Source: Burkholderiaceae bacterium
GTDB taxonomy: Bacteria; Pseudomonadota; Gammaproteobacteria; Burkholderiales; Burkholderiaceae_C
Length of the DNA: 60,354 nt
Direction: 5' to 3'
NCBI GenBank assembly: GCA_030654805.1
Contig: JAURWR010000119.1
Location: 1 to 60,354, forward strand
The notes below the pieces were generated by a model that made no database searches, had not been told where the DNA came from, and saw only the letters and a list, made by a program, of their open reading frames with translations. This document shows positions 1 to 60,354 of this stretch, piece after piece (the first letter of the stretch is position 1; every line of letters begins with the position of its first letter). A program made the translations under genes and the position numbers.

Positions 1-84
1 GACGGCTGCTTCGACGCCTTCTTCTGCCACCACCGCTTCATGCGCGTGGACTTGCACACAATCAATTCCTCAACCAATCAATAA
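1..84 (+). CDS. C-terminal fragment of an unidentified protein
   Basis: An open frame enters from the left edge and ends at a TAA whose last base is 84. Nearly every codon of the first 20 ends in G or C (gac ggc tgc ttc gac gcc), as in real genes of this GC-rich genome, so it is probably coding. The readable tail, about 27 residues, contains DAFFCHHRFMRVDL and then a polar end. I do not recognise the family. It converges on the methyltransferase at 254. Confidence 0.35.
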   Translation, partial: DGCFDAFFCHHRFMRVDLHTINSSTNQ

Positions 85-147
85 CCCGCAGGTGTTTACT
101 ACGTCCTCGCACACCCGTTACCCAGCTCTCCGGTCTAAACACTGGCA

Positions 148-205
148 CAGAAGAAAGTTTCGGCGGAGCCAAAGTTACTCGGCCGCCGGGCCGAAACCCG
201 GCGCG
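148..205. repeat. Partial copy of the fliK-fliL dispersed repeat
   Basis: This stretch carries CAGAAGAAAGT, then AAAGTTACTCGGC, then GCCGGGCCGAAACCCGGCG. The same blocks occur in the same order in the right arm of the large palindrome at 18709-19166 (CAGAAGAAAGT, GACTCGGC, GCCGGGCCGAAACCCGGCG). It lies in the gap between two convergent genes (85-253). The GCCGGG-cc-gaaa-CCCGGC core can form a short hairpin. This copy has about 17 extra bases between the blocks, so it is diverged or rearranged. Confidence 0.55.
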
Positions 206-253
206 GTCCACCCCACAGGCACAGTCCACCACCAGGCAATCAGCCCCGCAAGA

Positions 254-1012
254 TCACCTCATCGACGAGTCGAGTCGAAGCGTGAACGGCTGCCGATACA
301 GCCACACCGTCCGCCCGTCCGGGCACGCATGCACCGCATCGGGCACCAACTGAGCCGCCTCGAACTCCAGGCTCGCCAGCCAGGCCCCCGACACCAATTC
401 GCGACGAGCCTTGTCAACCGCCCGAGGCATGCTCTCGGGCCGCTGGAACAGGTACACCAGTTGAAACGCCGACCAGTCGGTCTTCCACAGATCGCCCCGT
501 TTTACACGAGCAAAAGCACAGCGCCACTGACAGGCCCAGCGCAGCGGCCAACTCCATTCGATGCCGTCGATGCGAGCCGACGGGTACTCGGTGTGCAGTT
601 CTCGCAGGCCATCGCCAAGACCGCAGCCGGCTTCGAGCACCCGTGCCTCATCCGGCAGCGACACCAGCCGCTTCAAGCCTCGCAATGCACCGCGCGGCGT
701 GGGGAAAAACGGCGCGTCGCGCCAGGCATTCAACGGATACAGCAGCACCAGCACGCCCAGCGGCAGCAGCCAGGCCCAGGCGGGCACATCGTGCGCAGAG
801 CCCGACAAGGCGAGCGACAGCGGAAAGCCGAGCGCGATGAAGGCCCGGCGCCAGCGGGTCAACAGCCACGGCGACCAGATCGCCGGCAACGCACCGATCA
901 CGGCGCCGCAGAGCAGCGCGACGACCGAAGGCGCATCGAGGGCGCGCAGGAGGGAGTAGACGGACCAGGCGATGGCCCAGGTCAGCAGGGCGGGCAGTGG
1001 CCACGGCAGCAT
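254..1012 (-). CDS. Membrane-anchored class I SAM-dependent methyltransferase
   Basis: The protein has about 252 residues from the ATG at 1012; a frame extending to 1066 runs into repeat-like intergenic DNA, so the shorter start is preferred. The first 100 residues hold three hydrophobic segments, suggesting a membrane anchor. They are followed by a Rossmann-type SAM-binding motif, VLEAGCGLGDG, and then DGIEWSWPL, which fits the acidic loop after strand 2. Substrate is unknown. It lies downstream of fliA on the same strand but is separated from it by 170 bp containing two hairpins, so it may be transcribed apart from the flagellar operon. The membrane part plus catalytic domain is clear; a flagellar role is not supported. 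Confidence 0.75.
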   Translation of the reverse strand: MLPWPLPALLTWAIAWSVYSLLRALDAPSVVALLCGAVIGALPAIWSPWLLTRWRRAFIALGFPLSLALSGSAHDVPAWAWLLPLGVLVLLYPLNAWRDAPFFPTPRGALRGLKRLVSLPDEARVLEAGCGLGDGLRELHTEYPSARIDGIEWSWPLRWACQWRCAFARVKRGDLWKTDWSAFQLVYLFQRPESMPRAVDKARRELVSGAWLASLEFEAAQLVPDAVHACPDGRTVWLYRQPFTLRLDSSMR

Positions 1013-1093
1013 GGTGGAGGAAAACAAATGCGCGCTACGGAGACTGCACGGCGCCCGGCCGCCCAAAGCCCCTCGGGGGCCGAGCCCGGACCG

Positions 1094-1114
1094 AAACAGT
1101 CCAGTGGACTGTTT
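1094..1114. repeat. Near-perfect 21-bp palindrome
   Basis: AAACAGTCCA-g-TGGACTGTTT is a 10-bp inverted repeat with a single central base, in the 171-bp gap between the methyltransferase and fliA. It follows GCCCCTCGGGGGC, another short palindrome, so the gap is dispersed-repeat-like rather than a simple promoter. It could also be a protein-binding site; no terminator U-run follows on either strand. Confidence 0.6.
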
Positions 1115-1128
1115 GTGCCTGGTGAGGA

Positions 1129-1147
1129 GTTGGGCCGCTGGCCCAAC
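1129..1147. repeat. Hairpin GTTGGGCC-gct-GGCCCAAC
   Basis: A perfect 8-bp stem with a 3-base loop lies about 37 bp beyond the fliA stop codon on the transcribed strand. It could act as a weak terminator or RNA-stabilising stem for the flhBAFG-fliA message, but there is no T-run, so intrinsic termination is doubtful. Confidence 0.4.
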
Positions 1148-1183
1148 GCGGCCTGCAAGGCAGGAGCGCAGCGACTGGGGGCA

Positions 1184-1903
1184 TCAGTACGCGCGCAGCT
1201 TGACGCGCAGTCTCGCGATCGACTGGCTGTGCAGCTGGCACACGCGCGACTCGGTGACCTTGAGCACCGCCGCAATTTCCTTCAGGTTCATGTCGTGCTC
1301 GTAGTACATGCTCATCACGTACTGCTCGCGTTCGGGCAGCACCTTGATGCCGGCGACCAGCGCCTCGCGCATGCGCTGATCCTGCAACTGGGCAAGCGGG
1401 TTGAACGAATCGTCGGCCACGTGGCGGTCGAGGTAGTCGTGGTCGCCGTCGTCGCCCGACATGTCTTCGAGGTAGACCAGCTGCGTGCCGCGCACCTTGC
1501 CCAGCAGTTCCTGGTACTCGGAAAGCGTGATGCCCATCTCGCGGGCGATCTCGCTTTCGGCCGGTGCGCGGCCCATCCGCTGTTCGAGCTTGTGGACCGC
1601 CGATTCGATGGTGCGCTGCTGCTTGCGAGTGCCGCGCGACAGGTAGTCGTTGCCGCGCAGCTCGTCGAGCATCGCACCTCGGATGCGCTGCGTGGCGAAG
1701 GTCTCGAACTGCACGCCCTGCGCCGCATCGAAGCGGGTCAGCGCGTCGGCCAAGCCGATCATGCCGACTTGTATGAGGTCGTCGAGTTCGACGTTGGCCG
1801 GCAGCTTGGCGATCATCTGGTGCGCGAGGCGGCGCACCAGCGGGCTGTACTGCTTGAGCATCGACGTGTTGTCGAGCTGTCCTTTGGCGGTGTACGTGGA
1901 CAT
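1184..1903 (-). CDS. fliA: RNA polymerase sigma factor FliA (sigma-28)
   Basis: Flagellar sigma factor of 239 residues, the usual FliA length. Region 2 is clear near the N-terminus (KYSPLVRRLAHQM-like segment, VELDDLIQVGMIGLADALTRF, FETFATQRIRGAMLDELR), and region 4 ends with an HTH (NLKEIAAVLKVTESRVCQLHSQ). The ATG at 1903 was chosen because MSTYTAKGQ precedes the conserved block and a GGAG lies just upstream; longer frames run through the end of flhG. It starts 17 bp after flhG, so it belongs to the flhBAFG-fliA operon. Its likely targets in this window are the two TCAA-N15-GCCGATA(A/C) promoters at 30220-30246 and 39166-39192. Confidence 0.97.
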   Translation of the reverse strand: MSTYTAKGQLDNTSMLKQYSPLVRRLAHQMIAKLPANVELDDLIQVGMIGLADALTRFDAAQGVQFETFATQRIRGAMLDELRGNDYLSRGTRKQQRTIESAVHKLEQRMGRAPAESEIAREMGITLSEYQELLGKVRGTQLVYLEDMSGDDGDHDYLDRHVADDSFNPLAQLQDQRMREALVAGIKVLPEREQYVMSMYYEHDMNLKEIAAVLKVTESRVCQLHSQSIARLRVKLRAY

Positions 1904-1919
1904 GGTCGGCTCCGGAGAT

Positions 1920-2777
1920 TCAGTTGAGCGTGTATGCATGGTGCTCATTCGCTGCAAGGGGCAAGGTGGCCAGTTCGCTGGCGGCGGGCGCCAGGGTGTC
2001 TCGAACCCAGCGGCGCAAGGCGGGTGTCGAGGCGCTGCGCGCATCGCTGGCGGGATCGATCTGCATCCAGTCGCGCAACACGGCGCCCAGAAAATCATCG
2101 GCGCAGGTCGCGATCTGCATCGCGATGCGTTCGGCGCGCGGCGAACTCGGCGCCGCGCTCAGCAGCAGGTCGTGCACCAGCAGGCCGGCGCGCTGAGTCA
2201 GCAGCTTCATCGCGGCATAGGCGTGCGTCACGCTGACCGGGCGGTCGTCGGCCAGCAGCAGCGGCCGCGGCCGGCTGCTGGATTCGCGTCGCATGAACAT
2301 CCGGCACAGATCGGTCGCGCTGGCGTGCACCAGGACCACGTCAGCGCCGGGCGCCGCCACTGACACGGCCTCGAGGAAGCTCGCCGTCGAGCCTTGGGCA
2401 TCGACATGGCGCAGCGGCAGGCCGCGTGCGGCAAGGTAGGAGACCTCCCGCGACAGCACCTCGACGCATTCGGCCAGGTCGACGTCCGCCAGCTCGTTCG
2501 GACCGGGTGCGTTCTCGCCCGCATCGACGACCAGCGTGTGGCAGCCCTGTTCGGCGAATCCGCTGCACAGCCGTTCGAGCATCACGCCGCCAAACGCCAT
2601 GTGCGGGTTGGACACCACCGGGATGAAGCGGACCTGCGCGTGGGCGAACAGTCGCCGCAGGCCGTCGGCCTGGTCCAGCGGCATCGAGGAGGAAGGTGAG
2701 AAGGAAGGCGTCATCGCGGGAAGGCTCTGGGTGAGTTGGAACGCGTCGATCTGGCGTGTGTGCATTCGGCGTGGCAT
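1920..2777 (-). CDS. flhG: FlhG/FleN-type MinD-like protein lacking the Walker A motif
   Basis: The position directly after flhF and before fliA is that of flhG (fleN, ylxH), the MinD-like regulator of flagellar number. The protein has 285 residues. The strand and Walker A' region survive (RFIPVVSNPHMAFGGVMLE ... HTLVVDAGE), but the deviant P-loop KGGVGKT expected in FlhG is replaced by SNPHMAFGG with no lysine. ATP binding of the usual kind is therefore unlikely. ATG at 2777 overlaps the flhF TGA by one base (TGATG), indicating coupling. The assignment depends on synteny plus overall MinD-like pattern and is less certain than its neighbours. Confidence 0.7.
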   Translation of the reverse strand: MPRRMHTRQIDAFQLTQSLPAMTPSFSPSSSMPLDQADGLRRLFAHAQVRFIPVVSNPHMAFGGVMLERLCSGFAEQGCHTLVVDAGENAPGPNELADVDLAECVEVLSREVSYLAARGLPLRHVDAQGSTASFLEAVSVAAPGADVVLVHASATDLCRMFMRRESSSRPRPLLLADDRPVSVTHAYAAMKLLTQRAGLLVHDLLLSAAPSSPRAERIAMQIATCADDFLGAVLRDWMQIDPASDARSASTPALRRWVRDTLAPAASELATLPLAANEHHAYTLN

Positions 2778-4495
2778 CAGGCGTGCGCTGCCATCGCGTC
2801 ATGCACAGCGATCTGCGACAGCGGGTGTGACTGGTTCTGCGGCGCGGCGAAGATCAGATTCACCTCGCTCGAATCCATGCGGTAGGCGCTGCCGACGGTC
2901 GGGCGCAGCGCACGATGGATCAACGCATGCGACGACAGCCGGTGCCAGTCTTCCGGCACACGCTGGCCGTTGGCGACACCGAGCACGGTGAGCTTGTGGC
3001 GGATCAACGCATCGAGCGCCGGGCCGAGCTTGACGGCCTCGTCCATCTTCGACAGCACCACGCCGCGGCAGGTGCTGGCCTGGTAGGCGATCAGCACGTC
3101 CTCGATGGTCTCGCCCTGCGCCGCCGAGTTGACCACCAGCAGCTTGTGGATCGAGCGGTGGCTGAGCATGTCCAGCAGTTCGCGGGTGCGGGTGTCGCGC
3201 TGCGCCATGCCGGCGGTGTCGATCAGCACCATCTTCTTGCCGGCCAGCAGTTCGAGCAGGTCTTCGAGCGACGCGCGGTCGTGCGCGGTATGCACCGGCA
3301 CGCCGAGGATGCGGCCGTAGGCGCGCAGTTGTTCGTGGGCGCCGACCCGGTAGGCATCCAGCGTGATCAGGCCCAGGTGCGCGGCGCCGTAGCGGGTCGC
3401 GAACGCCGCCGCCAGCTTGGCCGTGGTGGTGGTCTTGCCGACACCGGTGGCGCCGACCAGCGCGTAGACACCGCCCTGGTCTTCGAGCGCCGGCTCACGG
3501 TCGGCGCTGAGCAGATTGCGTTCGAGGACGCTGGCCGACCACGCCATCTCGTCGGTGACTTCGGTGCCCATGCCTTCGGCCAGCTTGCGGATCAACGCAG
3601 GCGAGAAGCCGCAGTCGAGCAGCTTCTGCGTCAGGCGCGCCTGCGCCGGCTGGCGCTGCAGTTTCTCCATGAAGGCCAGCGCACCGAAGCGCTCTTCGAT
3701 CATGCCCTTCATGCTGCGCAGTTCACTCATCATGTCCTGTTGATCGCGGCGTGCCGTGCCGGCGTCGAGCGCCAGATGCGCCTGCGCAACCGGGGGCTGC
3801 GCAGCGCGACTGCGGTCGCGCAGGTCGGCGACCGTGCGCACTTCCTCGCGCAGCACCGGTGGTTCGTGCAGCACCGGCGTCGTGCCGACATACATGGCAG
3901 CCGCGTCGCTGTGCAGCGACGCGAGAACCGGCGCGTGGCCCGGGATCGGCTGGGCGCTGCGCGTCGGCGCATGCGATGCCGAGGGCGCGACACGCGCTGC
4001 CGGCACATCGGCCATGCGGCTGGCCAGCGGGCCCGGCGCGGTCTCGACCACCGGCGCGGCGGCACGCGCGGCGGCCGACTCGGCCTGCAACGCGACCTGA
4101 CGGCGCTTGAGCATGCGCTCGCGCACATAGTCCTGGAACGACAGCGTGCTCATCGAAAGCCGCTCGACGTCATCGTCAATCGTCGCCGTTTCGGGCCCGG
4201 CCTGGGCCTCGGCGCGCGCGGCGAGCTGTGTTCTGGCGACACCCGGACGCCCCGGTCCCGGACGGCCGGCCACCGGACGCTGTGCGGCGGGCGCGGTGAC
4301 GGCAGGAGCCTCCGCTGGCGTCGCATCGCTGGCCATGCGCTCGATCTGCGCCATGCTTTCCGGCGCCATCGCCACCACCTCGACACCATCGGCACACGGC
4401 CGGGTGGACAGCACGACCGCGTCTTCGCCGAGTGCCTGGCGCACCAGGGCCAGTGCGTCGCGCGATGTGCGCGCGGTGAAACGTTTGACGTTCAT
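2777..4495 (-). CDS. flhF: Flagellar biosynthesis SRP-family GTPase FlhF
   Basis: FlhF sets flagellar placement and number through an SRP-type GTPase (NG) domain. This 572-residue protein begins MNVKRFTARTSRDALALVRQ, the typical FlhF N-terminus, followed by a long Ala/Pro-rich low-complexity B region to about residue 270. The G domain starts near 348 with GATGVGKTTTTAK, then DAYRVGAHEQLRAYG, the DTAGMAQRD G3 motif and SKMDEA. A GGAGG lies six bases before the ATG, and the start overlaps the flhA stop (ATGA). It is intact, in contrast to the degenerate FlhG encoded next. Confidence 0.96.
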   Translation of the reverse strand: MNVKRFTARTSRDALALVRQALGEDAVVLSTRPCADGVEVVAMAPESMAQIERMASDATPAEAPAVTAPAAQRPVAGRPGPGRPGVARTQLAARAEAQAGPETATIDDDVERLSMSTLSFQDYVRERMLKRRQVALQAESAAARAAAPVVETAPGPLASRMADVPAARVAPSASHAPTRSAQPIPGHAPVLASLHSDAAAMYVGTTPVLHEPPVLREEVRTVADLRDRSRAAQPPVAQAHLALDAGTARRDQQDMMSELRSMKGMIEERFGALAFMEKLQRQPAQARLTQKLLDCGFSPALIRKLAEGMGTEVTDEMAWSASVLERNLLSADREPALEDQGGVYALVGATGVGKTTTTAKLAAAFATRYGAAHLGLITLDAYRVGAHEQLRAYGRILGVPVHTAHDRASLEDLLELLAGKKMVLIDTAGMAQRDTRTRELLDMLSHRSIHKLLVVNSAAQGETIEDVLIAYQASTCRGVVLSKMDEAVKLGPALDALIRHKLTVLGVANGQRVPEDWHRLSSHALIHRALRPTVGSAYRMDSSEVNLIFAAPQNQSHPLSQIAVHDAMAAHA

Positions 4496-6576
4496 GCGGT
4501 GCCTCCAATAACCGACCCGATGCGGATCGAATGCGTTTCCGGAATTTCACTGTGTGCCAGCACCCGCATGCGCGGTGCCGCACGCTTGAGCAGACGGGCC
4601 ATCGGTGCGCGGATCAGGTCCGGCACCAGCAGGCAGGCGGGCAGCCCCAGGTCTTCCTGGCGCTTGGCCGAGTCGGCGGCGTGGCGGGCCAGCGTGTCGG
4701 CCACGCCGGGGTCGAGCGCCGCGCCGTGCGGCGAGTTGAGCGCCTGCGTGACGAGCCGTTCGAGGTCGGGTTCGAGTGCGATCACGTCGAGCTCCTTGCT
4801 CGGGCCGTAGATCTGCTGGACGATCGAAGGCGCCAGGTGGATGCGGATGCGACGAGCCAGCTCGGCCGGATCGGTCACCGTGGAGGCGTTTTCCGCCAGG
4901 CTCTCGACGATGGAGCGCATGTCGCGGATGTGCACGCCTTCTTCCAGCAGCAGCTGGAGAACCTTTTGCAGAGCCGGAATCGCAACCATCTTGGGCACCA
5001 CGTCCTCGATCATCTTGGGGGCCAGCTTGGTCACGTGTTCGACCAGGTTCTGGACTTCCACTCGACCCAACAACTTGGCCGCGTGGAGTTGCATCAAGTG
5101 TGAAAGATGGGTCGCCACGACGGTCGAGCAATCAACCACCGTAAACCCACTCATTTGGGCCGACTCGCGCTGACGGTCCTCGATCCAGACCGCCGGGAGG
5201 CCGAAGGCCGGGTCGGTGGTGCGCGTGCCGATCAGGTTGGTGCTCGCACCACCCGGGTTGATGGCCAGCCACATGCCCGGGAACGCCTCGCCCTCGCCCA
5301 CCACCGCGCCACGCAGCGTCAGGCGGTACATGCTGGGCTTGAGCTCGAGGTTGTCGCGGATGTGCACCGGTGGCGGCAGGAAGCCGACGTCCTGAGCAAA
5401 CTTGCGCCGCACGCCCTTGATGCGCGCCAGCAAGTCGCCCTCGCGCGCCTTGTCGACCAGCGAGATCAGCCGGTAGCCGACCTCCAGGCCCAGCGTGTCG
5501 ATCGGCAGCAGGTCGTCCCAGGTCGCCTCGGCATTGGCTTCCGCGGCCATGGCCGGTGCGGGCGGCGGCGCCTGTCGGGCCACCCGGTCGCGCTCGCGCA
5601 TCCAGTAGGCGGCGTAGCCGAGGCTGGCCGCGATCAGCAGGAACACCACGTGCGGCATGCCCGGGATCAGGCCCAGCGTGCCGATCACGCCGGCGGTGAT
5701 CGCCAGCGCGCGCGGCGAGTTGAACATCTGCGCGGCGATCTGGGTGCCGACGTCGTCGCCCTTGCCGACGCGCGACACGACCATCGCCGCCGCAACCGAG
5801 ATCAGCAGGCCCGGGATCTGCGCGACCAGCGCATCGCCGACGGCCAGCACGATGTAGCTGTCGGCCGCCTCGCCCGCCGACAGGCCGTGCTGCACGACAC
5901 CGATGACGAAGCCGCCGATGATGTTGATCACCAGGATCAGCAGGCCCGCCATCGCATCGCCGCGCACGAACTTGCTGGCGCCGTCCATCGAGCCGAAGAA
6001 CTCCGCCTCGTCGCCGACCTCGGCGCGGCGTCGCTTGGCTTCCTTCTCGTCGATCAGGCCGGCGTTCAGGTCGGCGTCGATCGCCATCTGCTTGCCGGGC
6101 ATCGCGTCCAACGTGAAGCGTGCGCCAACTTCCGCGATGCGCTCGGCGCCCTTCGTGACCACCACGAAATTGATGACGACCAGGATCGCAAACACGATCA
6201 GACCGACCGCGAAGTTGCCGCCGATCAGGAAATGCCCGAACGACTCGATCACCGCGCCGGCAGCGCCCGGTCCGGTGTGGCCCTCCATCAGCACCACCCG
6301 GGTGGAAGCCACGTTCAGCGACAGGCGCAGCAACGTGGTCAGCAGGATCACCGTCGGAAAGGCCGCGAAGTCCAGCGGCTTGACCATGTAGGCGGCAACC
6401 ATCATCACCATCAGCGCCATCGCGATGTTGAAGGTGAACAGCAGGTCGAGCGCGAACGGCGGCAGCGGCAGCACCATCATCGCGAGCACCATCACGATGA
6501 ACAGTGGCGCCATCAGCGCCTTGATGGCGGTGGCGTTGGGGCCCAGCCAGCCTTTGAGTTGCTGCAACGGGTTCAT
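4492..6576 (-). CDS. flhA: Flagellar type III export gate protein FlhA
   Basis: FlhA forms the nonameric export-gate ring that docks chaperone-substrate complexes and uses the proton motive force. The protein has 694 residues, the normal length. The N-terminal half carries about eight membrane segments and the FHIPEP-family signature (RLSLNVASTRVVLMEGHTG), with the conserved cytoplasmic loop MPGKQMAIDADLNAGLI. The soluble half begins near residue 335. Both ends overlap neighbours by ATGA (flhB stop/flhA start and flhA stop/flhF start), so the genes are translationally coupled. Confidence 0.98.
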   Translation of the reverse strand: MNPLQQLKGWLGPNATAIKALMAPLFIVMVLAMMVLPLPPFALDLLFTFNIAMALMVMMVAAYMVKPLDFAAFPTVILLTTLLRLSLNVASTRVVLMEGHTGPGAAGAVIESFGHFLIGGNFAVGLIVFAILVVINFVVVTKGAERIAEVGARFTLDAMPGKQMAIDADLNAGLIDEKEAKRRRAEVGDEAEFFGSMDGASKFVRGDAMAGLLILVINIIGGFVIGVVQHGLSAGEAADSYIVLAVGDALVAQIPGLLISVAAAMVVSRVGKGDDVGTQIAAQMFNSPRALAITAGVIGTLGLIPGMPHVVFLLIAASLGYAAYWMRERDRVARQAPPPAPAMAAEANAEATWDDLLPIDTLGLEVGYRLISLVDKAREGDLLARIKGVRRKFAQDVGFLPPPVHIRDNLELKPSMYRLTLRGAVVGEGEAFPGMWLAINPGGASTNLIGTRTTDPAFGLPAVWIEDRQRESAQMSGFTVVDCSTVVATHLSHLMQLHAAKLLGRVEVQNLVEHVTKLAPKMIEDVVPKMVAIPALQKVLQLLLEEGVHIRDMRSIVESLAENASTVTDPAELARRIRIHLAPSIVQQIYGPSKELDVIALEPDLERLVTQALNSPHGAALDPGVADTLARHAADSAKRQEDLGLPACLLVPDLIRAPMARLLKRAAPRMRVLAHSEIPETHSIRIGSVIGGTA

Positions 6577-7754
6577 TCAGCGCTTCCCTCGGTGGATGGT
6601 GTCGGCGGGACGAAATCGGGGTCGTTGTGCGGATCGAGCTCGGGCGGCACCGACAGCTCGGGCAGGTCGGCCGGCATCGCGCCACGCCCGGTCATCGCGG
6701 CACGCAACTGGTAAACATAGGCCAGCACCTGCGCAACGGCAGCGAACAGAGCGGCCGGGATCTCGCGATCGACCTCGGCGTGGGCATACAGCGCGCGTGC
6801 CAGCACGGGCGCCTGCAGCACCGGCACCTCGGCCTTGCGCGCGGTGTCGCGGATCGTCATCGCAAGAAGGTCGGCGCCCTTGGCGACGACACGCGGCGCG
6901 CCCATGCGGCCTTCGTCGTACTTGAGTGCGACGGCGTAGTGGGTCGGGTTCATCACCACCAGGTCGGCGGTGGGCACGGCGGCCAGCATGCGGCGGCGCG
7001 ACATCTCGTGCATCAACTGCTTGCGACGGCCCTTGACCTCCTGGCTGCCCTCGGATTCCTTGTGTTCCTGCTTCTGCTCCTGCGCGCTCATCTTCAGCTT
7101 CGATGCGTTGAGGTAGCGCTGCAACGGCGCATCGACGAGTGCGAACAGCGCCAGCACACCCAGCAGCAGCCACAGCCCGCCCTGGATGGCCGACCCGGCC
7201 TGGGTCAGTCCGGCGCTCAAAGACATCGACACGAGGCCGCGAAACTCGTCGACGTGGCGGTACAGGTAGACGCAGCCGACGCTGCCGAGGAGCAGCGCCA
7301 GGATCGACGCCTTCCCGGCGTCGATGAGCTGCTGCTTCGAGAACATGCGGGTGACACCTGCCAGCAGGTTGAAGGGAGTCGCCTTGGGCATCAGTGGCTT
7401 CAGGGTCCAGTTCCAGCCCCCGACGGCCAGCGAGCTGGCGATGCCGATGCCTGTCATCCACAGCCCCATCGGCACGACGACCCAGAGCATCATCGCGACG
7501 AGGTCGGCGAGCTGTTCGAACATCACCGACGGCGCGCCCCGGCTGCTGGCGCCGAAGCTCAGGCCGCGGGACAGGCCTGCGCGTGTCCAGCCGACCAGCG
7601 TCGGCATCATCAGGACCAGCCCCAGACCGCCGCCGGCCAGCGCCGCGAAGTGACCGAAATCGCGCGAGCGTGGGACATTGCCCTCCTCGCGCGCTTTCTT
7701 CAGCTTGCGGGCCGAGGCGGGCAGATTGCGGTCTTGAGCGTCTTGGTCGGCCAT
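6573..7754 (-). CDS. flhB: Flagellar export switch protein FlhB
   Basis: FlhB is the substrate-specificity switch of the flagellar export apparatus. The 393-residue protein has the expected cytoplasmic N-terminus (a run of charged residues ending KKAREEGNVPRSRD), four membrane segments, and the self-cleavage motif N269-P270-T271-H272 followed by YAVALKY. It is the first gene of flhBAFG-fliA, and its ATG faces livK across a 364-bp gap. A weak frame extension upstream was ignored because the MADQDAQDRN start fits the family. Confidence 0.97.
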   Translation of the reverse strand: MADQDAQDRNLPASARKLKKAREEGNVPRSRDFGHFAALAGGGLGLVLMMPTLVGWTRAGLSRGLSFGASSRGAPSVMFEQLADLVAMMLWVVVPMGLWMTGIGIASSLAVGGWNWTLKPLMPKATPFNLLAGVTRMFSKQQLIDAGKASILALLLGSVGCVYLYRHVDEFRGLVSMSLSAGLTQAGSAIQGGLWLLLGVLALFALVDAPLQRYLNASKLKMSAQEQKQEHKESEGSQEVKGRRKQLMHEMSRRRMLAAVPTADLVVMNPTHYAVALKYDEGRMGAPRVVAKGADLLAMTIRDTARKAEVPVLQAPVLARALYAHAEVDREIPAALFAAVAQVLAYVYQLRAAMTGRGAMPADLPELSVPPELDPHNDPDFVPPTPSTEGSAE

Positions 7755-8118
7755 GGGTGGGCACGGGGGGCAGGGTCACGCAGGGATCGCGTCAAGTGAT
7801 TGTTCCCAGCCCGCCCGCCAACTTGAGCGAGAGAAGCGGGGGAAACGGGGCGCTTCTCCAGGGTGTGCCGTCGGGCCATCGACGTTGCCGCGTCGACGAA
7901 AAATCAGCCCATCCTCCATGAGTCGGGATGGACTCCGGGTATGTACCGCCGACCCCACGTCTCGTGAGGGCGTCAAAACGCTCTAGAGTCGTCGTCGCGG
8001 TACGCGCCGCTGCTGGGCTACCCAGCAGCCCACGGCAACCCCAAGAAGAAACCCTTGCCGTCAGCTTCACGCAATTTCCGTCGAATTCAATCGCCCGCTG
8101 CATTTCTCAGGAGACAAC
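7755..8118. promoter_or_regulatory. Divergent intergenic region between flhB and livK
   Basis: This 364-bp gap must hold promoters for the flhB operon (leftward) and livK (rightward). I could not identify a convincing sigma-70, sigma-54 or sigma-28 site. It contains a weak inverted repeat (TCGACG-ttgccg-CGTCGA, 7879-7896) and a strong hairpin at 8009-8029, listed separately. livK has a good ribosome binding site (CAGGAGAC, eight bases or so before its ATG). Confidence 0.5.
8009..8029 (+). promoter_or_regulatory. Perfect 9-bp hairpin in the livK leader
   Basis: GCTGCTGGG-cta-CCCAGCAGC forms a perfect GC-rich stem with a three-base loop about 90 bp before the livK start codon. No T-run follows. 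It could be an operator for a dimeric regulator or a leader structure controlling the liv operon; the sequence does not decide between them. Confidence 0.45.
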
Positions 8119-9351
8119 ATGAACATGAAACTGAAATGGCTGGCTTTGTCGGTCGCCCTCGCGACCTCGGGTGCAGCCTGTGCCGCCGACCCCATCAAGA
8201 TCGGCCTGTCCGGCCCGTTCACCGGCGGCTCGTCGTCGATGGGCGTGAGCATGCGTGACGGGGTGAAGCTCGCGGTCGAGGAGATCAACGCCGCCGGCGG
8301 CGTGATCGGCCGCAAGATCGAACTGATCGAACGCGACGACGAGGCCAAGAACGAACGCGGCGTGCAGATCGCGCAGGAGCTGATCAACAAGGAGAAGGTC
8401 GTTGCGACCGTCGGCTTCATCAACACCGGCGTGGCACTGGCTGCACAGCGCTTCTACCAGGAAGCGAAGATTCCGGTGATGAACAACGTCGCCACCGGCT
8501 CGCTGGTGACGCAGCAGTTCAAGGACCAGCCCGAGAACTACGTCTTCCGCAATGCGGCCAGCGACAGCATCCAGGCGCCGATGATCGTGGAAGAAGCCGT
8601 CGTGCGCCGCGGCTTCAAGAAGGTCGCGATCCTGGCCGACTCGACCAACTACGGCCAGCTGGGCCGCGCCGACCTGGAGAAGGCGCTCGACCTCAAGGGC
8701 GTCAAGGCGGTCGCGATCGAGAAGTTCAACGTCAAGGACGTCGACATGACCGCCCAGTTGCTCAAGGCCAAGGAAGCCGGCGCCGAAGCGATCCTGACCT
8801 ACGCGATCGGGCCTGAGCTGGCGCAGATCGCCAACGGCATGACGAAGCTGGGCTGGAAGGTGCCGATGGTCGGCAGCTGGACGCTGTCGATGGCCAACTT
8901 CATCGACAACGCCGGCCCGGGCGGTGAAGGCGCGCGCATGCCGCAGACCTTCATCCAGGAACCGACGACGCCGAAGCGCCAGTCCTTCATCATCGCGTAC
9001 CTCCGGACCTTCAAGCCGAAGGCCAACCGGATGGATTCACCGGTGTCCGCCGCGCAGGGCTACGACTCGATCTACCTGTTGGCCGCTGCGATCAAGCAGG
9101 CCAATTCGACCGATGGCCCGAAGATCAAGGCCGCGCTCGAAGACCTGAAGACACCGGTCGACGGCGTGGTCACGAGCTACAACAAGCCGTTCACGAAGGA
9201 AGATCACGAAGCGATCACCGCGAACATCCCGGTGTTCGGCGAGGTCAAGGGCCAGCGCGTCGTCTACGCCTACGAGGCGGACTTCAAGAAGGCCTCGGAA
9301 GTGCGCATGAAGGACGTCAACGCCAAGGGCGCACTGCCGGGCAAGAAGTAG
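8119..9351 (+). CDS. Branched-chain amino acid-type ABC transporter, periplasmic binding protein
   Basis: A type I periplasmic binding protein (Peripla_BP_6/LivK family) of 410 residues. Residues 1-22 form a Sec signal peptide ending GAACA before ADPIKIGLSGPFTGG. Typical family segments follow: GVKLAVEEINAAGGVIGRK, a Lys/Gln-rich helix, and VVATVGFINTGVALAAQ. CAGGAGAC provides the RBS. It starts a four-protein liv transporter encoded by this gene, livH, livM-livG and livF. The true substrate is uncertain: many paralogues of this family in Burkholderiales bind aromatic acids, amides or urea instead of Leu/Ile/Val. Confidence 0.9.
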   Translation: MNMKLKWLALSVALATSGAACAADPIKIGLSGPFTGGSSSMGVSMRDGVKLAVEEINAAGGVIGRKIELIERDDEAKNERGVQIAQELINKEKVVATVGFINTGVALAAQRFYQEAKIPVMNNVATGSLVTQQFKDQPENYVFRNAASDSIQAPMIVEEAVVRRGFKKVAILADSTNYGQLGRADLEKALDLKGVKAVAIEKFNVKDVDMTAQLLKAKEAGAEAILTYAIGPELAQIANGMTKLGWKVPMVGSWTLSMANFIDNAGPGGEGARMPQTFIQEPTTPKRQSFIIAYLRTFKPKANRMDSPVSAAQGYDSIYLLAAAIKQANSTDGPKIKAALEDLKTPVDGVVTSYNKPFTKEDHEAITANIPVFGEVKGQRVVYAYEADFKKASEVRMKDVNAKGALPGKK

Positions 9352-9370
9352 CAGTCTCGTCGGCTGGACT

Positions 9371-9470
9371 CCCTCTCCCGCTGGGAGAGGGCTGGGGTGA
9401 GGGCCGTGCAAGGCGACAGCTGTGGCACACGCGGCCCCTCACCCCGCCCTCTCCCCACAGGGGCGAGGGA
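9371..9470. repeat. Nested inverted repeat between livK and livH
   Basis: CCCTCTCCC-gct-GGGAGAGGG (9371-9391) is a perfect 9-bp hairpin. It is followed by GGGGTGAGGG (from 9394), which is complementary to CCCTCACCCC (from 9436), and then a second CCCTCTCCCC block with GGGGCGAGGGA. The whole element can fold in alternative ways. It resembles common proteobacterial intergenic REP-like elements and may reduce expression of livHMGF relative to the binding protein. Confidence 0.65.
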
Positions 9471-9504
9471 GCCCGACATTTGGTATCTCACCTCGGGCCA
9501 CGCC

Positions 9505-10380
9505 ATGCAAATCCTCACCCAACTGGTGTTCAGCGGCATTGCGCTGGGCATGATCTACGCGGTGATCGCGTTCGGCTACCAGCTGACCTTCGCCACCTCG
9601 GACACGCTGAACTTCGGCCAGGGCGATGCATTGATGCTGGGTGCGTTGGTCGGCTTGACTCTGGTCGGCCTCGGCGTCAACTACTGGCTGATGATTCCGC
9701 TGGTGTGCCTGTTCGGCGCCGCGCAGGGCGCCGTGGTCGAACGCATCGGCGTGCGGCCCGCGATCAAGATCAAGAGCGAGTTCGGCTGGATCATGTCGAC
9801 CATCGCGCTCGGCATCATCTTCAAGAACGTCGCCGAGAACGTCTGGGGCCGCGACGACCTGAAGTTCCCGTCGCCGCTGCCCGAGTCACCGTTGAAATTC
9901 CTCGGCGCCAACGTGCTGCCGATGGAGATCCTGGTGGTCGGTGGCGCGCTGGCGATGATGCTCGCGGTGGAGGTGTTCAACCGCCGCTCCATCTACGGCA
10001 AGGCGGTGGTCGCGACCTTCAACGACCGCGATGCCGCCAAGCTGATGGGCATCAACACCAGCCTCGTGATCACGTTCTCGTATGCGCTGTCGTCGATGAC
10101 CGCCGCCTTCGCCGGCGTGTTGATCGCACCGCTGACGCTGACCGGCGCCACGATGGGTGCGGTGCTGGGACTGAAGGCGTTCGCGGTCGCGATCATCGGC
10201 GGCCTGAACAGCGGCATGGGCATCGTCGTCGGCGGGCTGATCCTCGGCATCGCAGAGACCACCACCGGCTTCTACCTGTCGACCGGCTACAAGGACGTGC
10301 CGGGCCTGGTGCTGCTGCTGCTGGTGCTGGCCGTCAAGCCAGCCGGCCTGTTCGGCAAGTCGGCGATCAAGAAGGTCTGA
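9505..10380 (+). CDS. livH: Branched-chain amino acid-type ABC transporter permease LivH
   Basis: Inner-membrane permease of 291 residues with about eight hydrophobic segments. LivH-family features include an N-terminal SGIALGMIYAVIAFGYQL, LNFGQGDALMLGAL after the first helix, and the cytoplasmic coupling loop region AVVATFNDRDAAKLMGINT. The ATG at 9505 fits the family N-terminus (MQILTQLVFSGIALG); an upstream in-frame ATG at 9397 lies inside the repeat and was rejected. The stop is two bases before the next gene. Confidence 0.93.
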   Translation: MQILTQLVFSGIALGMIYAVIAFGYQLTFATSDTLNFGQGDALMLGALVGLTLVGLGVNYWLMIPLVCLFGAAQGAVVERIGVRPAIKIKSEFGWIMSTIALGIIFKNVAENVWGRDDLKFPSPLPESPLKFLGANVLPMEILVVGGALAMMLAVEVFNRRSIYGKAVVATFNDRDAAKLMGINTSLVITFSYALSSMTAAFAGVLIAPLTLTGATMGAVLGLKAFAVAIIGGLNSGMGIVVGGLILGIAETTTGFYLSTGYKDVPGLVLLLLVLAVKPAGLFGKSAIKKV

Positions 10381-10382
10381 GC

Positions 10383-12386
10383 ATGAAGCGCAGTCAACTC
10401 GCCTTCTACGCGCTGCTGATCGCCGCGCTGATCGCCTTCCCGCTGGCGGTCGGCAACACGTACTACATCCACCTGCTCGAGACCATCATGATCTACGCGA
10501 TCGTGCTGTTCGGGCTCGACATCGTGGTCGGCTACACCGGCCAGGTCTCGCTGGGCCACGCCGGCCTGTTCGGCGTCGGCTCATACACCGCCGGCGTGCT
10601 GGTGCTCAAGCTCGGCGCGCCGATCTGGGTCGCGCTGCCGGCCGCTCTGGGCGTGACGGCGCTCTTCGGCGCGCTGCTGGCGCTGCCGGCGCTGAAGGTC
10701 ACCGGGCCCTATCTGGCGATGGTGACGCTGGCCTTCGGCACCATCATCCAGATCCTCATCAACGAGATGACCTTCCTCACCGAAGGGCCCATGGGCATCA
10801 CGATGGGCAAGCCGCAAGCCTTCGGTGTGACGCTCGAAAAGCACCAGTTCTTCTGGGTGATCGCCGGCGTTCTGGTGGTGACCCTGATCGTGGTGCACCG
10901 CATCCTGAAGAGCCACCTGGGCCGCGCTTTCGAGGCCCTGCGCGGCAGCCCGGTGGCGTCCGACTGCATGGGCGTGTCGGTCTACAAGTACAAGGTCTAT
11001 GCCTTCGTGATCAGCGCCGCGCTGGCCGGCCTGGCTGGCGCCCTGTATGCCTATTCGGAACAGTACATCTCGCCCAACACCTACAACTTCGAGCTGACGG
11101 TGTTCTTCCTGCTGGCTGTCATCATGGGCGGGCGCAAATCGCGCATCGGCTCGCTGCTGGGCGCGGCGATCATCGTGCTGCTGCCCAAGCTGCTCGACGA
11201 CATCGAGATGTTCCGCTACGTGTCGGTGATCATCGCGGTGGGCGTGCTGATCGGCGCGGTGGTGTTCGTGCAGAAGGGCCGCAGCACCGTCCAGCGGGTC
11301 GCCGTGCCGGTCGTCGGCAGCGCGGCGCTGGCGCTGCTGTCGTTCCAGCTCAGCTCGATGACCGACTGGCGCCTGTCGATCTTCGGATTGATCACGCTGT
11401 TCGTCGTGTACTACCTGCAGGACGGCATCGTCGGTTTCGTGCGCAGCACGCTGAACCTGAAATCCTCGGCAGCGAGCGGCACGGTGCAGATGACCGATGC
11501 GGATGCCGTGGGACAGGCCGGCGGCAACGTCCAGCGCGGCGATGTGCTGCTGCAGGCGCAGGGCGTGCTGATGCAGTTCGGTGGGTTGAAGGCGCTGAAC
11601 AACGTCGACCTGACGATCCGGCGCGGCACCATCCACGGCCTGATCGGGCCCAACGGCTCGGGCAAGAGCACGATGATGAACGTGCTGACCGGCATCTACC
11701 AACCCACCGCCGGCAGCATCTCTTATGCCGGTGGGAAAAGCGGAGCCGCCGGGCCGCCCCCAGGTTCCGCGCTCCCCTCGGGGGACGGACGCCGTGAAAC
11801 GGTGGCCAAGGGGCAGTCACTTGTCGGGCGCACCTCGTCGGACATCGCGCTGTCGGGCATCGCCCGCACCTTCCAGAACGTGCAGCTGTTCGGCGAGATG
11901 ACGGCTCTGCAGAACGTGCTGGTCGGCCTGCACCACACCTTCGACAGCAATCTGATCGACGTCGCCCTGCACACCCCGCGCTACCGCCGCGAGGACAGCG
12001 CCGCCACGGCGCGCGCGATGGGCCTGCTGCGCTTCGTCGGCCTGGCCGATCTGGCGTTCGAGGAAGCACGCAACCTGCCTTACGGCAAGCAGCGACTGCT
12101 CGAGATCGCCCGCGCGCTGGCGCTCGACCCGCAGCTGCTGCTGCTCGACGAGCCGGCCGCCGGCCTCACCGCGCCCGACATCAAGGAGCTGATCAGCTAC
12201 ATCCGCAAGATCCGCGAGCACGGCATCACCGTGATCCTGATCGAGCACCACATGGACGTCGTGATGAGCATGTGCGACACCGTCTCGGTGCTCGACTTCG
12301 GCCAGAAGATCGCCGAAGGATTGCCGGCCGACGTGCAGGCCGATGAAAAGGTCATCGAGGCTTACCTCGGCGGCCAAGCCACCTGA
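10383..12386 (+). CDS. Fused LivM permease and LivG ATPase
   Basis: One 667-residue protein joins a LivM-type permease (residues 1-about 375; VVGYTGQVSLGHAGLFGVG is the LivM signature) to a LivG-type ATPase. The ATPase has Walker A GPNGSGKST (422-430), the Q-loop IARTFQNVQLF, signature LPYGKQRLLEIARAL, Walker B LLLLDEPAAGL and H-loop IEHHM. Such fusions are known in betaproteobacteria. Oddly, about 30 residues rich in Gly, Pro, Ala and Ser (about 451-480) sit between Walker A and the Q-loop and look like a translated dispersed repeat. The start was set at the ATG two bases after the livH stop. Confidence 0.93.
   Translation: MKRSQLAFYALLIAALIAFPLAVGNTYYIHLLETIMIYAIVLFGLDIVVGYTGQVSLGHAGLFGVGSYTAGVLVLKLGAPIWVALPAALGVTALFGALLALPALKVTGPYLAMVTLAFGTIIQILINEMTFLTEGPMGITMGKPQAFGVTLEKHQFFWVIAGVLVVTLIVVHRILKSHLGRAFEALRGSPVASDCMGVSVYKYKVYAFVISAALAGLAGALYAYSEQYISPNTYNFELTVFFLLAVIMGGRKSRIGSLLGAAIIVLLPKLLDDIEMFRYVSVIIAVGVLIGAVVFVQKGRSTVQRVAVPVVGSAALALLSFQLSSMTDWRLSIFGLITLFVVYYLQDGIVGFVRSTLNLKSSAASGTVQMTDADAVGQAGGNVQRGDVLLQAQGVLMQFGGLKALNNVDLTIRRGTIHGLIGPNGSGKSTMMNVLTGIYQPTAGSISYAGGKSGAAGPPPGSALPSGDGRRETVAKGQSLVGRTSSDIALSGIARTFQNVQLFGEMTALQNVLVGLHHTFDSNLIDVALHTPRYRREDSAATARAMGLLRFVGLADLAFEEARNLPYGKQRLLEIARALALDPQLLLLDEPAAGLTAPDIKELISYIRKIREHGITVILIEHHMDVVMSMCDTVSVLDFGQKIAEGLPADVQADEKVIEAYLGGQAT
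11733..11822. repeat. In-frame GC-rich repeat-like insertion inside livG
   Basis: About 90 bp containing GCCGCCGGGCCGCCCCC, CTCCCCTCGGGGGACGG and GGTGGCCAAGGGGCAG interrupt the normal spacing between Walker A and the Q-loop. CTCCCCTCGGGGGA is palindromic and resembles the GCCCCTCGGGGGC motif in the gap at 1066-1080. The length is a multiple of three and keeps the frame. The boundaries are estimated from where LivG similarity stops and resumes. Confidence 0.6.
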
Positions 12387-12396
12387 GGACGCCACG

Positions 12397-13119
12397 ATGC
12401 TGACCATCGACAAACTCGAAGCCGGCTACGGCAAGGTGCAGGTCCTGCACGGCGTGTCCATCGAGGTGCCCAAGGGCAAGGTCGTGACGCTGATCGGCTC
12501 CAACGGCGCCGGCAAGACCACCACCATGCGGGCAGTCTCCGGGATGATCAAGCCAACCGCGGGCAGCATCACGCTGACCGGCCGACGCATCGACGGGCTC
12601 GAGAGCTACACCATCGCCAAGCTGGGTCTCGCGCACTCGCCCGAAGGCCGGCGTGTCTTCGCGACGATGAGCGTCACCGACAACCTGACCCTCGGTGCGT
12701 TTCCCCGGCTCACCGGCAGCCGGCCGAAGGGCGACGTGAAGGCCGATCTCGAACGCGCGATGGAGTTGTTCCCGCGCCTGAAGGAACGCCGCATGCAGCT
12801 CGCCGGCACCTTGTCCGGCGGCGAGCAGCAGATGCTCGCGATGGCGCGTGCGGTGATGCTGAACCCCGAGATCGTGCTGCTCGACGAGCCGTCGATGGGA
12901 CTGGCGCCGATCCTGGTCGAGGAGGTGTTCCGCATCATCGCGCGACTCAAGTCCGAAGGTGTGACGATGCTGCTGGTCGAGCAGTTCGCCGCTGCCGCGC
13001 TGAACGTGTCGGACTACGGCTACGTGCTCGAGAACGGCCGCATCGCGGTGCACGGACCGGCCGACAAGCTGAAGAGCGATCCGGCGGTGAAGGCGGCGTA
13101 TCTGGGCGGCGGACACTGA
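12397..13119 (+). CDS. livF: Branched-chain amino acid-type ABC transporter ATPase LivF
   Basis: Second ATPase of the liv transporter, 240 residues. It shows MLTIDKLEAGYGKVQVLHGV, Walker A GSNGAGKTT, the LivF-specific APxGRRVFATMSV-like segment (HSPEGRRVFATMSVTDNL), signature LSGGEQQMLAMARA, Walker B IVLLDEPSMGL and H-loop LLVEQF. The frame opens upstream inside livG, but the ATG at 12397, ten bases after the livG stop, gives the family N-terminus. Confidence 0.95.
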   Translation: MLTIDKLEAGYGKVQVLHGVSIEVPKGKVVTLIGSNGAGKTTTMRAVSGMIKPTAGSITLTGRRIDGLESYTIAKLGLAHSPEGRRVFATMSVTDNLTLGAFPRLTGSRPKGDVKADLERAMELFPRLKERRMQLAGTLSGGEQQMLAMARAVMLNPEIVLLDEPSMGLAPILVEEVFRIIARLKSEGVTMLLVEQFAAAALNVSDYGYVLENGRIAVHGPADKLKSDPAVKAAYLGGGH

Positions 13120-13212
13120 GCCTGTCCATCTGCTGAGTGCGAACTGGGTCGCAGAGGCACTCCCGGCAACGCTCGTCCGAGCTTGCGACGGACCTCGATG
13201 CTCAGAGGTTCT

Positions 13213-13845
13213 TCACCACGAACAGTCCAGGCCGAGCCCGATCTGCAGCGCCAGGCCCAGCATTGCCACCGCGACCAGGGCTTCCAGAACACGCCAGGTT
13301 TTCGGGTGAGTCATCCAGCGTGCAGCGCGCCGTGCGCCCGCCACCAACGCCGCGAACCACAGCAGTGACGCCAGCACCGTTCCGGCGATGTGGCTGGCCC
13401 GCAAGGCAGGTGGCAGGGCAGCACCAAGGCCACCGATCACCAGCACGGTGTCGAGCCAGGCCACCGGGTTCAAGAACGACACCACCAGCAGGGCCCGCAA
13501 ACTCTGGCCCGGCTTCATCGGCGGCACAGCCGAATCCAGCCCCATCTCGACCGTACCGAAGCGCAGAGCGCGCCAGGCGGATTGCGCCGAGTGCCACAGC
13601 ATCAGCACGACACCGAGCGCCAGGGCCAAACATTGAAGTCGAGGCGATTGACGCAGGACAGCAGCCGCGCCAGCGGTCCCGAACAGGATCAGCGTGGCGT
13701 CGCTGAGCGTGCCCACCGCCAGCAGTTGCAGGGCTGGTCGTCCGCTCAGCGCCTGCTTCAGGATGAGAACGTCTTTCGGTCCCGGACAAATGAACAAACC
13801 CAGGCCCAGCACAAGGCCCTGCGCAAAGGTGGCGGTGTCGAACAT
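13213..13845 (-). CDS. LysE/ArgO family amino acid exporter
   Basis: Inner-membrane protein of 210 residues with six hydrophobic segments. The N-terminus FAQGLVLGLGLFICPGPKDVLILKQAL matches the LysE pattern (G-x-x-x-G-PGP), and VVSFLNPVAWLDT contains the conserved N-P of the fourth helix. LysE proteins export basic or other amino acids; the substrate here is unknown. It converges on livF with a 93-bp gap and is followed 134 bp upstream by fliR, so it is not part of either operon. Confidence 0.88.
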   Translation of the reverse strand: MFDTATFAQGLVLGLGLFICPGPKDVLILKQALSGRPALQLLAVGTLSDATLILFGTAGAAAVLRQSPRLQCLALALGVVLMLWHSAQSAWRALRFGTVEMGLDSAVPPMKPGQSLRALLVVSFLNPVAWLDTVLVIGGLGAALPPALRASHIAGTVLASLLWFAALVAGARRAARWMTHPKTWRVLEALVAVAMLGLALQIGLGLDCSW

Positions 13846-13978
13846 GGAGGCATGCCGACAACCTCCTAAGCTGGACCGGGTGAGTCAAAGGGCCTTCATC
13901 TTAGTGGCCGCTCGCGACACTTCGCCAACGAACGTTCCCCCGGACGTGAGCCCCCCGGAAACCGACCAATGACCCGCT

Positions 13979-14740
13979 CTACTGAAACATCTGCAGCATC
14001 TGCTCCAGCGCCGCGGTGAACGGCTGCTGCATCAACGGCAGCGTCAGCATCACGCCCACCAGGCCGACCCCCATCGTGATCGGGAAGCCGATCGAGAAGA
14101 TGTTCATCTGCTGCGCGACGCGGGCGATGACGCCGAGCACGAGGTTGGTGAACAGCAGCATGGCGATCAGCGGCAGCGCGATCCACAGGCCGAGGCTGAA
14201 GATTTCGGCGCCCCACAGCTCGGGCCGTGTCGCCCTCAGAAAGGCGAACGGTTCGGCGCCCACCGGAAACGCGTGGAAGCTCTGCACCACCGCAGAAATC
14301 AACAGCAGGTGCCCGTTGATGACGATGAACAACCAGCTCACCGAGACACTGTAGAAGGTGCTCATGGCGGTCGCCTGGCTGCTGGTGGCGGGGTCGAAGA
14401 AGCCCGCGAAATTGAGGCCCATCTGCAACCCACCAATCTCACCGGCGAACTCGACTGCGGAGAAGACGATGCGCACCGCGAACGCCATCGACACACCGAT
14501 CAGCACCTGCTGCATCACCAGGATCAGTGCCTGCGCGGAGTCGAGCGCCACCACCGGCATCGGCGGCAGCGACGGCTGCACCGCCACCGCGATCAGGAAC
14601 GACAGCGCGACGCGCACCCGCGCCGGCACGCTGCGCTGACCGATCACCGGAACCACGCCCAACAAGGCCAGCACGCGCAGGAAGGGCCACAGCAGCGGGC
14701 TGACCCAGGCCCAGATCTGCGCCTCATCGAACGTCAACAT
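13979..14740 (-). CDS. fliR: Flagellar export gate protein FliR
   Basis: FliR (253 residues) is one of the FliPQR export-gate core proteins. It has the expected hydrophobic segments, starting MLTFDEAQIWAWVSPLLWPF, and the conserved EIGGLQMGLNFAGFFDP loop. It is last in the fliF-to-fliR run and is separated from fliQ by 115 bp holding two hairpins, longer than any other gap in fliL-R. No good Shine-Dalgarno is visible before its ATG. Confidence 0.96.
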   Translation of the reverse strand: MLTFDEAQIWAWVSPLLWPFLRVLALLGVVPVIGQRSVPARVRVALSFLIAVAVQPSLPPMPVVALDSAQALILVMQQVLIGVSMAFAVRIVFSAVEFAGEIGGLQMGLNFAGFFDPATSSQATAMSTFYSVSVSWLFIVINGHLLLISAVVQSFHAFPVGAEPFAFLRATRPELWGAEIFSLGLWIALPLIAMLLFTNLVLGVIARVAQQMNIFSIGFPITMGVGLVGVMLTLPLMQQPFTAALEQMLQMFQ

Positions 14741-14759
14741 GGCACGGTGGTGTCAGTGA

Positions 14760-14840
14760 GGGCGGCCAGCCCGGCGCCGAGCCGTGTCAAGCCGGACTGG
14801 CCGCCCGCTCGTGGAACAGTGCCGTGGCGCAGCCACGAGC
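14760..14840. repeat. Two adjacent hairpins in the fliQ-fliR gap
   Basis: The first pairs 14760-14775 with 14791-14806 (16 positions, one mismatch: GGGCGGCCAGCCCGGC against GCCGGACTGGCCGCCC). The second pairs GCTCGTGG (14807-14814) with CCACGAGC (14833-14840) perfectly. Together they fill almost the whole gap. Neither has a T-run. They may act as an mRNA processing or stability element between fliQ and fliR. Confidence 0.6.
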
Positions 14841-14855
14841 ATGGGGGCATCATTT

Positions 14856-15125
14856 CTAGCCGACGACCGAAGGGATCGATTGCAGCATGCGCTGCAGGTA
14901 CTCGACCAGCGTCGTCAGCATCCACGGACCGACGATGGTCAGCACGCCGACGGTGGCCAGGACCTTCGGCACGAACGACAGGGTCGGTTCGTTGATCTGC
15001 GTGGCCGCCTGGAAGATGCTGACCAGCAGGCCGACGCCGAGCACCGTGAGCAGCACCGGCGCAGAGACCATCAGCAGCAGATGCAGCGCCTGCTGGCCAT
15101 GGGTCAGGACTTGTTGCGAATCCAT
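14856..15125 (-). CDS. fliQ: Flagellar export gate protein FliQ
   Basis: FliQ has 89 residues and two hydrophobic hairpin segments (LLMVSAPVLLTVLGVGLLVSIF and TVGVLTIVGPWMLTTLV), with FQAATQINEPTLSFVPKV between them, which is the family signature. AGAAGG lies upstream of the ATG. It follows fliP by 21 bp. Confidence 0.97.
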   Translation of the reverse strand: MDSQQVLTHGQQALHLLLMVSAPVLLTVLGVGLLVSIFQAATQINEPTLSFVPKVLATVGVLTIVGPWMLTTLVEYLQRMLQSIPSVVG

Positions 15126-15146
15126 GGGGACGACCTTCTCTTGTTT

Positions 15147-15938
15147 CTAGGCAAAACTGGCGGCGAGCGAGCCCAGCAGCAGGTTCCAGCCGTCGGCCAG
15201 CACGAACAGCATCAGCTTGAACGGCAGCGCGACCAGCACCGGGCTGAGCATCATCATGCCCAGGCTCATCAGCACGCTGGCGACGATCATGTCGATCACC
15301 AGGAACGGGATGAAGATCAGGAAGCCGATCTGGAAGGCGCTCTTCAATTCGCTGGTCACGAACGCCGGCACCAGCACCTTGAAGGGCACCTCGGCGGTCT
15401 TCACTGCGGGATCGATCTTGGCGAGCCTGGCGAACAGCATCACGTCGGCCTGGCGCGTCTGCTTGAGCATGAACTCGCGCATCGGCACCTCGCCGCGCTT
15501 GAGCGCCTCGTCGAAGGCGATCTGGTTGCTGTTGAAGGGTTCGTAGGCCTCGGCATAGACGCGGTCGATGGTCGGCCCCATGACGAAGAAGGTCAGGAAC
15601 AGACTCAGGCCCACGATCACCTGATTCGGTGGTGCAGCCTGCGTGCCCATCGCCTGGCGCAACAGGCCCAGCACGATGACGATGCGGGTGAAGCCGGTCA
15701 TCAGCAACAGCACGGCAGGCAGGAAACTCAATGCGGTGAAGAACAGCAGCGTCTGGATCGGCACCGAATAGCTCGTGCCCTGTGCGCCCTGCCCGATCAC
15801 CAGCGGCAGGTTGGCACCACCAGCGCCCTGCGCAGCGGCAGATCCACCGGTGATGGCGAGCAGCGCCAAGACGAGCAGCTGCAGCACACGCGGGCTGCGC
15901 TTCCAGCCGTGCGTGAAACCGTTCAGTTCAAGGCGCAC
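15147..15938 (-). CDS. fliP: Flagellar export gate protein FliP
   Basis: FliP forms the FliPQR core. It has a cleavable-looking N-terminal signal ([23 protein letters not shown]) followed by the conserved domain: [37 protein letters not shown], and the C-terminal helices beginning [16 protein letters not shown] chose GTG at 15938 (263 residues) because it overlaps the fliO stop by 11 bp and puts the signal peptide near the start; ATG at 15986 (279 residues) would overlap fliO by 59 bp and is the alternative. Confidence 0.93.
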
Positions 15939-16296
15939 GGTCGGTTCCCGATGCGCCGGAGCGCAGCCGTTGCAGCACGTTGGCAAACGACCCGGCCTGG
16001 CCGCTGTGGGGTCGCACGATGGCGCCCGGCGCTTCGGCCGGTGGCTCCATCGTGTGCAGCGTCGTGATGCTGTTGGGCGTGACGCCCAGCACCAGCCAGC
16101 GGCGCTGATCGCCGTGCCCGACTTCCACGGTCAGGATGCGCTGCGACGTCGAAAGCGGCAATGCTGCGATGCTGCGCATCACGTCACCGGAGGCGGCGCC
16201 ACCCAGCGGCGTGCGCTTGAGCAGCCACAGCGCCAGCGGGATCATGACGATGATCGCCGCGAACCACAGCAGCGATGTCAGGGGCATGGTGTTCAT
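15928..16296 (-). CDS. fliO: Flagellar assembly protein FliO
   Basis: FliO (122 residues) is a small bitopic protein that helps FliP assemble. It has one N-terminal membrane segment ([20 protein letters not shown]) and the FliO-type soluble part with [15 protein letters not shown] and [19 protein letters not shown]. Position between fliN and fliP supports this. The start could also be the ATG three codons later. Confidence 0.9.
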
Positions 16297-16321
16297 CGAT
16301 GCAGACCGGCGCGATCGGACA

Positions 16322-16795
16322 TCAACCGCCGCGGCTCAGGCGCCGCATGCGTTCGCTCGGCGTCACGATGTCGGTCAGCCGAATGCCGAACTTGTCATTG
16401 ACCACCACCACCTCGCCCTGCGCGATCAGGTAGCCGTTGACCAGCACGTCCATTGGCTCGCCGGCCATCGCTTCCAACTCGACCACCGAGCCCTGCGCCA
16501 GCTGCAGGATGTGCTTGATCGGGATGCGCGTGCGGCCCAGCTCCACGGTGAGCTGCACCGGGATGTCCAGGATCATGTTGATGTCGTTGCCCGCCGCCGG
16601 CCCGCCATCGCCGGAGAAATTGGTGAACTTAGCCGGCGTCACCGAATCGACGGTGGTCTGCACGCCCGTGGCGAACGGGTCATCCCCGCCCGCAGCGGCC
16701 GGCTCGGGCTTCGCTTCGGCCAGTGCCGCCGCCCATTCGGCGGCCATCGCGTCTTCTTCGGACTGGCCGGCTGCGGCCTCGGCTTCATCAGACAT
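16322..16795 (-). CDS. fliN: Flagellar motor switch protein FliN
   Basis: FliN (157 residues) forms the lower C ring. An acidic Ala-rich N-terminal half precedes the SpoA/FliN domain: MILDIPVQLTVELGRTRIPI, ILQLAQGSVVELEAMAGEP, DVLVNGYLIAQGEVVVVNDK. The ATG at 16795 has GGGAGC upstream and overlaps the fliM stop by eight bases; a start eight codons earlier is possible but less likely. Confidence 0.96.
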   Translation of the reverse strand: MSDEAEAAAGQSEEDAMAAEWAAALAEAKPEPAAAGGDDPFATGVQTTVDSVTPAKFTNFSGDGGPAAGNDINMILDIPVQLTVELGRTRIPIKHILQLAQGSVVELEAMAGEPMDVLVNGYLIAQGEVVVVNDKFGIRLTDIVTPSERMRRLSRGG

Positions 16796-17789
16796 TGCTT
16801 GCTCCCAGCCAGCTCGCACTCGAGCTGGACAACAGTTGATCGACTTTCAGCGCATAGCGCCCGTTCGAGATGCCGTAATGGCAGTCCAGCACCGGCACAC
16901 CAGAAATCTTGGCCTGGATGCCCGGCTGCAGGTCGAGCTCGATGAAGTCGCCGGCCTTGAACGACAGCAGTTGCTCGACGGTGGCCGGCGCGGTCGCCAG
17001 TTCGGCCACCAGTTCCACCTCGGCCGACTGGATCTGTTCCTTCATCAGGTTGACCCAGCGACGATCGGGCTCGGTGCTGTCGCCCTGCATCGTCGAATAC
17101 AGCACGTCGCGGATCGGCTCCAGCGTGGAATACGGAATGCAGAAGTGAACCGTTCCGGTCGAATCACCGACCTCGAGCGTGAACGACGTGCACACCATGA
17201 TCTCGCTGGGGGTCGCGATGTTCGCGAACTGCGGCTGCATCTCCGAGCGCTGGTACTCGAGATCGAGTGGATAGATGCCGACCCAGGCCTTCTTGTATTC
17301 GGCGGTGATGACATCGACCAACCGCATGATGATGCGTTGCTCGGTCGGCGAGAAATCTCGGCCCTCGATGCGGGTGTGGTACTTGCCCGCTCCCCCGAAC
17401 AGCGCATCGATCACCGCGAACACCAGCGTCGGGTCGCACACGATCAGCCCGCTTCCGCGCAACGGCTTGACGCTGACGATGTTGAAGTTGGTCGGCACCA
17501 CGATCTCGCGCAGGAAGGCGCTGTACTTCTGCACCTTGATGCCGCCGATCGACACCTCGGGGCTCTTGCGGATCATGTTGAACAGCCCGATGCGGATGTT
17601 GCGGGCAAAGCGCTCGCTGATGATCTCCATCGTGGGCATGCGCCCGCGAACGATGCGTTCCTGGCTGGAGATGTCGTAGTTGCGGATACCGCCCTGCTGC
17701 ACCTCCTCGTGCTCGAGCTTCTGGCTCTCACCGGTGATGCCCTGGAGCAGCGCATCGACTTCGTCTTGCGAAAGGATCTGCTGACTCAT
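16788..17789 (-). CDS. fliM: Flagellar motor switch protein FliM
   Basis: FliM (333 residues) is the CheY-P binding C-ring protein. The N-terminal CheY-binding peptide LSQDEVDALLQG is intact. The middle domain contains the GGxG-type loop as LFGGAGKYHTRIEGRDFSPTE, and the C-terminal SpoA domain ends near residue 320. It overlaps fliN and lies 13 bp after fliL. Confidence 0.97.
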   Translation of the reverse strand: MSQQILSQDEVDALLQGITGESQKLEHEEVQQGGIRNYDISSQERIVRGRMPTMEIISERFARNIRIGLFNMIRKSPEVSIGGIKVQKYSAFLREIVVPTNFNIVSVKPLRGSGLIVCDPTLVFAVIDALFGGAGKYHTRIEGRDFSPTEQRIIMRLVDVITAEYKKAWVGIYPLDLEYQRSEMQPQFANIATPSEIMVCTSFTLEVGDSTGTVHFCIPYSTLEPIRDVLYSTMQGDSTEPDRRWVNLMKEQIQSAEVELVAELATAPATVEQLLSFKAGDFIELDLQPGIQAKISGVPVLDCHYGISNGRYALKVDQLLSSSSASWLGASNV

Positions 17790-17802
17790 CTCGGGCGCGT
17801 GC

Positions 17803-18474
17803 TCACTGAATGATGAAGCTGGAGAAATTGACGCTGGTCACCGGATTGGGGACGCCCGCGGCCTTCTTCTTCTTTTTCTTCTTCGGCTTGGGGGCCTCCT
17901 CGGTGTCGGGATCCGCAGACGCGTCGTGCTCCGGCGTGTCGGCTTCCTCTTCGGCGGCGACCTCGATGCCCATCGGGCGCACCGCTTCGCGCATGATCTC
18001 GGCGGCGAGCTTTTCCTTGCCGCGGCGCTCAAGCAGCTCCTTCGATGTCTTGTGCGCCAGCACCATCAGGATGCCGTTGCGCACCGCAGGCAGGTACAGC
18101 TTCAACTCATCGGCGAAATGCGGATCGTCGACCTGCAGGGTGATGCCGATCTGGGCATAACGCTCGGTGTCGCGATCGGCCAGGTTCACCACGAACGGGT
18201 CCAGCGGAACAAACACCGGTGGGCCCTTGTGCTTGTCCTTCTTCGCGTGCTCGTCCTTGGCTGGCGCGGCCTCTTCGCCATCTTCGCCTTCGGCAGCGGC
18301 GGCTTCGGCGGCTGCGGCCTTCTGCTTCATCATGTAGACCGCTGCACCGCCGCCGGCCAGCACCACCAGAAGCACCGCAGCGATGATGATGATGAGTTTT
18401 TTCTTGCCCTTCTTCGGAGCGGCGTCACCACCTTCAGCGTCGGCGGCGGGTGCAGTGGCTGCGGCAGTGGCCAT
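17803..18474 (-). CDS. fliL: Flagellar basal body protein FliL
   Basis: FliL (223 residues) associates with stators. It has a Lys-rich cytoplasmic start, one membrane segment (LIIIIAAVLLVVLAGGGAAVY, about 26-46), an Ala/Glu/Lys-rich linker and the FliL domain (FVPLDPFVVNLADRDTERYAQ). The C-terminal part is extended by an acidic stretch and a run of seven lysines before the conserved ending VNFSSFIIQ. AAGGAA precedes the ATG. It starts the fliLMNOPQR group, downstream of a 700-bp repeat-rich gap. Confidence 0.95.
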   Translation of the reverse strand: MATAAATAPAADAEGGDAAPKKGKKKLIIIIAAVLLVVLAGGGAAVYMMKQKAAAAEAAAAEGEDGEEAAPAKDEHAKKDKHKGPPVFVPLDPFVVNLADRDTERYAQIGITLQVDDPHFADELKLYLPAVRNGILMVLAHKTSKELLERRGKEKLAAEIMREAVRPMGIEVAAEEEADTPEHDASADPDTEEAPKPKKKKKKKAAGVPNPVTSVNFSSFIIQ

Positions 18475-18708
18475 GAGAGTTCCTTCAGGTGATCAACGCA
18501 ATCCGGCGTCGCCACGCTGGCTTGCCAGGTGTCGACAGTCGATTCATTATCAAAATGGCGCTTGCGACTGAAGCGTCGATAAGGGACTGAAAGAGGGCTG
18601 ATTTGGCGATTGCGTTCGCTGGTCGCTCGGGGTTCGTCCCGACGGACGTGTTGGCCGTTCGGTGCGGCGCGGCGGGACCCGCCCCGACAGGCGGGGTTTG
18701 CCTTGCTG
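18475..18708. promoter_or_regulatory. Upstream region of fliL outside the palindrome
   Basis: This stretch should contain any fliL promoter. GG-N10-GC spacing for sigma-54 was checked by eye and not found, and no FliA-type GCCGATAA reads toward fliL. 18600-18700 is GC-rich and repeat-like (GGCGGGACCCGCCCCGACAGG can form a hairpin with GGCGGGG). Confidence 0.35.
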
Positions 18709-19166
18709 GCAGCCCGCCGGGTTTCGGCCCGGCTGCCGAGTAACTTTCATTTGCGGGCCCAAATGAAAGTCACCAAAGCAAAGGGCCTGAACACCAGCCG
18801 ATTTGGCCGTCACGCTGCGGCCAGAAGGCTGACGGCCAAGGCTCTGGCACGAGAACGGTCACCGCACTACGCCCTTGGTTTCCTCGCTAACGCCAAGCCG
18901 CTTGTTATCGACACGGCTCGACCCTGCGGGTCTTCGTGGCGATGACCCGCAGGGTCGAGCCGTGTCGATACCAAGTCGTCTGAATGTGGGCGAGGTAACC
19001 GCTGAAGGGGTTCGACGACTGTTCTCGTGCCAGAGCCTCTGAAGAAGGTGTGTAGCCGAAGCGAGCCGCTCAAATGGCTGGTGTTCGGCCCCTCTTCTTT
19101 GGTTACTTTCTTCTGGGGCAGCAGAAGAAAGTGACTCGGCAGCCGGGCCGAAACCCGGCGGGCTGC
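18709..19166. repeat. 458-bp imperfect palindrome with self-folding arms
   Basis: The two halves are inverted copies of one another about position 18938. The outermost 33 bases of each arm are identical as inverted copies. The centre is a perfect 27-bp inverted repeat (18906-18932 and 18944-18970) around an 11-base loop. GGCTCTGGCACGAGAAC lies at mirror positions (from 18840 and to 19037). Each arm also holds its own perfect 11-bp hairpin: 18743-18770 (ACTTTCATTTG/CAAATGAAAGT) and 19105-19132 (ACTTTCTTCTG/CAGAAGAAAGT). No gene or clear target-site duplication is seen. A related fragment is at 148-205. Confidence 0.85.
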
Positions 19167-19187
19167 ATCGAAAGAAAGAACAACAGA

Positions 19188-20606
19188 TCAAGCGTAAAGA
19201 TCCAGAGCCGCTCCCGCACGAGGTCGCGCCGCCGCCACCACCACCGGCGCGTCCTCCGCCGTGGCGGAACGATCCGCGCCCCGCGACGACAACACAGCCG
19301 GCTCCTGCCGCTTCCGCGCATGCTCCGACACGCCGCCGCCGCTCAGCGTGAAGCCGGCTTCCTGAAGAGACGCAGCGAGTTCGGCCCAGCCGGCTTCGAT
19401 GACCTGACGGGTCTGCGCCAGGTCGGCGCTGAAGTCGACGCGTGCCTGATCGCCATTCATCGTGATCTGCACCGACACCGGGCCCATGTCGGCCGGGTTC
19501 AGCCGCAGTTCGGCCTGGTGAATGCCATCGCGCGCCAGCAGGCTGACTTGCAGGCCGAGCGCCTCGTGGAAGCCGCCGTCGGTAAGCGGCGTCGCGACCG
19601 TGGAGGTGGGCACCGCAGGCGCCGAGGCATCGATGCCTCGCGACTGCATCGACGCACCTGACGCACCGACCGCCCACGCGGGCGGGGTCGCGAGGTCGCT
19701 TCCCAGACGCAGTTGGCGCTCGGATTCCGGTCGCACGCCGGCCGACAGCATCGCCAGACTGGCCAGCGCGTCGTCGGGTGGCGAGCCGCTGGCGGGGGGC
19801 CGTTCGACATCGATCGCGAGCGAGGTCTTGTCGGTGGGTTCCGGGGTGGCCGCATCGCGTTCGGTGGCATCACTCGACGCCATGGGATCGGCGGGCAGAA
19901 ATTGCTCGACGCCGGCATCGCCCGGATCTGTCGCAGCAACGGGCCTTCCAGCCGCAAGCGGGGCGGCTTCGCCCAGGGCAACGGTCCTGCCTTCGGCGGT
20001 CGCAGTCGGTGGCAAGACCGGTGGCATGGGCAGAACACCCCAGGCGACGAGCGATGCCAGATCTGCCGCAGTCGGGGCTTCCGCAACGGCAGAAGGCGGC
20101 TGACCGTTCGGGTCGGTGATGGTGTCGGTGGCAGCAGAGCCAGGCGCGGCCACATCGACCGCCCCCTTCCCCGCCAACAGCGGATATTTCAAACGCGTGG
20201 TCGCAGGCCGCTCCGTGGGCAGCGCGGGCGACATCGATTCGGTGGTGCCTGCTTCCTCCATCTGAGGGGCGTCCTGCGTCGACTCGGGTTGGCAGGCACC
20301 GCTGTCAGCAGGGCATGAATCCGCCGCGTCGGCACGCGGACTCGGCGTCGCCGAATCAGGCCGGTGTGGCGCAGCGCCCTTGCCGTCCGCAGCAACGGCT
20401 CGCTGCGACGCGTCGGCCGCTTTCTGGCTGCGCACCAGCAGACGAGAAAAATCCGAGCTGCTGTCGCCCTGCGATGTGCCTGCGGCCTTCGGCTTGGTCA
20501 CGGCATGGCTCGCGGCGTTCGTCGCACCGGGCGTGTTCGGCGCCTTGAGGAACGGCAACCGTGCCGCCGCGTTCGAATTCAGCGAGCTCACAGCGCACCC
20601 GCCCAT
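19188..20606 (-). CDS. fliK: Flagellar hook-length control protein FliK
   Basis: FliK (472 residues from ATG 20606) is the secreted ruler that triggers the FlhB switch. Most of it is Ala/Ser/Pro/Thr-rich with little conservation, as usual. The C-terminal Flg_hook domain is clear: LRLNPADMGPVSVQITMNGD, RVDFSADLAQTRQVIEAG and LAASLQEAGFTLSGGGVS. A GTG at 20591 overlapping the fliJ TGA (GTGA) is an equally plausible start. It is directly followed downstream by the large palindrome. Confidence 0.92.
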   Translation of the reverse strand: MGGCAVSSLNSNAAARLPFLKAPNTPGATNAASHAVTKPKAAGTSQGDSSSDFSRLLVRSQKAADASQRAVAADGKGAAPHRPDSATPSPRADAADSCPADSGACQPESTQDAPQMEEAGTTESMSPALPTERPATTRLKYPLLAGKGAVDVAAPGSAATDTITDPNGQPPSAVAEAPTAADLASLVAWGVLPMPPVLPPTATAEGRTVALGEAAPLAAGRPVAATDPGDAGVEQFLPADPMASSDATERDAATPEPTDKTSLAIDVERPPASGSPPDDALASLAMLSAGVRPESERQLRLGSDLATPPAWAVGASGASMQSRGIDASAPAVPTSTVATPLTDGGFHEALGLQVSLLARDGIHQAELRLNPADMGPVSVQITMNGDQARVDFSADLAQTRQVIEAGWAELAASLQEAGFTLSGGGVSEHARKRQEPAVLSSRGADRSATAEDAPVVVAAARPRAGAALDLYA

Positions 20607-21058
20607 CCGCCGGCGCCTTGCAGATTCCACGCGGCGCGCGCTGCGAACTCGTCGGTGGCCTTCTGTTCGCGCCGATCGACCGCAACGCGCACGTCGGCGA
20701 CGCGGCGCTCGATCAGCTTGCGCACCGAGGCCACGCGGATCTCGCTGTCGCGCAATGCGAGCCGAGCCTGTTCGAGCTCGGCTTCGGCCTGCGCAGTGAC
20801 GCGGCGCTGCTGCTCGACCGCCTGCGTCAGACGCTCCATGAAGCCCCGATAGCAGTTGACCAGCTCCATCCGTCCATCGGTACGGAAATTGTTGGCCCAG
20901 CGCTGTTCGTATTCGCGCCGGTAGACCACCAACTGCTCCAGCTGCGCAGCCGCCGTCCGCTGTGCGGTGGCGGCCCGCTGGCAGCCGGCGGCCAGCTCGT
21001 CGCGCTCGCGTTCGGTCTGACCCAGCAGGGTCATCACGGGTTGCAGTGAGTTCATCAT
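20588..21058 (-). CDS. fliJ: Flagellar export chaperone-escort protein FliJ
   Basis: FliJ (156 residues) binds the FliI ATPase and FlhA. It is predicted to be almost entirely helical coiled coil, rich in Arg, Glu, Gln and Ala (VVYRREYEQRW, LEQARLALRDSEIRVASVRKL), with the family GYRGFMERL-like segment NCYRGFMERLTQAVEQQ. Its place between fliI and fliK confirms it. The start is either the first or second of two adjacent ATGs. Confidence 0.92.
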   Translation of the reverse strand: MMNSLQPVMTLLGQTERERDELAAGCQRAATAQRTAAAQLEQLVVYRREYEQRWANNFRTDGRMELVNCYRGFMERLTQAVEQQRRVTAQAEAELEQARLALRDSEIRVASVRKLIERRVADVRVAVDRREQKATDEFAARAAWNLQGAGGWAGAL

Positions 21059-21104
21059 GAAAGCCTTCTCTTCAGGGTTTCTGGACGTTCAACGAGACCC
21101 GGGA

Positions 21105-22574
21105 TCAACCGGCCATCACCGCACTCAACCACTGCACGCTGTCGGCGAGCGTGGCGGGCTGGTGCATGTCCTGCTGCAAGAACTGGGTCATCGGCGCATG
21201 CAGTCGCACCGCGCTGTCGAGTTCGCTGTCGTGGCCCGGGGCATAGGCGCCGAGCTGGATCAGGTCGCGCGCCTTCTGGTGCTTCGAGTGCAACTGGCGG
21301 AAACGCCGCGCCGCGTCGACGTGCTGGGGCGGCGACACCTGGGTCATCACACGCGAGATCGAGCGCTCGACATCGATCGCTGGATAGTGACCGGCCTCGG
21401 CCAGCTCGCGCGACAACACGATGTGGCCGTCGAGGATGCCGCGCGCCGCATCGGCGATCGGATCCTGCGGGTCGTCGCCTTCGGTCAGCACGGTGTAGAT
21501 CGCGGTGATCGAGCCACTGCCGGCCATGCCGTTGCCGCTGCGTTCGACCAGCTGCGGCAACTTGGCAAAGCAGCTCGGCGGATAGCCCTTGGTGGCCGGT
21601 GGCTCGCCGATGGCGAGTGCGATCTCGCGCTGCGCCATCGCATAGCGCGTCAGCGAATCCATCAGCAGCAGCACGTGCTGGCCCCGGTCGCGGAAGTGCT
21701 CGGCGATCGCCGTCGCATAGTTGGCGCCCTGCATGCGGGTGAGCGGCGGCGAATCGGCCGGCGCGGCCACCACCACCGAACGCGCCAGGCCGTCGGTGCC
21801 GAGGATGTCCTCGATGAATTCCTTGACTTCACGGCCACGCTCGCCGATCAGCCCGACGACGATCACATCGGCCTCGGTGTAGCGGGCCATCATGCCCATC
21901 AGCACCGACTTGCCGACGCCGGTGCCGGCGAACAGGCCCAGGCGCTGGCCGCGACCGACGGTCAGCATCGAATTGATCGCCCGCACGCCGGTATCCAACG
22001 GACGGCGCACCGGATCGCGGTCCATCGCATTGATCGGGCGGCGCACCAGCGGCTCGTCATGCACATCGGCGAGCGGGCCCTTGCGGTCCATCGGATGTCC
22101 CTGCGAATCGACGACGCGGCCGAGCAGTCCGTCACCGACCGGCAGATGCAACGTGCGGTCCAGGCTGCGCCGCCACGGGTGACGCGCCGCGCCGAGGAGC
22201 AGCGGCACGCTCGGCGACGACTTGGGAACCACCCGCGCGCCGCTGGCCAGTCCGTGCACGTCGCCGGTGGGCATCAGGTACGTGCGGTCGCCGGAAAAGC
22301 CGACGACCTCGGCCTGCACCGGACGCTGACCCTTCATGTGCACCTCGCACACCGAGCCGACCGGCTCGCGGATGCCGGCCGCCTCGAGCACCAGGCCCGC
22401 GACACGCACCAGCAGGCCCTGGGTTTCCAGCGGGACCGGGTCGGCCGTGAACATCTTCAGCGCGTCGAGGTAGCGCGTCCATTCCGCAGCCCGACCGGTC
22501 GGCGCTTGCTGGTCTGTCTGGGCCGCACGCGCGACGCGCTGCAGTGCATCGTTCTCGCTCGGGCTGTTGATCAT
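21105..22574 (-). CDS. fliI: Flagellum-specific export ATPase FliI
   Basis: FliI (489 residues) is the F1-beta-like ATPase of the export apparatus. It has the P-loop AGTGVGKS (216-223), Walker [21 protein letters not shown], and the family segment [23 protein letters not shown]. The ATG at 22574 overlaps the fliH stop (ATGA), so the much longer open frame upstream is not used. The N-terminal 40 residues are longer than in E. coli FliI. Confidence 0.97.
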
Positions 22575-23323
22575 GTCTGTTCCTCGTCGGCCGGCAAGTC
22601 GGCGCCAGCATCCGGTTCGTCGGTCCACTCGGTGACCGATCCGAGCGCCGCAGCGGCCCGGCGCCAGCGCGCGGGCACGGTGCTGTCGACGCTCGCGATG
22701 TCGCTGTCGACGCGGCAGCCACCCCGAGCGATGGAGGCATCGCTGATCAGCCGCGCGCCGCGCGCGTCGAGCACCTCGGACGCGCCTCGGGCCACCAGCG
22801 GCTGATCGTCGGGATGCACGCGCACGGTGATGTGCCGGGCACTGAGCAGCAGCGCCTCGACCGCCTCCTGCGCCACCGCCGCGACCAGCTCCGGTCGCAC
22901 GGCCAGTTCGCTGCGCACGACCTGACGCGCCATCGACGTCGCGCACACCGCGATCGCCTGCGCGAGTTGCTGCTGCAGCCCGTCGAGCTGCACACCGTGC
23001 GACTCCACCAGCCGGCCGAGCTGAGCCGTGATCTGCGCGGCATAGCTCTGCTTGAATTCATCCAGGGCCGACAGGCCGTCGCGGTAACCATCCTGGTAGC
23101 CGCTCTGGCGCGCCGCGCGCAGTTGCGTCGCCAGCAGCTCCGCCGGCGGCACCGACTCAACGGCGGGGGCTCCGGTGCCGGCTCGGGGTGCCGTCCCACT
23201 CGACAGCGCATCGGGGTTCCACGCCTCGAACGAAGCCAGCTCCTCGCGCGGAATGAAACGCGAGTAGACCGAGCTCTTGCCACCTTCCGGAGGCGGGACG
23301 TTCTTGAACTTAGAGGAAGTCAT
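22571..23323 (-). CDS. fliH: Flagellar assembly protein FliH
   Basis: FliH (250 residues) is the negative regulator and stator of FliI. The N-terminus ([20 protein letters not shown]) is typical of betaproteobacterial FliH. The central helix has Gly-spaced [12 protein letters not shown], and the C-terminal domain resembles the V-ATPase E subunit ([36 protein letters not shown]). It overlaps fliG by 14 bp and fliI by 4 bp. Confidence 0.94.
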
Positions 23324-24317
23324 CGTCGCTGCCGCTCGTCAACTGGATCTGGCCTTCGTCGGCCAGGCGGCGAACGATCTTCAGCAGTTCCTTCTGCTCG
23401 TTCTCGACCTCGCTGACGCGCACCGGTCCGCGCGAATCGAGATCCTCGCGCAGCGTCTCGGCCGCACGCGTCGACATGTTGCGGAACACCTTCTCGCGCA
23501 TCTCGGGGGTCGCGCCTTTGAGGGCGATGACCAGCGACTCGGTCTGCACTTCCTTCATCAGCGTCTGTATCGCCTTGTCCTCGAGCTTCTCGAGATCATC
23601 GAAGGTGAACATGTTGTCCATGATCTTCTGGGCCAGATCGTTGTCGGCTTCGCGGATGTAGTCGAGCACCGAGGTCTCGATGCTGCCGCCCATCATGTTG
23701 ATGATTTCGGCCGCCGGCTTGACGCCGCCGAGCGACGCCTTGCGCATGCGCTCGCCACCGGCCAGCACCTTGCTCATCACCTCGTTGAGGTCCTTCAACG
23801 CCGACGGCTGGACGCCGTCCAGCGTGGCGATGCGCACCAGCACCTCGTTGCGTTGCCGCTCGGTGAACAGCTTCAGCACCGATGCCGACTGGTCGTAGTC
23901 GAGGTGCACCAGGATGGCCGCGACGATCTGCGGGTGCTCGTTGCGCAGCAACTCGGCCACCGAAACCGGATCCATCCATTTCAGGCTTTCAATGCCCGAC
24001 ACGTCGTTGCCCTGCAGGATGCGGTCGATCAGCAGGTTGGCCTTTTCATCGCCGAGCGCACGTCGCAGCACGCTCTTCACGTACTCGTCGTTGTCAGCGA
24101 CGAGCATGCTCTGGAGACCGGCCATCTGGGTGAACTTGCCAATCACGCCCTCGACGCGGTCGCGCGTCACCGCCTTCATCTTGGCGATGGTCTCGCCCAA
24201 CGCCTGGACTTCCTTCGGGAGCAGGTGCTTGAAGACCTCGGCGGCCTCTTCCTCGCCGAGCGACATCAGCAGGATGGCTGCGTCCTCCAGGCTGCCCGCT
24301 TCTGGCTCGGCGCTCAT
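23310..24317 (-). CDS. fliG: Flagellar motor switch protein FliG
   Basis: FliG (335 residues) couples the MS ring to stators. The N-terminal domain starts LEDAAILLMSLGEEEAAEVF, the middle domain holds EHPQIVAAILVHLD (EHPQ motif), and the C-terminal domain carries the charged torque helix with KIMDNMFTFDDLEKLEDKAIQ and ATPEMREKVFRNMSTRAAE. It begins 43 bp after fliF. Confidence 0.97.
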   Translation of the reverse strand: MSAEPEAGSLEDAAILLMSLGEEEAAEVFKHLLPKEVQALGETIAKMKAVTRDRVEGVIGKFTQMAGLQSMLVADNDEYVKSVLRRALGDEKANLLIDRILQGNDVSGIESLKWMDPVSVAELLRNEHPQIVAAILVHLDYDQSASVLKLFTERQRNEVLVRIATLDGVQPSALKDLNEVMSKVLAGGERMRKASLGGVKPAAEIINMMGGSIETSVLDYIREADNDLAQKIMDNMFTFDDLEKLEDKAIQTLMKEVQTESLVIALKGATPEMREKVFRNMSTRAAETLREDLDSRGPVRVSEVENEQKELLKIVRRLADEGQIQLTSGSDDDFL

Positions 24318-24360
24318 GGCGGGGTCACCCGGTCAAGAGGGAAAAGTGCGTTCATGCTCG

Positions 24361-26040
24361 TCATGCCGGCTGGCCGGCGACCCAGCCGCGCACGATCTGC
24401 GCCACCGCCGCCGGGTTGCTCTTGGCCAGGATTCGCGCGGCATCCAGATTCGCGGTGTCGCGAGGGGCCTCCAGCAACTTCGCCGAGGCCGCAGCAGGCA
24501 AGCCAGGCATTTCCTCGACGTCGGAGACGCTGGCATCGACCACGCTGCCCGGCAGTGGTACGGCAGGTGCCAGCGCGGCATTCAGCCCCGGCTTGATCAT
24601 TCCGAAGAACACCAGCAGCGCGACCAGCGACAGGCCGGCCGGCACCGCAGCGGCGCGCAGCATGTCGATCAGTTCCGGCTGCTTCCACAGCGGGGTGTCG
24701 ACGACGGTGATCGGATCGATCTTGAACGGTGCGTTGATGACTCGCACCGAGTCGCCGCGTTCCTTGTTGAAACCGATGCTTTCCTGCACCAGCGCGGTCA
24801 GCTTCTCCAGTTCATCGGGAGCCAGTGGCACCTGCGTGACCTTGCCCTTGGGGTCGGTGACGCTGCGGTTGTTGACCACCACCGCCGCGTTCAGCCGCTT
24901 GATGTTGCCGGTCGCGTTCCGTGTCACGCGCACGGTCTTGTCGACCTCGAAATTGGTCACGGCCTCGCGCCGGCTGTTGCCGCCTGCGCCGCCCGCTTGC
25001 GCGGTCTGCAACGGTGCGGCTGCACCGGTGATCGGCGCGGCTGCCGGCAGCGGTGGCTGGTTGCTCGTCGCACCCGGCACGCCCGAGGCCTGCGCCGGAT
25101 TGCTGCCCGATTGCTCGGTCGTCTGCTGGCTGCGCACCGTCGCCGGGGCGCTGGCGCCCTGGTTCGGCTTGTAGGCCTCCTCGGTCGATTCGATCTGCAC
25201 GAAGTCGATGTCGGCAGTCACGTTGGCGCGCAGGTTCTCGCGTCCGACCACCGGCTCCAGCAACTCGAAGATGCGCTTGCTGTAACCCTGCTCGACCTGG
25301 GCGACGTACTGCAGCTGCTGTGCGTCGAGTCCCGCCTGCTGCCCGACATCGGGCGGCGACGAGATCAATGCGCCGGTCTGGTCGAGAACGCTGACGGCCT
25401 TCGGGCTCATCTCGGGCACGCTGCTCGATATCAGATGCACGATGCCGGCCACCTGACCGCGATCGAGCGTGCGCCCGGCATGCAACGACAGCACCACCGA
25501 GGCGCTGGGCTTTTGCTGTTCGCGAAAGAAACCGTTCTGGTTCGGCAAGGCCAGGTGAACGCGGGCACTTTCAACCGCAGCCAGCGATCCGATCGAACGG
25601 CTCAGTTCGCCTTCGAGTCCGCGCTGGAAGGTCAGTCGCTCCTGGAACTGCGTCTGCCCGAAGCGGGCGCTGTCCATCATCTCGAAACCGCCGACCGAAG
25701 CCTTCGGCAATCCAGCGGATGCGAGCTTCAGACGGGCATCGTGCACCTTCGAGGCAGGCACCAGGATCGCCGCGCCGCCGTCGGAGTGGCGGTACGGAAT
25801 GTTCATCTGCGAGAGCTGCGCAATGATCGCGCCGCCGTCCTTGTCCGACAGGTTCGCGTAGAGCACCTTGTAGTCGCCCTCATTGCGCCAGATGACCAGT
25901 GCGACCACGACGGCGAGCAGGGCGGCAGCGCCCAGGCCGAGGTTGAACTTGCTCTTCGCCGGCAAGGCGGCGAGCCGGGCGCCGAAACCCGGGGCGGTGG
26001 CCACGACGCCGGGTGATTTCAGGGTGACTGCGTTGTCCAT
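24361..26040 (-). CDS. fliF: Flagellar MS-ring protein FliF
   Basis: FliF (559 residues) forms the MS ring. Two membrane segments flank the periplasmic part (LGLGAAALLAVVVALVIW, about 33-50, and AVPAGLSLVALLVFFGMI near 475). Ring-building motifs include LYANLSDKDGGAI, VHLALPNQNGF and the long Ala/Gly/Gln-rich loop around 290-340. The C-terminus (AARILAKSNPAAVAQIVRGW) is the FliG-binding tail. It diverges from fliE. Confidence 0.96.
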   Translation of the reverse strand: MDNAVTLKSPGVVATAPGFGARLAALPAKSKFNLGLGAAALLAVVVALVIWRNEGDYKVLYANLSDKDGGAIIAQLSQMNIPYRHSDGGAAILVPASKVHDARLKLASAGLPKASVGGFEMMDSARFGQTQFQERLTFQRGLEGELSRSIGSLAAVESARVHLALPNQNGFFREQQKPSASVVLSLHAGRTLDRGQVAGIVHLISSSVPEMSPKAVSVLDQTGALISSPPDVGQQAGLDAQQLQYVAQVEQGYSKRIFELLEPVVGRENLRANVTADIDFVQIESTEEAYKPNQGASAPATVRSQQTTEQSGSNPAQASGVPGATSNQPPLPAAAPITGAAAPLQTAQAGGAGGNSRREAVTNFEVDKTVRVTRNATGNIKRLNAAVVVNNRSVTDPKGKVTQVPLAPDELEKLTALVQESIGFNKERGDSVRVINAPFKIDPITVVDTPLWKQPELIDMLRAAAVPAGLSLVALLVFFGMIKPGLNAALAPAVPLPGSVVDASVSDVEEMPGLPAAASAKLLEAPRDTANLDAARILAKSNPAAVAQIVRGWVAGQPA

Positions 26041-26257
26041 CGTTCTCGTTCAAGTCGGATGCGGGGCCGAAAGGACCGGCCGATGGCGTCGATTATTCGA
26101 ACGCCGGACGTCGTTCCAAGGACCGAACAGCGAACCAAACCCGGGCCAGTTCGCGCCATCGCGGCGACACCGGCTGGCTACGATTCCCATCAACGATTCA
26201 TCCCGTGCAGGCGCCAGGACGCTGGTCGCCGCACAGGGTGCTTGAAAGGGGGTCGCA
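26041..26257. promoter_or_regulatory. Divergent promoter region between fliF and fliE
   Basis: This 217-bp gap must contain promoters for the fliF operon (leftward) and fliE (rightward). fliE has AGGGGG shortly before its ATG. No convincing sigma-54 (GG-N10-GC) or FliA-type site was found by eye, so these early genes may use a sigma-70 promoter under a master regulator, which is inference. Confidence 0.45.
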
Positions 26258-26581
26258 ATGAATGTCACGCTCAAGCCGTTCGACTTCGCCCAGGCAGTGG
26301 CCCGGGCGGGCATGAACACCCAAGGGCTGCCACTGAAGAAGGCGCAGGCCGCCGAGGACGGGGGCTTCCAGAAGGCGTTGACGCAGGCGATCCAGTCGGT
26401 CAGCAGCAGCCAGATGCAGGCGACACAGATGCAGCGCGAGGTGCAGCTGGACAACCCGAACGTGAGCATCGAAGAGACCATGGTCGCGATGCAGAAGGCG
26501 CAGATCGGCTTCCAGGCGACGCTGCAGGTGCGCAACAAGCTGGTCCAGGCCTACAGCGACATCATGAACATGCAGGTGTAG
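26258..26581 (+). CDS. fliE: Flagellar hook-basal body protein FliE
   Basis: FliE (107 residues) joins the MS ring to the rod. The C-terminal part is well conserved: NVSIEETMVAMQKAQIGFQATLQVRNKLVQAYSD-type residues, ending IMNMQV. It is transcribed away from fliF and converges on a small unknown gene 26 bp away. Confidence 0.96.
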   Translation: MNVTLKPFDFAQAVARAGMNTQGLPLKKAQAAEDGGFQKALTQAIQSVSSSQMQATQMQREVQLDNPNVSIEETMVAMQKAQIGFQATLQVRNKLVQAYSDIMNMQV

Positions 26582-26607
26582 TGCATGGCAGCCCTGCGCA
26601 CGGCGGG

Positions 26608-26862
26608 TCAGACCTTCTGGTCGAGTTCCTTGCCGAGCAGCGGAATGTTGCCGTAGGGCGAAGGTTGCTTCGACGCGACTTCGAGTTGGCGTGTCTGCCA
26701 GCTCAACCAGGGGAAGCGACTGAGCGACGACTCGTCCGGGGACGCGCGGACGGCGTCGGACGATGACTGTCCGAGCGGGGTTCGAGGGGAATTCTCGGAG
26801 GGACGTTCCGACGCGGTGGCCGGTTCGACGCGACCGACGCCTGTGATGTTGCTGATGCTCAT
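26608..26862 (-). CDS. Small unknown protein in the flagellar cluster
   Basis: An 84-residue protein begins MSISNITGVGRVEP with AGGAG eight bases upstream of the ATG at 26862. The middle is Ser/Pro/Glu-rich and probably disordered; the C-terminal third (FPWLSWQTRQLEVASKQ ... NIPLLGKELDQKV) looks more structured. No family was recognised. It lies between fliE and the ycgR-like gene, on the same strand as the filament genes. A small regulator or export substrate is possible but unsupported. Confidence 0.6.
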   Translation of the reverse strand: MSISNITGVGRVEPATASERPSENSPRTPLGQSSSDAVRASPDESSLSRFPWLSWQTRQLEVASKQPSPYGNIPLLGKELDQKV

Positions 26863-27014
26863 GATTCGCTCCTGAGATCGGGGCGGCTGTGCCTGTCTCC
26901 AGGGTTTCGGCGTCGAAACGGCCGACTTGACGGTCCGGGTCGAATCAGTTGCAACCAGATGTTTCGGCGAACGCAGGGCGCTGCGTTCGACCATCGTCGG
27001 GTGCCGTCACCCCC

Positions 27015-27815
27015 TCAATCGAGAACCATCAGTCGCCGGCGCTTCTGCGTCTGGTCGATGTAACGCTGCAACACGCGAAGGTTGTCGTTGCTGGCATTGA
27101 CCAGTTCGCACCCGAGGCGCACACCACGGGCATCGAGGTGCAGCGAGGTCACATGCTGCAGGCGCAGCGGTGCGGTGATGTTCGTATCGACATCGAGGTC
27201 GAGCTCGACGCCGTTGAGCAGCACGCCCGGTTCGATCATCGGAACGTCCTCGGGCAGGAACAGCGCACAGCCACCGATGCTCACATCGAGCACGCGCAGG
27301 TTGAGCTGCATGTCGGGAATCATCGGATGGCGCAGATGAGCGGTCGGCGCATTGCGCAGCAGCGGTCGCACGCGATAGCCGTTGCGGCGCTGGAAGCGGA
27401 ACATCTCGCGCGGGTAGCCACAGCTGATCGCACTGGAGCGCCCGTTGTGCACGAGCATGAGGCCTTGCACATCGAACTGCACCTTGATGCTGTCGAGGTA
27501 GGCGACCGCCACCGCTTCATTGCATTCGATCAGCGCCTGCAATTGCGGCGCATGGGCGTCGGCGCTGAAGGTGATCGCGCCGCGCGCCGCATCGACCGTC
27601 CACAGCGTGGCGGCTACCGCCGTTCCGTTGGGTGCATTCAGGTTGATCACGACACCGGCATCGAGCAGGCGTTTGAGCATCGTCGCCAGCTCGATCGGCG
27701 CGGTAATGCGAAAGTCATCCAGGCCCCCGTGGGCGGCGGCCACCGCATCGAGCGGCATCGGCATCGTATCCATGGGCATGGGCATCGTGTCCATGGGCAT
27801 CGGCATCGTGTCCAT
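27015..27815 (-). CDS. ycgR: YcgR-type flagellar brake (PilZ, c-di-GMP binding)
   Basis: A 266-residue protein with a YcgR N-terminal domain (about 35-135) and a C-terminal PilZ domain. The c-di-GMP binding motifs are intact: RxxxR at R144-R148 (RRNGYR) and DxSxxG at D177-S179-G182. YcgR slows motility when c-di-GMP is high by acting at the motor. The first 21 residues are three copies of MDTMPMP, each with in-frame Met codons, so the true start may be any of several. GAGG lies upstream of the first ATG. Confidence 0.9.
   Translation of the reverse strand: MDTMPMPMDTMPMPMDTMPMPLDAVAAAHGGLDDFRITAPIELATMLKRLLDAGVVINLNAPNGTAVAATLWTVDAARGAITFSADAHAPQLQALIECNEAVAVAYLDSIKVQFDVQGLMLVHNGRSSAISCGYPREMFRFQRRNGYRVRPLLRNAPTAHLRHPMIPDMQLNLRVLDVSIGGCALFLPEDVPMIEPGVLLNGVELDLDVDTNITAPLRLQHVTSLHLDARGVRLGCELVNASNDNLRVLQRYIDQTQKRRRLMVLD
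27753..27815 (-). repeat. Three 21-bp tandem repeats at the start of ycgR
   Basis: The first 63 bases of the gene are three 21-bp units encoding MDTMPMP, differing at one or two silent positions (gatacg/gacacg, ccgatg/cccatg). Because 21 is divisible by three, copy-number changes would alter the N-terminus without shifting frame. Confidence 0.85.
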
Positions 27816-27829
27816 CGTCCGGCCTCGAT

Positions 27830-28129
27830 TCAGTGCAGGGTGGCGGAGCGACCCGCGAGCAGGTCGTCCAGCCCTTCGAGCCAGGGTTCGGCGAGCACGC
27901 GGACCTCGGCATCGTTGACAAGGATGCGCTGCATGATGCGCGACTTCAATTGCGCCTCATCGGCAGCCAGCCTGCGACCGGCTGCGGCATTTTTCAGCTG
28001 CGATATCAGCAGCGCGCAGGCGCCTTCGAGCTTGACGACGGCGTCCCAGTTGCCATTGCGTGCAGCCTCCAGCATGTCCTGGCTGGCGCGTTCGATGGCT
28101 TCGTAATAGTTCAGAAGGTCTGTTTGCAT
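27830..28129 (-). CDS. fliT: Flagellar chaperone FliT-like protein
   Basis: A 99-residue helical protein begins MQTDLLNYYEAIERASQDML, the usual FliT opening, and follows fliS. FliT binds the filament cap protein FliD before export. No strong RBS is visible; an ATG eight codons earlier (28153) is an alternative. It ends 14 bp before ycgR. Confidence 0.82.
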   Translation of the reverse strand: MQTDLLNYYEAIERASQDMLEAARNGNWDAVVKLEGACALLISQLKNAAAGRRLAADEAQLKSRIMQRILVNDAEVRVLAEPWLEGLDDLLAGRSATLH

Positions 28130-28167
28130 GGCGACGGATCCGGAGCAGTCCATGGAAATGGTGGCAC

Positions 28168-28599
28168 TCACTGATGAACGCCGTTCACCTGCGGCCCGAT
28201 GGCGGCCCAGGCGCTGCGGATCGGCTCGATCAAAGCGACGCACTCGTCCAGCGCCGATTCGTCGTTGTGCAGGTTCGCGTGGGTGAGGCGCAGGGACACG
28301 TAGATGTAAAGCGCATCGAGATCGGCGGCCAGCTGCCCTCCGGCCGACAGGTTCAGACCCGCGTGCAACCCTTCGTCGACGATGCGCAAGGCGCGGCTGA
28401 TGGCCCGGCCCTTGGCTTCGATCTGCCGGTTGCGCAAGGCGCCGCGCGCCTGCGCCACGGCCTCTTGAAATCCGTCGAACAACATCTGGACCAGCTTGTG
28501 CGGCGTGGCACCCGAGACGCCCGTCTCGGTGCCGACCTGACGGTAGGCATTGGCCAGCGACGGGGCGCTGCGTGATGCGGAGCGGGTTTCTGCAAACAT
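28168..28599 (-). CDS. fliS: Flagellin export chaperone FliS
   Basis: FliS (143 residues) caps the flagellin C-terminus before export. It has the family pattern ANAYRQVGTETGVSGATPHKLVQMLFDGF, then RNRQIEAKGRAISRALRIVDEGL and LDALYIYVSLRLTHANLHND. It follows fliD by about 110 bp and precedes fliT. Confidence 0.95.
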   Translation of the reverse strand: MFAETRSASRSAPSLANAYRQVGTETGVSGATPHKLVQMLFDGFQEAVAQARGALRNRQIEAKGRAISRALRIVDEGLHAGLNLSAGGQLAADLDALYIYVSLRLTHANLHNDESALDECVALIEPIRSAWAAIGPQVNGVHQ

Positions 28600-28708
28600 G
28601 GTGTCCGATGTCAGTGGTGGGTGCTGTACTGAATATCGGCGGCACCGGGTTCGACTTGAGGTGACGAAGCGGCTGCTTCAACGCCTTTGCATCGAGCTCA
28701 AACTGCCC

Positions 28709-30124
28709 TCAGGCCTTGTTCCACTGCGCAACCTGCTGCGTGACATAGGTCGACAGCCCGCTGAGCGACGCCATCTTCGTGTCGAGTGCGCCGTACTGCG
28801 CTTCCAGCCGCTTCTGCGTCTGCACGAGCCGTTGCTCGAGCGCATCCTGCGATTTCTGGTTGCGCTGCAGTTTGTCGTTGAGCCCGCTGGTGCGTGAGGT
28901 CAGCGCGCCACCGGTGTTCAGCAGATCGTCGGCGATGTTGCGGAACCGCCGTCCGAAGCCGTCGTTGTTGGGGTCGGTCAGGTTGGTGTTCGAGAACAGC
29001 GCCTTCAGCTGCGGAAGGTTGGCCAGCGCCTTGTCCAGCTTGGTCGCGTTGATGGTGAGGCTGCCGTCGCGCTGCTGCTCGAAACCGGCGTCCGACAGGG
29101 TCGTGAACGCCGTCGATGCGGTCGAGCTGGCGCTGAGCAGGCTGCGCAATCGCGACTGCATGCCGATGATGGATCCATCCCCCTGCAGCGGCCCGGCCTT
29201 CCTGGCAGCAGCGTCGTATTTGGTGTCGGTGGAGATGAGCTTGGCCAGATCGGTGTAGGCCGTGGCGAACTCCTGCAGCGTCTTCTTTATCGTCTCGGTG
29301 TCGCCAGCCACCTTCACATTCACCGGCGCGGTGGTGAGCGCCGTGAATGAGAGCGACACGCCGTCCAGCACGTCGGCCAGCGTGTTGCCGGCCGACGCCA
29401 CGCTGACACCGTCGACGGTGGCCAAGGCGTTCGCGGCGGCTGTCTTCTGGGTGGCGCCGGTCACGCCGTTCGACGGGTCGAAGCCCAGGCTCGTCAGGCC
29501 GCCGGTGCCGCCGGCCACGCTGACGCGAAAGCCGTTGATCTCGCCCGTCTCCTTCGAGCGCATCACGAGCCGCGAGCCCGAAGCGTCGGTCAGGATGCTG
29601 GCCGACACGCCCAGGCCGGCAGAGTTGATCTTGTCGCGCAGGGTCTGAACGGTGTCGGTCCCCTCGATGGTGATGCTGGCCGTCGCTGCCGGTGCGCGCG
29701 ACGCGAAGGTGGCTTGTCCCGCGCCCCACGTGCCCATCTCCAGCGTCAGCGTTCCGGTGCCGACCGCGTCGGTCGGTGACGCAAACGTCTGACCGGCCAG
29801 CAGCGACTGGGAACTGGCCAGCTGCTGGACCTCGACCGAGTAGCTCGCCGCGAGCGCACTGCTGCTCGATGTGACCGCCACGGCGGCGCTGCTCGACGTG
29901 GCGGTGGTCTGCTGCCAGAAGGTGCTGGACGACAGCTTCGAGCTGAGGTCGCGCAGCTTGGACACGGCACTGGAAATCTTGCCGATCTCCGAGATCTGGG
30001 TCTGGATCTTCGTGGCCGCAGTCGCCAGGTTGGTCTTGGGCTGGCGTTCAATCGCCATCAACTGGGACACGATGGACGCGACGTCCAAACCGCTGCCGAT
30101 TCCGGCGGAACTGATGGTGGCCAT
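28709..30124 (-). CDS. fliD: Flagellar filament cap protein FliD
   Basis: FliD (471 residues) caps the growing filament. The N-terminus ISSAGIGSGLDVASIVSQLM and C-terminal coiled-coil end (ALEQRLVQTQKRLEAQYGALDTKM ... YVTQQVAQWNKA) are the conserved parts; the middle contains two variable FliD domains (SITIEGTDTVQTLRDKINS). AAGGGGA is the RBS. A FliA-type promoter lies about 95 bp upstream. Confidence 0.96.
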   Translation of the reverse strand: MATISSAGIGSGLDVASIVSQLMAIERQPKTNLATAATKIQTQISEIGKISSAVSKLRDLSSKLSSSTFWQQTTATSSSAAVAVTSSSSALAASYSVEVQQLASSQSLLAGQTFASPTDAVGTGTLTLEMGTWGAGQATFASRAPAATASITIEGTDTVQTLRDKINSAGLGVSASILTDASGSRLVMRSKETGEINGFRVSVAGGTGGLTSLGFDPSNGVTGATQKTAAANALATVDGVSVASAGNTLADVLDGVSLSFTALTTAPVNVKVAGDTETIKKTLQEFATAYTDLAKLISTDTKYDAAARKAGPLQGDGSIIGMQSRLRSLLSASSTASTAFTTLSDAGFEQQRDGSLTINATKLDKALANLPQLKALFSNTNLTDPNNDGFGRRFRNIADDLLNTGGALTSRTSGLNDKLQRNQKSQDALEQRLVQTQKRLEAQYGALDTKMASLSGLSTYVTQQVAQWNKA

Positions 30125-30219
30125 GAAATCCCCTTGCGCAAATGGAACAGGCGCCGACGGACCGCAAACGGACCCGGCGGCGCCAGGACGGGCACATCAA
30201 ATGCGCCTCGTCAGACGCT

Positions 30220-30246
30220 GTATCGGCGGCAGCACGCGCAACTTGA
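30220..30246 (-). promoter_or_regulatory. FliA (sigma-28) promoter of fliD
   Basis: Reading leftward: TCAA, 15 bases, GCCGATAC. The -35 and spacer match the chemoreceptor promoter at 39166-39192, and seven of eight -10 bases match the GCCGATAA consensus. It points into fliD and lies between the first flagellin and fliD, so fliD-S-T can be made independently of the flagellins. Confidence 0.8.
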
Positions 30247-30299
30247 GGCGCGTGAACGGCAAACACCTCACGAGGCGCCCGCCGTTTCAGCCGGACCGA

Positions 30300-31106
30300 T
30301 CAGCCCTTGAGCAGCTGCAGCACCTGCTGAGGCAGCTGGTTGGCCTGCGCCACCATCGCCGTGCCGGCCTGCTGCAGGATCTGCGCGCGCGACAGGTTGG
30401 CCGTTTCCTCCGCGAAGTCGGCATCCATGATGCGACCGCGCGCAGCGCTCTGGTTCTCGCCGGTGATCTGCAGGCTGGCGATCGCGAACTGGAAACGGTT
30501 GATCGCCGCACCGTAGGTGGCGCGAGAGGTCGTGATCGTGTCGAGCTTCGCGTCGATGGCGGACAGCGCGGTCGAGGCATTGGCCGACGTCGTGACGTCA
30601 CCCGCGACGGTGCTGACCGTCGAGGTGGTGATCGACAACGTGTCGCCGTTGTTGGCGCCGACCTGGAACACCTGGGTACCGGCGCTGGCGCCGACGATGG
30701 CCGAGCCGTTGAATTTGGTCTGCGTGGCGATGCGGGTGACTTCGGCGCTCAGCTGCTGGTATTCGGTGTCGAGGTTGGCACGGTCGGAAGTGCCGTTGGA
30801 ACCGTTCTGCGCCTGCACCGCCAGTTCACGCATGCGTTGCAGCACGTCGGTCACGGTGGACAGCGCGCCTTCAGCGGTCTGCGCCAGCGAGATGCCGTCG
30901 TTCGCATTGCGGATCGCGACGTTGATGCCGCGAATCTGCGCGTTCATCCGATCGGCAATGGCCAGGCCGGCGGCGTCGTCCTTCGCGTTGTTGACGCGCA
31001 GACCCGATGAAAGGCGCTGCATGGATGTCGAGAGTGAACTCTGCGACATCGAGAGGTTGCGCTGAGCGTTCAGCGACGAGACGTTGGTGTTGATGGTCTG
31101 CGACAT
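30300..31106 (-). CDS. fliC: Flagellin (copy 1)
   Basis: A short flagellin of 268 residues with only the conserved D0/D1 ends. The N-terminus contains [20 protein letters not shown] and [21 protein letters not shown]; the C-terminus ends [19 protein letters not shown] plus QVLQLLKG. The usual D2/D3 hypervariable domain is almost missing; only a short Ser/Thr/Val-rich linker remains. AGGAG lies eight bases before the ATG at 31106. It is nearly identical to the next flagellin. Confidence 0.96.
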   Translation of the reverse strand: MSQTINTNVSSLNAQRNLSMSQSSLSTSMQRLSSGLRVNNAKDDAAGLAIADRMNAQIRGINVAIRNANDGISLAQTAEGALSTVTDVLQRMRELAVQAQNGSNGTSDRANLDTEYQQLSAEVTRIATQTKFNGSAIVGASAGTQVFQVGANNGDTLSITTSTVSTVAGDVTTSANASTALSAIDAKLDTITTSRATYGAAINRFQFAIASLQITGENQSAARGRIMDADFAEETANLSRAQILQQAGTAMVAQANQLPQQVLQLLKG

Positions 31107-31178
31107 GTAGAGCACTCCTGAACAATCCGATGAGACAACCGGGTCGGCGACTCGGCGGCTTCAGGCACTGCGCAAACG

Positions 31179-31208
31179 CGGCCTGTCCATGGATTCTTCG
31201 ACAGGCCG
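31179..31208. repeat. Inverted repeat between the two flagellin genes
   Basis: CGGCCTGTC and GACAGGCCG form a perfect 9-bp stem with a 12-base loop, about 75 bp upstream of flagellin copy 1 on its strand. It could be an operator or a leader structure. No FliA-type promoter was found next to it. Confidence 0.5.
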
Positions 31209-31260
31209 TGCGGGCGCAGTCCGATGAAAAGCAGGTGCTCTGCAGGTCAGTTCAAAAATG

Positions 31261-31283
31261 AAAAAGCCGCCCCGAAGGGCGGC
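31261..31283 (-). terminator. Rho-independent terminator of flagellin copy 2
   Basis: On the minus strand GCCGCCC-TTCG-GGGCGGC is followed directly by TTTTTC. This is a 7-bp GC stem with a stable UUCG tetraloop and a T-run, 37 bp after the flagellin 2 stop. The two flagellins are thus probably separate transcripts. Confidence 0.9.
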
Positions 31284-31319
31284 CGGATGGTTTGACGGAC
31301 GGAGCCGTTCAGACCGGGA

Positions 31320-32123
31320 TCAGCGCAACAGCTGAAGCACCTGCTGCGGCAGCTGGTTGGCCTGCGCCACCATCGCCGTGCCAGCTTGTTGCAGGATCTG
31401 CGAGCGCGACAGGTTGGCCGTTTCCTCTGCGAAGTCGGCATCCATGATGCGACCGCGCGCAGCGCTCTGGTTCTCGCCGGTGACTTGCAGATTCTGGATC
31501 GCGAACTGGAAACGGTTGATCGCCGCACCGTAGGTGGCACGAGAGGTCGTGATCGTGTCGAGCTGCGTGTCGATGGCGGCCAGCGCGGTCGAAGCCAGGG
31601 CCGCCGTCGTGACGCCGCCAGCGACGGTGGTGACCGTCGAGGTGGTGATCGTCAGCGTGTCGCCGTTGTTGGCGCCGACCTGGAACACCTGGGCGCCGGC
31701 ACTCGCGCCGACGATGGCCGTGCCGTTGAACTTGGTCTGGGCGGCAATGCGGGTGACTTCAGCGCTCAGCTGCTGATATTCAGTGTCGAGGTTGGCACGG
31801 TCGGTGGTGCCGTTGGAACCGTTCTGCGCCTGCACTGCCAGTTCACGCATGCGTTGCAGCACGTCGGTCACGGTGGACAGCGCGCCTTCAGCGGTCTGCG
31901 CCAGCGAGATGCCGTCGTTGGCATTGCGCACCGCGACGTTGATGCCCTTGATCTGGGCGTTCATCCGGTCGGCGATGGCCAGGCCGGCCGCGTCGTCCTT
32001 CGCGTTGTTGACGCGCAGACCCGATGAAAGGCGCTGCATGGATGTCGAGAGTGAACTCTGCGACATCGAGAGGTTGCGCTGAGCGTTCAGCGACGAGACG
32101 TTGGTATTGATGGTTGCGGACAT
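31320..32123 (-). CDS. Flagellin (copy 2)
   Basis: A 267-residue short flagellin, parallel to copy 1 throughout ([11 protein letters not shown] start, VLQLLR end). Differences cluster in the middle linker, for example [20 protein letters not shown] against the ADVTTSANASTALSAI-like region of copy 1. Abundant Ser/Thr there are possible O-glycosylation sites, which fits the glycosyltransferases encoded next door. AGGAG precedes the ATG, and a strong terminator follows. Confidence 0.96.
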
Positions 32124-32519
32124 GATGATCTCCTGTCAGTTAGAAAAAATCCCGGCCTAGCTGCCGGCGTTAACTCGGACCGCTCGGGAATCGCCCCTCA
32201 CTGTCCTTGCCTGTACCCGTGCACGAGACGGTCATCCCGTCCACCGGCACCACCCGCGCTAGTCAACCGTGTGCTTCGCAGTCCAGAAGATCTGCTCCAC
32301 CGTGGGCCGGCTAACCGGACAACGACCCTGTTTCCAGACCCGTTGGAAGGCATATCGGAGTGCCTTCGCAGGAACTTGAGCGTTGGTGGTGCAGAGGCTG
32401 CAAAAAAACGCACAACGTGTCGCCAGGGAGTGATCGACGGAACAGCGCCGGCGTTGCCGCGCTTCTCGGGCGATCGGCACCTTCGCTCCGAACTGAAGCC
32501 AGTTCGACAATCACGGCCG
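32124..32519. promoter_or_regulatory. Divergent region between flagellin 2 and the GT2 gene
   Basis: A 396-bp gap. A GCCGGCAGCTAGGCCGG-like inverted repeat lies near 32153-32170 on the flagellin side, followed by GTTAAC. I looked for TCAA-N15-GCCGATAA toward flagellin 2 and did not find it, so its promoter must deviate from the two FliA sites in this window or be another type. The right half contains no recognisable gene. Confidence 0.4.
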
Positions 32520-33602
32520 ATGCGCTCCCCCGTCCCATCGATCGCTCTGGTCATGATCGTTCGCAACGAAGCCCGCTGCCTGGCCCGTTGCCTGGACAGC
32601 GTGCGCGCGCACGTCGACGACATGCTGGTGCTCGACACCGGCTCCACCGACGGCACGACCGACATCGCCCGCCGCTGCGGCGCGCGGGTCGCCCGCTTCC
32701 CGTGGGTCGATGATTTCTCGGCCGCCCGCAATGCGGCCCTGGCGCAGGTCGACGCACCGTGGCGACTGGTTCTCGATGCCGACGAATGGATCGCCTCGGG
32801 TGCCGAGGCGATCGCCGATCTGCGTTCTCGGCCCCCGGAGTTTCTGGGGCTCGTGCGCGTCGACAGCCAGGTGAGCGACGAACGCGACCAGCTTCAGCAG
32901 GCGCCGAGCTGGCTGCCACGCGTGCTGCCGCGCGGCGTGGCCTACAGCGGCCGCATTCATGAGCAACCCGCCTCGACGCTGCCGCGCCAGCGGCTCGGTC
33001 TGGTCGTCGGCCACGACGGCTACCTGCCCGCGCAGATGGGGCCGAAGGGTGGCCGCAACCGATCGCTGCTGCTGACCGCGCTGACCGAGCACCCTGGCGA
33101 CCGCTATCTCAGCTACCAGCTGGGCAAGGACTGCGAGGTGCACGGCGATTTCGCACAGGCGCTGCCGCACTACGAAGCGGCCTGGGGCGACGACGCAGCG
33201 ACCGCTTCATGGCGGCACGATCTGCTGCTGCGACTGTTATTCACGTTGAAGAAGCTCGGCCGCTACGAAGCCGCACTGGAACTGGCCGATCGCGAACGGC
33301 CGACGTGGCAGCACTCGCCCGACTACTTCTTCACGCTGGGCGACCTGCTGCTCGACGCCGCGCTGGCACGGCCGGCCAAGGCAGCCGAGTGGCTGCCGCT
33401 GATCGAGCGCGCCTGGCTGCGCGCCATCGAAATCGGCGAGCGCCCCGACCTGCCCGACAGCCTGCGCGGGCGCGGCAGCTACCTCGCGGCACACAACCTG
33501 TCGGCGTTTCACGCCAGCCTGGGTCAGGCGGCGCAGGCTGCCGCGTGGCGCGAGCGCGCACGGAGCTGGCGCGAGGCAGCGGCCGGCAGCTCGATCGGCT
33601 GA
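32520..33602 (+). CDS. Family 2 glycosyltransferase with C-terminal helical repeats
   Basis: A 360-residue GT-A type enzyme. Residues 5-110 carry the GT2 pattern ALVMIVRNEARCLARCLDSV, VLDTGSTDGT and LVLDADEW (the DxD metal site is DAD). The C-terminal half (about 200-355) is rich in TPR-like helices (LSYQLGKDCEVHGDFAQALPHYEAAW). Proteins of this layout add sugars to peptides or glycans. It is the first of four plus-strand glycan genes next to the flagellins, so flagellin modification is plausible. The ATG at 32520 was chosen because the GT domain starts at once. Confidence 0.85.
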   Translation: MRSPVPSIALVMIVRNEARCLARCLDSVRAHVDDMLVLDTGSTDGTTDIARRCGARVARFPWVDDFSAARNAALAQVDAPWRLVLDADEWIASGAEAIADLRSRPPEFLGLVRVDSQVSDERDQLQQAPSWLPRVLPRGVAYSGRIHEQPASTLPRQRLGLVVGHDGYLPAQMGPKGGRNRSLLLTALTEHPGDRYLSYQLGKDCEVHGDFAQALPHYEAAWGDDAATASWRHDLLLRLLFTLKKLGRYEAALELADRERPTWQHSPDYFFTLGDLLLDAALARPAKAAEWLPLIERAWLRAIEIGERPDLPDSLRGRGSYLAAHNLSAFHASLGQAAQAAAWRERARSWREAAAGSSIG

Positions 33603-33750
33603 CAGCGCGTCGACAGCGCACGCCGCTGGCGGCAGCCACCGGAATTGGCCCCGACTTGCCACGCTTTTCCGGCCTCGGCCCGGATCGACCTCCGTCTACC
33701 CTGCCCGTTCAACACACTTCCGTGCGCCAGCAGATGCGGCGCCTCACGCC

Positions 33751-35691
33751 ATGGCCCTGGTCCTGCCGACCCCCACCCCGCCACGCGCCGGCGCTGCCGC
33801 GCACGGCCGTGCCTACCGAAGCTGGCAAGCCGGCCAGGCGCAGGCCGAACGTGAACACTGGTCCGACGCCGCAGCGAAGTTCGAGCAGGCGTTTCGCCTG
33901 CATCCGGACGAGGCCTACGGGCTCGCGGCGGCGCATGCGCTGATCTGCGCCGGACAGCCCGATGCGGCGGTCAAGCGCACCGGCGAGCTGCGCAAGCGGC
34001 AACCGCGGCTGGCGCTGGCCTACACCCTCGAATCGCACGCGCTGCTCGAACGCGGGCGGCCCGCCGACGCGGCGGACTGCCTGCTCGCGCTGCCGACCGA
34101 CGCGCCGCGCGACCGCTCGCACTGGCTCTCGCTCGGGCTGTCGCTGCAGCGCTGCCGGCGCGACGACGAGGCGATCGCCGCCTTCATGCAGGCCCTCGCG
34201 CTGAAGATGGACGACGCGGTGCTGCATTTCCATCTGGGCATGTCGTTCAAGGACAAGGGCATGAAGGCCGAGGCCGCCGAGTGCGTGCGCACCGCGCTGC
34301 TGCTCGGCCTCGACGCCAGCGAGCTGGCGGCGCGCGCACAGCTCGTCTTCCTCGAACGCGAGGCCTGCCGCTGGGCGCCGGCCGCGCAGGAGATGCAGCA
34401 TCTGCATGCCGCCATCCAGGCCGCACCCGACGACACCGCAACCGAGACCGGTCCGTTCACCCACGCGGTGGTCGGCGACGATCCGCTGGAGCTTCGCAAG
34501 GCCGCTCACCTGTACGCGCTGCGGGTCGCGTCGTTCGTGACGCCGTTGCCGCGCCGTGCGGCCCAGGCGCACGACGGACGGCTGCGCATCGCCTACCTGT
34601 CGGCCGACTTCCACCAGCACGCCACCAGCCAGCTGATGGTGCAGATGCTCGAATGCCACGACCGCACGCGCTACGACGTGACGCTGATTTCCGCCGGGCC
34701 CGACGACGACAGCCCGATGCGGCACCGCATCCGCGACTCCAGCGAGCACTTCGAGGATCTGCGCGGGAAGAGCCACGCGACGATCGCGCGGCGCATTCGC
34801 GAGCTGAACATCGACATCCTGATCGACGCCAAGGGCGCCACCTACGGCACGGTGATGCCGGTCACCGCCCACCGCGCGGCGCCGCTGCAGGTGAGCTGGC
34901 TCGGATTTCCGGGCACCAGCGGCGCGCCGTACGTCGACTACTTCATCGGTGACCGCATCGTCACGCCGCTGGCGCTGGCCAACCACTACAGCGAGAAGAT
35001 CGCGCAGATGCCGCACTGCTACCAGCCGAACGACGCGCATCGGCTGCGGCCCCTCGCGAGCTGCCGTGCCGACTGGGACGCGCCGCAAGACAAGGTGCTG
35101 CTGTGCGCCTTTCACCAGTCGTACAAGATCTCGGAAGAGGTGTTCGACCACTGGTGCCGCATCCTCGATCGCGTGCCCGGGGCGGTGCTGTGGCTGCTGC
35201 GCTGGAACACCAATGTGCAGGCCACCCTGACCGCCGCAGCGCGTGCCCGCGGCATCGCCGAGGACCGGCTGCTGTTCGCCCCGCTGCTGCCCAACGACCA
35301 GCATCTGCGCCGCCTGGGCTGCGCCGATGTGTACCTCGACACCTGGCCCTGCAACGCCCACACCACCGCCGGCGAAGCGCTGTGGGTCGGCGTGCCGGTG
35401 GTCACGCTGACCGGCGAGATCTTCGCGCAGCGCGTGGCGGCCAGCCTGCTCGACACCGCAGGCCTGCCGCAACTGATCTGCGACGACCGCCAACGCTACG
35501 TCGACACCGTCGTCGACCTGGCGCGTGATCCGGCGCGCCGCGCCGAACTGCGATTGCAGATCGACGCCTGCCGCAGCGCCAGCCCGCTGTTCGACGGCGA
35601 GCGCTTCGCCCGCGACATCGAGGCGCTGTACGACCGCATGTGGGCGCGCGCCGTGGCCGGCCTGCCACCGGAGCACCTGCCCGCGCTCTGA
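33751..35691 (+). CDS. TPR plus O-GlcNAc-transferase-like glycosyltransferase (GT41)
   Basis: A 646-residue protein: TPR repeats at about 20-220, then an OGT/SPINDLY-type catalytic region. Matching segments include LRIAYLSADFHQHATSQLM (with the conserved active-site region His), VSWLGFPGTSGAPYVDYFIGD, YSEKIAQMPHCYQPND and the Thr/Gly-rich nucleotide-sugar loop CNAHTTAGEALWVGVPVVTL. Enzymes of this family put single sugars on Ser/Thr of intracellular proteins, and bacterial members have been linked to flagellin or adhesin glycosylation. Placement beside flagellin genes supports an O-glycosylation role. Confidence 0.9.
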   Translation: MALVLPTPTPPRAGAAAHGRAYRSWQAGQAQAEREHWSDAAAKFEQAFRLHPDEAYGLAAAHALICAGQPDAAVKRTGELRKRQPRLALAYTLESHALLERGRPADAADCLLALPTDAPRDRSHWLSLGLSLQRCRRDDEAIAAFMQALALKMDDAVLHFHLGMSFKDKGMKAEAAECVRTALLLGLDASELAARAQLVFLEREACRWAPAAQEMQHLHAAIQAAPDDTATETGPFTHAVVGDDPLELRKAAHLYALRVASFVTPLPRRAAQAHDGRLRIAYLSADFHQHATSQLMVQMLECHDRTRYDVTLISAGPDDDSPMRHRIRDSSEHFEDLRGKSHATIARRIRELNIDILIDAKGATYGTVMPVTAHRAAPLQVSWLGFPGTSGAPYVDYFIGDRIVTPLALANHYSEKIAQMPHCYQPNDAHRLRPLASCRADWDAPQDKVLLCAFHQSYKISEEVFDHWCRILDRVPGAVLWLLRWNTNVQATLTAAARARGIAEDRLLFAPLLPNDQHLRRLGCADVYLDTWPCNAHTTAGEALWVGVPVVTLTGEIFAQRVAASLLDTAGLPQLICDDRQRYVDTVVDLARDPARRAELRLQIDACRSASPLFDGERFARDIEALYDRMWARAVAGLPPEHLPAL

Positions 35692-35849
35692 ATCACGGCC
35701 CCTGCGTCGCGTCTCGCGCTGCCGGCGGCCCGTGAACATTTGGCGGTGAATTGCGCCGCACATCGGCCTTTCGGAAAGTCAGGTATCGCCGAACACTTCC
35801 GATACCGTGCCTGACGTTGTTCGGGCCTCCGTTGAGAAAGGTCCGACCG

Positions 35850-37529
35850 ATGAGCGCCATCCCCCCCATCCACCTCTGCATCGTGCAGCCCACGGGCTAC
35901 GTGCACTCCCTCGGTCTGGTGGACCAGGCACGCTACTTCCGCTTCCAGTTCCGGCGCCTCGGCGCCACGGTCACGCTGGCCAAGAACCGGCTGCGCCACG
36001 ATGCGGTCAATTTCGTCTTCGGCGCGCACCTCGGCTTCGAGGCCGCACAGAACCAGCGCCACACCTGCGTCTTCGTCAACCTCGAACAGCTCGGTGAAGG
36101 CGGGGCCCAGGTCACGCCCGAGTACCTGAAGCTGCTGGCGACTTCGGCGGTGGTCGACTACGACGCCGACAACGTGGCCAGCTATGCGATCGAAGCCAGC
36201 GACGTGCCGCTGGTTCCCTTCCTGCATGCGCCCTACCTGGCGCCGGCCGAGCCGCTGCCGCTGGAAGATCGCCCGATCGACCTGCTGTTCTTCGGCAGCA
36301 TGAACCCGCGCCGCCGCGCCTGGATCGACCGCATCGAAGCGCTGGGCCTCTCCGTCTCCGTGTTCGACAGCCCGCTGTACGGACCCGAGCGCGACCACTA
36401 CATCGCGCAGGCCAAGGCGGTGCTGAACGTGCACTTCTACGAAAGCAGCCGCTTCGAGCAGGCCCGCGTCTCGCACTGCCTGTCGCTGGGCACGCCGGTC
36501 ATCTCCGAGCGCACCGCGCAGACCCGCCCGCACCCCGATTTCGAGGACAGCGTGCTGTGGCTGCAGAGCGACGAGGAAGTGGTGCAGTTCTTCGGCGAGG
36601 ACTTCGGCACGCCGGCCTGCTTCGACGCGATGCGCGCCGGGCTGGATCGCTTCCGCGAGACCGACCCGATCGAGCCCTACGCCGACCTGCTGGCCTTCGC
36701 AGCCGGCTTCGGCAACGAGCACGCCAAGCGCCGCGACCCGGACGCCTGGCGTCCGACCCACATCAACCTCGGTTCGGGCAAGGACTACCGCGCCGGCTGG
36801 CTGAACCTCGACGTGCAGGACAGCACCCAGCCGGACCTGCTGCTCGACCTGTCGCAGCCGCTGACACTGCCCTTGCAGGCCGCTTCGCCGACCACCGGGC
36901 CCCTGCTGCTGGAAGAAGGCAGCGTGCAGGTCATCAACGCCAACAACGTGCTGGAGCACGTGCCCGATCTGGCCAGGCTGATGGGCAGCTGCCTGCGCCT
37001 GCTCGACCTCGGCGGCGAGCTGCGCATCGAGGTGCCGTTCGAACGCGCGCCGACCGCCTGGCAGGACCCGACCCACGTGCGCGCGATGAACGAGAACTCG
37101 TGGATCTACTACACCGACTGGTTCTGGTACCTCGGCTGGTTCGAGCACCGCTTCAAGCTGAGTGATTCGAGCTACCTCGATATCAATTTGCAGCCCTGCG
37201 CCAAGGAGCAGGCCGCGTTCATGCGCGTGACGCTCGAGAAAATCGAGACCACCGCGCGCGAACGCAACGTCGCTCGCACGATGCAGGCCGATCTGCGGCT
37301 GCCCGACGACGACTTCGTGCCGACGCCACAGCAGCGCAGGCCCGAAATGCCTGTCGCCGCCGCAGCGCCGATGGCGTCGATCCTGCCGCACCCGGCCCCA
37401 CCCACCGACGCGGCGAGGCAGCCTGCCGCGAGCGTGCCGGGCGGCCTCGACATCCCCGCCCTCAACCTGCTGGCCCCCACGCGCAGCGAGGCCCTGCGCC
37501 GCGCGGCGCAAGCCGCCGTCGCTGGTTGA
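35850..37529 (+). CDS. Glycosyltransferase-methyltransferase fusion (GT first)
   Basis: A 559-residue protein. The N-terminal half resembles CgeB/GT1-like glycosyltransferases (IDLLFFGSMNPRRRAWIDRI; VLNVHFYESSRFEQARVSHC; LGTPVISE). From about 308 a SAM-methyltransferase-like region follows: INLGSGKDYRAGWLNLDV and VINANNVLEHVPDLARLM, where NVLEH is typical of sugar or lipid methyltransferases. About 80 Ala/Pro-rich residues close the protein. The ATG at 35850 has AAAGG upstream. Substrate unknown; predicted to act on glycans together with its neighbours. Confidence 0.78.
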   Translation: MSAIPPIHLCIVQPTGYVHSLGLVDQARYFRFQFRRLGATVTLAKNRLRHDAVNFVFGAHLGFEAAQNQRHTCVFVNLEQLGEGGAQVTPEYLKLLATSAVVDYDADNVASYAIEASDVPLVPFLHAPYLAPAEPLPLEDRPIDLLFFGSMNPRRRAWIDRIEALGLSVSVFDSPLYGPERDHYIAQAKAVLNVHFYESSRFEQARVSHCLSLGTPVISERTAQTRPHPDFEDSVLWLQSDEEVVQFFGEDFGTPACFDAMRAGLDRFRETDPIEPYADLLAFAAGFGNEHAKRRDPDAWRPTHINLGSGKDYRAGWLNLDVQDSTQPDLLLDLSQPLTLPLQAASPTTGPLLLEEGSVQVINANNVLEHVPDLARLMGSCLRLLDLGGELRIEVPFERAPTAWQDPTHVRAMNENSWIYYTDWFWYLGWFEHRFKLSDSSYLDINLQPCAKEQAAFMRVTLEKIETTARERNVARTMQADLRLPDDDFVPTPQQRRPEMPVAAAAPMASILPHPAPPTDAARQPAASVPGGLDIPALNLLAPTRSEALRRAAQAAVAG

Positions 37530-37551
37530 ATCGTTTTCCGGAGCCCTGTCC

Positions 37552-38946
37552 ATGCGCGCACCCGTTGCCCCCGCTGCTGCCACGAACTACTACGACGGCC
37601 TGAACCTCAAGCTGCTCGACGCCATTCCGCCCACCGCGCGCCGCGTGCTGGAACTGGGCTGTGCCAACGGCCTGCTGGGTCGCCGCTTCAAGGAGCTGCA
37701 CCCCGCAGCGCAGTGGTGGGGTGTCGACGTGTCGGCCGACGCGGTGGCCGCAGCGTCGCAGCACCTCGATCGGGCCCTGCAACTGGACCTGGACAGCGCC
37801 GATCTGTCGGTGCTGGAAGGCGGCTTCGATGTCATCGTGATCGGCGACCTGCTCGAACACCTGCGCACCCCGGAGCGCCTGCTCAGTGCGCTGTACGACC
37901 TCGGCACCGACGATGCCCGCATCGCCTGCTGCCTGCCCAACATGGGCCACCTGTCGGTCATCGAACGCCTGGTGGCCGGCGACATCAGCTACGACGCGGC
38001 CGGCCTGCTGGACCGCACGCACACGCGCTTCTTCACGCCCTCCTCGGCGTTCAAGACCTTCCTCGACAGCGGCTGGATGCCGCACCTGAAGGACCAGTAC
38101 CGCTTCAAGCTGCCGCAGACGCACTTTGCCGCGCGCATCCTCGACGCGGCGGTGGCACTCGGCCTGCCGGTCGAGACGGCGGAGCACAACCTCGGCCTGT
38201 ACCAGATGATCCTGGTGTGCGAGAAGTGGCCGCTGCAGTCGCTGCTGCGACCCGGCCCGCGCGTGCCGTTCAGCGTGATCGTGCCGGTCAACCGCCCGTG
38301 GCAGCACGAACTGAACGTGGCGCGATCTCCGGGCCTGCAAGAAGTCGATGCCGAAGTGATCTGCGTGCAGGGCGCCGGCAGCGCCGCGGCGGCCTATGCC
38401 AGCGGCGCACAGCGCGCCAGCCATGCCTGGCGCGTGATGGCGCACCAGGACGTGTACTTTCCGACCGGCAGCGGCTACGCGCTGGCGCAGCAGCTGGGCG
38501 CGGTCGAACGCGCCGGGCTGACCGGTGCGCCGATCGGCTTTGCCGGCCTCGAACCCGACCCGGCACGCCCGGGCTCGGTCCGCCAGGCCGGTCTGGTGAT
38601 CGACCGCACCACCTTGTTCAGACACCCGCCCTCGGCCGGCGCGGTGTCGATGGACGAGTTCGCCGTGGCCTTGCACCGCGACAGCGCGGTCGCGATCGAC
38701 CCGTCGCTCGGCTGGCATCTGTGGGCCACCGACCTGTGCCTGCAGGCCGAGCAGATGGCGCAGCGGCCGATCGCCCAGATCCTGGACGTGCCGCTGTTCC
38801 ACAACTCGACCAACGCCTACCAGCTTCCGCCCGAATTCCACGACAGCGCCCGCGCGCTGATGGACAAGTACCCGGGTCGCCCGCGCTTCGCGACACTGTG
38901 CGGTGAACTGACGCGCCAGGCGGAAGCAGCCCGGCAACGCGCCTGA
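37552..38946 (+). CDS. Methyltransferase-glycosyltransferase fusion (MT first)
   Basis: A 464-residue protein. Residues 1-about 230 are a class I methyltransferase (VLELGCANGLLGRRFKE; DVIVIGDLLEHLRTPERLL). From about 240 a GT-A-like domain of the StrF type follows (PFSVIVPVNRP; VDAEVICVQGAGSAAAAY; AWRVMAHQDVYFPTGSG). The domain order is the reverse of the preceding gene, 22 bp upstream. The pair probably adds and methylates sugars on the same glycan. Confidence 0.8.
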   Translation: MRAPVAPAAATNYYDGLNLKLLDAIPPTARRVLELGCANGLLGRRFKELHPAAQWWGVDVSADAVAAASQHLDRALQLDLDSADLSVLEGGFDVIVIGDLLEHLRTPERLLSALYDLGTDDARIACCLPNMGHLSVIERLVAGDISYDAAGLLDRTHTRFFTPSSAFKTFLDSGWMPHLKDQYRFKLPQTHFAARILDAAVALGLPVETAEHNLGLYQMILVCEKWPLQSLLRPGPRVPFSVIVPVNRPWQHELNVARSPGLQEVDAEVICVQGAGSAAAAYASGAQRASHAWRVMAHQDVYFPTGSGYALAQQLGAVERAGLTGAPIGFAGLEPDPARPGSVRQAGLVIDRTTLFRHPPSAGAVSMDEFAVALHRDSAVAIDPSLGWHLWATDLCLQAEQMAQRPIAQILDVPLFHNSTNAYQLPPEFHDSARALMDKYPGRPRFATLCGELTRQAEAARQRA

Positions 38947-39165
38947 GCACTGCGCCGCAGCCCTGCGTCATCAAGACGGACCGCGATCCGTCGCACAGCA
39001 CGTCGGCCGGGCATCCCATCCGCCGGTAACGACCGCCGGCTGCGCAAGGTACCCGGCTCACCCGGGCGCGGTGGCTGACCGATGCCGCGTGGCCGTGGCC
39101 GCGCCGGTCCGGTCGGTTCCGCATCAGCCTGCCGCCGATCGCCAGGCCCGGGGCGCCAAAAGGGT

Positions 39166-39192
39166 TCAAGCCTGTCGTTTGCCCGCCGATAA
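39166..39192 (+). promoter_or_regulatory. FliA (sigma-28) promoter of the chemoreceptor gene
   Basis: TCAA, 15 bases, GCCGATAA: the -10 is a full consensus match and the -35 matches that of fliD. It lies 85 bp before the chemoreceptor ATG and has AAGGAAGAA as the gene's RBS. The rest of the 331-bp gap (38947-39277) holds no gene I can see. Confidence 0.9.
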
Positions 39193-39277
39193 ACACCTCA
39201 GATTGACTGTGATCCCGTGCCTGCGCCACGGTGGGTTCTCCCACTTGCGCACCGGCTTTTAACCTCAAGGAAGAACA

Positions 39278-41044
39278 ATGAACAACCTGACCGTGCGTGC
39301 CAAATTGACCTGGGCGTTTGGCCTTCTGGCCCTGATGGTGCTGACCATCTCCGGCTTCGCCATGAAGTCACTGTCTGACGCCAACGACCGCTACGAAGGC
39401 TTTGCCCTGGGACTCACTGCGCGCATCGAGGCGGCCACGCAGGTGCGAAGCGCCGTGGATCGTCGCGCCATCGCTGCCCGCAACCTGGTACTCGTCAGCA
39501 GCCCCGAGGATCTGGCGGTCGAAAAGGAAAAGGTCGTTGCCGCCCACAAGGACACCACGGAGTGGATGACCAAGCTCAAACAATTGGTTCAGGCGCCCGA
39601 TACGCCTGAAGAAGCACGCCGCCTGGTCGCCGAGATGGACAAGACTGAACAGGCCTATGCGCCGGTCGCCTTGGACATCGTCGACAAGGCCCTGAACAAA
39701 CAGCGTGACGAAGCCGTCGCCAAGATGAACAAGGAGTGCCGCCCGTTGCTGGCCAGTCTCAGCAAGACGGCGCAGGCGTATGCAGAGTTCTCTCGGGGCG
39801 TCGCGGCGAAGCGCGTGGAGGAGGCCGCAGCAAGCTATGCAGCACAACGCAACCTGCTGATCGGCGCCTGCGTGCTCGTCTTCTTGCTGGCAAGCGCTGC
39901 GGGCTTCGTGATCACCCGCAACTTGACCCGTGCCCTGGGCGGCGAGCCGGCCGAACTGGGTGCCGCCATGCAACGCGTGGCCGATGGAGATCTGAGCGTG
40001 CGCATCGAACTCAAGGCAGGCGACAACACCAGCGCCATGGCCACCGCCGCGCGCATGCAAAGTGCGTTGTCCCAGGTGGTCTCCAGCGTGCGCCAGAACT
40101 CCGAGAGCGTGGCCATCGCCAGCGCACAGATCGCGCAAGGCAACATGGACTTGTCGAGCCGCACCGAACAGCAGGCCAGCTCGCTGCAACAAACCGCAGC
40201 GACGATGGAAGAGCTGGGCACCACGGTGCGCAACAACGCCGACAGCGCCAAGCAGGCCAACCAATTGGCGCAGGGCGCTTCGGCCGTGGCGGCGCAAGGC
40301 GGCGAGGTGGTCGGCAAGGTGGTCACCACCATGCAGGGCATCAACGACAGCAGCCGCAAGATCGGCGACATCATCAGCGTCATTGATGGCATCGCCTTCC
40401 AGACCAACATCCTGGCGCTCAACGCCGCCGTCGAAGCAGCGCGTGCCGGTGAGCAAGGCCGCGGCTTCGCCGTCGTGGCTTCCGAAGTGCGCAGCCTGGC
40501 CCAACGCAGTGCCGAGGCCGCCAAGGAGATCAAGACCCTGATCGGCCGCAGCGTCGAGCAGGTGGAGCAAGGCACCGTGCTCGTGGACCAGGCCGGCAAG
40601 ACCATGGGCGAGATCGTCGGCTCGATCCGTCGCGTGAGCGACATCGTGGCGGAGATCACCTCGGCCAGCGTCGAGCAAAGCTCAGGCATTGAGCAGGTTG
40701 GCGAAGCCGTCAACCAGATGGACCAGGCCACACAGCAGAACGCCGCACTGGTGGAAGAAAGCGCCGCCGCCGCAGAAAGCCTGAAGGGCCAGGCACAGCA
40801 ACTGGTGCAGGCCGTGGCGGTGTTCAAGCTGTCGCAACGCGACGGGGCGGTGACCTCGAACTACGCGTCAGCACCGGCCGCCAATGCACCCACCGCCGAG
40901 CGGCGTGGCCCGGACCGGGCGAAGAACGTCGCCCGCCCTTCGTTCAAGGCCAAGCCAAGTTCTCCTCCCGCACCAACCGCCGAAGCGAACCCGGTGGCCA
41001 GCGCGCCCGCCAAGACCGGCACCGACGACTGGGAAACGTTCTGA
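39278..41044 (+). CDS. Methyl-accepting chemotaxis protein
   Basis: A 588-residue transmembrane chemoreceptor. TM1 is about residues 10-30, the periplasmic four-helix-type domain about 31-190, TM2 about 192-212 ([19 protein letters not shown]), then HAMP and the long signalling hairpin with its tip at about 368-405 ([19 protein letters not shown], the CheW/CheA contact). The Ala/Pro-rich tail ends DDWETF, close to the NWETF pentapeptide that tethers CheR and CheB in Tsr and Tar. Ligand unknown. It is followed 45 bp later by cheW. Confidence 0.95.
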
Positions 41045-41089
41045 GCGCGGCCAGCCGCATCAGCCCCTTCAACTTTCAAGGAGTCTCAG

Positions 41090-41650
41090 ATGAGCACCAT
41101 CATTGAAGATCGCCCCGTTGCAGAACAGGCCGCACCGCAGACAGCGGCAGGCCCCACGAGCCGGCCGGGTGCCGCTGCGGCCGGCATGCCCCGCGAGTTC
41201 CTGACCTTCCGACTGGGCGGCGAGGAGTACGGCATCGACATCCTGCGCGTGCAGGAAATCCGGTCCTACGAAGCGCCTACGCGCATCGCCAATGCACCCC
41301 ACTTCATCAAGGGCGTGGTCAACCTGCGCGGCGTGATCGTGCCCATCGTTGACATGCGCCTGAAGCTGGGCTGCGAGTCAGCCGAGTACAAGGAAACCAC
41401 TGCGGTGATCGTCCTGAACGTGCACGGCCGCGTGATCGGCGCGGTGGTCGACTCGGTGTCCGACGTGCTGGCACTGGCTGCCGACGACATCAAGCCGGCC
41501 CCCGAACTGAACTCCTCCGTGGATGCGGGCTACATCATGGGCATCGGCTGTATCAAGCACGGCGACGTGGAGCGGATGCTCATCCTGACCGACATCGAGG
41601 CACTGATGAGCAGTGCGGAGATGGGGCTGATGGACGTGTCTCCGCATTGA
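41090..41650 (+). CDS. cheW: Chemotaxis coupling protein CheW
   Basis: CheW (186 residues) links receptors to CheA. A variable N-terminal 35 residues precede the CheW fold: [44 protein letters not shown] and [21 protein letters not shown] lies upstream. It is the second gene of the FliA-driven receptor operon. Confidence 0.96.
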
Positions 41651-41765
41651 TCGCCTGCGGGGCAGCGGGACTGAGCGGGTTCCGCCGTCCGTCAGCGCCC
41701 TGCAGAGATCGACTCACCCTGCGTGGGCACATGCAGGTCGCCGGGGATGCCCTCGTCCTGCGGAC

Positions 41766-42947
41766 TCACGATGTGACTTGCTCAAGCATCACGGGAACCG
41801 TCGACTCCACTGCGGGCGTCTGCTGAAGCAGCGACGACAGCACCCCTTCGAAGCGCGCAACGATCACATCCCAAGCGAGCGCACAGGCGGTGCGGCGAGC
41901 TTGCTCGCCCACGATTCGGCGGCGCTGCGCATCGGCGGCCAGATCGACTGCCGCCCGGATGAAGGCCGGCGCATCGGTGCAGTTCGCCAGCATGCCGTTG
42001 TCGCCCGAGCGGATCAATTGCGCGGCCGCCGCGTGGTCGAAGGCCACCATCGGCAAGCCACTGGCCATCGCCTCGGTGGTGACGTTGCCGAAGGTCTCGG
42101 TCAGGCTGGGGAAGAGAAACAGATCGGCCGATGCGTAGTGCGCTGCCAGGTTCTGGCCGTGGCAGTGGCCGGCAAAGATCGCCGAGGGACACAACGCCTG
42201 CAATTCGGCGCGTTGCGGTCCATCTCCGACCAGAACCAGGCGAGCCCGTGCATCGATGCTGCGGATCGCCTCGAAAGCGGCCAGCAGCACGCCCAGATTC
42301 TTTTCCGGCGCCAGGCGCCCCACGAAAACGATCACCAGGTCGCCGGGCTCGGCACCCCAGCGGCGCCGCAGGTCCTCGCTGCGTTGCTCGGGTGCGAACT
42401 GGACCGTGTCGACACCGCGCGACACCACGCTGAGGTTGCGGAACCCACCGAGTTCGAGCTCGCGACGCAGTGCGTCGGTGGGCACCATCGTGCAGCCGGT
42501 CCGGTTATGGAACCGGCGCAGGTAGGCCATGATGGGTCGGTTGAGCCAGCCGATCCCGTAGTGGTGGCTGTAGGCGTGGAAATTGGTTCGAAAGTCGGTG
42601 CTGATCGGCAGCTTCAGCTGCAAGGCAGCGCGCAGCGCCGACCAGCCCAGCGGCCCTTCGGTGGCGATGTGGACGACGTCGGGTCGCTCGGCACGCCACA
42701 GACTGACCAGCGCGCGTTGGGACGGCAGCCCCATGCGCAGGTTCGGATAGCGCGGGATGGGCATCCCGCGCATCAACACCTCCTGAAAGCGGGGGTCTTG
42801 TCTCGGTGTATCCGCAGGGCCCTGTCGCGGCCGGATCAACTGGACGTCGTGGTGACGCCGGTGCAGTCCTTCGACCACACGGGACAGCGTCAGCGACACG
42901 CCGTTCACCTCGGGCGGATAGGTTTCGGTGACCACCGAGACACGCAT
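41766..42947 (-). CDS. Family 4 glycosyltransferase (mannosyltransferase type)
   Basis: A 393-residue GT-B enzyme. N-terminal MRVSVVTETYPPEVNGVSLTL and C-terminal FVGRLAPEKNLGVLLAAFEAI, FLFPSLTETFGNVTTEAMASG (with the E-x7-E motif) are typical of GT4 enzymes of the MgtA/PimB group, which transfer mannose or glucose to lipids. The ATG at 42947 fits; earlier in-frame codons lack similarity. It lies back to back with a small membrane protein gene. Confidence 0.88.
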   Translation of the reverse strand: MRVSVVTETYPPEVNGVSLTLSRVVEGLHRRHHDVQLIRPRQGPADTPRQDPRFQEVLMRGMPIPRYPNLRMGLPSQRALVSLWRAERPDVVHIATEGPLGWSALRAALQLKLPISTDFRTNFHAYSHHYGIGWLNRPIMAYLRRFHNRTGCTMVPTDALRRELELGGFRNLSVVSRGVDTVQFAPEQRSEDLRRRWGAEPGDLVIVFVGRLAPEKNLGVLLAAFEAIRSIDARARLVLVGDGPQRAELQALCPSAIFAGHCHGQNLAAHYASADLFLFPSLTETFGNVTTEAMASGLPMVAFDHAAAAQLIRSGDNGMLANCTDAPAFIRAAVDLAADAQRRRIVGEQARRTACALAWDVIVARFEGVLSSLLQQTPAVESTVPVMLEQVTS

Positions 42948-43141
42948 CGATCGCTGAGCCGCAGGGCAGTTGTTGACCACGGTATGCCGCCTTGCCGATG
43001 TGTTGATGCATGAATGCTGCACATCGATCGCAACAGTTCGATGACAAACAGGATCGTCACGCTGGTTTCACGCAACGCCGTCAACATGCGACGAGGCTGC
43101 GCCTGCCGGCGCTTCCATCAACCGGGACCCGGAGGCACGCC

Positions 43142-43750
43142 ATGAAACCTTTCCTTCAAGCACTCGACGAACAGCGCTGGGACGACCACCGCTACTACCA
43201 CCACAGCCGCGTCAACCAGAGCCTGCATCTGATCAGCGCGATCTGCTTCGTCATCGCGTACGGGCTGTTGTTCGTCGATCCGGCGATGGCCGCCATCCTG
43301 GCCTGGGGCGTCTCGATGACGACGCGGCAGGCCGGGCACTTCTTCTTCGAGCCACGCGGCTACGACGAAATCAACCAGGTGACCGACGCCTACAAGGAAG
43401 AGGTCAAGGTGGGCTACAACATCCAGCGCAAGCTCGTCCTGATGGGCGCCTGGGTCGCGGTGCCGCTGCTGTTGTGGTGGTCGCCTTCGGTGTTCGGCCT
43501 GATCGCGCCGGCCGAATCGTTCAACGCCTACGTGCACGATGTCGGCATCGGCTGGCTGGCGCTGGGCGTCGCGGGGCTGGTCGTGCGGGTCCTTCAGCTG
43601 TGGATGAAGGCCGACCTGATGACCGGGCTGGTGTGGATGACGAAGATCCTGACCGACCCGTTCCATGACATCAAGCTGTACCACCGCGCACCGTTGCATC
43701 TGCTGCGCGGCGAGTGGATCGACACCCAGCGGCACGCGCGGCCCGAGTGA
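43142..43750 (+). CDS. Predicted membrane protein, possibly Mpo1/DUF962-like
   Basis: A 202-residue protein with about four membrane segments (LHLISAICFVIAYGLLFV; LMGAWVAVPLLLWW; GWLALGVAGLVVRVLQLW). His-containing motifs (YYHHSRVNQSLH at about 18-29, RQAGHFFFEP near 64) resemble the metal-binding pattern of Mpo1-like (DUF962) dioxygenases, but I am not certain of the family. GGAGG precedes the ATG. Neighbours suggest lipid or envelope metabolism. Confidence 0.6.
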   Translation: MKPFLQALDEQRWDDHRYYHHSRVNQSLHLISAICFVIAYGLLFVDPAMAAILAWGVSMTTRQAGHFFFEPRGYDEINQVTDAYKEEVKVGYNIQRKLVLMGAWVAVPLLLWWSPSVFGLIAPAESFNAYVHDVGIGWLALGVAGLVVRVLQLWMKADLMTGLVWMTKILTDPFHDIKLYHRAPLHLLRGEWIDTQRHARPE

Positions 43751-43806
43751 TCCGGCAGGGGGTCAGCCGGTCGGCCGCCGTTCGCGGCCGACCGGCTTCG
43801 AGGCCC

Positions 43807-45459
43807 TCAACCCCGGAATCGCTTGCGCAGCATTTCCCGCAGGATGCCGCGCCGGATCAATCGGTTGCTCGTCGCAGCGCCATCCCACCACCCGTCAGCC
43901 TGCATTTCATGCGCTGCCGCCACGAAGCGCTTCAGTACCGCAGCGAAATCCTCATCGCTGTAGTTGAGGCTGAAGATGATGCGACCTGAACCGACCCAGC
44001 TCAGCGCCAGTCCATGCGCCCGCAGATAGAACTGAAGCATCCAGTTGTAGCGCGACGGCTGCGTGTAGGTGACGGTCCAGATCGACGACAGGTGCGCGAT
44101 GCGCACCGGCAGTCCGGCCGACTGCAAGGCCTGGTTGAACCGCTGCGCGCGATCGTCCCATCGCGCATCGATGCCGTCATACAGGGCCTTCACCTGCGGA
44201 CTGTCGAGCCGATCGAGAAACGCGCCCATCGCCCCCATGACGCAGGGATGCGCATTGAAGGTGCCCCGCGCAAAGCAGACGTCCGCCGGCCGCTCTTCGC
44301 GAAAGCGCTTCATCAGCGCGGCGCGGCCGCACACCACGCCGACCGGCAGGCCACCCCCCAGCGTCTTGCCGTACACGACCATGTCGGCGGCCACGCCGAA
44401 GTACTGCTGCGCGCCGCCCGGTGCCAGCCGAAAACCGACGAAGACCTCGTCGAGGATCAGCACGATGCCGCGTTCGGTGCACACCTCGCGCAACGCGCGC
44501 AGCCAGGCGGTGTAGGCCTCGCGATCGAAGCCGGCATGCCGGCCGCTGTCGACCAGCGACGAATCGGCCGGTGCGCCGGCATTGGGATGCAGCGCCTGCA
44601 GCGGGTTGACCAGCACGCAGGCGATGTCGCGCCGGGTGCGAAGCACCTGCAGCGACCGCTCGTGCATGTCGCGCAGCGTGTAGGTCTCACGCGGTGGCAG
44701 CGGGTTGCCCGGGCCGGGCTGAACGTCTTCCCACCAGCCGTGATACGCGCCGCAGAAGCGCACCAGATTCTTCCGTCCGGTGTGGTACCGGGCCAGCCGC
44801 ACCGCCTGCATCACCGCTTCGGTGCCCGACATGTGGAACGACACCTCGTCGAGGCCGGAGATGGCCTTCAATCGTTCCACGTTGTCGATCACGCACGGAT
44901 GGTAGGAACCGAGCACCGGGCCGAGGTCTCGCACCCGCGCGACGCCTTCATCGATGCACTCCTTGTAGAAGTCGACGCCGAACACGTTGACGCCATAGGA
45001 GCCGGTCAGGTCGTAGAGGACGTTGCCGTCCAGGTCTTCGACGGTCACGCCATGCGCCGCCTTGAGGAAGCTGCCGGTCCTCAGGTGCTGGCGCAAATAA
45101 GGGCTGTACTGGAACGGAACCCGGTAGTTGCTGGTGAACTGCAGATCGGACACGCCGTCTCGCGCCCGTGCGGTCATGGCGGCGCTGCGCGGGTAGCGCT
45201 CGTCGTACAGCCGCGCCAGTCGCTGGAAGCCGGCGCGGCGGCGTTCGACCACCTCGGCGGTTGCGCCATCCGACGCGAAGAAGCCGTCTTCGTCATAGGC
45301 GTAGCCAGGAATCAGCGCAACGATGCGCTTGGCCATGCGGGAGTGGCCGGCCAGCGAGCGGTGCTTGGCTTTCGACAGTTCGAGCCGCCGCTTGGCGCGC
45401 GGAAACGCCCAGGCCAGGATGCCGAGCGTCAGTGCAGAGAGTGCGAAGGATTCGTCCAT
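43807..45459 (-). CDS. Class III PLP-dependent aminotransferase (GSA-like) with N-terminal extension
   Basis: A 550-residue protein. Fold type I PLP signatures: FHMSGTEAVMQAVRLARYHTG, CGAYHGWWEDVQ, LILDEVFVGFR (Asp binding the pyridine N) and VVYGKTLGGGLPVGVV, where the Lys should carry PLP. It resembles glutamate-1-semialdehyde aminomutase-like enzymes but has about 110 extra N-terminal residues beginning with a hydrophobic helix (FALSALTLGILAWAF). It is therefore not the housekeeping hemL; an amino-lipid or polyketide-type substrate is possible. It diverges from psd. Confidence 0.85.
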   Translation of the reverse strand: MDESFALSALTLGILAWAFPRAKRRLELSKAKHRSLAGHSRMAKRIVALIPGYAYDEDGFFASDGATAEVVERRRAGFQRLARLYDERYPRSAAMTARARDGVSDLQFTSNYRVPFQYSPYLRQHLRTGSFLKAAHGVTVEDLDGNVLYDLTGSYGVNVFGVDFYKECIDEGVARVRDLGPVLGSYHPCVIDNVERLKAISGLDEVSFHMSGTEAVMQAVRLARYHTGRKNLVRFCGAYHGWWEDVQPGPGNPLPPRETYTLRDMHERSLQVLRTRRDIACVLVNPLQALHPNAGAPADSSLVDSGRHAGFDREAYTAWLRALREVCTERGIVLILDEVFVGFRLAPGGAQQYFGVAADMVVYGKTLGGGLPVGVVCGRAALMKRFREERPADVCFARGTFNAHPCVMGAMGAFLDRLDSPQVKALYDGIDARWDDRAQRFNQALQSAGLPVRIAHLSSIWTVTYTQPSRYNWMLQFYLRAHGLALSWVGSGRIIFSLNYSDEDFAAVLKRFVAAAHEMQADGWWDGAATSNRLIRRGILREMLRKRFRG

Positions 45460-45522
45460 GAGCAGGTGTGTTGATGTCCAACCCGTTATCTAACAGTCTC
45501 GATTGACAGGACCGTGAAAACC

Positions 45523-46389
45523 ATGAATCCGCTGCGCCGGCTCGTTGCCAACGAAGATCTCAATTTCCTGCTGACCAACCGGGTGCCGCGCATGCTGCTG
45601 ACGCGCTGGATGGGCTGGTTCAGCCAGATCCGCAACCCGTGGATTGCGCGCGCGTCGATTGCCGTCTGGCGGCTCTTCACCGACCTGGACCTGAGCGACG
45701 CCCGCCAGCAGCGCTTCGCCAGCCTGCACGACTGCTTCACGCGGGAGCTGCGGGAAGGCGCCCGCACGATCGATCAGCGTCCGGACATCCTGACCAGCCC
45801 GTGCGATGCGATCGTCGGCGCCTGCGGACGGGTCCATGACGGCCAGGTGTTCCAGGCCAAGGGCTTTCCGTATGCCATCCGTGACCTGTTCGGTCCGAGC
45901 CAGGACACCCGCGCCTTCCACCGCGGAACCTACGTGACCTTGCGACTCACGTCGGCGATGTACCACCGCTTCCACGCGCCACAGGATTGCGAGGTCGATC
46001 ACCTGACCTACCTGAGCGGCGACACCTGGAACGTCAACCCGATCGCATTGGCGCGGGTGGAGCAGTTGTTCTGCCGCAACGAGCGCGCCGTGCTGCGGTT
46101 GCGCATGCAGAACAGCGGACAGCCGATCGCGCTGGTGCCGGTCGCGGCCATCCTGGTCGCCAGCATCCGGCTGCATTTCCTCGACGTGCTGCTGCACCTG
46201 CGCTACCGCGGGCCGAACGAGATTGCCTGCAAGGCGCGCTTCGCCAAAGGTCAGGAGATGGGATGGTTCCAGCACGGTTCGACCATCCTGGTCTTCGCGC
46301 CGCCCGGCTTCACCTTGTGCGCCGGCATCGAGCCAGGTCGGCGCATCCGCATGGGCGAAGCACTGATGCATCAGGGCCCGCACGCGTGA
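45523..46389 (+). CDS. psd: Phosphatidylserine decarboxylase
   Basis: A 288-residue proenzyme that makes phosphatidylethanolamine. The pyruvoyl-forming cleavage site is present as H-G-S-T (G252-S253) near the C-terminus in place of the usual LGST. Other family residues are visible: LTSPCDAIVGACGRV, FHRGTYVTLRLTSAMYHRFHAP and LSGDTWNVNPIAL. The ATG at 45523 is preferred over a GTG nine bases earlier because of AGGA spacing. Confidence 0.9.
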   Translation: MNPLRRLVANEDLNFLLTNRVPRMLLTRWMGWFSQIRNPWIARASIAVWRLFTDLDLSDARQQRFASLHDCFTRELREGARTIDQRPDILTSPCDAIVGACGRVHDGQVFQAKGFPYAIRDLFGPSQDTRAFHRGTYVTLRLTSAMYHRFHAPQDCEVDHLTYLSGDTWNVNPIALARVEQLFCRNERAVLRLRMQNSGQPIALVPVAAILVASIRLHFLDVLLHLRYRGPNEIACKARFAKGQEMGWFQHGSTILVFAPPGFTLCAGIEPGRRIRMGEALMHQGPHA

Positions 46390-46459
46390 CTTGAAGCAGT
46401 CGCGCGCCAGACCGGGGTGCTTCGCAGGCGCACCCGGCCGGGGTGTGCCGTCGATGTCC

Positions 46460-47341
46460 TCAGGCGCGCGGCGCGATATCGACGCAGTGGACCGGAGACA
46501 CGGTCCCCGGCATCGGCAGCAGTGCCGACTCGGTCCGCGCCGGAGCCACCGCGACCTGCCGTGCCTCGGCGCTGCGGTCGATGATTTCGAGCCGGCCGTC
46601 GTGGTGCTCGACCAAGGCGGTGAGGCTCTCCACCCAATCACCGTCGTTGCAGTACAGCACGCCCTCGATCTCGCGGATCTCGGCGTGGTGGATGTGACCG
46701 CAGACGACACCATCGAGGCCGCGACTGCGGGTTTCGCGCGCCAGCGCCGCCTCGAAATCACCCACGTAGCTGACCGCGCGCTTGACCTTCAGCTTGAGAA
46801 AGCGAGACAGGCTCCAGTACGGCAGGCCGAGTCGCGCCCGGGCCACGTTGAAGCGGCGGTTCAGCCTCAGCGTGAACTCGTAGGCGATGTCGCCGACCTA
46901 GGCCAGCCACTTGGCGCACTGGATGACCCCGTCGAAGAGGTCCCCATGGGTCACCCACAGCCGGCGGCCGTCGGCCGTGGTGTGAACGCAGTCCTCGACG
47001 ATGTCGACGCCGCCGAAGTTGTGTGCCACGTATCGACGTGCGAACTCGTCGTGGTTGCCGGGCACGAAGATCACACGGGTGCCCTTGCGCGCCTTGCGCA
47101 GGATCTTCTGCACCACGTCGTTGTGGCTCTGCGGCCAGTACCAGGAGCGGCGCAGCTGCCAGCCATCGATGATGTCGCCGACGAGATACAGCGTCTGGCA
47201 CTCGGTGGTTCGCAGGAATTCGAGCAACGCCCGCGCCTGGCAACCGGGGGTTCCGAGATGCAGATCGGAGATCCATGCCGTACGCACGGACAAGGCCCCA
47301 TCCTCTTCAGTGCTGTCCATGCTTGCGCCTTCTGTGTGCAT
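46460..47341 (-). pseudogene. LpxH-like metallophosphoesterase interrupted by in-frame TAG
   Basis: The frame encodes a calcineurin-like phosphoesterase related to UDP-2,3-diacylglucosamine pyrophosphatase. All metal-binding blocks are present: ISDLHLG, VGDIIDGW, PGNHDE, VTHGDLFDG and, after the break, CGHIHHAE. A single TAG at 46898-46900 interrupts it after CAKWLA; the next codons (VGDIAYEFTLRLNRRFN) continue in the same frame with family similarity. This is a nonsense change, not a frameshift, so one base could restore it. It diverges from olsB. Sequencing error, recent loss or readthrough all remain possible. Confidence 0.85.
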
Positions 47342-47511
47342 GGACTCGCATGGTCACACCCTGACATGACACGGTGTTGACACAGTCTTCCCGCGTCGCC
47401 GGGAGCCTGCCGACACACGCCTGCGCAGCGCGCTGTCACCGTCCCGTCAGCAACTCTTCACGGCGATGTCATCGGCCGCCCCGAGCATCGCCGCGACCCA
47501 AGGAGAGATCG

Positions 47512-48378
47512 ATGAGGGACATGCCCGTGAATACCCAGCCGATGTTCGACCCGCGTCTGAACATGAACCCGTCGCGGTCCACGGCCCGACAGCCCGCGCC
47601 GCACACACCGACCGTGTACCGCCAGAAGGCTGCGGCAGCGCCGGTCGCTTTCGAGGCGGTCTGGGCACGCGACCTCGACGAGGTGCGACTGGCCCAGCAA
47701 CTTCGCCACCTCGTGTTCGTCGAGGAAATGGGCGCACGCGTGTCGCTTCCCGCTGGCACGCCGGCCGGCCACGACGCAGACCTTTTCGACGACCACTGCG
47801 AACACCTGCTGCTGCGCGTCACCACCGCGGATGGCGAGCCCGGCCCGGTGATCGGCACCTATCGCGTGCTGACACCCGCAGCGGCCAAACGCGTCGGCGG
47901 CCTGTACAGCGAGACCGAGTTCGACCTGACCCGACTGCGCTCCATGCGCGATCGCATGGCCGAGCTGGGGCGCTCGTGCGTGCACCCGGACTGGCGCACC
48001 GGCGGCGCGATTCTCGCCCTGTGGGCCGCACTCGCGGAGTTCATGAAACGCAACGCACTGGACACGATGATGGGCTGCGCGAGCGTCGGCATGCGCGACG
48101 GCGGCCACGTGGCCGCCAGCCTGTGGACCCAACTGCGCGACACCCACCTCGCGCCGATCGAGTGGCAGGTGCGCCCCCGTCTGCCGCTGCCGGTCGAGCA
48201 GCTGCAATGCGATCTCGATGTTGACCCTCCGGCGCTGATCAAGGGCTACCTGCGTTGTGGCGCCAAGGTCCTGGGACCGCCCGCCTGGGACCCGGCGTTC
48301 AACACCGCCGATCTGCCGATGCTGATCCGCCTGGCCGACCTGCCGCCTCGCTACCGGAAGCACTTTCTCGGCGAGTGA
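47512..48378 (+). CDS. Ornithine lipid N-acyltransferase-like protein (OlsB/GNAT)
   Basis: A 288-residue protein of the hemolysin-like GNAT family. VWARDLDEVRLAQQLRHLVFVEEMGAR, VIGTYRVLTPAAAKRVGGLYSETEFDL, ELGRSCVHPDWRTGGAI and LMGCASVGM-like motifs match OlsB, which acylates ornithine from acyl-ACP in ornithine lipid synthesis. AGGAGAGATCG precedes the ATG at 47512. Family members with other amino substrates exist, so ornithine is likely but not proven. Confidence 0.85.
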   Translation: MRDMPVNTQPMFDPRLNMNPSRSTARQPAPHTPTVYRQKAAAAPVAFEAVWARDLDEVRLAQQLRHLVFVEEMGARVSLPAGTPAGHDADLFDDHCEHLLLRVTTADGEPGPVIGTYRVLTPAAAKRVGGLYSETEFDLTRLRSMRDRMAELGRSCVHPDWRTGGAILALWAALAEFMKRNALDTMMGCASVGMRDGGHVAASLWTQLRDTHLAPIEWQVRPRLPLPVEQLQCDLDVDPPALIKGYLRCGAKVLGPPAWDPAFNTADLPMLIRLADLPPRYRKHFLGE

Positions 48379-48650
48379 ATCGGGAAACCCAGCCGCTACA
48401 GACAGGAAGGATTTCGGCGCCGCCCGGCGGCTGCAATCCATCCAGGTCCGAGAACTACCTTGCGGGAGACTCGGCCTGCTCGATGGCCGACACCAGGGCC
48501 ATCTCCACCCACATGCCGCACCTTGCTCTGTGTTCAACGCCGTCGGCACGTGATCGGGATTGAGAAGCTGAATTCCATCGACGAATCGCTCCCGCGATTC
48601 GTCATGGCCTGGCTTTGCTTGACAGCGGGGGAAGCCCTTGTAGTAGTTTG
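48379..48650. other. Gap downstream of olsB with one strong hairpin
   Basis: No gene is visible here. GACGAATCGC-tccc-GCGATTCGTC (48580-48603) is a perfect 10-bp stem with a tetraloop, 200 bp after olsB. It has no T-run, so a role as terminator is uncertain. Confidence 0.5.
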
Positions 48651-48707
48651 AGGTGAGCCGCAAAGTGCAGCTTGCTGCACTTTGTCGGCTCGACCGAAGG
48701 GTTCGGC
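48651..48707 (-). repeat. Degenerate attC-like site after the toxin-antitoxin genes
   Basis: Reading leftward from the higA stop, GCCGAAC (48701-48707) is followed by GAGCCG-a-CAAAGTGCAG-caag-CTGCACTTTG-CGGCTC, a 16-bp stem with one bulged base (48655-48688). A stem with an extrahelical base after a RYYYAAC-like core is what attC sites look like. The matching GTTRRRY core on the far side is not seen, so it may be truncated; it could instead be a simple terminator hairpin. Confidence 0.5.
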
Positions 48708-48708
48708 G

Positions 48709-49026
48709 TCATGCGGCCTTATGAGGAACAAGCTTGACCTGGAGATCGCAGCCGACAGCGGCCGCATATTTCTTCAGCGTTGCCAGTGACGGCGCGTGGC
48801 GGCCTGCCGCCTCGAGACGCGAGATTGCGCTCTTGGTCGTGCCCATGCGTTCGGCCACGGCGTCTTGAGTCATGCCTGCCTTAGCGCGAGCCTTGAGCAT
48901 TTGCCCGGCCAGTGCGTACTCAAGCTGAAGACTGTCGTATTCCTCGGCGAAACCCTGGCGCTTGCGTGCGGACGCAAGGAACTCGGCGTGATTGTGAGGA
49001 ACGGGTTTGTATTTCAGATCAGCCAT
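48709..49026 (-). CDS. higA: HigA-type antitoxin (XRE family HTH)
   Basis: A 105-residue DNA-binding antitoxin. The HTH is at about 58-83 (GMTQDAVAERMGTTKSAISRLEAAG), with family ending PSLATLKKYAAAVGCDLQVKL. It overlaps the toxin gene by eight bases, toxin first, as in higBA loci. It would neutralise the toxin and repress the operon. Its stop codon lies within a 12-bp sequence that recurs inverted beyond the toxin gene. Confidence 0.88.
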   Translation of the reverse strand: MADLKYKPVPHNHAEFLASARKRQGFAEEYDSLQLEYALAGQMLKARAKAGMTQDAVAERMGTTKSAISRLEAAGRHAPSLATLKKYAAAVGCDLQVKLVPHKAA

Positions 49027-49345
49027 GCTGCACCTCCTTAAGGCGTTTGCGAGCGAGCTTCAACTCGCTGTCAGGGGTTTGCTGCGTCTTTTTGATGAAT
49101 GCGTGCAAGACAACTACTCGCTGTCCGACCAGATAGCAGTAGAACGCTCGACCAATACCGGTGCGACCACGTGGCCGAAGCTCGAACAGACCATCGCCGA
49201 AGGCGCGCGAATGAGGCAACCGAAGGCTTGGCCCGTATTCGGCTAGAAGTTCGATCAGGTGTGCGTAGTCAGCGAGCACATCCACGGGCCACTCTTGGAT
49301 CTCGGAGCGCACCCGTTCGTGGAAGTAGTCGATTTGGTATGCCAT
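49019..49345 (-). CDS. higB: HigB/Gp49-type toxin (RelE superfamily)
   Basis: A 108-residue RelE-fold mRNA-cleaving toxin. MAYQIDYFHERVRSEIQEWP, GLFELRPRGRTGIGRAFYCY and VVVLHAFIKKTQQTP, followed by a Lys/Arg-rich helix, match the phage Gp49/HigB family. The ATG at 49345 is preferred over a frame five codons longer. The operator-like repeat lies directly upstream. Confidence 0.88.
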   Translation of the reverse strand: MAYQIDYFHERVRSEIQEWPVDVLADYAHLIELLAEYGPSLRLPHSRAFGDGLFELRPRGRTGIGRAFYCYLVGQRVVVLHAFIKKTQQTPDSELKLARKRLKEVQHG

Positions 49346-49352
49346 GCAGCAT

Positions 49353-49370
49353 GTTAGCAAATGTGCTAAC
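49353..49370 (-). promoter_or_regulatory. Operator-like inverted repeat of higBA
   Basis: GTTAGC-aaatgt-GCTAAC is a perfect 6-bp inverted repeat eight bases upstream of the toxin ATG. TAACAT within it could serve as the -10. The position is that expected for the HigA binding site in autorepression. Confidence 0.75.
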
Positions 49371-49394
49371 CGCTCGCAAGGTGAACCCTATGAC

Positions 49395-49475
49395 GCCGAA
49401 CGTTCAGCTTGAGGGGCTGTCCGGAAGCTGGTGAAGCCAGCTTTTGAACAGTCCCGCTCGAAGCGCTGGTTAGGC
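49395..49475 (-). repeat. attC-like recombination site between two cassettes
   Basis: Read leftward, the 81-bp site starts with GCCTAAC (a perfect RYYYAAC core, 49469-49475) and ends with GTTCGGC (49395-49401; close to GTTRRRY, with C for the first R). Between them an imperfect stem pairs AGC-CTT-GAG-GGG-CTGT elements with unpaired bases on one arm, and the tip is a perfect AAGCTGG/CCAGCTT hairpin (49425-49443). These are the features of integron attC sites. The upstream gene's stop codon lies in the first core, as is usual for cassettes. Confidence 0.7.
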
Positions 49476-50162
49476 AATGCTTAGATTCCTAGAGTTACAA
49501 GAGCGTCTGCGCTGAAATAGGCCAACCATTACCAGCCCAACCGTCAGTATTAAATAGGTTTCCGGCTCTGGCACTGCGGAAACGACTGACCCAGACAAAA
49601 ACATGCGATATCTGTTAGGCTCGTCATTCATATACCCCCAATTTGGAAAACTAGAATTGTTAATTGATATTATTTCGCCATCCGAAGTAACTGCCTGATT
49701 AGGTTGAACTAGGGTTAGGGCAATTCTTCCATTGGCCCCAAAAAGGCCAGAGCCAAAAATAAGCCCATAGGCACCTGGCAATAGCGTTGCATTGATTGAA
49801 ACCTGCGAGTCGATGCCCGAGTTTGGCGTAAACACGCTGTAGGCCAAAACCCCGTCAAGCTGCGTAAGATTTCCGGTAGGAAGACCGTTACCTCCTAAAT
49901 TAACAATGGCACCAAATATCGTGCCGCCAAGCCCAAAGCTGGGTGAACCGTTAATGTTATTGAAGTGCCCACCTATTGCTTCTACTTCCGTTGTCTGATT
50001 GATCGAAAAAGACGCCCCAATAAATTGAGTGCTACTGATGTCTGAACCGCCACAGCACCCCCAACTGTCAAATGGTCCTGTAGCCGATTGGAAAAAGATG
50101 TTTGCATTGGCATTCGTAACTGTTGCCAAAAAAATAGCCGCAAACAAGAAATATCTACTCAT
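49470..50162 (-). CDS. PEP-CTERM sorting domain protein in AT-rich DNA
   Basis: A 230-residue secreted protein. It has a signal peptide (MSRYFLFAAIFLATVTNANA), a Gly/Asn/Ser-rich body with no recognised fold, and the C-terminal signal AVPEPETYLILTVGLVMVG followed by RRR: the PEP-CTERM sorting tag used with exosortase. Codon use (many aat, att, aaa) differs sharply from every neighbour, so it was probably acquired. It ends inside the attC core. Function unknown; exosortase is not in this window. Confidence 0.88.
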   Translation of the reverse strand: MSRYFLFAAIFLATVTNANANIFFQSATGPFDSWGCCGGSDISSTQFIGASFSINQTTEVEAIGGHFNNINGSPSFGLGGTIFGAIVNLGGNGLPTGNLTQLDGVLAYSVFTPNSGIDSQVSINATLLPGAYGLIFGSGLFGANGRIALTLVQPNQAVTSDGEIISINNSSFPNWGYMNDEPNRYRMFLSGSVVSAVPEPETYLILTVGLVMVGLFQRRRSCNSRNLSIA

Positions 50163-50257
50163 ATCGGTTGCCTCCTAAAATATAAAAATGGGATTCTTCA
50201 CATCCAACAAGAATATAAAACTGATTGTTGCAGCAAGAAAACAGGTGTCCGCGTAAT

Positions 50258-50264
50258 GCCTAAC
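50258..50264 (-). repeat. Cassette boundary core GTTAGGC upstream of the PEP-CTERM gene
   Basis: On the minus strand GTTAGGC is a perfect GTTRRRY core, 95 bp upstream of the PEP-CTERM start. Base composition also changes from AT-rich to GC-rich here. A possible opposite core, ATCCAAC, lies about 80 bp to the right, but pairing between the two is weak. Confidence 0.5.
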
Positions 50265-50435
50265 GAGGCTGGGCAATAACCCGATTTCTGCGGGACACGC
50301 AGGGGCGGCTTGCTTGCAGCGGAGGAAGTTTTCTCATCGTTGGATTTGCCTCGCTGGCGAGGTCCGATCGGCACATTCTGATCGGCTTCTTCGCCGTCCT
50401 CGCACCTCGCGCGGGCTCAGCGCCCGTGCTCTGCC

Positions 50436-50579
50436 TCACCCCCATTTCCCGCTGTTCGCCACCTTCTCGATGTTGTGCACCAGGCAGAACAAGCGCCACT
50501 GTGTGCCCACCTTGTCCTTGCCTCGCAGCGTGAACCGGTTCAGCCGCTTGTTGTGGCGCAGGTTGCCGAACTGCCATGC
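50436..50579 (-). pseudogene. C-terminal remnant of a transposase (IS1182-like)
   Basis: About 47 residues read WQFGNLRHNKRLNRFTLRG, then KVGTQWRLFCLVHNIEKVA and a stop. This matches the C-terminal end of DDE transposases of the IS1182/IS5-like groups (FGxLKHNxGxxRFxLRGxxKVxxEWxLxCxxHN). No upstream part of the gene is present. It marks an old insertion at the junction of the cassette region and the glycan operon. Confidence 0.65.
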
Positions 50580-50622
50580 GCCCGGCCGCGCCTCAGGCTC
50601 GGTGGCAGTTCTGCGCGCCAAT

Positions 50623-50645
50623 GCTGTCGCTCGTTGAGCGACAGC
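50623..50645. repeat. Perfect 10-bp hairpin downstream of the glycan operon
   Basis: GCTGTCGCTC-gtt-GAGCGACAGC lies 63 bp after the stop of the last minus-strand glycan gene. No T-run follows on that strand. It may end the operon transcript or be part of the former insertion sequence. Confidence 0.5.
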
Positions 50646-50707
50646 GAATGATCGCAACGGGTCGAAAGTGCAGGTCAGCCGCGTTACGCCGACTGCTTCG
50701 GCGTTCC

Positions 50708-51949
50708 TTACGGATGCCCCTTGCCGATCGTGATGTAGCCGTCGATGCCGTCATGGGCCAGCACGTCGTTGGCCTCGAACACGGCTGAAGCGGGGGGCGT
50801 GGTCAGACCAACGGCCTCGCCTGCGGTCGTGCTGCAGCCTGCGAACTCCCAGCGGCCGGTTTCGGTTTCGCGCCACCAGCGCGGGTTGCGGTGCCGGTCG
50901 AGCAGGAAGCCCAGGCCGCTGCGGTCCAGGCCCAGCCACTCGCAGAACTTGTCGAGGTGTTGCGGCGCGGCCTGCTCGTGGCGGCGCACCAGTGCCAGGC
51001 CCTGCGCCCGGGTCAGCCGGCCGTGGCGGATCTCGCGGCACGCGTGGTCGGTGACCTTCGAGTAGCCGTGCTTGTGCAGCTTCAGCACGTCGTGCAGGTC
51101 CATGTAGTTCCAGCAGTCGACGTGGTCGTACGTGTCGAACGTGCGCGCGAACGCGGCGCTGCGATAGCCGCAGCGCTCGATCATCTGTTCGTGCTGCGCC
51201 TTCGGATCCCAGCGCACGTAGTTGCCGAGGTAGACGCCGCGCACACCGATCTCGGACAAGGCGGCGTCGTCCGGGTAGCGGTACTGCCAGATGTCGGATT
51301 CCTTCAGCGTGTCGAACATCGTCGGCAGGTCGTCGGCTTCGCGGCCCATCAGGTCGTGGTCCTGGCGGTGGCGGCGCGTCATCTCGACCTCGTCGTCGTG
51401 CGAGTACATGCCGACCTGCTCCAGCCCCTGGTGGGCGCCCCACAGGATCAGCGGGATGCGGTAGCGCACCGCCGTCTGCACCGGGAACACCGTCTGCCCG
51501 GCCAGGCAGTGCCAGTAGTCGCTGCCGAAGTCGCGCAGCGTCGCGCGGGTGATCTTCTTCACTGCGTGCGGGTTGACGTTCTGCTGGATCAGGTCGCAGT
51601 CGAACCGGATGCGCAGGTTCGCCAGGTTGCGGATGCCCAGCGCAGTGTTGAAGTACTTGTTGTAGGTGACCAGCAGCGGGTTCAGCCCGAGCCGCTGCTT
51701 GACCAGATGCACGATGTAATGCGAATCGCCCGCGCCGCTGACCGGCACGATGCAGTCGTAGGTGTCGCCGCTGCGGCTGCGGTACGGCGCCACCAGCGAT
51801 TCGAGACGCTGCCAGCGCTCGGCCCAGTCGAGGCGGTCCTTCTCCTCGTGCACGCGGCAGCCCGAACAGATGCCCTCGTCGTCGAGCACCAGTCCGAGCG
51901 GGTGCGCGCTGGTGTACAGGCAGCGGCGGCAGTGCATCAGGGCGGCCAT
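50708..51949 (-). CDS. N-acetyl sugar amidotransferase (WbpG/PseA family), copy 1
   Basis: A 413-residue ATP-PPase-like enzyme. N-terminal Cys pairs (MHCRRCLYT and ICSGCRVHEE) form a zinc site, then the P-loop-like VPVSGAGDSHY replaces the usual SGGKDS. Family members use ammonia from a HisH/HisF-like pair to turn an N-acetyl group into an acetamidino group; PseA of Campylobacter does this for pseudaminic acid. GGAG lies six bases before the ATG at 51949. A paralogue with the standard motif is at 53353. Confidence 0.85.
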   Translation of the reverse strand: MAALMHCRRCLYTSAHPLGLVLDDEGICSGCRVHEEKDRLDWAERWQRLESLVAPYRSRSGDTYDCIVPVSGAGDSHYIVHLVKQRLGLNPLLVTYNKYFNTALGIRNLANLRIRFDCDLIQQNVNPHAVKKITRATLRDFGSDYWHCLAGQTVFPVQTAVRYRIPLILWGAHQGLEQVGMYSHDDEVEMTRRHRQDHDLMGREADDLPTMFDTLKESDIWQYRYPDDAALSEIGVRGVYLGNYVRWDPKAQHEQMIERCGYRSAAFARTFDTYDHVDCWNYMDLHDVLKLHKHGYSKVTDHACREIRHGRLTRAQGLALVRRHEQAAPQHLDKFCEWLGLDRSGLGFLLDRHRNPRWWRETETGRWEFAGCSTTAGEAVGLTTPPASAVFEANDVLAHDGIDGYITIGKGHP

Positions 51950-51951
51950 GA

Positions 51952-52737
51952 TCAGCTCCAGGCTCGCGCCGGGTCGAGCGGCGCATGCGTCGGCGCGCGC
52001 AGCGGCAGCCCGGCCAGCGACTGCTTCAGGCGCTGCACCGCATGCTCGCGGTGGTTGAGAAAGTTGCCGACGGCCGCCGCCACGACGTTCGGGCGCTCGA
52101 GCACGCCGCGCAGTTGTGCCGGTTCGCTCAGCCCGCCGAACGCGATCAACGGCAAGGTGGGCATCGGCCACAGCGACAGCAGCCGTTCGTCGAAGCCACC
52201 GGGCACGCCCTCGTGCTGCCAGTCGACCAGCAGCACCTCGGAGATCGCGCCGGACGCCAGCACGTCGAGCAACTTCTGGGGCACCGGCGTCGAGCGGCGG
52301 CTGCGGTGGTCCAGCCAGGCCAGCGCGCCGTCGTTCACCGACAGCGGCAGCACTGCCACCAGCGCCTGCGCGCCGAGCGGCTCGGCCAGCGCGGCGGCCA
52401 GTTGTGGGTCGTCGTGCAGCAGCGCGTCGATGCCGATGCGCTCGGCTCCGGCCTGCACCGCACGCACACCGTCGGCGACGCTGCGCACCCCACCGGCATA
52501 GACCAGCGGCGTGGCCAGCCCGCGACGACAAATCCGGTCGAGCAGCGCCAGGTCGGGCCCGCCGCCGTGCGCATCGCGGTCGATGCATTGCAGCAGGATC
52601 TCGTCGACGCCCCAGCGGTCCAGGTTCTCGGCGATCACCTCGGGTTGCCCGAGCGGCCGGTGCCGTCGATACCCGATCGATTGCACCGCCCAGCCGTCCT
52701 TGACGGTGATGACGCCGATCAGTCGCTTCTCAAGCAC
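51952..52737 (-). CDS. HisF-like (imidazole glycerol phosphate synthase-type) subunit
   Basis: A 261-residue TIM-barrel protein. It begins MLEKRLIGVITVKDGWAVQS, close to HisF (RIIPCLDV...), and shows the two half-barrel phosphate sites LVYAGGVRSVADG and LIAFGGLSEPAQL. The first catalytic Asp region of true HisF is altered (VKDGWAV). In WbpG-type clusters such proteins deliver ammonia from the HisH-like glutaminase to the amidotransferase rather than making histidine. It overlaps the hisH-like gene by eight bases. Confidence 0.85.
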   Translation of the reverse strand: MLEKRLIGVITVKDGWAVQSIGYRRHRPLGQPEVIAENLDRWGVDEILLQCIDRDAHGGGPDLALLDRICRRGLATPLVYAGGVRSVADGVRAVQAGAERIGIDALLHDDPQLAAALAEPLGAQALVAVLPLSVNDGALAWLDHRSRRSTPVPQKLLDVLASGAISEVLLVDWQHEGVPGGFDERLLSLWPMPTLPLIAFGGLSEPAQLRGVLERPNVVAAAVGNFLNHREHAVQRLKQSLAGLPLRAPTHAPLDPARAWS

Positions 52738-53341
52738 GGCACAGGCCCTCGATCACGTTGTTCAGCAGCGTGCGCCCGGCGAGCTGGCTCTTCTCGGGGT
52801 GGAACTGCAGGCCGACCACCTTGCCGCGTCGCACCGCGACGGTGAAGGCATCGGCGAGCCGCGAGATGCCGATGCAGTACGGCGGCGGCGTGTCGAACGC
52901 ATAAGCGTGGTTGAAGTACAGCGACTGTCCGTCGCTCGGCGACAGCAGCGCATCTTCGGGGTCGATCTCGATCGTGTTCCAGCCGATGTGCCAGCGCGCA
53001 CCGGCGAGCGGCCGCACACGGCCCGGGATCAACCCCAGGCCGGCGGTGAGCCGGTGTTCCAGCGACATTTCGGCCAGCAACTGCATGCCCAGGCAGATGC
53101 CGATGAGCGGCTGCCCGCCCCGGGCCTGCTGCCGCAGGAAACTGACCAGCCCGTGCTCGTGCAGCGACGCCATCGCCGCCGGAAACGCGCCGACACCGGG
53201 CAGCACGATCGCGTCGGCCGCGGCCAGCGTGTCGGTGTCGCGGGTGACGCGGCAGCGGTGGCCGAGGCCGGTGATCGCGCGCGCCACCGACGCCAGGTTG
53301 CCCGCGCCGTAGTCGACGACACCGATCGTGAGTCGCTTCAT
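52730..53341 (-). CDS. HisH-like glutamine amidotransferase
   Basis: A 203-residue class I glutaminase. MKRLTIGVVDYGAGNLASV is the HisH start, the nucleophile is C83 in GICLGMQLLAE, and the His-Glu pair lies in QFHPEKSQ. AAGGAGG precedes the ATG at 53341; the longer open frame overlaps the next gene and was rejected. It should supply ammonia to the HisF-like partner and the flanking amidotransferases. Confidence 0.9.
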   Translation of the reverse strand: MKRLTIGVVDYGAGNLASVARAITGLGHRCRVTRDTDTLAAADAIVLPGVGAFPAAMASLHEHGLVSFLRQQARGGQPLIGICLGMQLLAEMSLEHRLTAGLGLIPGRVRPLAGARWHIGWNTIEIDPEDALLSPSDGQSLYFNHAYAFDTPPPYCIGISRLADAFTVAVRRGKVVGLQFHPEKSQLAGRTLLNNVIEGLCRA

Positions 53342-53352
53342 GCCGGCCTCCT

Positions 53353-54480
53353 TCACAGCCCCACCCCCACCTGGAAGCGACGGTGGATGCGGCCGTCGCC
53401 ATCGATGTCGAACAGCGTGCGATTGGTCGCGGCATGCACCTGCCGCCAGAACGCGTCGACGCCGATGCCGAGGTAGTCGCAGTAGCGCGCGATGTAGTCC
53501 GGCGAGCAGGCGTGGTCGTGCTGCTCGACCAGTTCGATGCCGCGCTCGCGGCTCATGCGCCCGAGGCGGATCTCCTCGTTGACGTAGTCGGTCGTGCGGC
53601 CGAAGCCGAACTTGAAGTACTTGATCATCTGGTTGATCGGCGTGAAGTCCTCGTCGAGCGCGGTCACGCCGAACAGGTCGCCGGTGTCGGCCACGCCGTC
53701 GGTGCGGATCTCCAGCCCCTGCGCGCACGAATGCATCGCGTTGTTGACCAGCGACCAGTCGCCCAGGAACCAGCCCAGGTAGATGATCTGCAGGCCCAGC
53801 GCGTCGAACTCCTCGGGCTGCGGGTAGACGTAGGGCAGCAGCTGGCGACGATCATGGCCGGCGTCGAGCATCCATTGCAGGCCACTGGACAGCGTGTTCA
53901 TGTGGCGCAGGTTGTTGCCGTCGTAGCCGGTCTTGCCCAGCGTCTTCAGGTCACCGAGCTGCAGCGCCGGGTTCTCGCCCCACAGGATCAGGTCGATGCC
54001 ATAGCGCAGCGCGATCTGCGGCACCGCCGAGAACAGCGCCAGCTCGGTCGAGCGGAACGAGTTGGTGAAGCGCTCGAAACCCTGGCGCTTCAGCGTGCGC
54101 CAGGTGGCCGGGGCGGGCTGCGAGACCAGCACGTCGAAACCCAGGTCGATCAGGTTCGACAGGTTGTGCATGCCACGGTCGGTGGCCTGCTCGGGCGGAT
54201 AGCCCAGGCACACCAGCAGCGGGTTGACGTCGAACTTGTCGCGCACCCACAGCGCCTGGCGCGTGCTGTCCTTGCCGCCCGAGACACCGATGATGCAGTC
54301 GTGGAACTGGCCCGGCTTGCGGCGACGGCTCGCGAACAGGTCGGTCAGGATGTCGATGCGCTCCTGCCAGTCGACGCCGCGCACCGCATCGACGTAGTCG
54401 CACGCCGGGCAGATGCCGGCGTCGCTGAAACGGGTGTTCGGCCGGGTGTCGGGCTGCAGGCAGCGCAGGCAGTAACGCAT
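53353..54480 (-). CDS. N-acetyl sugar amidotransferase (WbpG/PseA family), copy 2
   Basis: A 375-residue paralogue with N-terminal Cys pairs (MRYCLRCLQPDTRP; ICPACDY) and the standard ATP-pyrophosphatase loop IIGVSGGKDSTRQ, followed by NPLLVCLGYPPEQATDRG. It overlaps the hisH-like RBS region. With its partners it should convert an acetamido group of a nonulosonate to an amidine. No clear RBS is seen before the ATG at 54480. Confidence 0.88.
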   Translation of the reverse strand: MRYCLRCLQPDTRPNTRFSDAGICPACDYVDAVRGVDWQERIDILTDLFASRRRKPGQFHDCIIGVSGGKDSTRQALWVRDKFDVNPLLVCLGYPPEQATDRGMHNLSNLIDLGFDVLVSQPAPATWRTLKRQGFERFTNSFRSTELALFSAVPQIALRYGIDLILWGENPALQLGDLKTLGKTGYDGNNLRHMNTLSSGLQWMLDAGHDRRQLLPYVYPQPEEFDALGLQIIYLGWFLGDWSLVNNAMHSCAQGLEIRTDGVADTGDLFGVTALDEDFTPINQMIKYFKFGFGRTTDYVNEEIRLGRMSRERGIELVEQHDHACSPDYIARYCDYLGIGVDAFWRQVHAATNRTLFDIDGDGRIHRRFQVGVGL

Positions 54481-54508
54481 GGTGGATGGGCGGCGCGTCA
54501 GTCGGCAG

Positions 54509-55348
54509 TCAGTCGGCAAAGCGGAAACCCTGCTCGCGCGCCAGCGCCTGCATCTCGGGCGGCACGCGGTAGGTGTTCAGGTAGGTGTAGTCCTTGCGGC
54601 GATGGATGAACTCGCTGTAGGCCGCCGCATGGTGGTTGTCGCGCGCCGCGATGAAGAACAGCGCCAGCTTGGCGCCGTAGGGTGCGGCGCCCGAGGTCGG
54701 CGTGGCGCGGTGGTCGAGCCGCGTGTGGAACACCACCAGGTCGCCCGCCTGCGCGCCGAGCACCGTGCCCTGCTGCTGCGCGCGCGCCTGGAAGCGCTGC
54801 GCCGCATCGGGCTGCCCGGCATCGGGCTTCGGCACGAGGTGACTGCCGTTGACGACCGACACGCCGCCGCCGTGCTCGGCGGTGTTGTCCTGCAGGTAGA
54901 CCGCGCACTGGTAGATCGCGTGGTCGGCGCTCCAGTGCGCCATGCTGCCGGCGTACTCGAACATGTCGGTGTCCTTGTGCCAGCCACCGAAACCGTCGCG
55001 GTGCGCCGCGTGCTCGGGCAGCAACACGAAGCCCGGGCCGATCAGCTCGTTCAGCACGGCGGCGGTGCGCGGCTGGAACAGACGTCGATAGATACCGGGA
55101 AACCGGAACAGGTCGAGCAGCACGCCACCGCAGCCGGGTGGCGTGAGGATGCTGTCGGCATTGTTTGGCGAGGTGAAGGCATCGTCGACCTCGTGGCGCA
55201 GCGCCTGCACCGCATCGGGACCGAAAACGCCGCAGGCGTTGTACCAGCCCTGACGCGCCAGTTGCTGCGCCGGGTCGCGGCTGCTGGTGCGGCTGATGAC
55301 GACCACCGGGTCGCGGGTGGCGGCAGGGGAAGCGAGTGCGGTCTGCAT
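54509..55348 (-). CDS. Phytanoyl-CoA dioxygenase family (Fe(II)/2-oxoglutarate) enzyme
   Basis: A 279-residue PhyH-type oxygenase. The iron ligands appear as H-x-D in GWHKDTDMFEY and the distal His in HTRLDHRATPTSG, with a downstream Arg/Lys-rich strand for 2-oxoglutarate (PYGAKLALFF). Such enzymes hydroxylate small molecules; within this operon a sugar hydroxylation is likely but inferred. The ATG at 55348 was preferred to a longer frame. Confidence 0.85.
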   Translation of the reverse strand: MQTALASPAATRDPVVVISRTSSRDPAQQLARQGWYNACGVFGPDAVQALRHEVDDAFTSPNNADSILTPPGCGGVLLDLFRFPGIYRRLFQPRTAAVLNELIGPGFVLLPEHAAHRDGFGGWHKDTDMFEYAGSMAHWSADHAIYQCAVYLQDNTAEHGGGVSVVNGSHLVPKPDAGQPDAAQRFQARAQQQGTVLGAQAGDLVVFHTRLDHRATPTSGAAPYGAKLALFFIAARDNHHAAAYSEFIHRRKDYTYLNTYRVPPEMQALAREQGFRFAD

Positions 55349-55361
55349 GATGGGCGTGGCC

Positions 55362-56378
55362 TCAGCGCTTGCGGGCGATTGCGCGCAGGTTGCCGGACAG
55401 GCCGTGGTCGGCCAGAAATTGCTGGAACGGCGCCGCGAGCCGCGCGTGGTCGGTGACCAACAGCTGCTGAAGGAACGGTTGCGCCGACACATCGCAGCGG
55501 CCCGCTTGCACCGCCTCGCGCACCAGCTCGACATCGAGCCGGCCCGGGGTCGCGACGTCCAGCACCTCGCAGTCCAGCCGATCGAGCAGGCGGGCGATCG
55601 ACGCCGGGTTGAACAGGTTCACATGCTCGGTGTCGACCGCGACCGACTCGGCGCCGAGCACCTGGGTGTCGAAGCCGTTGCCGTTCGGGCAGGTCAGCAC
55701 CAGCAGACCGCCGGACTTCAGCAGACGCAGTGCGCGTGCGAGGAACGGCACCGGGTCATACACATGTTCGATGACCTCGAAGCACACCAGCACATCGGCC
55801 GGATCGTCGAAGCGCTCGGGCAGGTCCTCGACGGCGGTCTCGTGCACGGTGAGCCCATGGCGGCGGCAGGCGGCAGCCATCTCGGGCGTGCGCTCGACGA
55901 CCGAGACGCGCTCGAACGCGCCGCTGTCGCGCGCCAGCGCCGCGAAGGTGCCGAAGCCCGGGCCCAGTTCGATCAGGTGGCCCGGCCGCACGCCGTGCGC
56001 GGCGCAGGCCGCAGCGATCGTTGCCAGCAGCGGTCGGCACAGCTTGTCGCGCCGCCGGTCCTCGGAGGCCGGGAAGATGTGCTCGGCCCAGAGACGGTAG
56101 TTCTCGGAGTGGCGGTAGTAGTCGTCCATCAGCGCCGGCGTCGGGCGCGGCGACATGTACAGCGTGTCGCAGTCGTGGCAACGCACGAACTGGCAGCGGT
56201 ACTTGTCGAAGGCGCGGCTGGCGGCGGTCTGCCCGCAGGCCGGACACGGCACCGCGACGAAATCGCCCAGGTGCTGGTGCAGCCGCGCGTGGTCGCGCGC
56301 CATCGCCTCGCGTTGCAGCGCCATGAATTGCGGGCCGCGGATCTCCGCGATGCTGAGAGTCTCTGGAGAAGTCGTCAT
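55362..56378 (-). CDS. Zinc-ribbon class I SAM methyltransferase
   Basis: A 338-residue protein with an N-terminal zinc ribbon (CPACGQ at about 45-50 and CHDC at about 67-70) and a methyltransferase domain: LIELGPGFGTFAALA, VLVCFEVIEHVYDP, LVLTCPNGNGFD. This layout is common in sugar C- or O-methyltransferases of polysaccharide clusters. It could methylate the nonulosonate or its side chain. It lies 13 bp from the dioxygenase gene. Confidence 0.85.
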   Translation of the reverse strand: MTTSPETLSIAEIRGPQFMALQREAMARDHARLHQHLGDFVAVPCPACGQTAASRAFDKYRCQFVRCHDCDTLYMSPRPTPALMDDYYRHSENYRLWAEHIFPASEDRRRDKLCRPLLATIAAACAAHGVRPGHLIELGPGFGTFAALARDSGAFERVSVVERTPEMAAACRRHGLTVHETAVEDLPERFDDPADVLVCFEVIEHVYDPVPFLARALRLLKSGGLLVLTCPNGNGFDTQVLGAESVAVDTEHVNLFNPASIARLLDRLDCEVLDVATPGRLDVELVREAVQAGRCDVSAQPFLQQLLVTDHARLAAPFQQFLADHGLSGNLRAIARKR

Positions 56379-56393
56379 GGAGCAATGTCTCTG

Positions 56394-57461
56394 TCAGGCG
56401 GCGAGCACGACGCCCGCGGGATGAACCAGCGACCAGCTGGCGGGCGTGCCGCGCTGCACGTCCTGGCGCACGCTGCAACCGAGCAGTGCATCCAGTTCAC
56501 GCGGCGGCAGGCCGTAGCCGGGGCGGATGGCGCGCAGGTTGGCTGCGGTGAGCACGTCTCCGGCCTTCAGGTCTTCGACGATGTAGAGCGATCGGCGGTA
56601 GCGCATCGATGCGGTCTCGGCCACCGACATGCCGAAGCTCGGCGCGCCGAGTGCCTGCCAGGCGCGCTCGGTCTCGATGCGCAGCTGCGCGAATTCGGCG
56701 GGTTCGAGCGAGAACGCCGCATCGACACCGCCTTCGGCGCGCGACTCGGTGAAATGCTTCTCGATGACGACCGCGCCGAACGCCACGGCTGCCACCGCAG
56801 CGCCGCAGCCCATCGTGTGGTCGGACAGCCCGACATCGCAGCCGAAGGCGTCGCGCAGCACCGGGATGCTGCGCAGGTTGGTGTTCAGCGGCGTGGACGG
56901 GTAGGTGCTGGTGCACTTGAGCAGCACCAGATCGCGGCAGCCGGCGGCACGCGCGGTGCGCACGGTCTCGTCGATCTCGGCCAGCGTGGCCATGCCGGTG
57001 GAGATGATCATCGGCTTGCCGGTGGCCGCCACCTTGCGGACAAGCGGCAGGTCGGTGCACTCGAACGACGCGATCTTGTAGGCCGGCACGCCCAGTGTTT
57101 CGAGGAAGTCGACTGCGGTGTCGTCGAACGGCGTGCTGAAGCAGTGCAGTCCCAGCGCGGCAGCGCGCTCCATGATCGGGCGGTGCCAGGCCCACGGCGT
57201 GTGCGCCTCGCGGTACAGGTCGTAGAGCTGGCGGCCCGCCCACAGGCTTTTCGGGTCGTCGATCAGGAAACCCGGCGCGCGGATGTCCAGCGTCATCGTG
57301 TCGGGCGTGTAGGTCTGCAGCTTGATCGCGTCGGCACCGGCCGCGGCGGCAGCCTCGACGATGCGCAGCGCGCGGTCGAGCGACTGGTTGTGGTTGCCGC
57401 TCATCTCGGCGATCACGTAGGGTCGCGCATCGGCACCGACGGTGCGGTCGCCGATCAGCAT
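56394..57461 (-). CDS. pseI: Pseudaminic acid synthase PseI (NeuB family)
   Basis: PseI (355 residues) condenses a 6-deoxy-diacetamido-altrose with PEP. NeuB-fold motifs are present: VIAEMSGNHNQSLDRA, AIKLQTYTPDTMT, CFSTPFDD, YKIASFECTDLPLV, TGMAT and LSDHTMG, plus a C-terminal SAF domain (SLYIVEDLKAGDVLTAANLR). The EMSGNHNQS form fits PseI better than NeuB or LegI. GAGG lies upstream of the ATG. Confidence 0.9.
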   Translation of the reverse strand: MLIGDRTVGADARPYVIAEMSGNHNQSLDRALRIVEAAAAAGADAIKLQTYTPDTMTLDIRAPGFLIDDPKSLWAGRQLYDLYREAHTPWAWHRPIMERAAALGLHCFSTPFDDTAVDFLETLGVPAYKIASFECTDLPLVRKVAATGKPMIISTGMATLAEIDETVRTARAAGCRDLVLLKCTSTYPSTPLNTNLRSIPVLRDAFGCDVGLSDHTMGCGAAVAAVAFGAVVIEKHFTESRAEGGVDAAFSLEPAEFAQLRIETERAWQALGAPSFGMSVAETASMRYRRSLYIVEDLKAGDVLTAANLRAIRPGYGLPPRELDALLGCSVRQDVQRGTPASWSLVHPAGVVLAA

Positions 57462-57637
57462 CGGTGGCCTCGCAGCACGTGCGGGGTGCCCGGTCGGGGC
57501 GGTGCGGTATCGAACATGGCCGGAGGCTCCTCGTGGATCGGCCCGTCGGCGGGCAGCATCCTGTCAGCCGATCTTAGGAAGGCCGGCCCGGACGATGCGG
57601 TGGAAAAGCGGCCGGTTCGACCGCCAGTTCGCGCGGC

Positions 57638-58273
57638 CTACAGCGGGTCGATGCGCAGCCGGTAGGTGCGTCCGCGGTGCTCGAAGAACGCCGGGTAGCG
57701 GTCGGGATCGGCCACGCGCAGCAGGTCGAACGAATCGGCCAGCGGGCGCAGCGGGTCGATGCGGCTGTCGGTGGGCACGCGTTTTCGGTACAGGCTGGCC
57801 TCGCCCGCCTGCTCGCGCGGGACGACGGTGTCGCGGTGCGCCAGCGCCCAATCCATCAGCGCGATCTCGGCATCGAAGATCAGTGCGTTGATCTCGCCGC
57901 ACACCGCGGTGTCGGGGATCGGCACGTCGTGCTGATGCCAGATGCGGCCGGTGTCGAGCGCGTCCTCGGCCTCCAGAAGCGTCATCGTCAGCAGCTCGCA
58001 GCCATCGAGGATCTGCCAGATGTGCGGCGACATGCCGCGCCCCGCCGGCAAGGCGCTGGCGTGCAGCACCAGCGTGTGCTTGAAGAGTGCGCGTACCGAG
58101 GCGGAGATGATCTGATGGCACGACACCAGGAACAGCACGTCGCCGCCGCCCAGTTCGCGCCAGTCGCGGCAGATTCGCACCTCGACCTGCGGCGCCACTG
58201 CGGCGGCCCACCGTTCCAGCCAGGCGTTGACGCCGTGCTTCGGGTCGGTGCACAGGATCGAAACGGTGGTCAT
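57638..58273 (-). CDS. Methionyl-tRNA formyltransferase-like sugar N-formyltransferase
   Basis: A 211-residue protein. LFLVSCHQIISASVRALF, HASALPAGRGMSPHIWQIL and LDTGRIWHQHDVPI follow the formyl-transferase fold, with HxSxLPxxRG equivalent to the HPSLLPxYRG of known enzymes. It lies where PseH-type acetyltransferase might be expected and could add N-formyl to the sugar amine, which is an inference. It overlaps pseG by four bases. Confidence 0.82.
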   Translation of the reverse strand: MTTVSILCTDPKHGVNAWLERWAAAVAPQVEVRICRDWRELGGGDVLFLVSCHQIISASVRALFKHTLVLHASALPAGRGMSPHIWQILDGCELLTMTLLEAEDALDTGRIWHQHDVPIPDTAVCGEINALIFDAEIALMDWALAHRDTVVPREQAGEASLYRKRVPTDSRIDPLRPLADSFDLLRVADPDRYPAFFEHRGRTYRLRIDPL

Positions 58274-59340
58274 CGGGCTGTCGGGCGCGAGGTGGGTCGG
58301 TCCATGTCGAGCAGCCGGCGCGCGACGCGACGCGCACCGAGGCCGTCGACCAGTTCGCGGCCGTGCACCGACAGCGAATGGCGCAGCGCCGCATCGACGA
58401 TCAGCTCGCGCAGCGGCGGCGCGATGTCGGCGGCGCGCGGCGGTTCGGCGGTCACGACACGCATCACGCCCAGGTTCTGCAGCGGCAGCAGCACCTCGCG
58501 CTGGTTCGGCGCGGCCAGCAGCGCCAGCGTCGGCGCGCCGAGGCAGCAGCGCTCCCAGGTCGCGCCGCCGCCGGCACCGAGGTGCAGGTCGTGCCGCGCG
58601 TAGAACGCGGCCAGATCGGGCTGATCGAGCGTGAGCCGCGTGGCTGGATCGGCGGCGACCTTCGCACGCAGCGCCGCCAGATGCGGGTTGCCCGAGGTGG
58701 TCGCGATCTCGACGGTGCCCTGAAAGCCCAGGTCGTCGCGCACCACGGCGAGCGCCAGCGAACTCAGGTCGGCCTCGTCGGTGCCGCCCATGAAGATGCC
58801 GATGCTGGTCACGCTGTCGCGCGGTTCGCCGCGCGGTGCGTCAGCGTAGGCCGGGGACAGCAGGGCATAGCCGGGACCGCCCAGCAGCACCGGCGGCGCC
58901 GCGCCGTGGCGCGTGTGCTTGGCGGCGTGGTCAGAGGCCATGTTGGGGTCGACCAGCAGATCGACCGCCATCGGGCGGTCGCCCAGGTCGTCGATCGCGG
59001 CCATCTGCGCGCCGGTGCCCTCGTGCACGGCGCGGTGCCACGACGCCCCGAGCGCGTAGTGGTCGGCCAGCACCGCATCGGGCTCGAAGCTGCGGCTGCT
59101 GGCGATGAAGGCGCGCGCGTCATCGCGTTCGGCGTCGCGGTCGCGCACCGGGCCATCGGCGAAGGCGTGGCAGTCGAAGCCGCGCCGGGCGATTTCACCG
59201 GCGGCGTCGACATCGGTCGCGCGCACGAAGAACTGCACTTCGGCGTCCTCGTCGCGCAGCGCCTGCGCGAGCGACAGGCAGCGCTTGATGTGGCCGAGGC
59301 CGATGGACGCCGAGGCGTCGGCACGGATCGCGATCTTCAT
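58270..59340 (-). CDS. pseG: UDP-2,4-diacetamido-2,4,6-trideoxy-altropyranose hydrolase PseG
   Basis: PseG (356 residues) removes UDP before PseI acts. The N-terminus MKIAIRADASASIGLGHIKRC holds the catalytic His (H17) and the glycine-rich start; the C-terminal GT-B-like nucleotide site contains LHLGAGGGATWERCCLGAPTL. ATGA overlaps occur on both sides, with pseF and the formyltransferase. Confidence 0.92.
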   Translation of the reverse strand: MKIAIRADASASIGLGHIKRCLSLAQALRDEDAEVQFFVRATDVDAAGEIARRGFDCHAFADGPVRDRDAERDDARAFIASSRSFEPDAVLADHYALGASWHRAVHEGTGAQMAAIDDLGDRPMAVDLLVDPNMASDHAAKHTRHGAAPPVLLGGPGYALLSPAYADAPRGEPRDSVTSIGIFMGGTDEADLSSLALAVVRDDLGFQGTVEIATTSGNPHLAALRAKVAADPATRLTLDQPDLAAFYARHDLHLGAGGGATWERCCLGAPTLALLAAPNQREVLLPLQNLGVMRVVTAEPPRAADIAPPLRELIVDAALRHSLSVHGRELVDGLGARRVARRLLDMDRPTSRPTAR

Positions 59341-60044
59341 GGTGTGGGTTCCTCCGTGCGCGTGCGCGCTGCGTACAGCGCTTCGGCGAGCGCCCAGTCG
59401 GCGGGCGTGTCGATGTCGACCGCACGGCCTTCGTCCAGCACCAGCGTGCGCGCATCGGCGTGCAGCGCCAGCCCGTCGAGCCAGGCGGATGCACGGCCCC
59501 AGTAGAACTGGCCGGCGTCGTGGAAGGCCGGCGGCAGGTCCTGCGTGCGCGTTTGCGCATGCTCGGGGTGGAACGGTGCGCTGCGCCCGCCGGCGTCGCG
59601 CCGCAGCGCGCGCTGGATCGGCGATCGGTACGCGAGCACCGGGAACGCATACGGCGCATCGCCCTGCTCCAGCAGTTCGAGCGCGGCGACCAGATCGGCC
59701 GCCTGCAACAGCGGCACCGCCGGGTACAGGCAGCACACGGTGTCGACGCGCCAGCCGAGTTCGCGGCAAGCACGGATCGCGTGGGCGACCACCGGCACCG
59801 TTGGCGTGTGGTCATTCGACAGCTCGTCGGGCCGGATGAAGGGCACTTCGGCACCGAGGCGCCGGGCCACGTCCGCGACTTCGGCGCCGTCGGTCGACAC
59901 GACGATGTGATCGAACAGGCCGCTGGCCCGCGCCAGATCGATCGCGTAGCCGATCATCGGCCGACCCGCGAAGGTCCGGATGTTCTTGCGTGGGATGCGC
60001 TTGCTGCCGCCGCGCGCGGGGATGACGGCGAGGCGGCCATTCAT
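59337..60044 (-). CDS. pseF: CMP-pseudaminic acid cytidylyltransferase PseF
   Basis: PseF (235 residues) activates the nonulosonate with CTP. MNGRLAVIPARGGSKRIPRKN is the cytidylyltransferase signature, then DHIVVSTDGAEVADVA and a C-terminal VDIDTPADW. The ATG at 60044 has GGAG upstream. It is the first visible gene of the minus-strand glycan operon; PseB, PseC and PseH, if present, lie beyond the right edge. Confidence 0.92.
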   Translation of the reverse strand: MNGRLAVIPARGGSKRIPRKNIRTFAGRPMIGYAIDLARASGLFDHIVVSTDGAEVADVARRLGAEVPFIRPDELSNDHTPTVPVVAHAIRACRELGWRVDTVCCLYPAVPLLQAADLVAALELLEQGDAPYAFPVLAYRSPIQRALRRDAGGRSAPFHPEHAQTRTQDLPPAFHDAGQFYWGRASAWLDGLALHADARTLVLDEGRAVDIDTPADWALAEALYAARTRTEEPTP

Positions 60045-60134
60045 GTCAGTTGCTCCACGGCGCGTGTCGCGACCCACGACCTCTGAGAGGGGTGCGTGAT
60101 GTGGGCGCGCTTGCCGGGGCCACTGGGTACCTCA

Positions 60135-60342
60135 CTCCGCGAATGTCCCCCGGCTTCGCCTCCTCCTTTATTTCGCTGCGTGAGATACCCAGCGTCCCCG
60201 GCACGGGCAACGGCACCTTGTATTCGTCGATCAGCCACGGTGCTGCTGGATCACGTCGGCGGCGTGCGCTGCGCAGCGAAATAAAGAAGGAGGCCGCAGG
60301 CCGGGTGACATTCGCGGAGCAGTGCACGCCGCCGACGTGATC
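60135..60342. repeat. Nested inverted-repeat element upstream of pseF
   Basis: Outer arms 60135-60180 and 60272-60319 are inverted copies: CTCCGCGAATGTC/GACATTCGCGGAG and TTTATTTCGCTGCG/CGCAGCGAAATAAA match perfectly. A second perfect 19-bp pair (60249-60267 and 60324-60342) straddles the right arm, so two alternative folds compete. It fills most of the 310-bp gap before pseF. The arms resemble a dispersed intergenic repeat rather than a gene. Confidence 0.75.
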
Positions 60343-60354
60343 GCGCGCCGCACC

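Follow-up and report, generated by a model that had tools for sequence, protein, structure and literature searches.

Does a locus that carries two genes for N-acetyl sugar amidotransferases (NASATs) around a single HisH/HisF-like pair place two amidines on its sugar or only one, and what would that sugar be? The question is raised by the window, the whole 60,354-nucleotide contig of a Burkholderiaceae bacterium analysed here, in which such a cassette stands in one run with pseudaminic acid genes. Judged by their sequences, the four cassette proteins (WbuX1, HisH, HisF and WbuX2) are read here as one glutamine-fed amidine synthase, which would make one amidine, not two.

Naming of the translated ORFs with Pfam and NCBIfam models gave ten closely packed minus-strand ORFs from 60044 to 50708, in agreement with the operon-like run of the preliminary description. 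Neighbors overlap by 4–8 bases or are separated by gaps of 2–28 bases, except the formyltransferase gene and pseI, which lie 176 bases apart; a simple scan of positions 50400–60354 found no sigma-70-like promoter. A matching gene order is present in a separate assembly, the Rhizobacter sp. MAG L101, with 87–99% protein identity (there, a 100-N gap has removed the last part of pseC together with the 143 N-terminal residues of pseF, and a contig end truncates WbuX2). It is also found, unbroken, in Aquincola tertiaricarbonis, where a GNAT domain fused to PseG, recognized by eye, replaces the formyltransferase. Because the order recurs in these separate assemblies, a chance run or an artefact is ruled out.

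The pathway genes of the run, all on the minus strand, are pseF for CMP-pseudaminic acid synthetase (59337..60044; TIGR03584, 280.5 bits, cut-off 206), pseG for the 356-residue UDP-sugar hydrolase (58270..59340; TIGR03590, 203.9 bits, cut-off 154) and pseI for pseudaminic acid synthase (56394..57461; TIGR03586, 474 bits, cut-off 340). The PseG protein of the window has no fused GNAT domain, unlike those of Aquincola and Bordetella genomosp. 1 (fusions read by eye). The preliminary description had proposed a search for PseB, PseC and PseH just to the right of the window; since the window is the whole contig, nothing lies there on that contig. Genes for PseB and PseC, above their curated cut-offs, were instead found at the end of another contig, C34, so that all five of PseB, PseC, PseG, PseI and PseF pass such cut-offs and the claimed pseudaminic-type pathway is upheld. 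The end of C34 very probably abuts the window, with pseC followed by pseF: the two genes stand side by side in unbroken sequence in Aquincola, and in L101 a scaffold joins them over the 100 N. The end of the window contig carries an imperfect palindrome (60160..60352, no strand assigned) that is 96.9% like the end of C34 just after pseC.

The search for PseH ended differently, as its sole match in the genome is on contig C107, which has a GC content of 0.561 vs 0.667 and carries pseB, C, F, G, H and I together. By eye, O-antigen-looking genes accompany them. This contig is probably a contaminant, because its GC deviates and its full pse set stands with such genes, and on the same grounds it was set aside as the source of PseB, PseC and PseH for the operon. 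The position of pseH in the operon is occupied by a gene for a putative sugar N-formyltransferase (57638..58273, minus strand; PF00551, Formyl_trans_N, 39.4 bits, cut-off 26), which is present in 7 of 63 public loci. Its nearest solved chain is 1zgh (E 2e-11), and the PseJ chain 6ci2 matches weakly (E 0.002). Across eight aligned sequences of what we take to be the Asn-His-Asp site of sugar N-formyltransferases, the His and Asp are kept and Val stands where Asn is expected. Since PseH is confined to the foreign-looking contig and a formyltransferase fills its slot, the core sugar is likely 7-N-formyl pseudaminic acid, as the preliminary claim of formylation would have it. The claimed methyl and hydroxyl changes stand as gene potential, based on a class I methyltransferase whose N-terminal part has Cys pairs (55362..56378, minus strand; PF13489, 69 bits, cut-off 27; 9 of 63 loci) and a PhyH-type Fe(II)/2-oxoglutarate dioxygenase (54509..55348, minus strand; PF05721, 34 bits, cut-off 22; 4 of 63 loci). 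The former is a possible amidine N-methyltransferase.

The cassette follows on the same strand. WbuX1 (53353..54480; TIGR03573, 246 bits, cut-off 203) is a canonical NASAT with the motifs SGGKDS and WGENP; the preliminary claim of amidination is supported. The HisH-type glutaminase subunit (52730..53341; TIGR01855, 182 bits, cut-off 105) has the triad Cys83/His181/Glu183, and this Cys-His-Glu triad is kept in 67 of 67 sequences. The HisF-type barrel (51952..52737, GTG start; TIGR03572, HisF/WbuZ, 96 bits, cut-off 300) scores below the cut-offs of TIGR03572, NF038364 and TIGR00735. It lacks the residues that we take to be the cyclase aspartates Asp11 and Asp130, with Thr for the former and Pro131 at the position of the latter. 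Asp is found at position 11 in 0 of 67 HisF sequences, on which ground a second histidine set was set aside, and 12 of 67 have Asp where Asp130 is expected. Asp11 is also missing from the solo-type HisF of L060, one of the 67, so its loss is no marker of the cassette. WbuX2 (50708..51949; TIGR03573, 316 bits, cut-off 203) is a diverged paralogue reading SGAGDS at the loop and WGAHQ, with GAH at the GEN position.

All four genes are present in 61 of the 63 public loci, which span several phyla (many are MAGs, with possible binning errors), and the order WbuX1-HisH-HisF-WbuX2 is kept in 60; in 57 of the 61 four-gene loci none of the three gaps falls outside the range from −60 to 120 bases. Of the 63 loci, 48 show a PseI-like gene, among them 36/36 of those not shortened by a contig end. 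L125 has two adjacent NASATs with no HisH/HisF between them, and L126 combines an SGGKDS NASAT with a WbuX2-type protein that has VGTGDD instead. In L124, WbuX2 occurs with none of its three partners in view, so it may exist alone. No paired-NASAT cassette was met in the open-licence literature, among the matches listed.

The preliminary description took the second WbuX to be simply another PseA-type amidotransferase, which the motifs do not support. The ATP-pyrophosphatase loop (PP-loop) reads SGGKDS in 65/65 WbuX1 proteins, and the glutamate of the GEN motif is kept in 63/63; all 21 solo NASATs compared have SGGKD and this glutamate. In WbuX2 the loop is SGGxDS in 3 of 65 and altered in 62, and the glutamate is found in 0 of 65 (0 of 62 in the comparison with solo NASATs). 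Lys is not found in every NASAT loop, as five solo matches of greater distance read SGGRDS, SGGLDS or SGGADS. Most of the PP-loop is kept in the WbuX2 of L117 (SGGRDS) and L125 (SGGRDA, outside the tree), and that of L059 is a long branch with RGTAEY. ATP binding by WbuX2 may persist, because nearly all of these proteins retain the Asp-Ser of the loop and its first Gly. In the tree, WbuX1 and WbuX2 each form one side of a branch, with SH-aLRT values of 99 and 100. The predicted models of both have 8wex as top match (TM 0.79–0.84 for WbuX1, 0.73–0.79 for WbuX2). WbuX1 has the family score, tetracysteine, SGGxDS loop and predicted fold of a NASAT, and WbuX2 has the score, tetracysteine and predicted fold and lacks the SGGxDS loop and GEN glutamate. 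Over 58 matched loci, 77 of 415 columns are invariant in WbuX2 vs 43 of 376 in WbuX1; on this result and the absence of internal stops, a decaying pseudogene was set aside.

These counts rest on the following samples. The WbuX2 motif and invariant-column counts leave out the solo enzymes of L060 and L061 as well as L057/L058, which come from the genomes of L062/L116, and the WbuX1 SGGKDS count of 65 takes in L057 and L058. The tree also omits L068, L081, L101 and L104, and rows of <330 residues were excluded from it and from the solo-NASAT motif comparison. The solo set (n = 21) is without five weaker matches, L053–L056 and a second copy in L084, and the HisH and HisF counts (n = 67 each) take in L057, L058 and the solo-type L060. 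The matched invariant-column set is 58 of 64 loci (63 plus the window), and structure alignments A1 and A2, each of 42 sequences, combine the window with 41 of 59 and 41 of 60, respectively.

With its loop and GEN motif altered, WbuX2 does not allow two genes to be equated with two amidations; rather than duplicates of one enzyme, the pair resemble an active NASAT accompanied by a changed partner, the two occurring with an ammonia supplier across many bacterial groups, and WbuX2 is probably a re-tooled, non-adenylating NASAT. That both proteins are nevertheless active, sharing one HisHF to convert two different N-acyl groups (the 5-N-acetyl and 7-N-formyl groups, or an extra N-acetyl elsewhere) into a di-amidine, seems to us unlikely. 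Both pass the family cut-off with a predicted NASAT fold, WbuX2 is strongly conserved down to the loop Asp and Ser, and Gfo/Idh and DegT genes, both present in 31 of 63 loci, could supply a further amine; however, of the two motifs fully kept in the 21 solo enzymes and 63 WbuX1 proteins, the loop is altered in nearly all WbuX2 proteins and the GEN glutamate is lost from all, and the cassette is the same whether or not a locus has the extra amine genes. We give still less credence to WbuX2 as a neofunctionalized enzyme that goes beyond a mere partner and acts on the amidine or the sugar by other chemistry, for example a transfer without adenylation or one that employs a different amine. Its invariant columns include many His, Asp, Cys and Trp residues, seemingly beyond the needs of a scaffold, and the re-shaped GAHQ motif is itself conserved, although the sequence names no candidate reaction and in 61 of the 63 loci WbuX2 stands together with WbuX1, HisH and HisF.

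On balance we favor, with modest confidence, an operon pseB-pseC-(contig break)-pseF-pseG-formyltransferase-pseI-methyltransferase-PhyH-WbuX1-HisH-HisF-WbuX2 that makes amidinated, N-formylated pseudaminic acid by means of one amidine synthase with WbuX2 as partner. PseB and PseC would form UDP-4-amino-L-AltNAc, the formyltransferase would act in place of PseH on the 4-amine (later C7), and PseG, PseI and PseF would lead to CMP-Pse5Ac7Fo. HisH would release ammonia from glutamine and the cyclase-dead HisF barrel would hand it on to WbuX1, which would adenylate the N-acyl carbonyl with ATP for attack by the ammonia. WbuX2 would bind the sugar or dock HisHF, without a second ATP-driven amidotransferase, its PP-loop and GEN motif having been re-shaped while the remainder stayed under strong constraint. 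Methylation of the amidine, the reaction of PtmH, may fall to the methyltransferase, and a hydroxylation to the dioxygenase. More tentatively, sugar amidination in many phyla could be the work of a hetero-complex in which the NASAT has diverged into two subunits, one catalytic and the other a conserved but non-canonical ‘pseudo-NASAT’. The latter would have taken on an obligatory role that is new, which may be substrate capture, gating of HisHF or different chemistry. No description of such a division of labor was found in the open-licence literature, among the matches listed. Should the four proteins work as one machine, an annotation with two amidotransferases, hence two amidines, would mislead, and the cassette would offer a testable model for how HisH/HisF ammonia is delivered to an enzyme that modifies sugars instead of serving histidine synthesis. 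The pseudaminic acid predicted from the operon, with its formyl and amidine groups, has a definite mass: calculated residue values are 302.111 for Pse5Ac7Fo, 301.127 with one amidine (a shift of −0.984 Da), 315.143 with methyl added and 331.138 with hydroxyl as well, vs 300.143 for two amidines before methyl and hydroxyl.

Flagellin, the acceptor named in the preliminary description, is a plausible target, and the support for it is circumstantial: two flagellin genes lie on the contig (30300..31115 and 31320..32123, minus strand; PF00669 and PF00700 in each), flhDC is on the probably adjoining contig, and no transferase was identified. A third Flagellin_N match of the genome is on contig C12 (68 bits). 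A protein with TPR and a GT41-type glycosyltransferase domain adjoins the flagellins (33751..35691, plus strand; PF13844, 309 bits) and may have a role here. Maf was set aside as the transferase, the genome having no PF01973 or PF20157 match in searches that both lacked a bacterial positive control and hence had uninformative controls. The same result lends some weight to delivery of the product not to flagellin but to a surface glycan, such as an O-antigen or a capsule, a destination that we regard as somewhat unlikely. It would agree with the orphan 610-residue gene 5′ of pseB, which fits no known family and occupies this place in Aquincola too, with the scanned genes at 41–50 kb, mainly lipid, toxin-antitoxin and PEP-CTERM genes, and with the related cassette of L064, which adjoins a Capsule_synth gene. 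Conversely, no Wzx/Wzy-like ORF was noticed in passing on C34 or among the scanned window proteins, and flhDC and che/mot-like ORFs precede the operon and the two flagellin genes come after it.

The single features are all known already: pseudaminic acid with a formyl group, acetamidino sugars and amidines with an N-methyl group. The claim that the sugar combination is undescribed is therefore weakened, as 7-formamido pseudaminic acid (PMC3210612) and amidine N-methylation by PtmH (PMC3766260) have been described separately; formyl and amidine together on one pseudaminic acid were not met in the open-licence literature, among the matches listed. The former sugar, Pse5Ac7Fo of Pseudoalteromonas distincta KMM 638, equals the predicted core of the window, and the available part of its source mentions no amidine (PMC3210612). 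Caulobacter FlmG, described in excerpt as a TPR and glycosyltransferase protein that puts Pse on flagellin with no Maf (PMC7591256), resembles by description the arrangement beside the window flagellins, although the glycosyltransferase here is GT41-type. In C. jejuni and C. coli, PseA, PtmG and PtmH give amidino Pse and Leg and the N-methyl amidine, according to the available text (PMC3766260, PMC13317340). Nonulosonate amidination and perhaps amidine methylation are shared; the window operon differs in its formyl core, dioxygenase and paired NASATs. PseJ (PDB 6ci2 and 6ci4, named by the depositors) is likewise a formyltransferase, and the window protein is nearer 1zgh. No paper on the reaction of PseJ was found in the open-licence literature. 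For the NASAT family, the accessible part of PMC10607449 gives the motif SGGXDS and does not discuss pairing of paralogues; its Figure 2 legend names two proteins of V. vulnificus whose accession numbers are consecutive. A predicted fold like that of 8wex is common to both window proteins and WbuX-type NASATs (TIGR03573). WbpG, WbuX and LpNASAT (P. aeruginosa O5, E. coli O145 and L. pneumophila) share with the window a NASAT for the acetamidino group and a glutaminase and HisF-like barrel nearby, the partners of WbpG being HisH2 and HisF2. Unlike these systems, the window cassette has two NASATs of separate clades flanking one HisHF, one of them with altered motifs.

The gene calls of the preliminary description were correct: ORF calls and family profile searches matched ten ORFs on the minus strand, from 60044 to 50708, in the transcription order pseF, pseG, formyltransferase, pseI, class I methyltransferase, Fe(II)/2-oxoglutarate dioxygenase (PhyH), WbuX1, HisH, HisF-like and WbuX2. 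Neighboring genes in this run overlap or lie no more than 28 bases apart, with the sole exception of the formyltransferase and pseI (176 bases). The window is one complete contig of a 3.87 Mb genome that is divided among 131 contigs. The same contig carries, also on the minus strand, a Gp49-like toxin with an HTH antitoxin (48709–49360) beside a PEP-CTERM protein (49470–50162), and a calcineurin-like phosphoesterase gene in two ORFs, split by a stop or frame change (46460–47341). A lipid gene group (41766–48378) includes phosphatidylserine decarboxylase, a GT4 glycosyltransferase, an ornithine-acyltransferase-like GNAT and a class III aminotransferase.

WbuX1 and WbuX2, the two N-acetyl sugar amidotransferase (NASAT, TIGR03573) paralogues flanking HisH and the HisF-like gene, belong to distinct lineages. 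In a tree of 144 sequences, built by a quick method and containing some long branches, each formed a group of its own (SH-aLRT 99 and 100), and the solo NASATs fell in neither. The family motif is published as SGGXDS (PMC10607449). All 65 WbuX1 sequences contain SGGKDS, whereas only 3 of 65 WbuX2 sequences retain SGGxDS, the others having TGANDS, SGANDS, TGAQDS and similar loops, or RGTAEY in the long-branched protein of locus L059. Counter-examples to the altered loop are found in loci L117 (SGGRDS) and L125 (SGGRDA). Among 31 reference columns, each common to at least 90% of 21 solo enzymes and 63 WbuX1 proteins, 20 were retained at 90% or more in 62 WbuX2 proteins; among the columns lost, the second Gly of the loop survives in 15% of WbuX2 proteins, the loop Lys in 2% and the GEN glutamate in none (0/62, and 0/65 in the wider set). 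Because the loop Lys is not universal among more distant solo NASATs, the Gly and Glu losses carry more weight. A further pair outside the tree (genome G259, locus L126) likewise combines an SGGKDS partner with a WbuX2-type protein (43%), in which the loop reads VGTGDD and GVN replaces GEN.

These changes might suggest a decaying gene, an explanation ruled out by the 58 matched loci, where WbuX2 has more invariant columns than WbuX1 (77/415 versus 43/376) at a nearly equal mean identity (63.1% versus 61.7%). Predicted models (mean pLDDT 84 for WbuX2, 93 for WbuX1) both found their best structural match in the Legionella NASAT crystal structure 8wex, with TM scores of 0.73–0.79 and 0.79–0.84, respectively.

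The pairing extends far beyond the window. A survey with WbuX2 as query and one genome per species, many of them MAGs named as deposited, yielded 63 loci from Pseudomonadota, Bacteroidota, Cyanobacteriota, Verrucomicrobiota, Chlorobiota, Omnitrophota and other phyla. The order WbuX1-HisH-HisF-WbuX2 occurs in 60 of these and all four genes in 61, the exceptions being L095 (cut by a contig end), L117 (a different order) and L124 (WbuX2 alone in view); 57 of the 61 have every one of the three gaps within −60 to 120 bases. In two genome draws, both of which count the window's own genome, a WbuX2-type protein (43% identity or more) was always accompanied by another NASAT no farther than about 3 kb away (4/4 among 200 family genomes; 4/4 among 369 class genomes). 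Of the 63 loci, 48 show a gene resembling PseI (NeuB family; profile E no higher than 1e-10), among them all 36 not shortened by a contig end. The presence of a Gfo/Idh oxidoreductase (32/63), an L064-type DegT aminotransferase (39) or both (31) suggests that in many relatives the sugar receives an additional amine. The window operon lacks these genes and instead carries the methyltransferase and PhyH, a combination also present in loci L062, L063, L100 and L101. A protein of about 310 aa (6559–7488 in L064, and relatives), with no Pfam or NCBIfam match, occurs in 36 of the 63 loci, immediately before WbuX1 in 30, often accompanied by Gfo/Idh, DegT and a short gene resembling acetyltransferases; together these possibly form a route to the extra amino group.

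The glutaminase Cys, His and Glu are kept in all 67 HisH proteins. In contrast, the HisF proteins all lack the residue equivalent to cyclase Asp11, and only 12 of 67 have Asp at the Asp130 position (numbering of the Thermotoga enzyme). The window protein scores far under the curated cut-offs for HisF, WbuZ and AglZ/HisF2, and could channel ammonia but is unlikely to act as a cyclase. In the probable mechanism, HisH would make ammonia, HisF would hand it on, and WbuX1 would convert an N-acyl group to an amidine at the cost of ATP. WbuX2, with altered nucleotide motifs in an otherwise tightly conserved sequence, is most likely a substrate-binding or docking partner that completes the machine. 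The preliminary description counted two amidotransferases, and both genes are present; the two ATP-driven amidations that this count implies would accord with the Asp and Ser still found in the WbuX2 loop, but are less likely given its altered nucleotide motifs. Beyond the proposed partnership of WbuX1 and WbuX2, the methyltransferase could, like PtmH (PMC3766260), have the amidine as its substrate, and PhyH is a possible source of a hydroxyl group; we infer the order of steps and the positions on the sugar.

Two pseB/pseC pairs in the genome score over curated cut-offs. One ends contig C34, the final 193 bp of which (12426–12618 of stretch L023) match window positions 60160–60352 at 96.9% on the opposite strand. 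This shared element is an imperfect palindrome, apparently located between pseC and pseF; the sequence of L101, a Rhizobacter MAG locus, contains no copy and has 100 N at that place. Because of the contig-end match, and because pseC and pseF are scaffolded over those 100 N in L101 and adjoin without N in Aquincola tertiaricarbonis (aligned parts 16 bases apart), the operon most likely starts pseB-pseC-pseF, an adjacency deduced rather than sequenced. The other pair lies on contig C107, in a complete ordinary pseBCFGHI set; at 56% GC, versus 66–67% for the other stretches measured, this contig is probably foreign or contamination. Of the three genes sought beyond the window, pseB and pseC were found at the C34 end, while PseH has no match in the genome outside C107. 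In Aquincola and Bordetella genomosp. 1, inspection by eye revealed a GNAT domain fused to PseG (37% versus C107 PseH for the Bordetella domain), and the window has its formyltransferase in the same slot. This replacement, together with the confinement of PseH to C107, leads us to predict 7-N-formyl pseudaminic acid (Pse5Ac7Fo) as the core sugar. A formyltransferase was recognized in seven of the 63 related loci. The window enzyme and its seven relatives have Val for the Asn of the family's Asn-His-Asp site; the window enzyme keeps His and Asp.

Flagellin, the target named in the preliminary description, is a plausible acceptor rather than a demonstrated one. Two flagellin genes (30300–31115 and 31320–32123) share the contig with FliS, FliD, a TPR-GT41 transferase and CheW/MCP genes; the third Flagellin_N match of the genome is on contig C12. 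Ahead of the pse genes, C34 carries flhDC (Pfam) and ORFs reading by eye as MotB, CheY, CheZ and CheA, so that if C34 adjoins the window, the operon lies between two flagellar blocks. Searches of the genome for Maf, run without a bacterial positive control, gave no match. A 610-aa orphan protein encoded upstream of pseB (8294–10126 of L023), and likewise in Aquincola, matches nothing in Pfam or NCBIfam and nothing convincingly in the PDB; it is a candidate for the transferase. Caulobacter is described as glycosylating flagellin with Pse without Maf, via the TPR transferase FlmG (PMC7591256).

Each sugar modification has already been described singly, Pse5Ac7Fo itself being reported from Pseudoalteromonas distincta (PMC3210612); their combination on one sugar was not met among the literature matches listed, nor was a NASAT pair of this kind in the literature searched. 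What is new relative to the known systems is the conserved pairing of an intact NASAT with an altered one.
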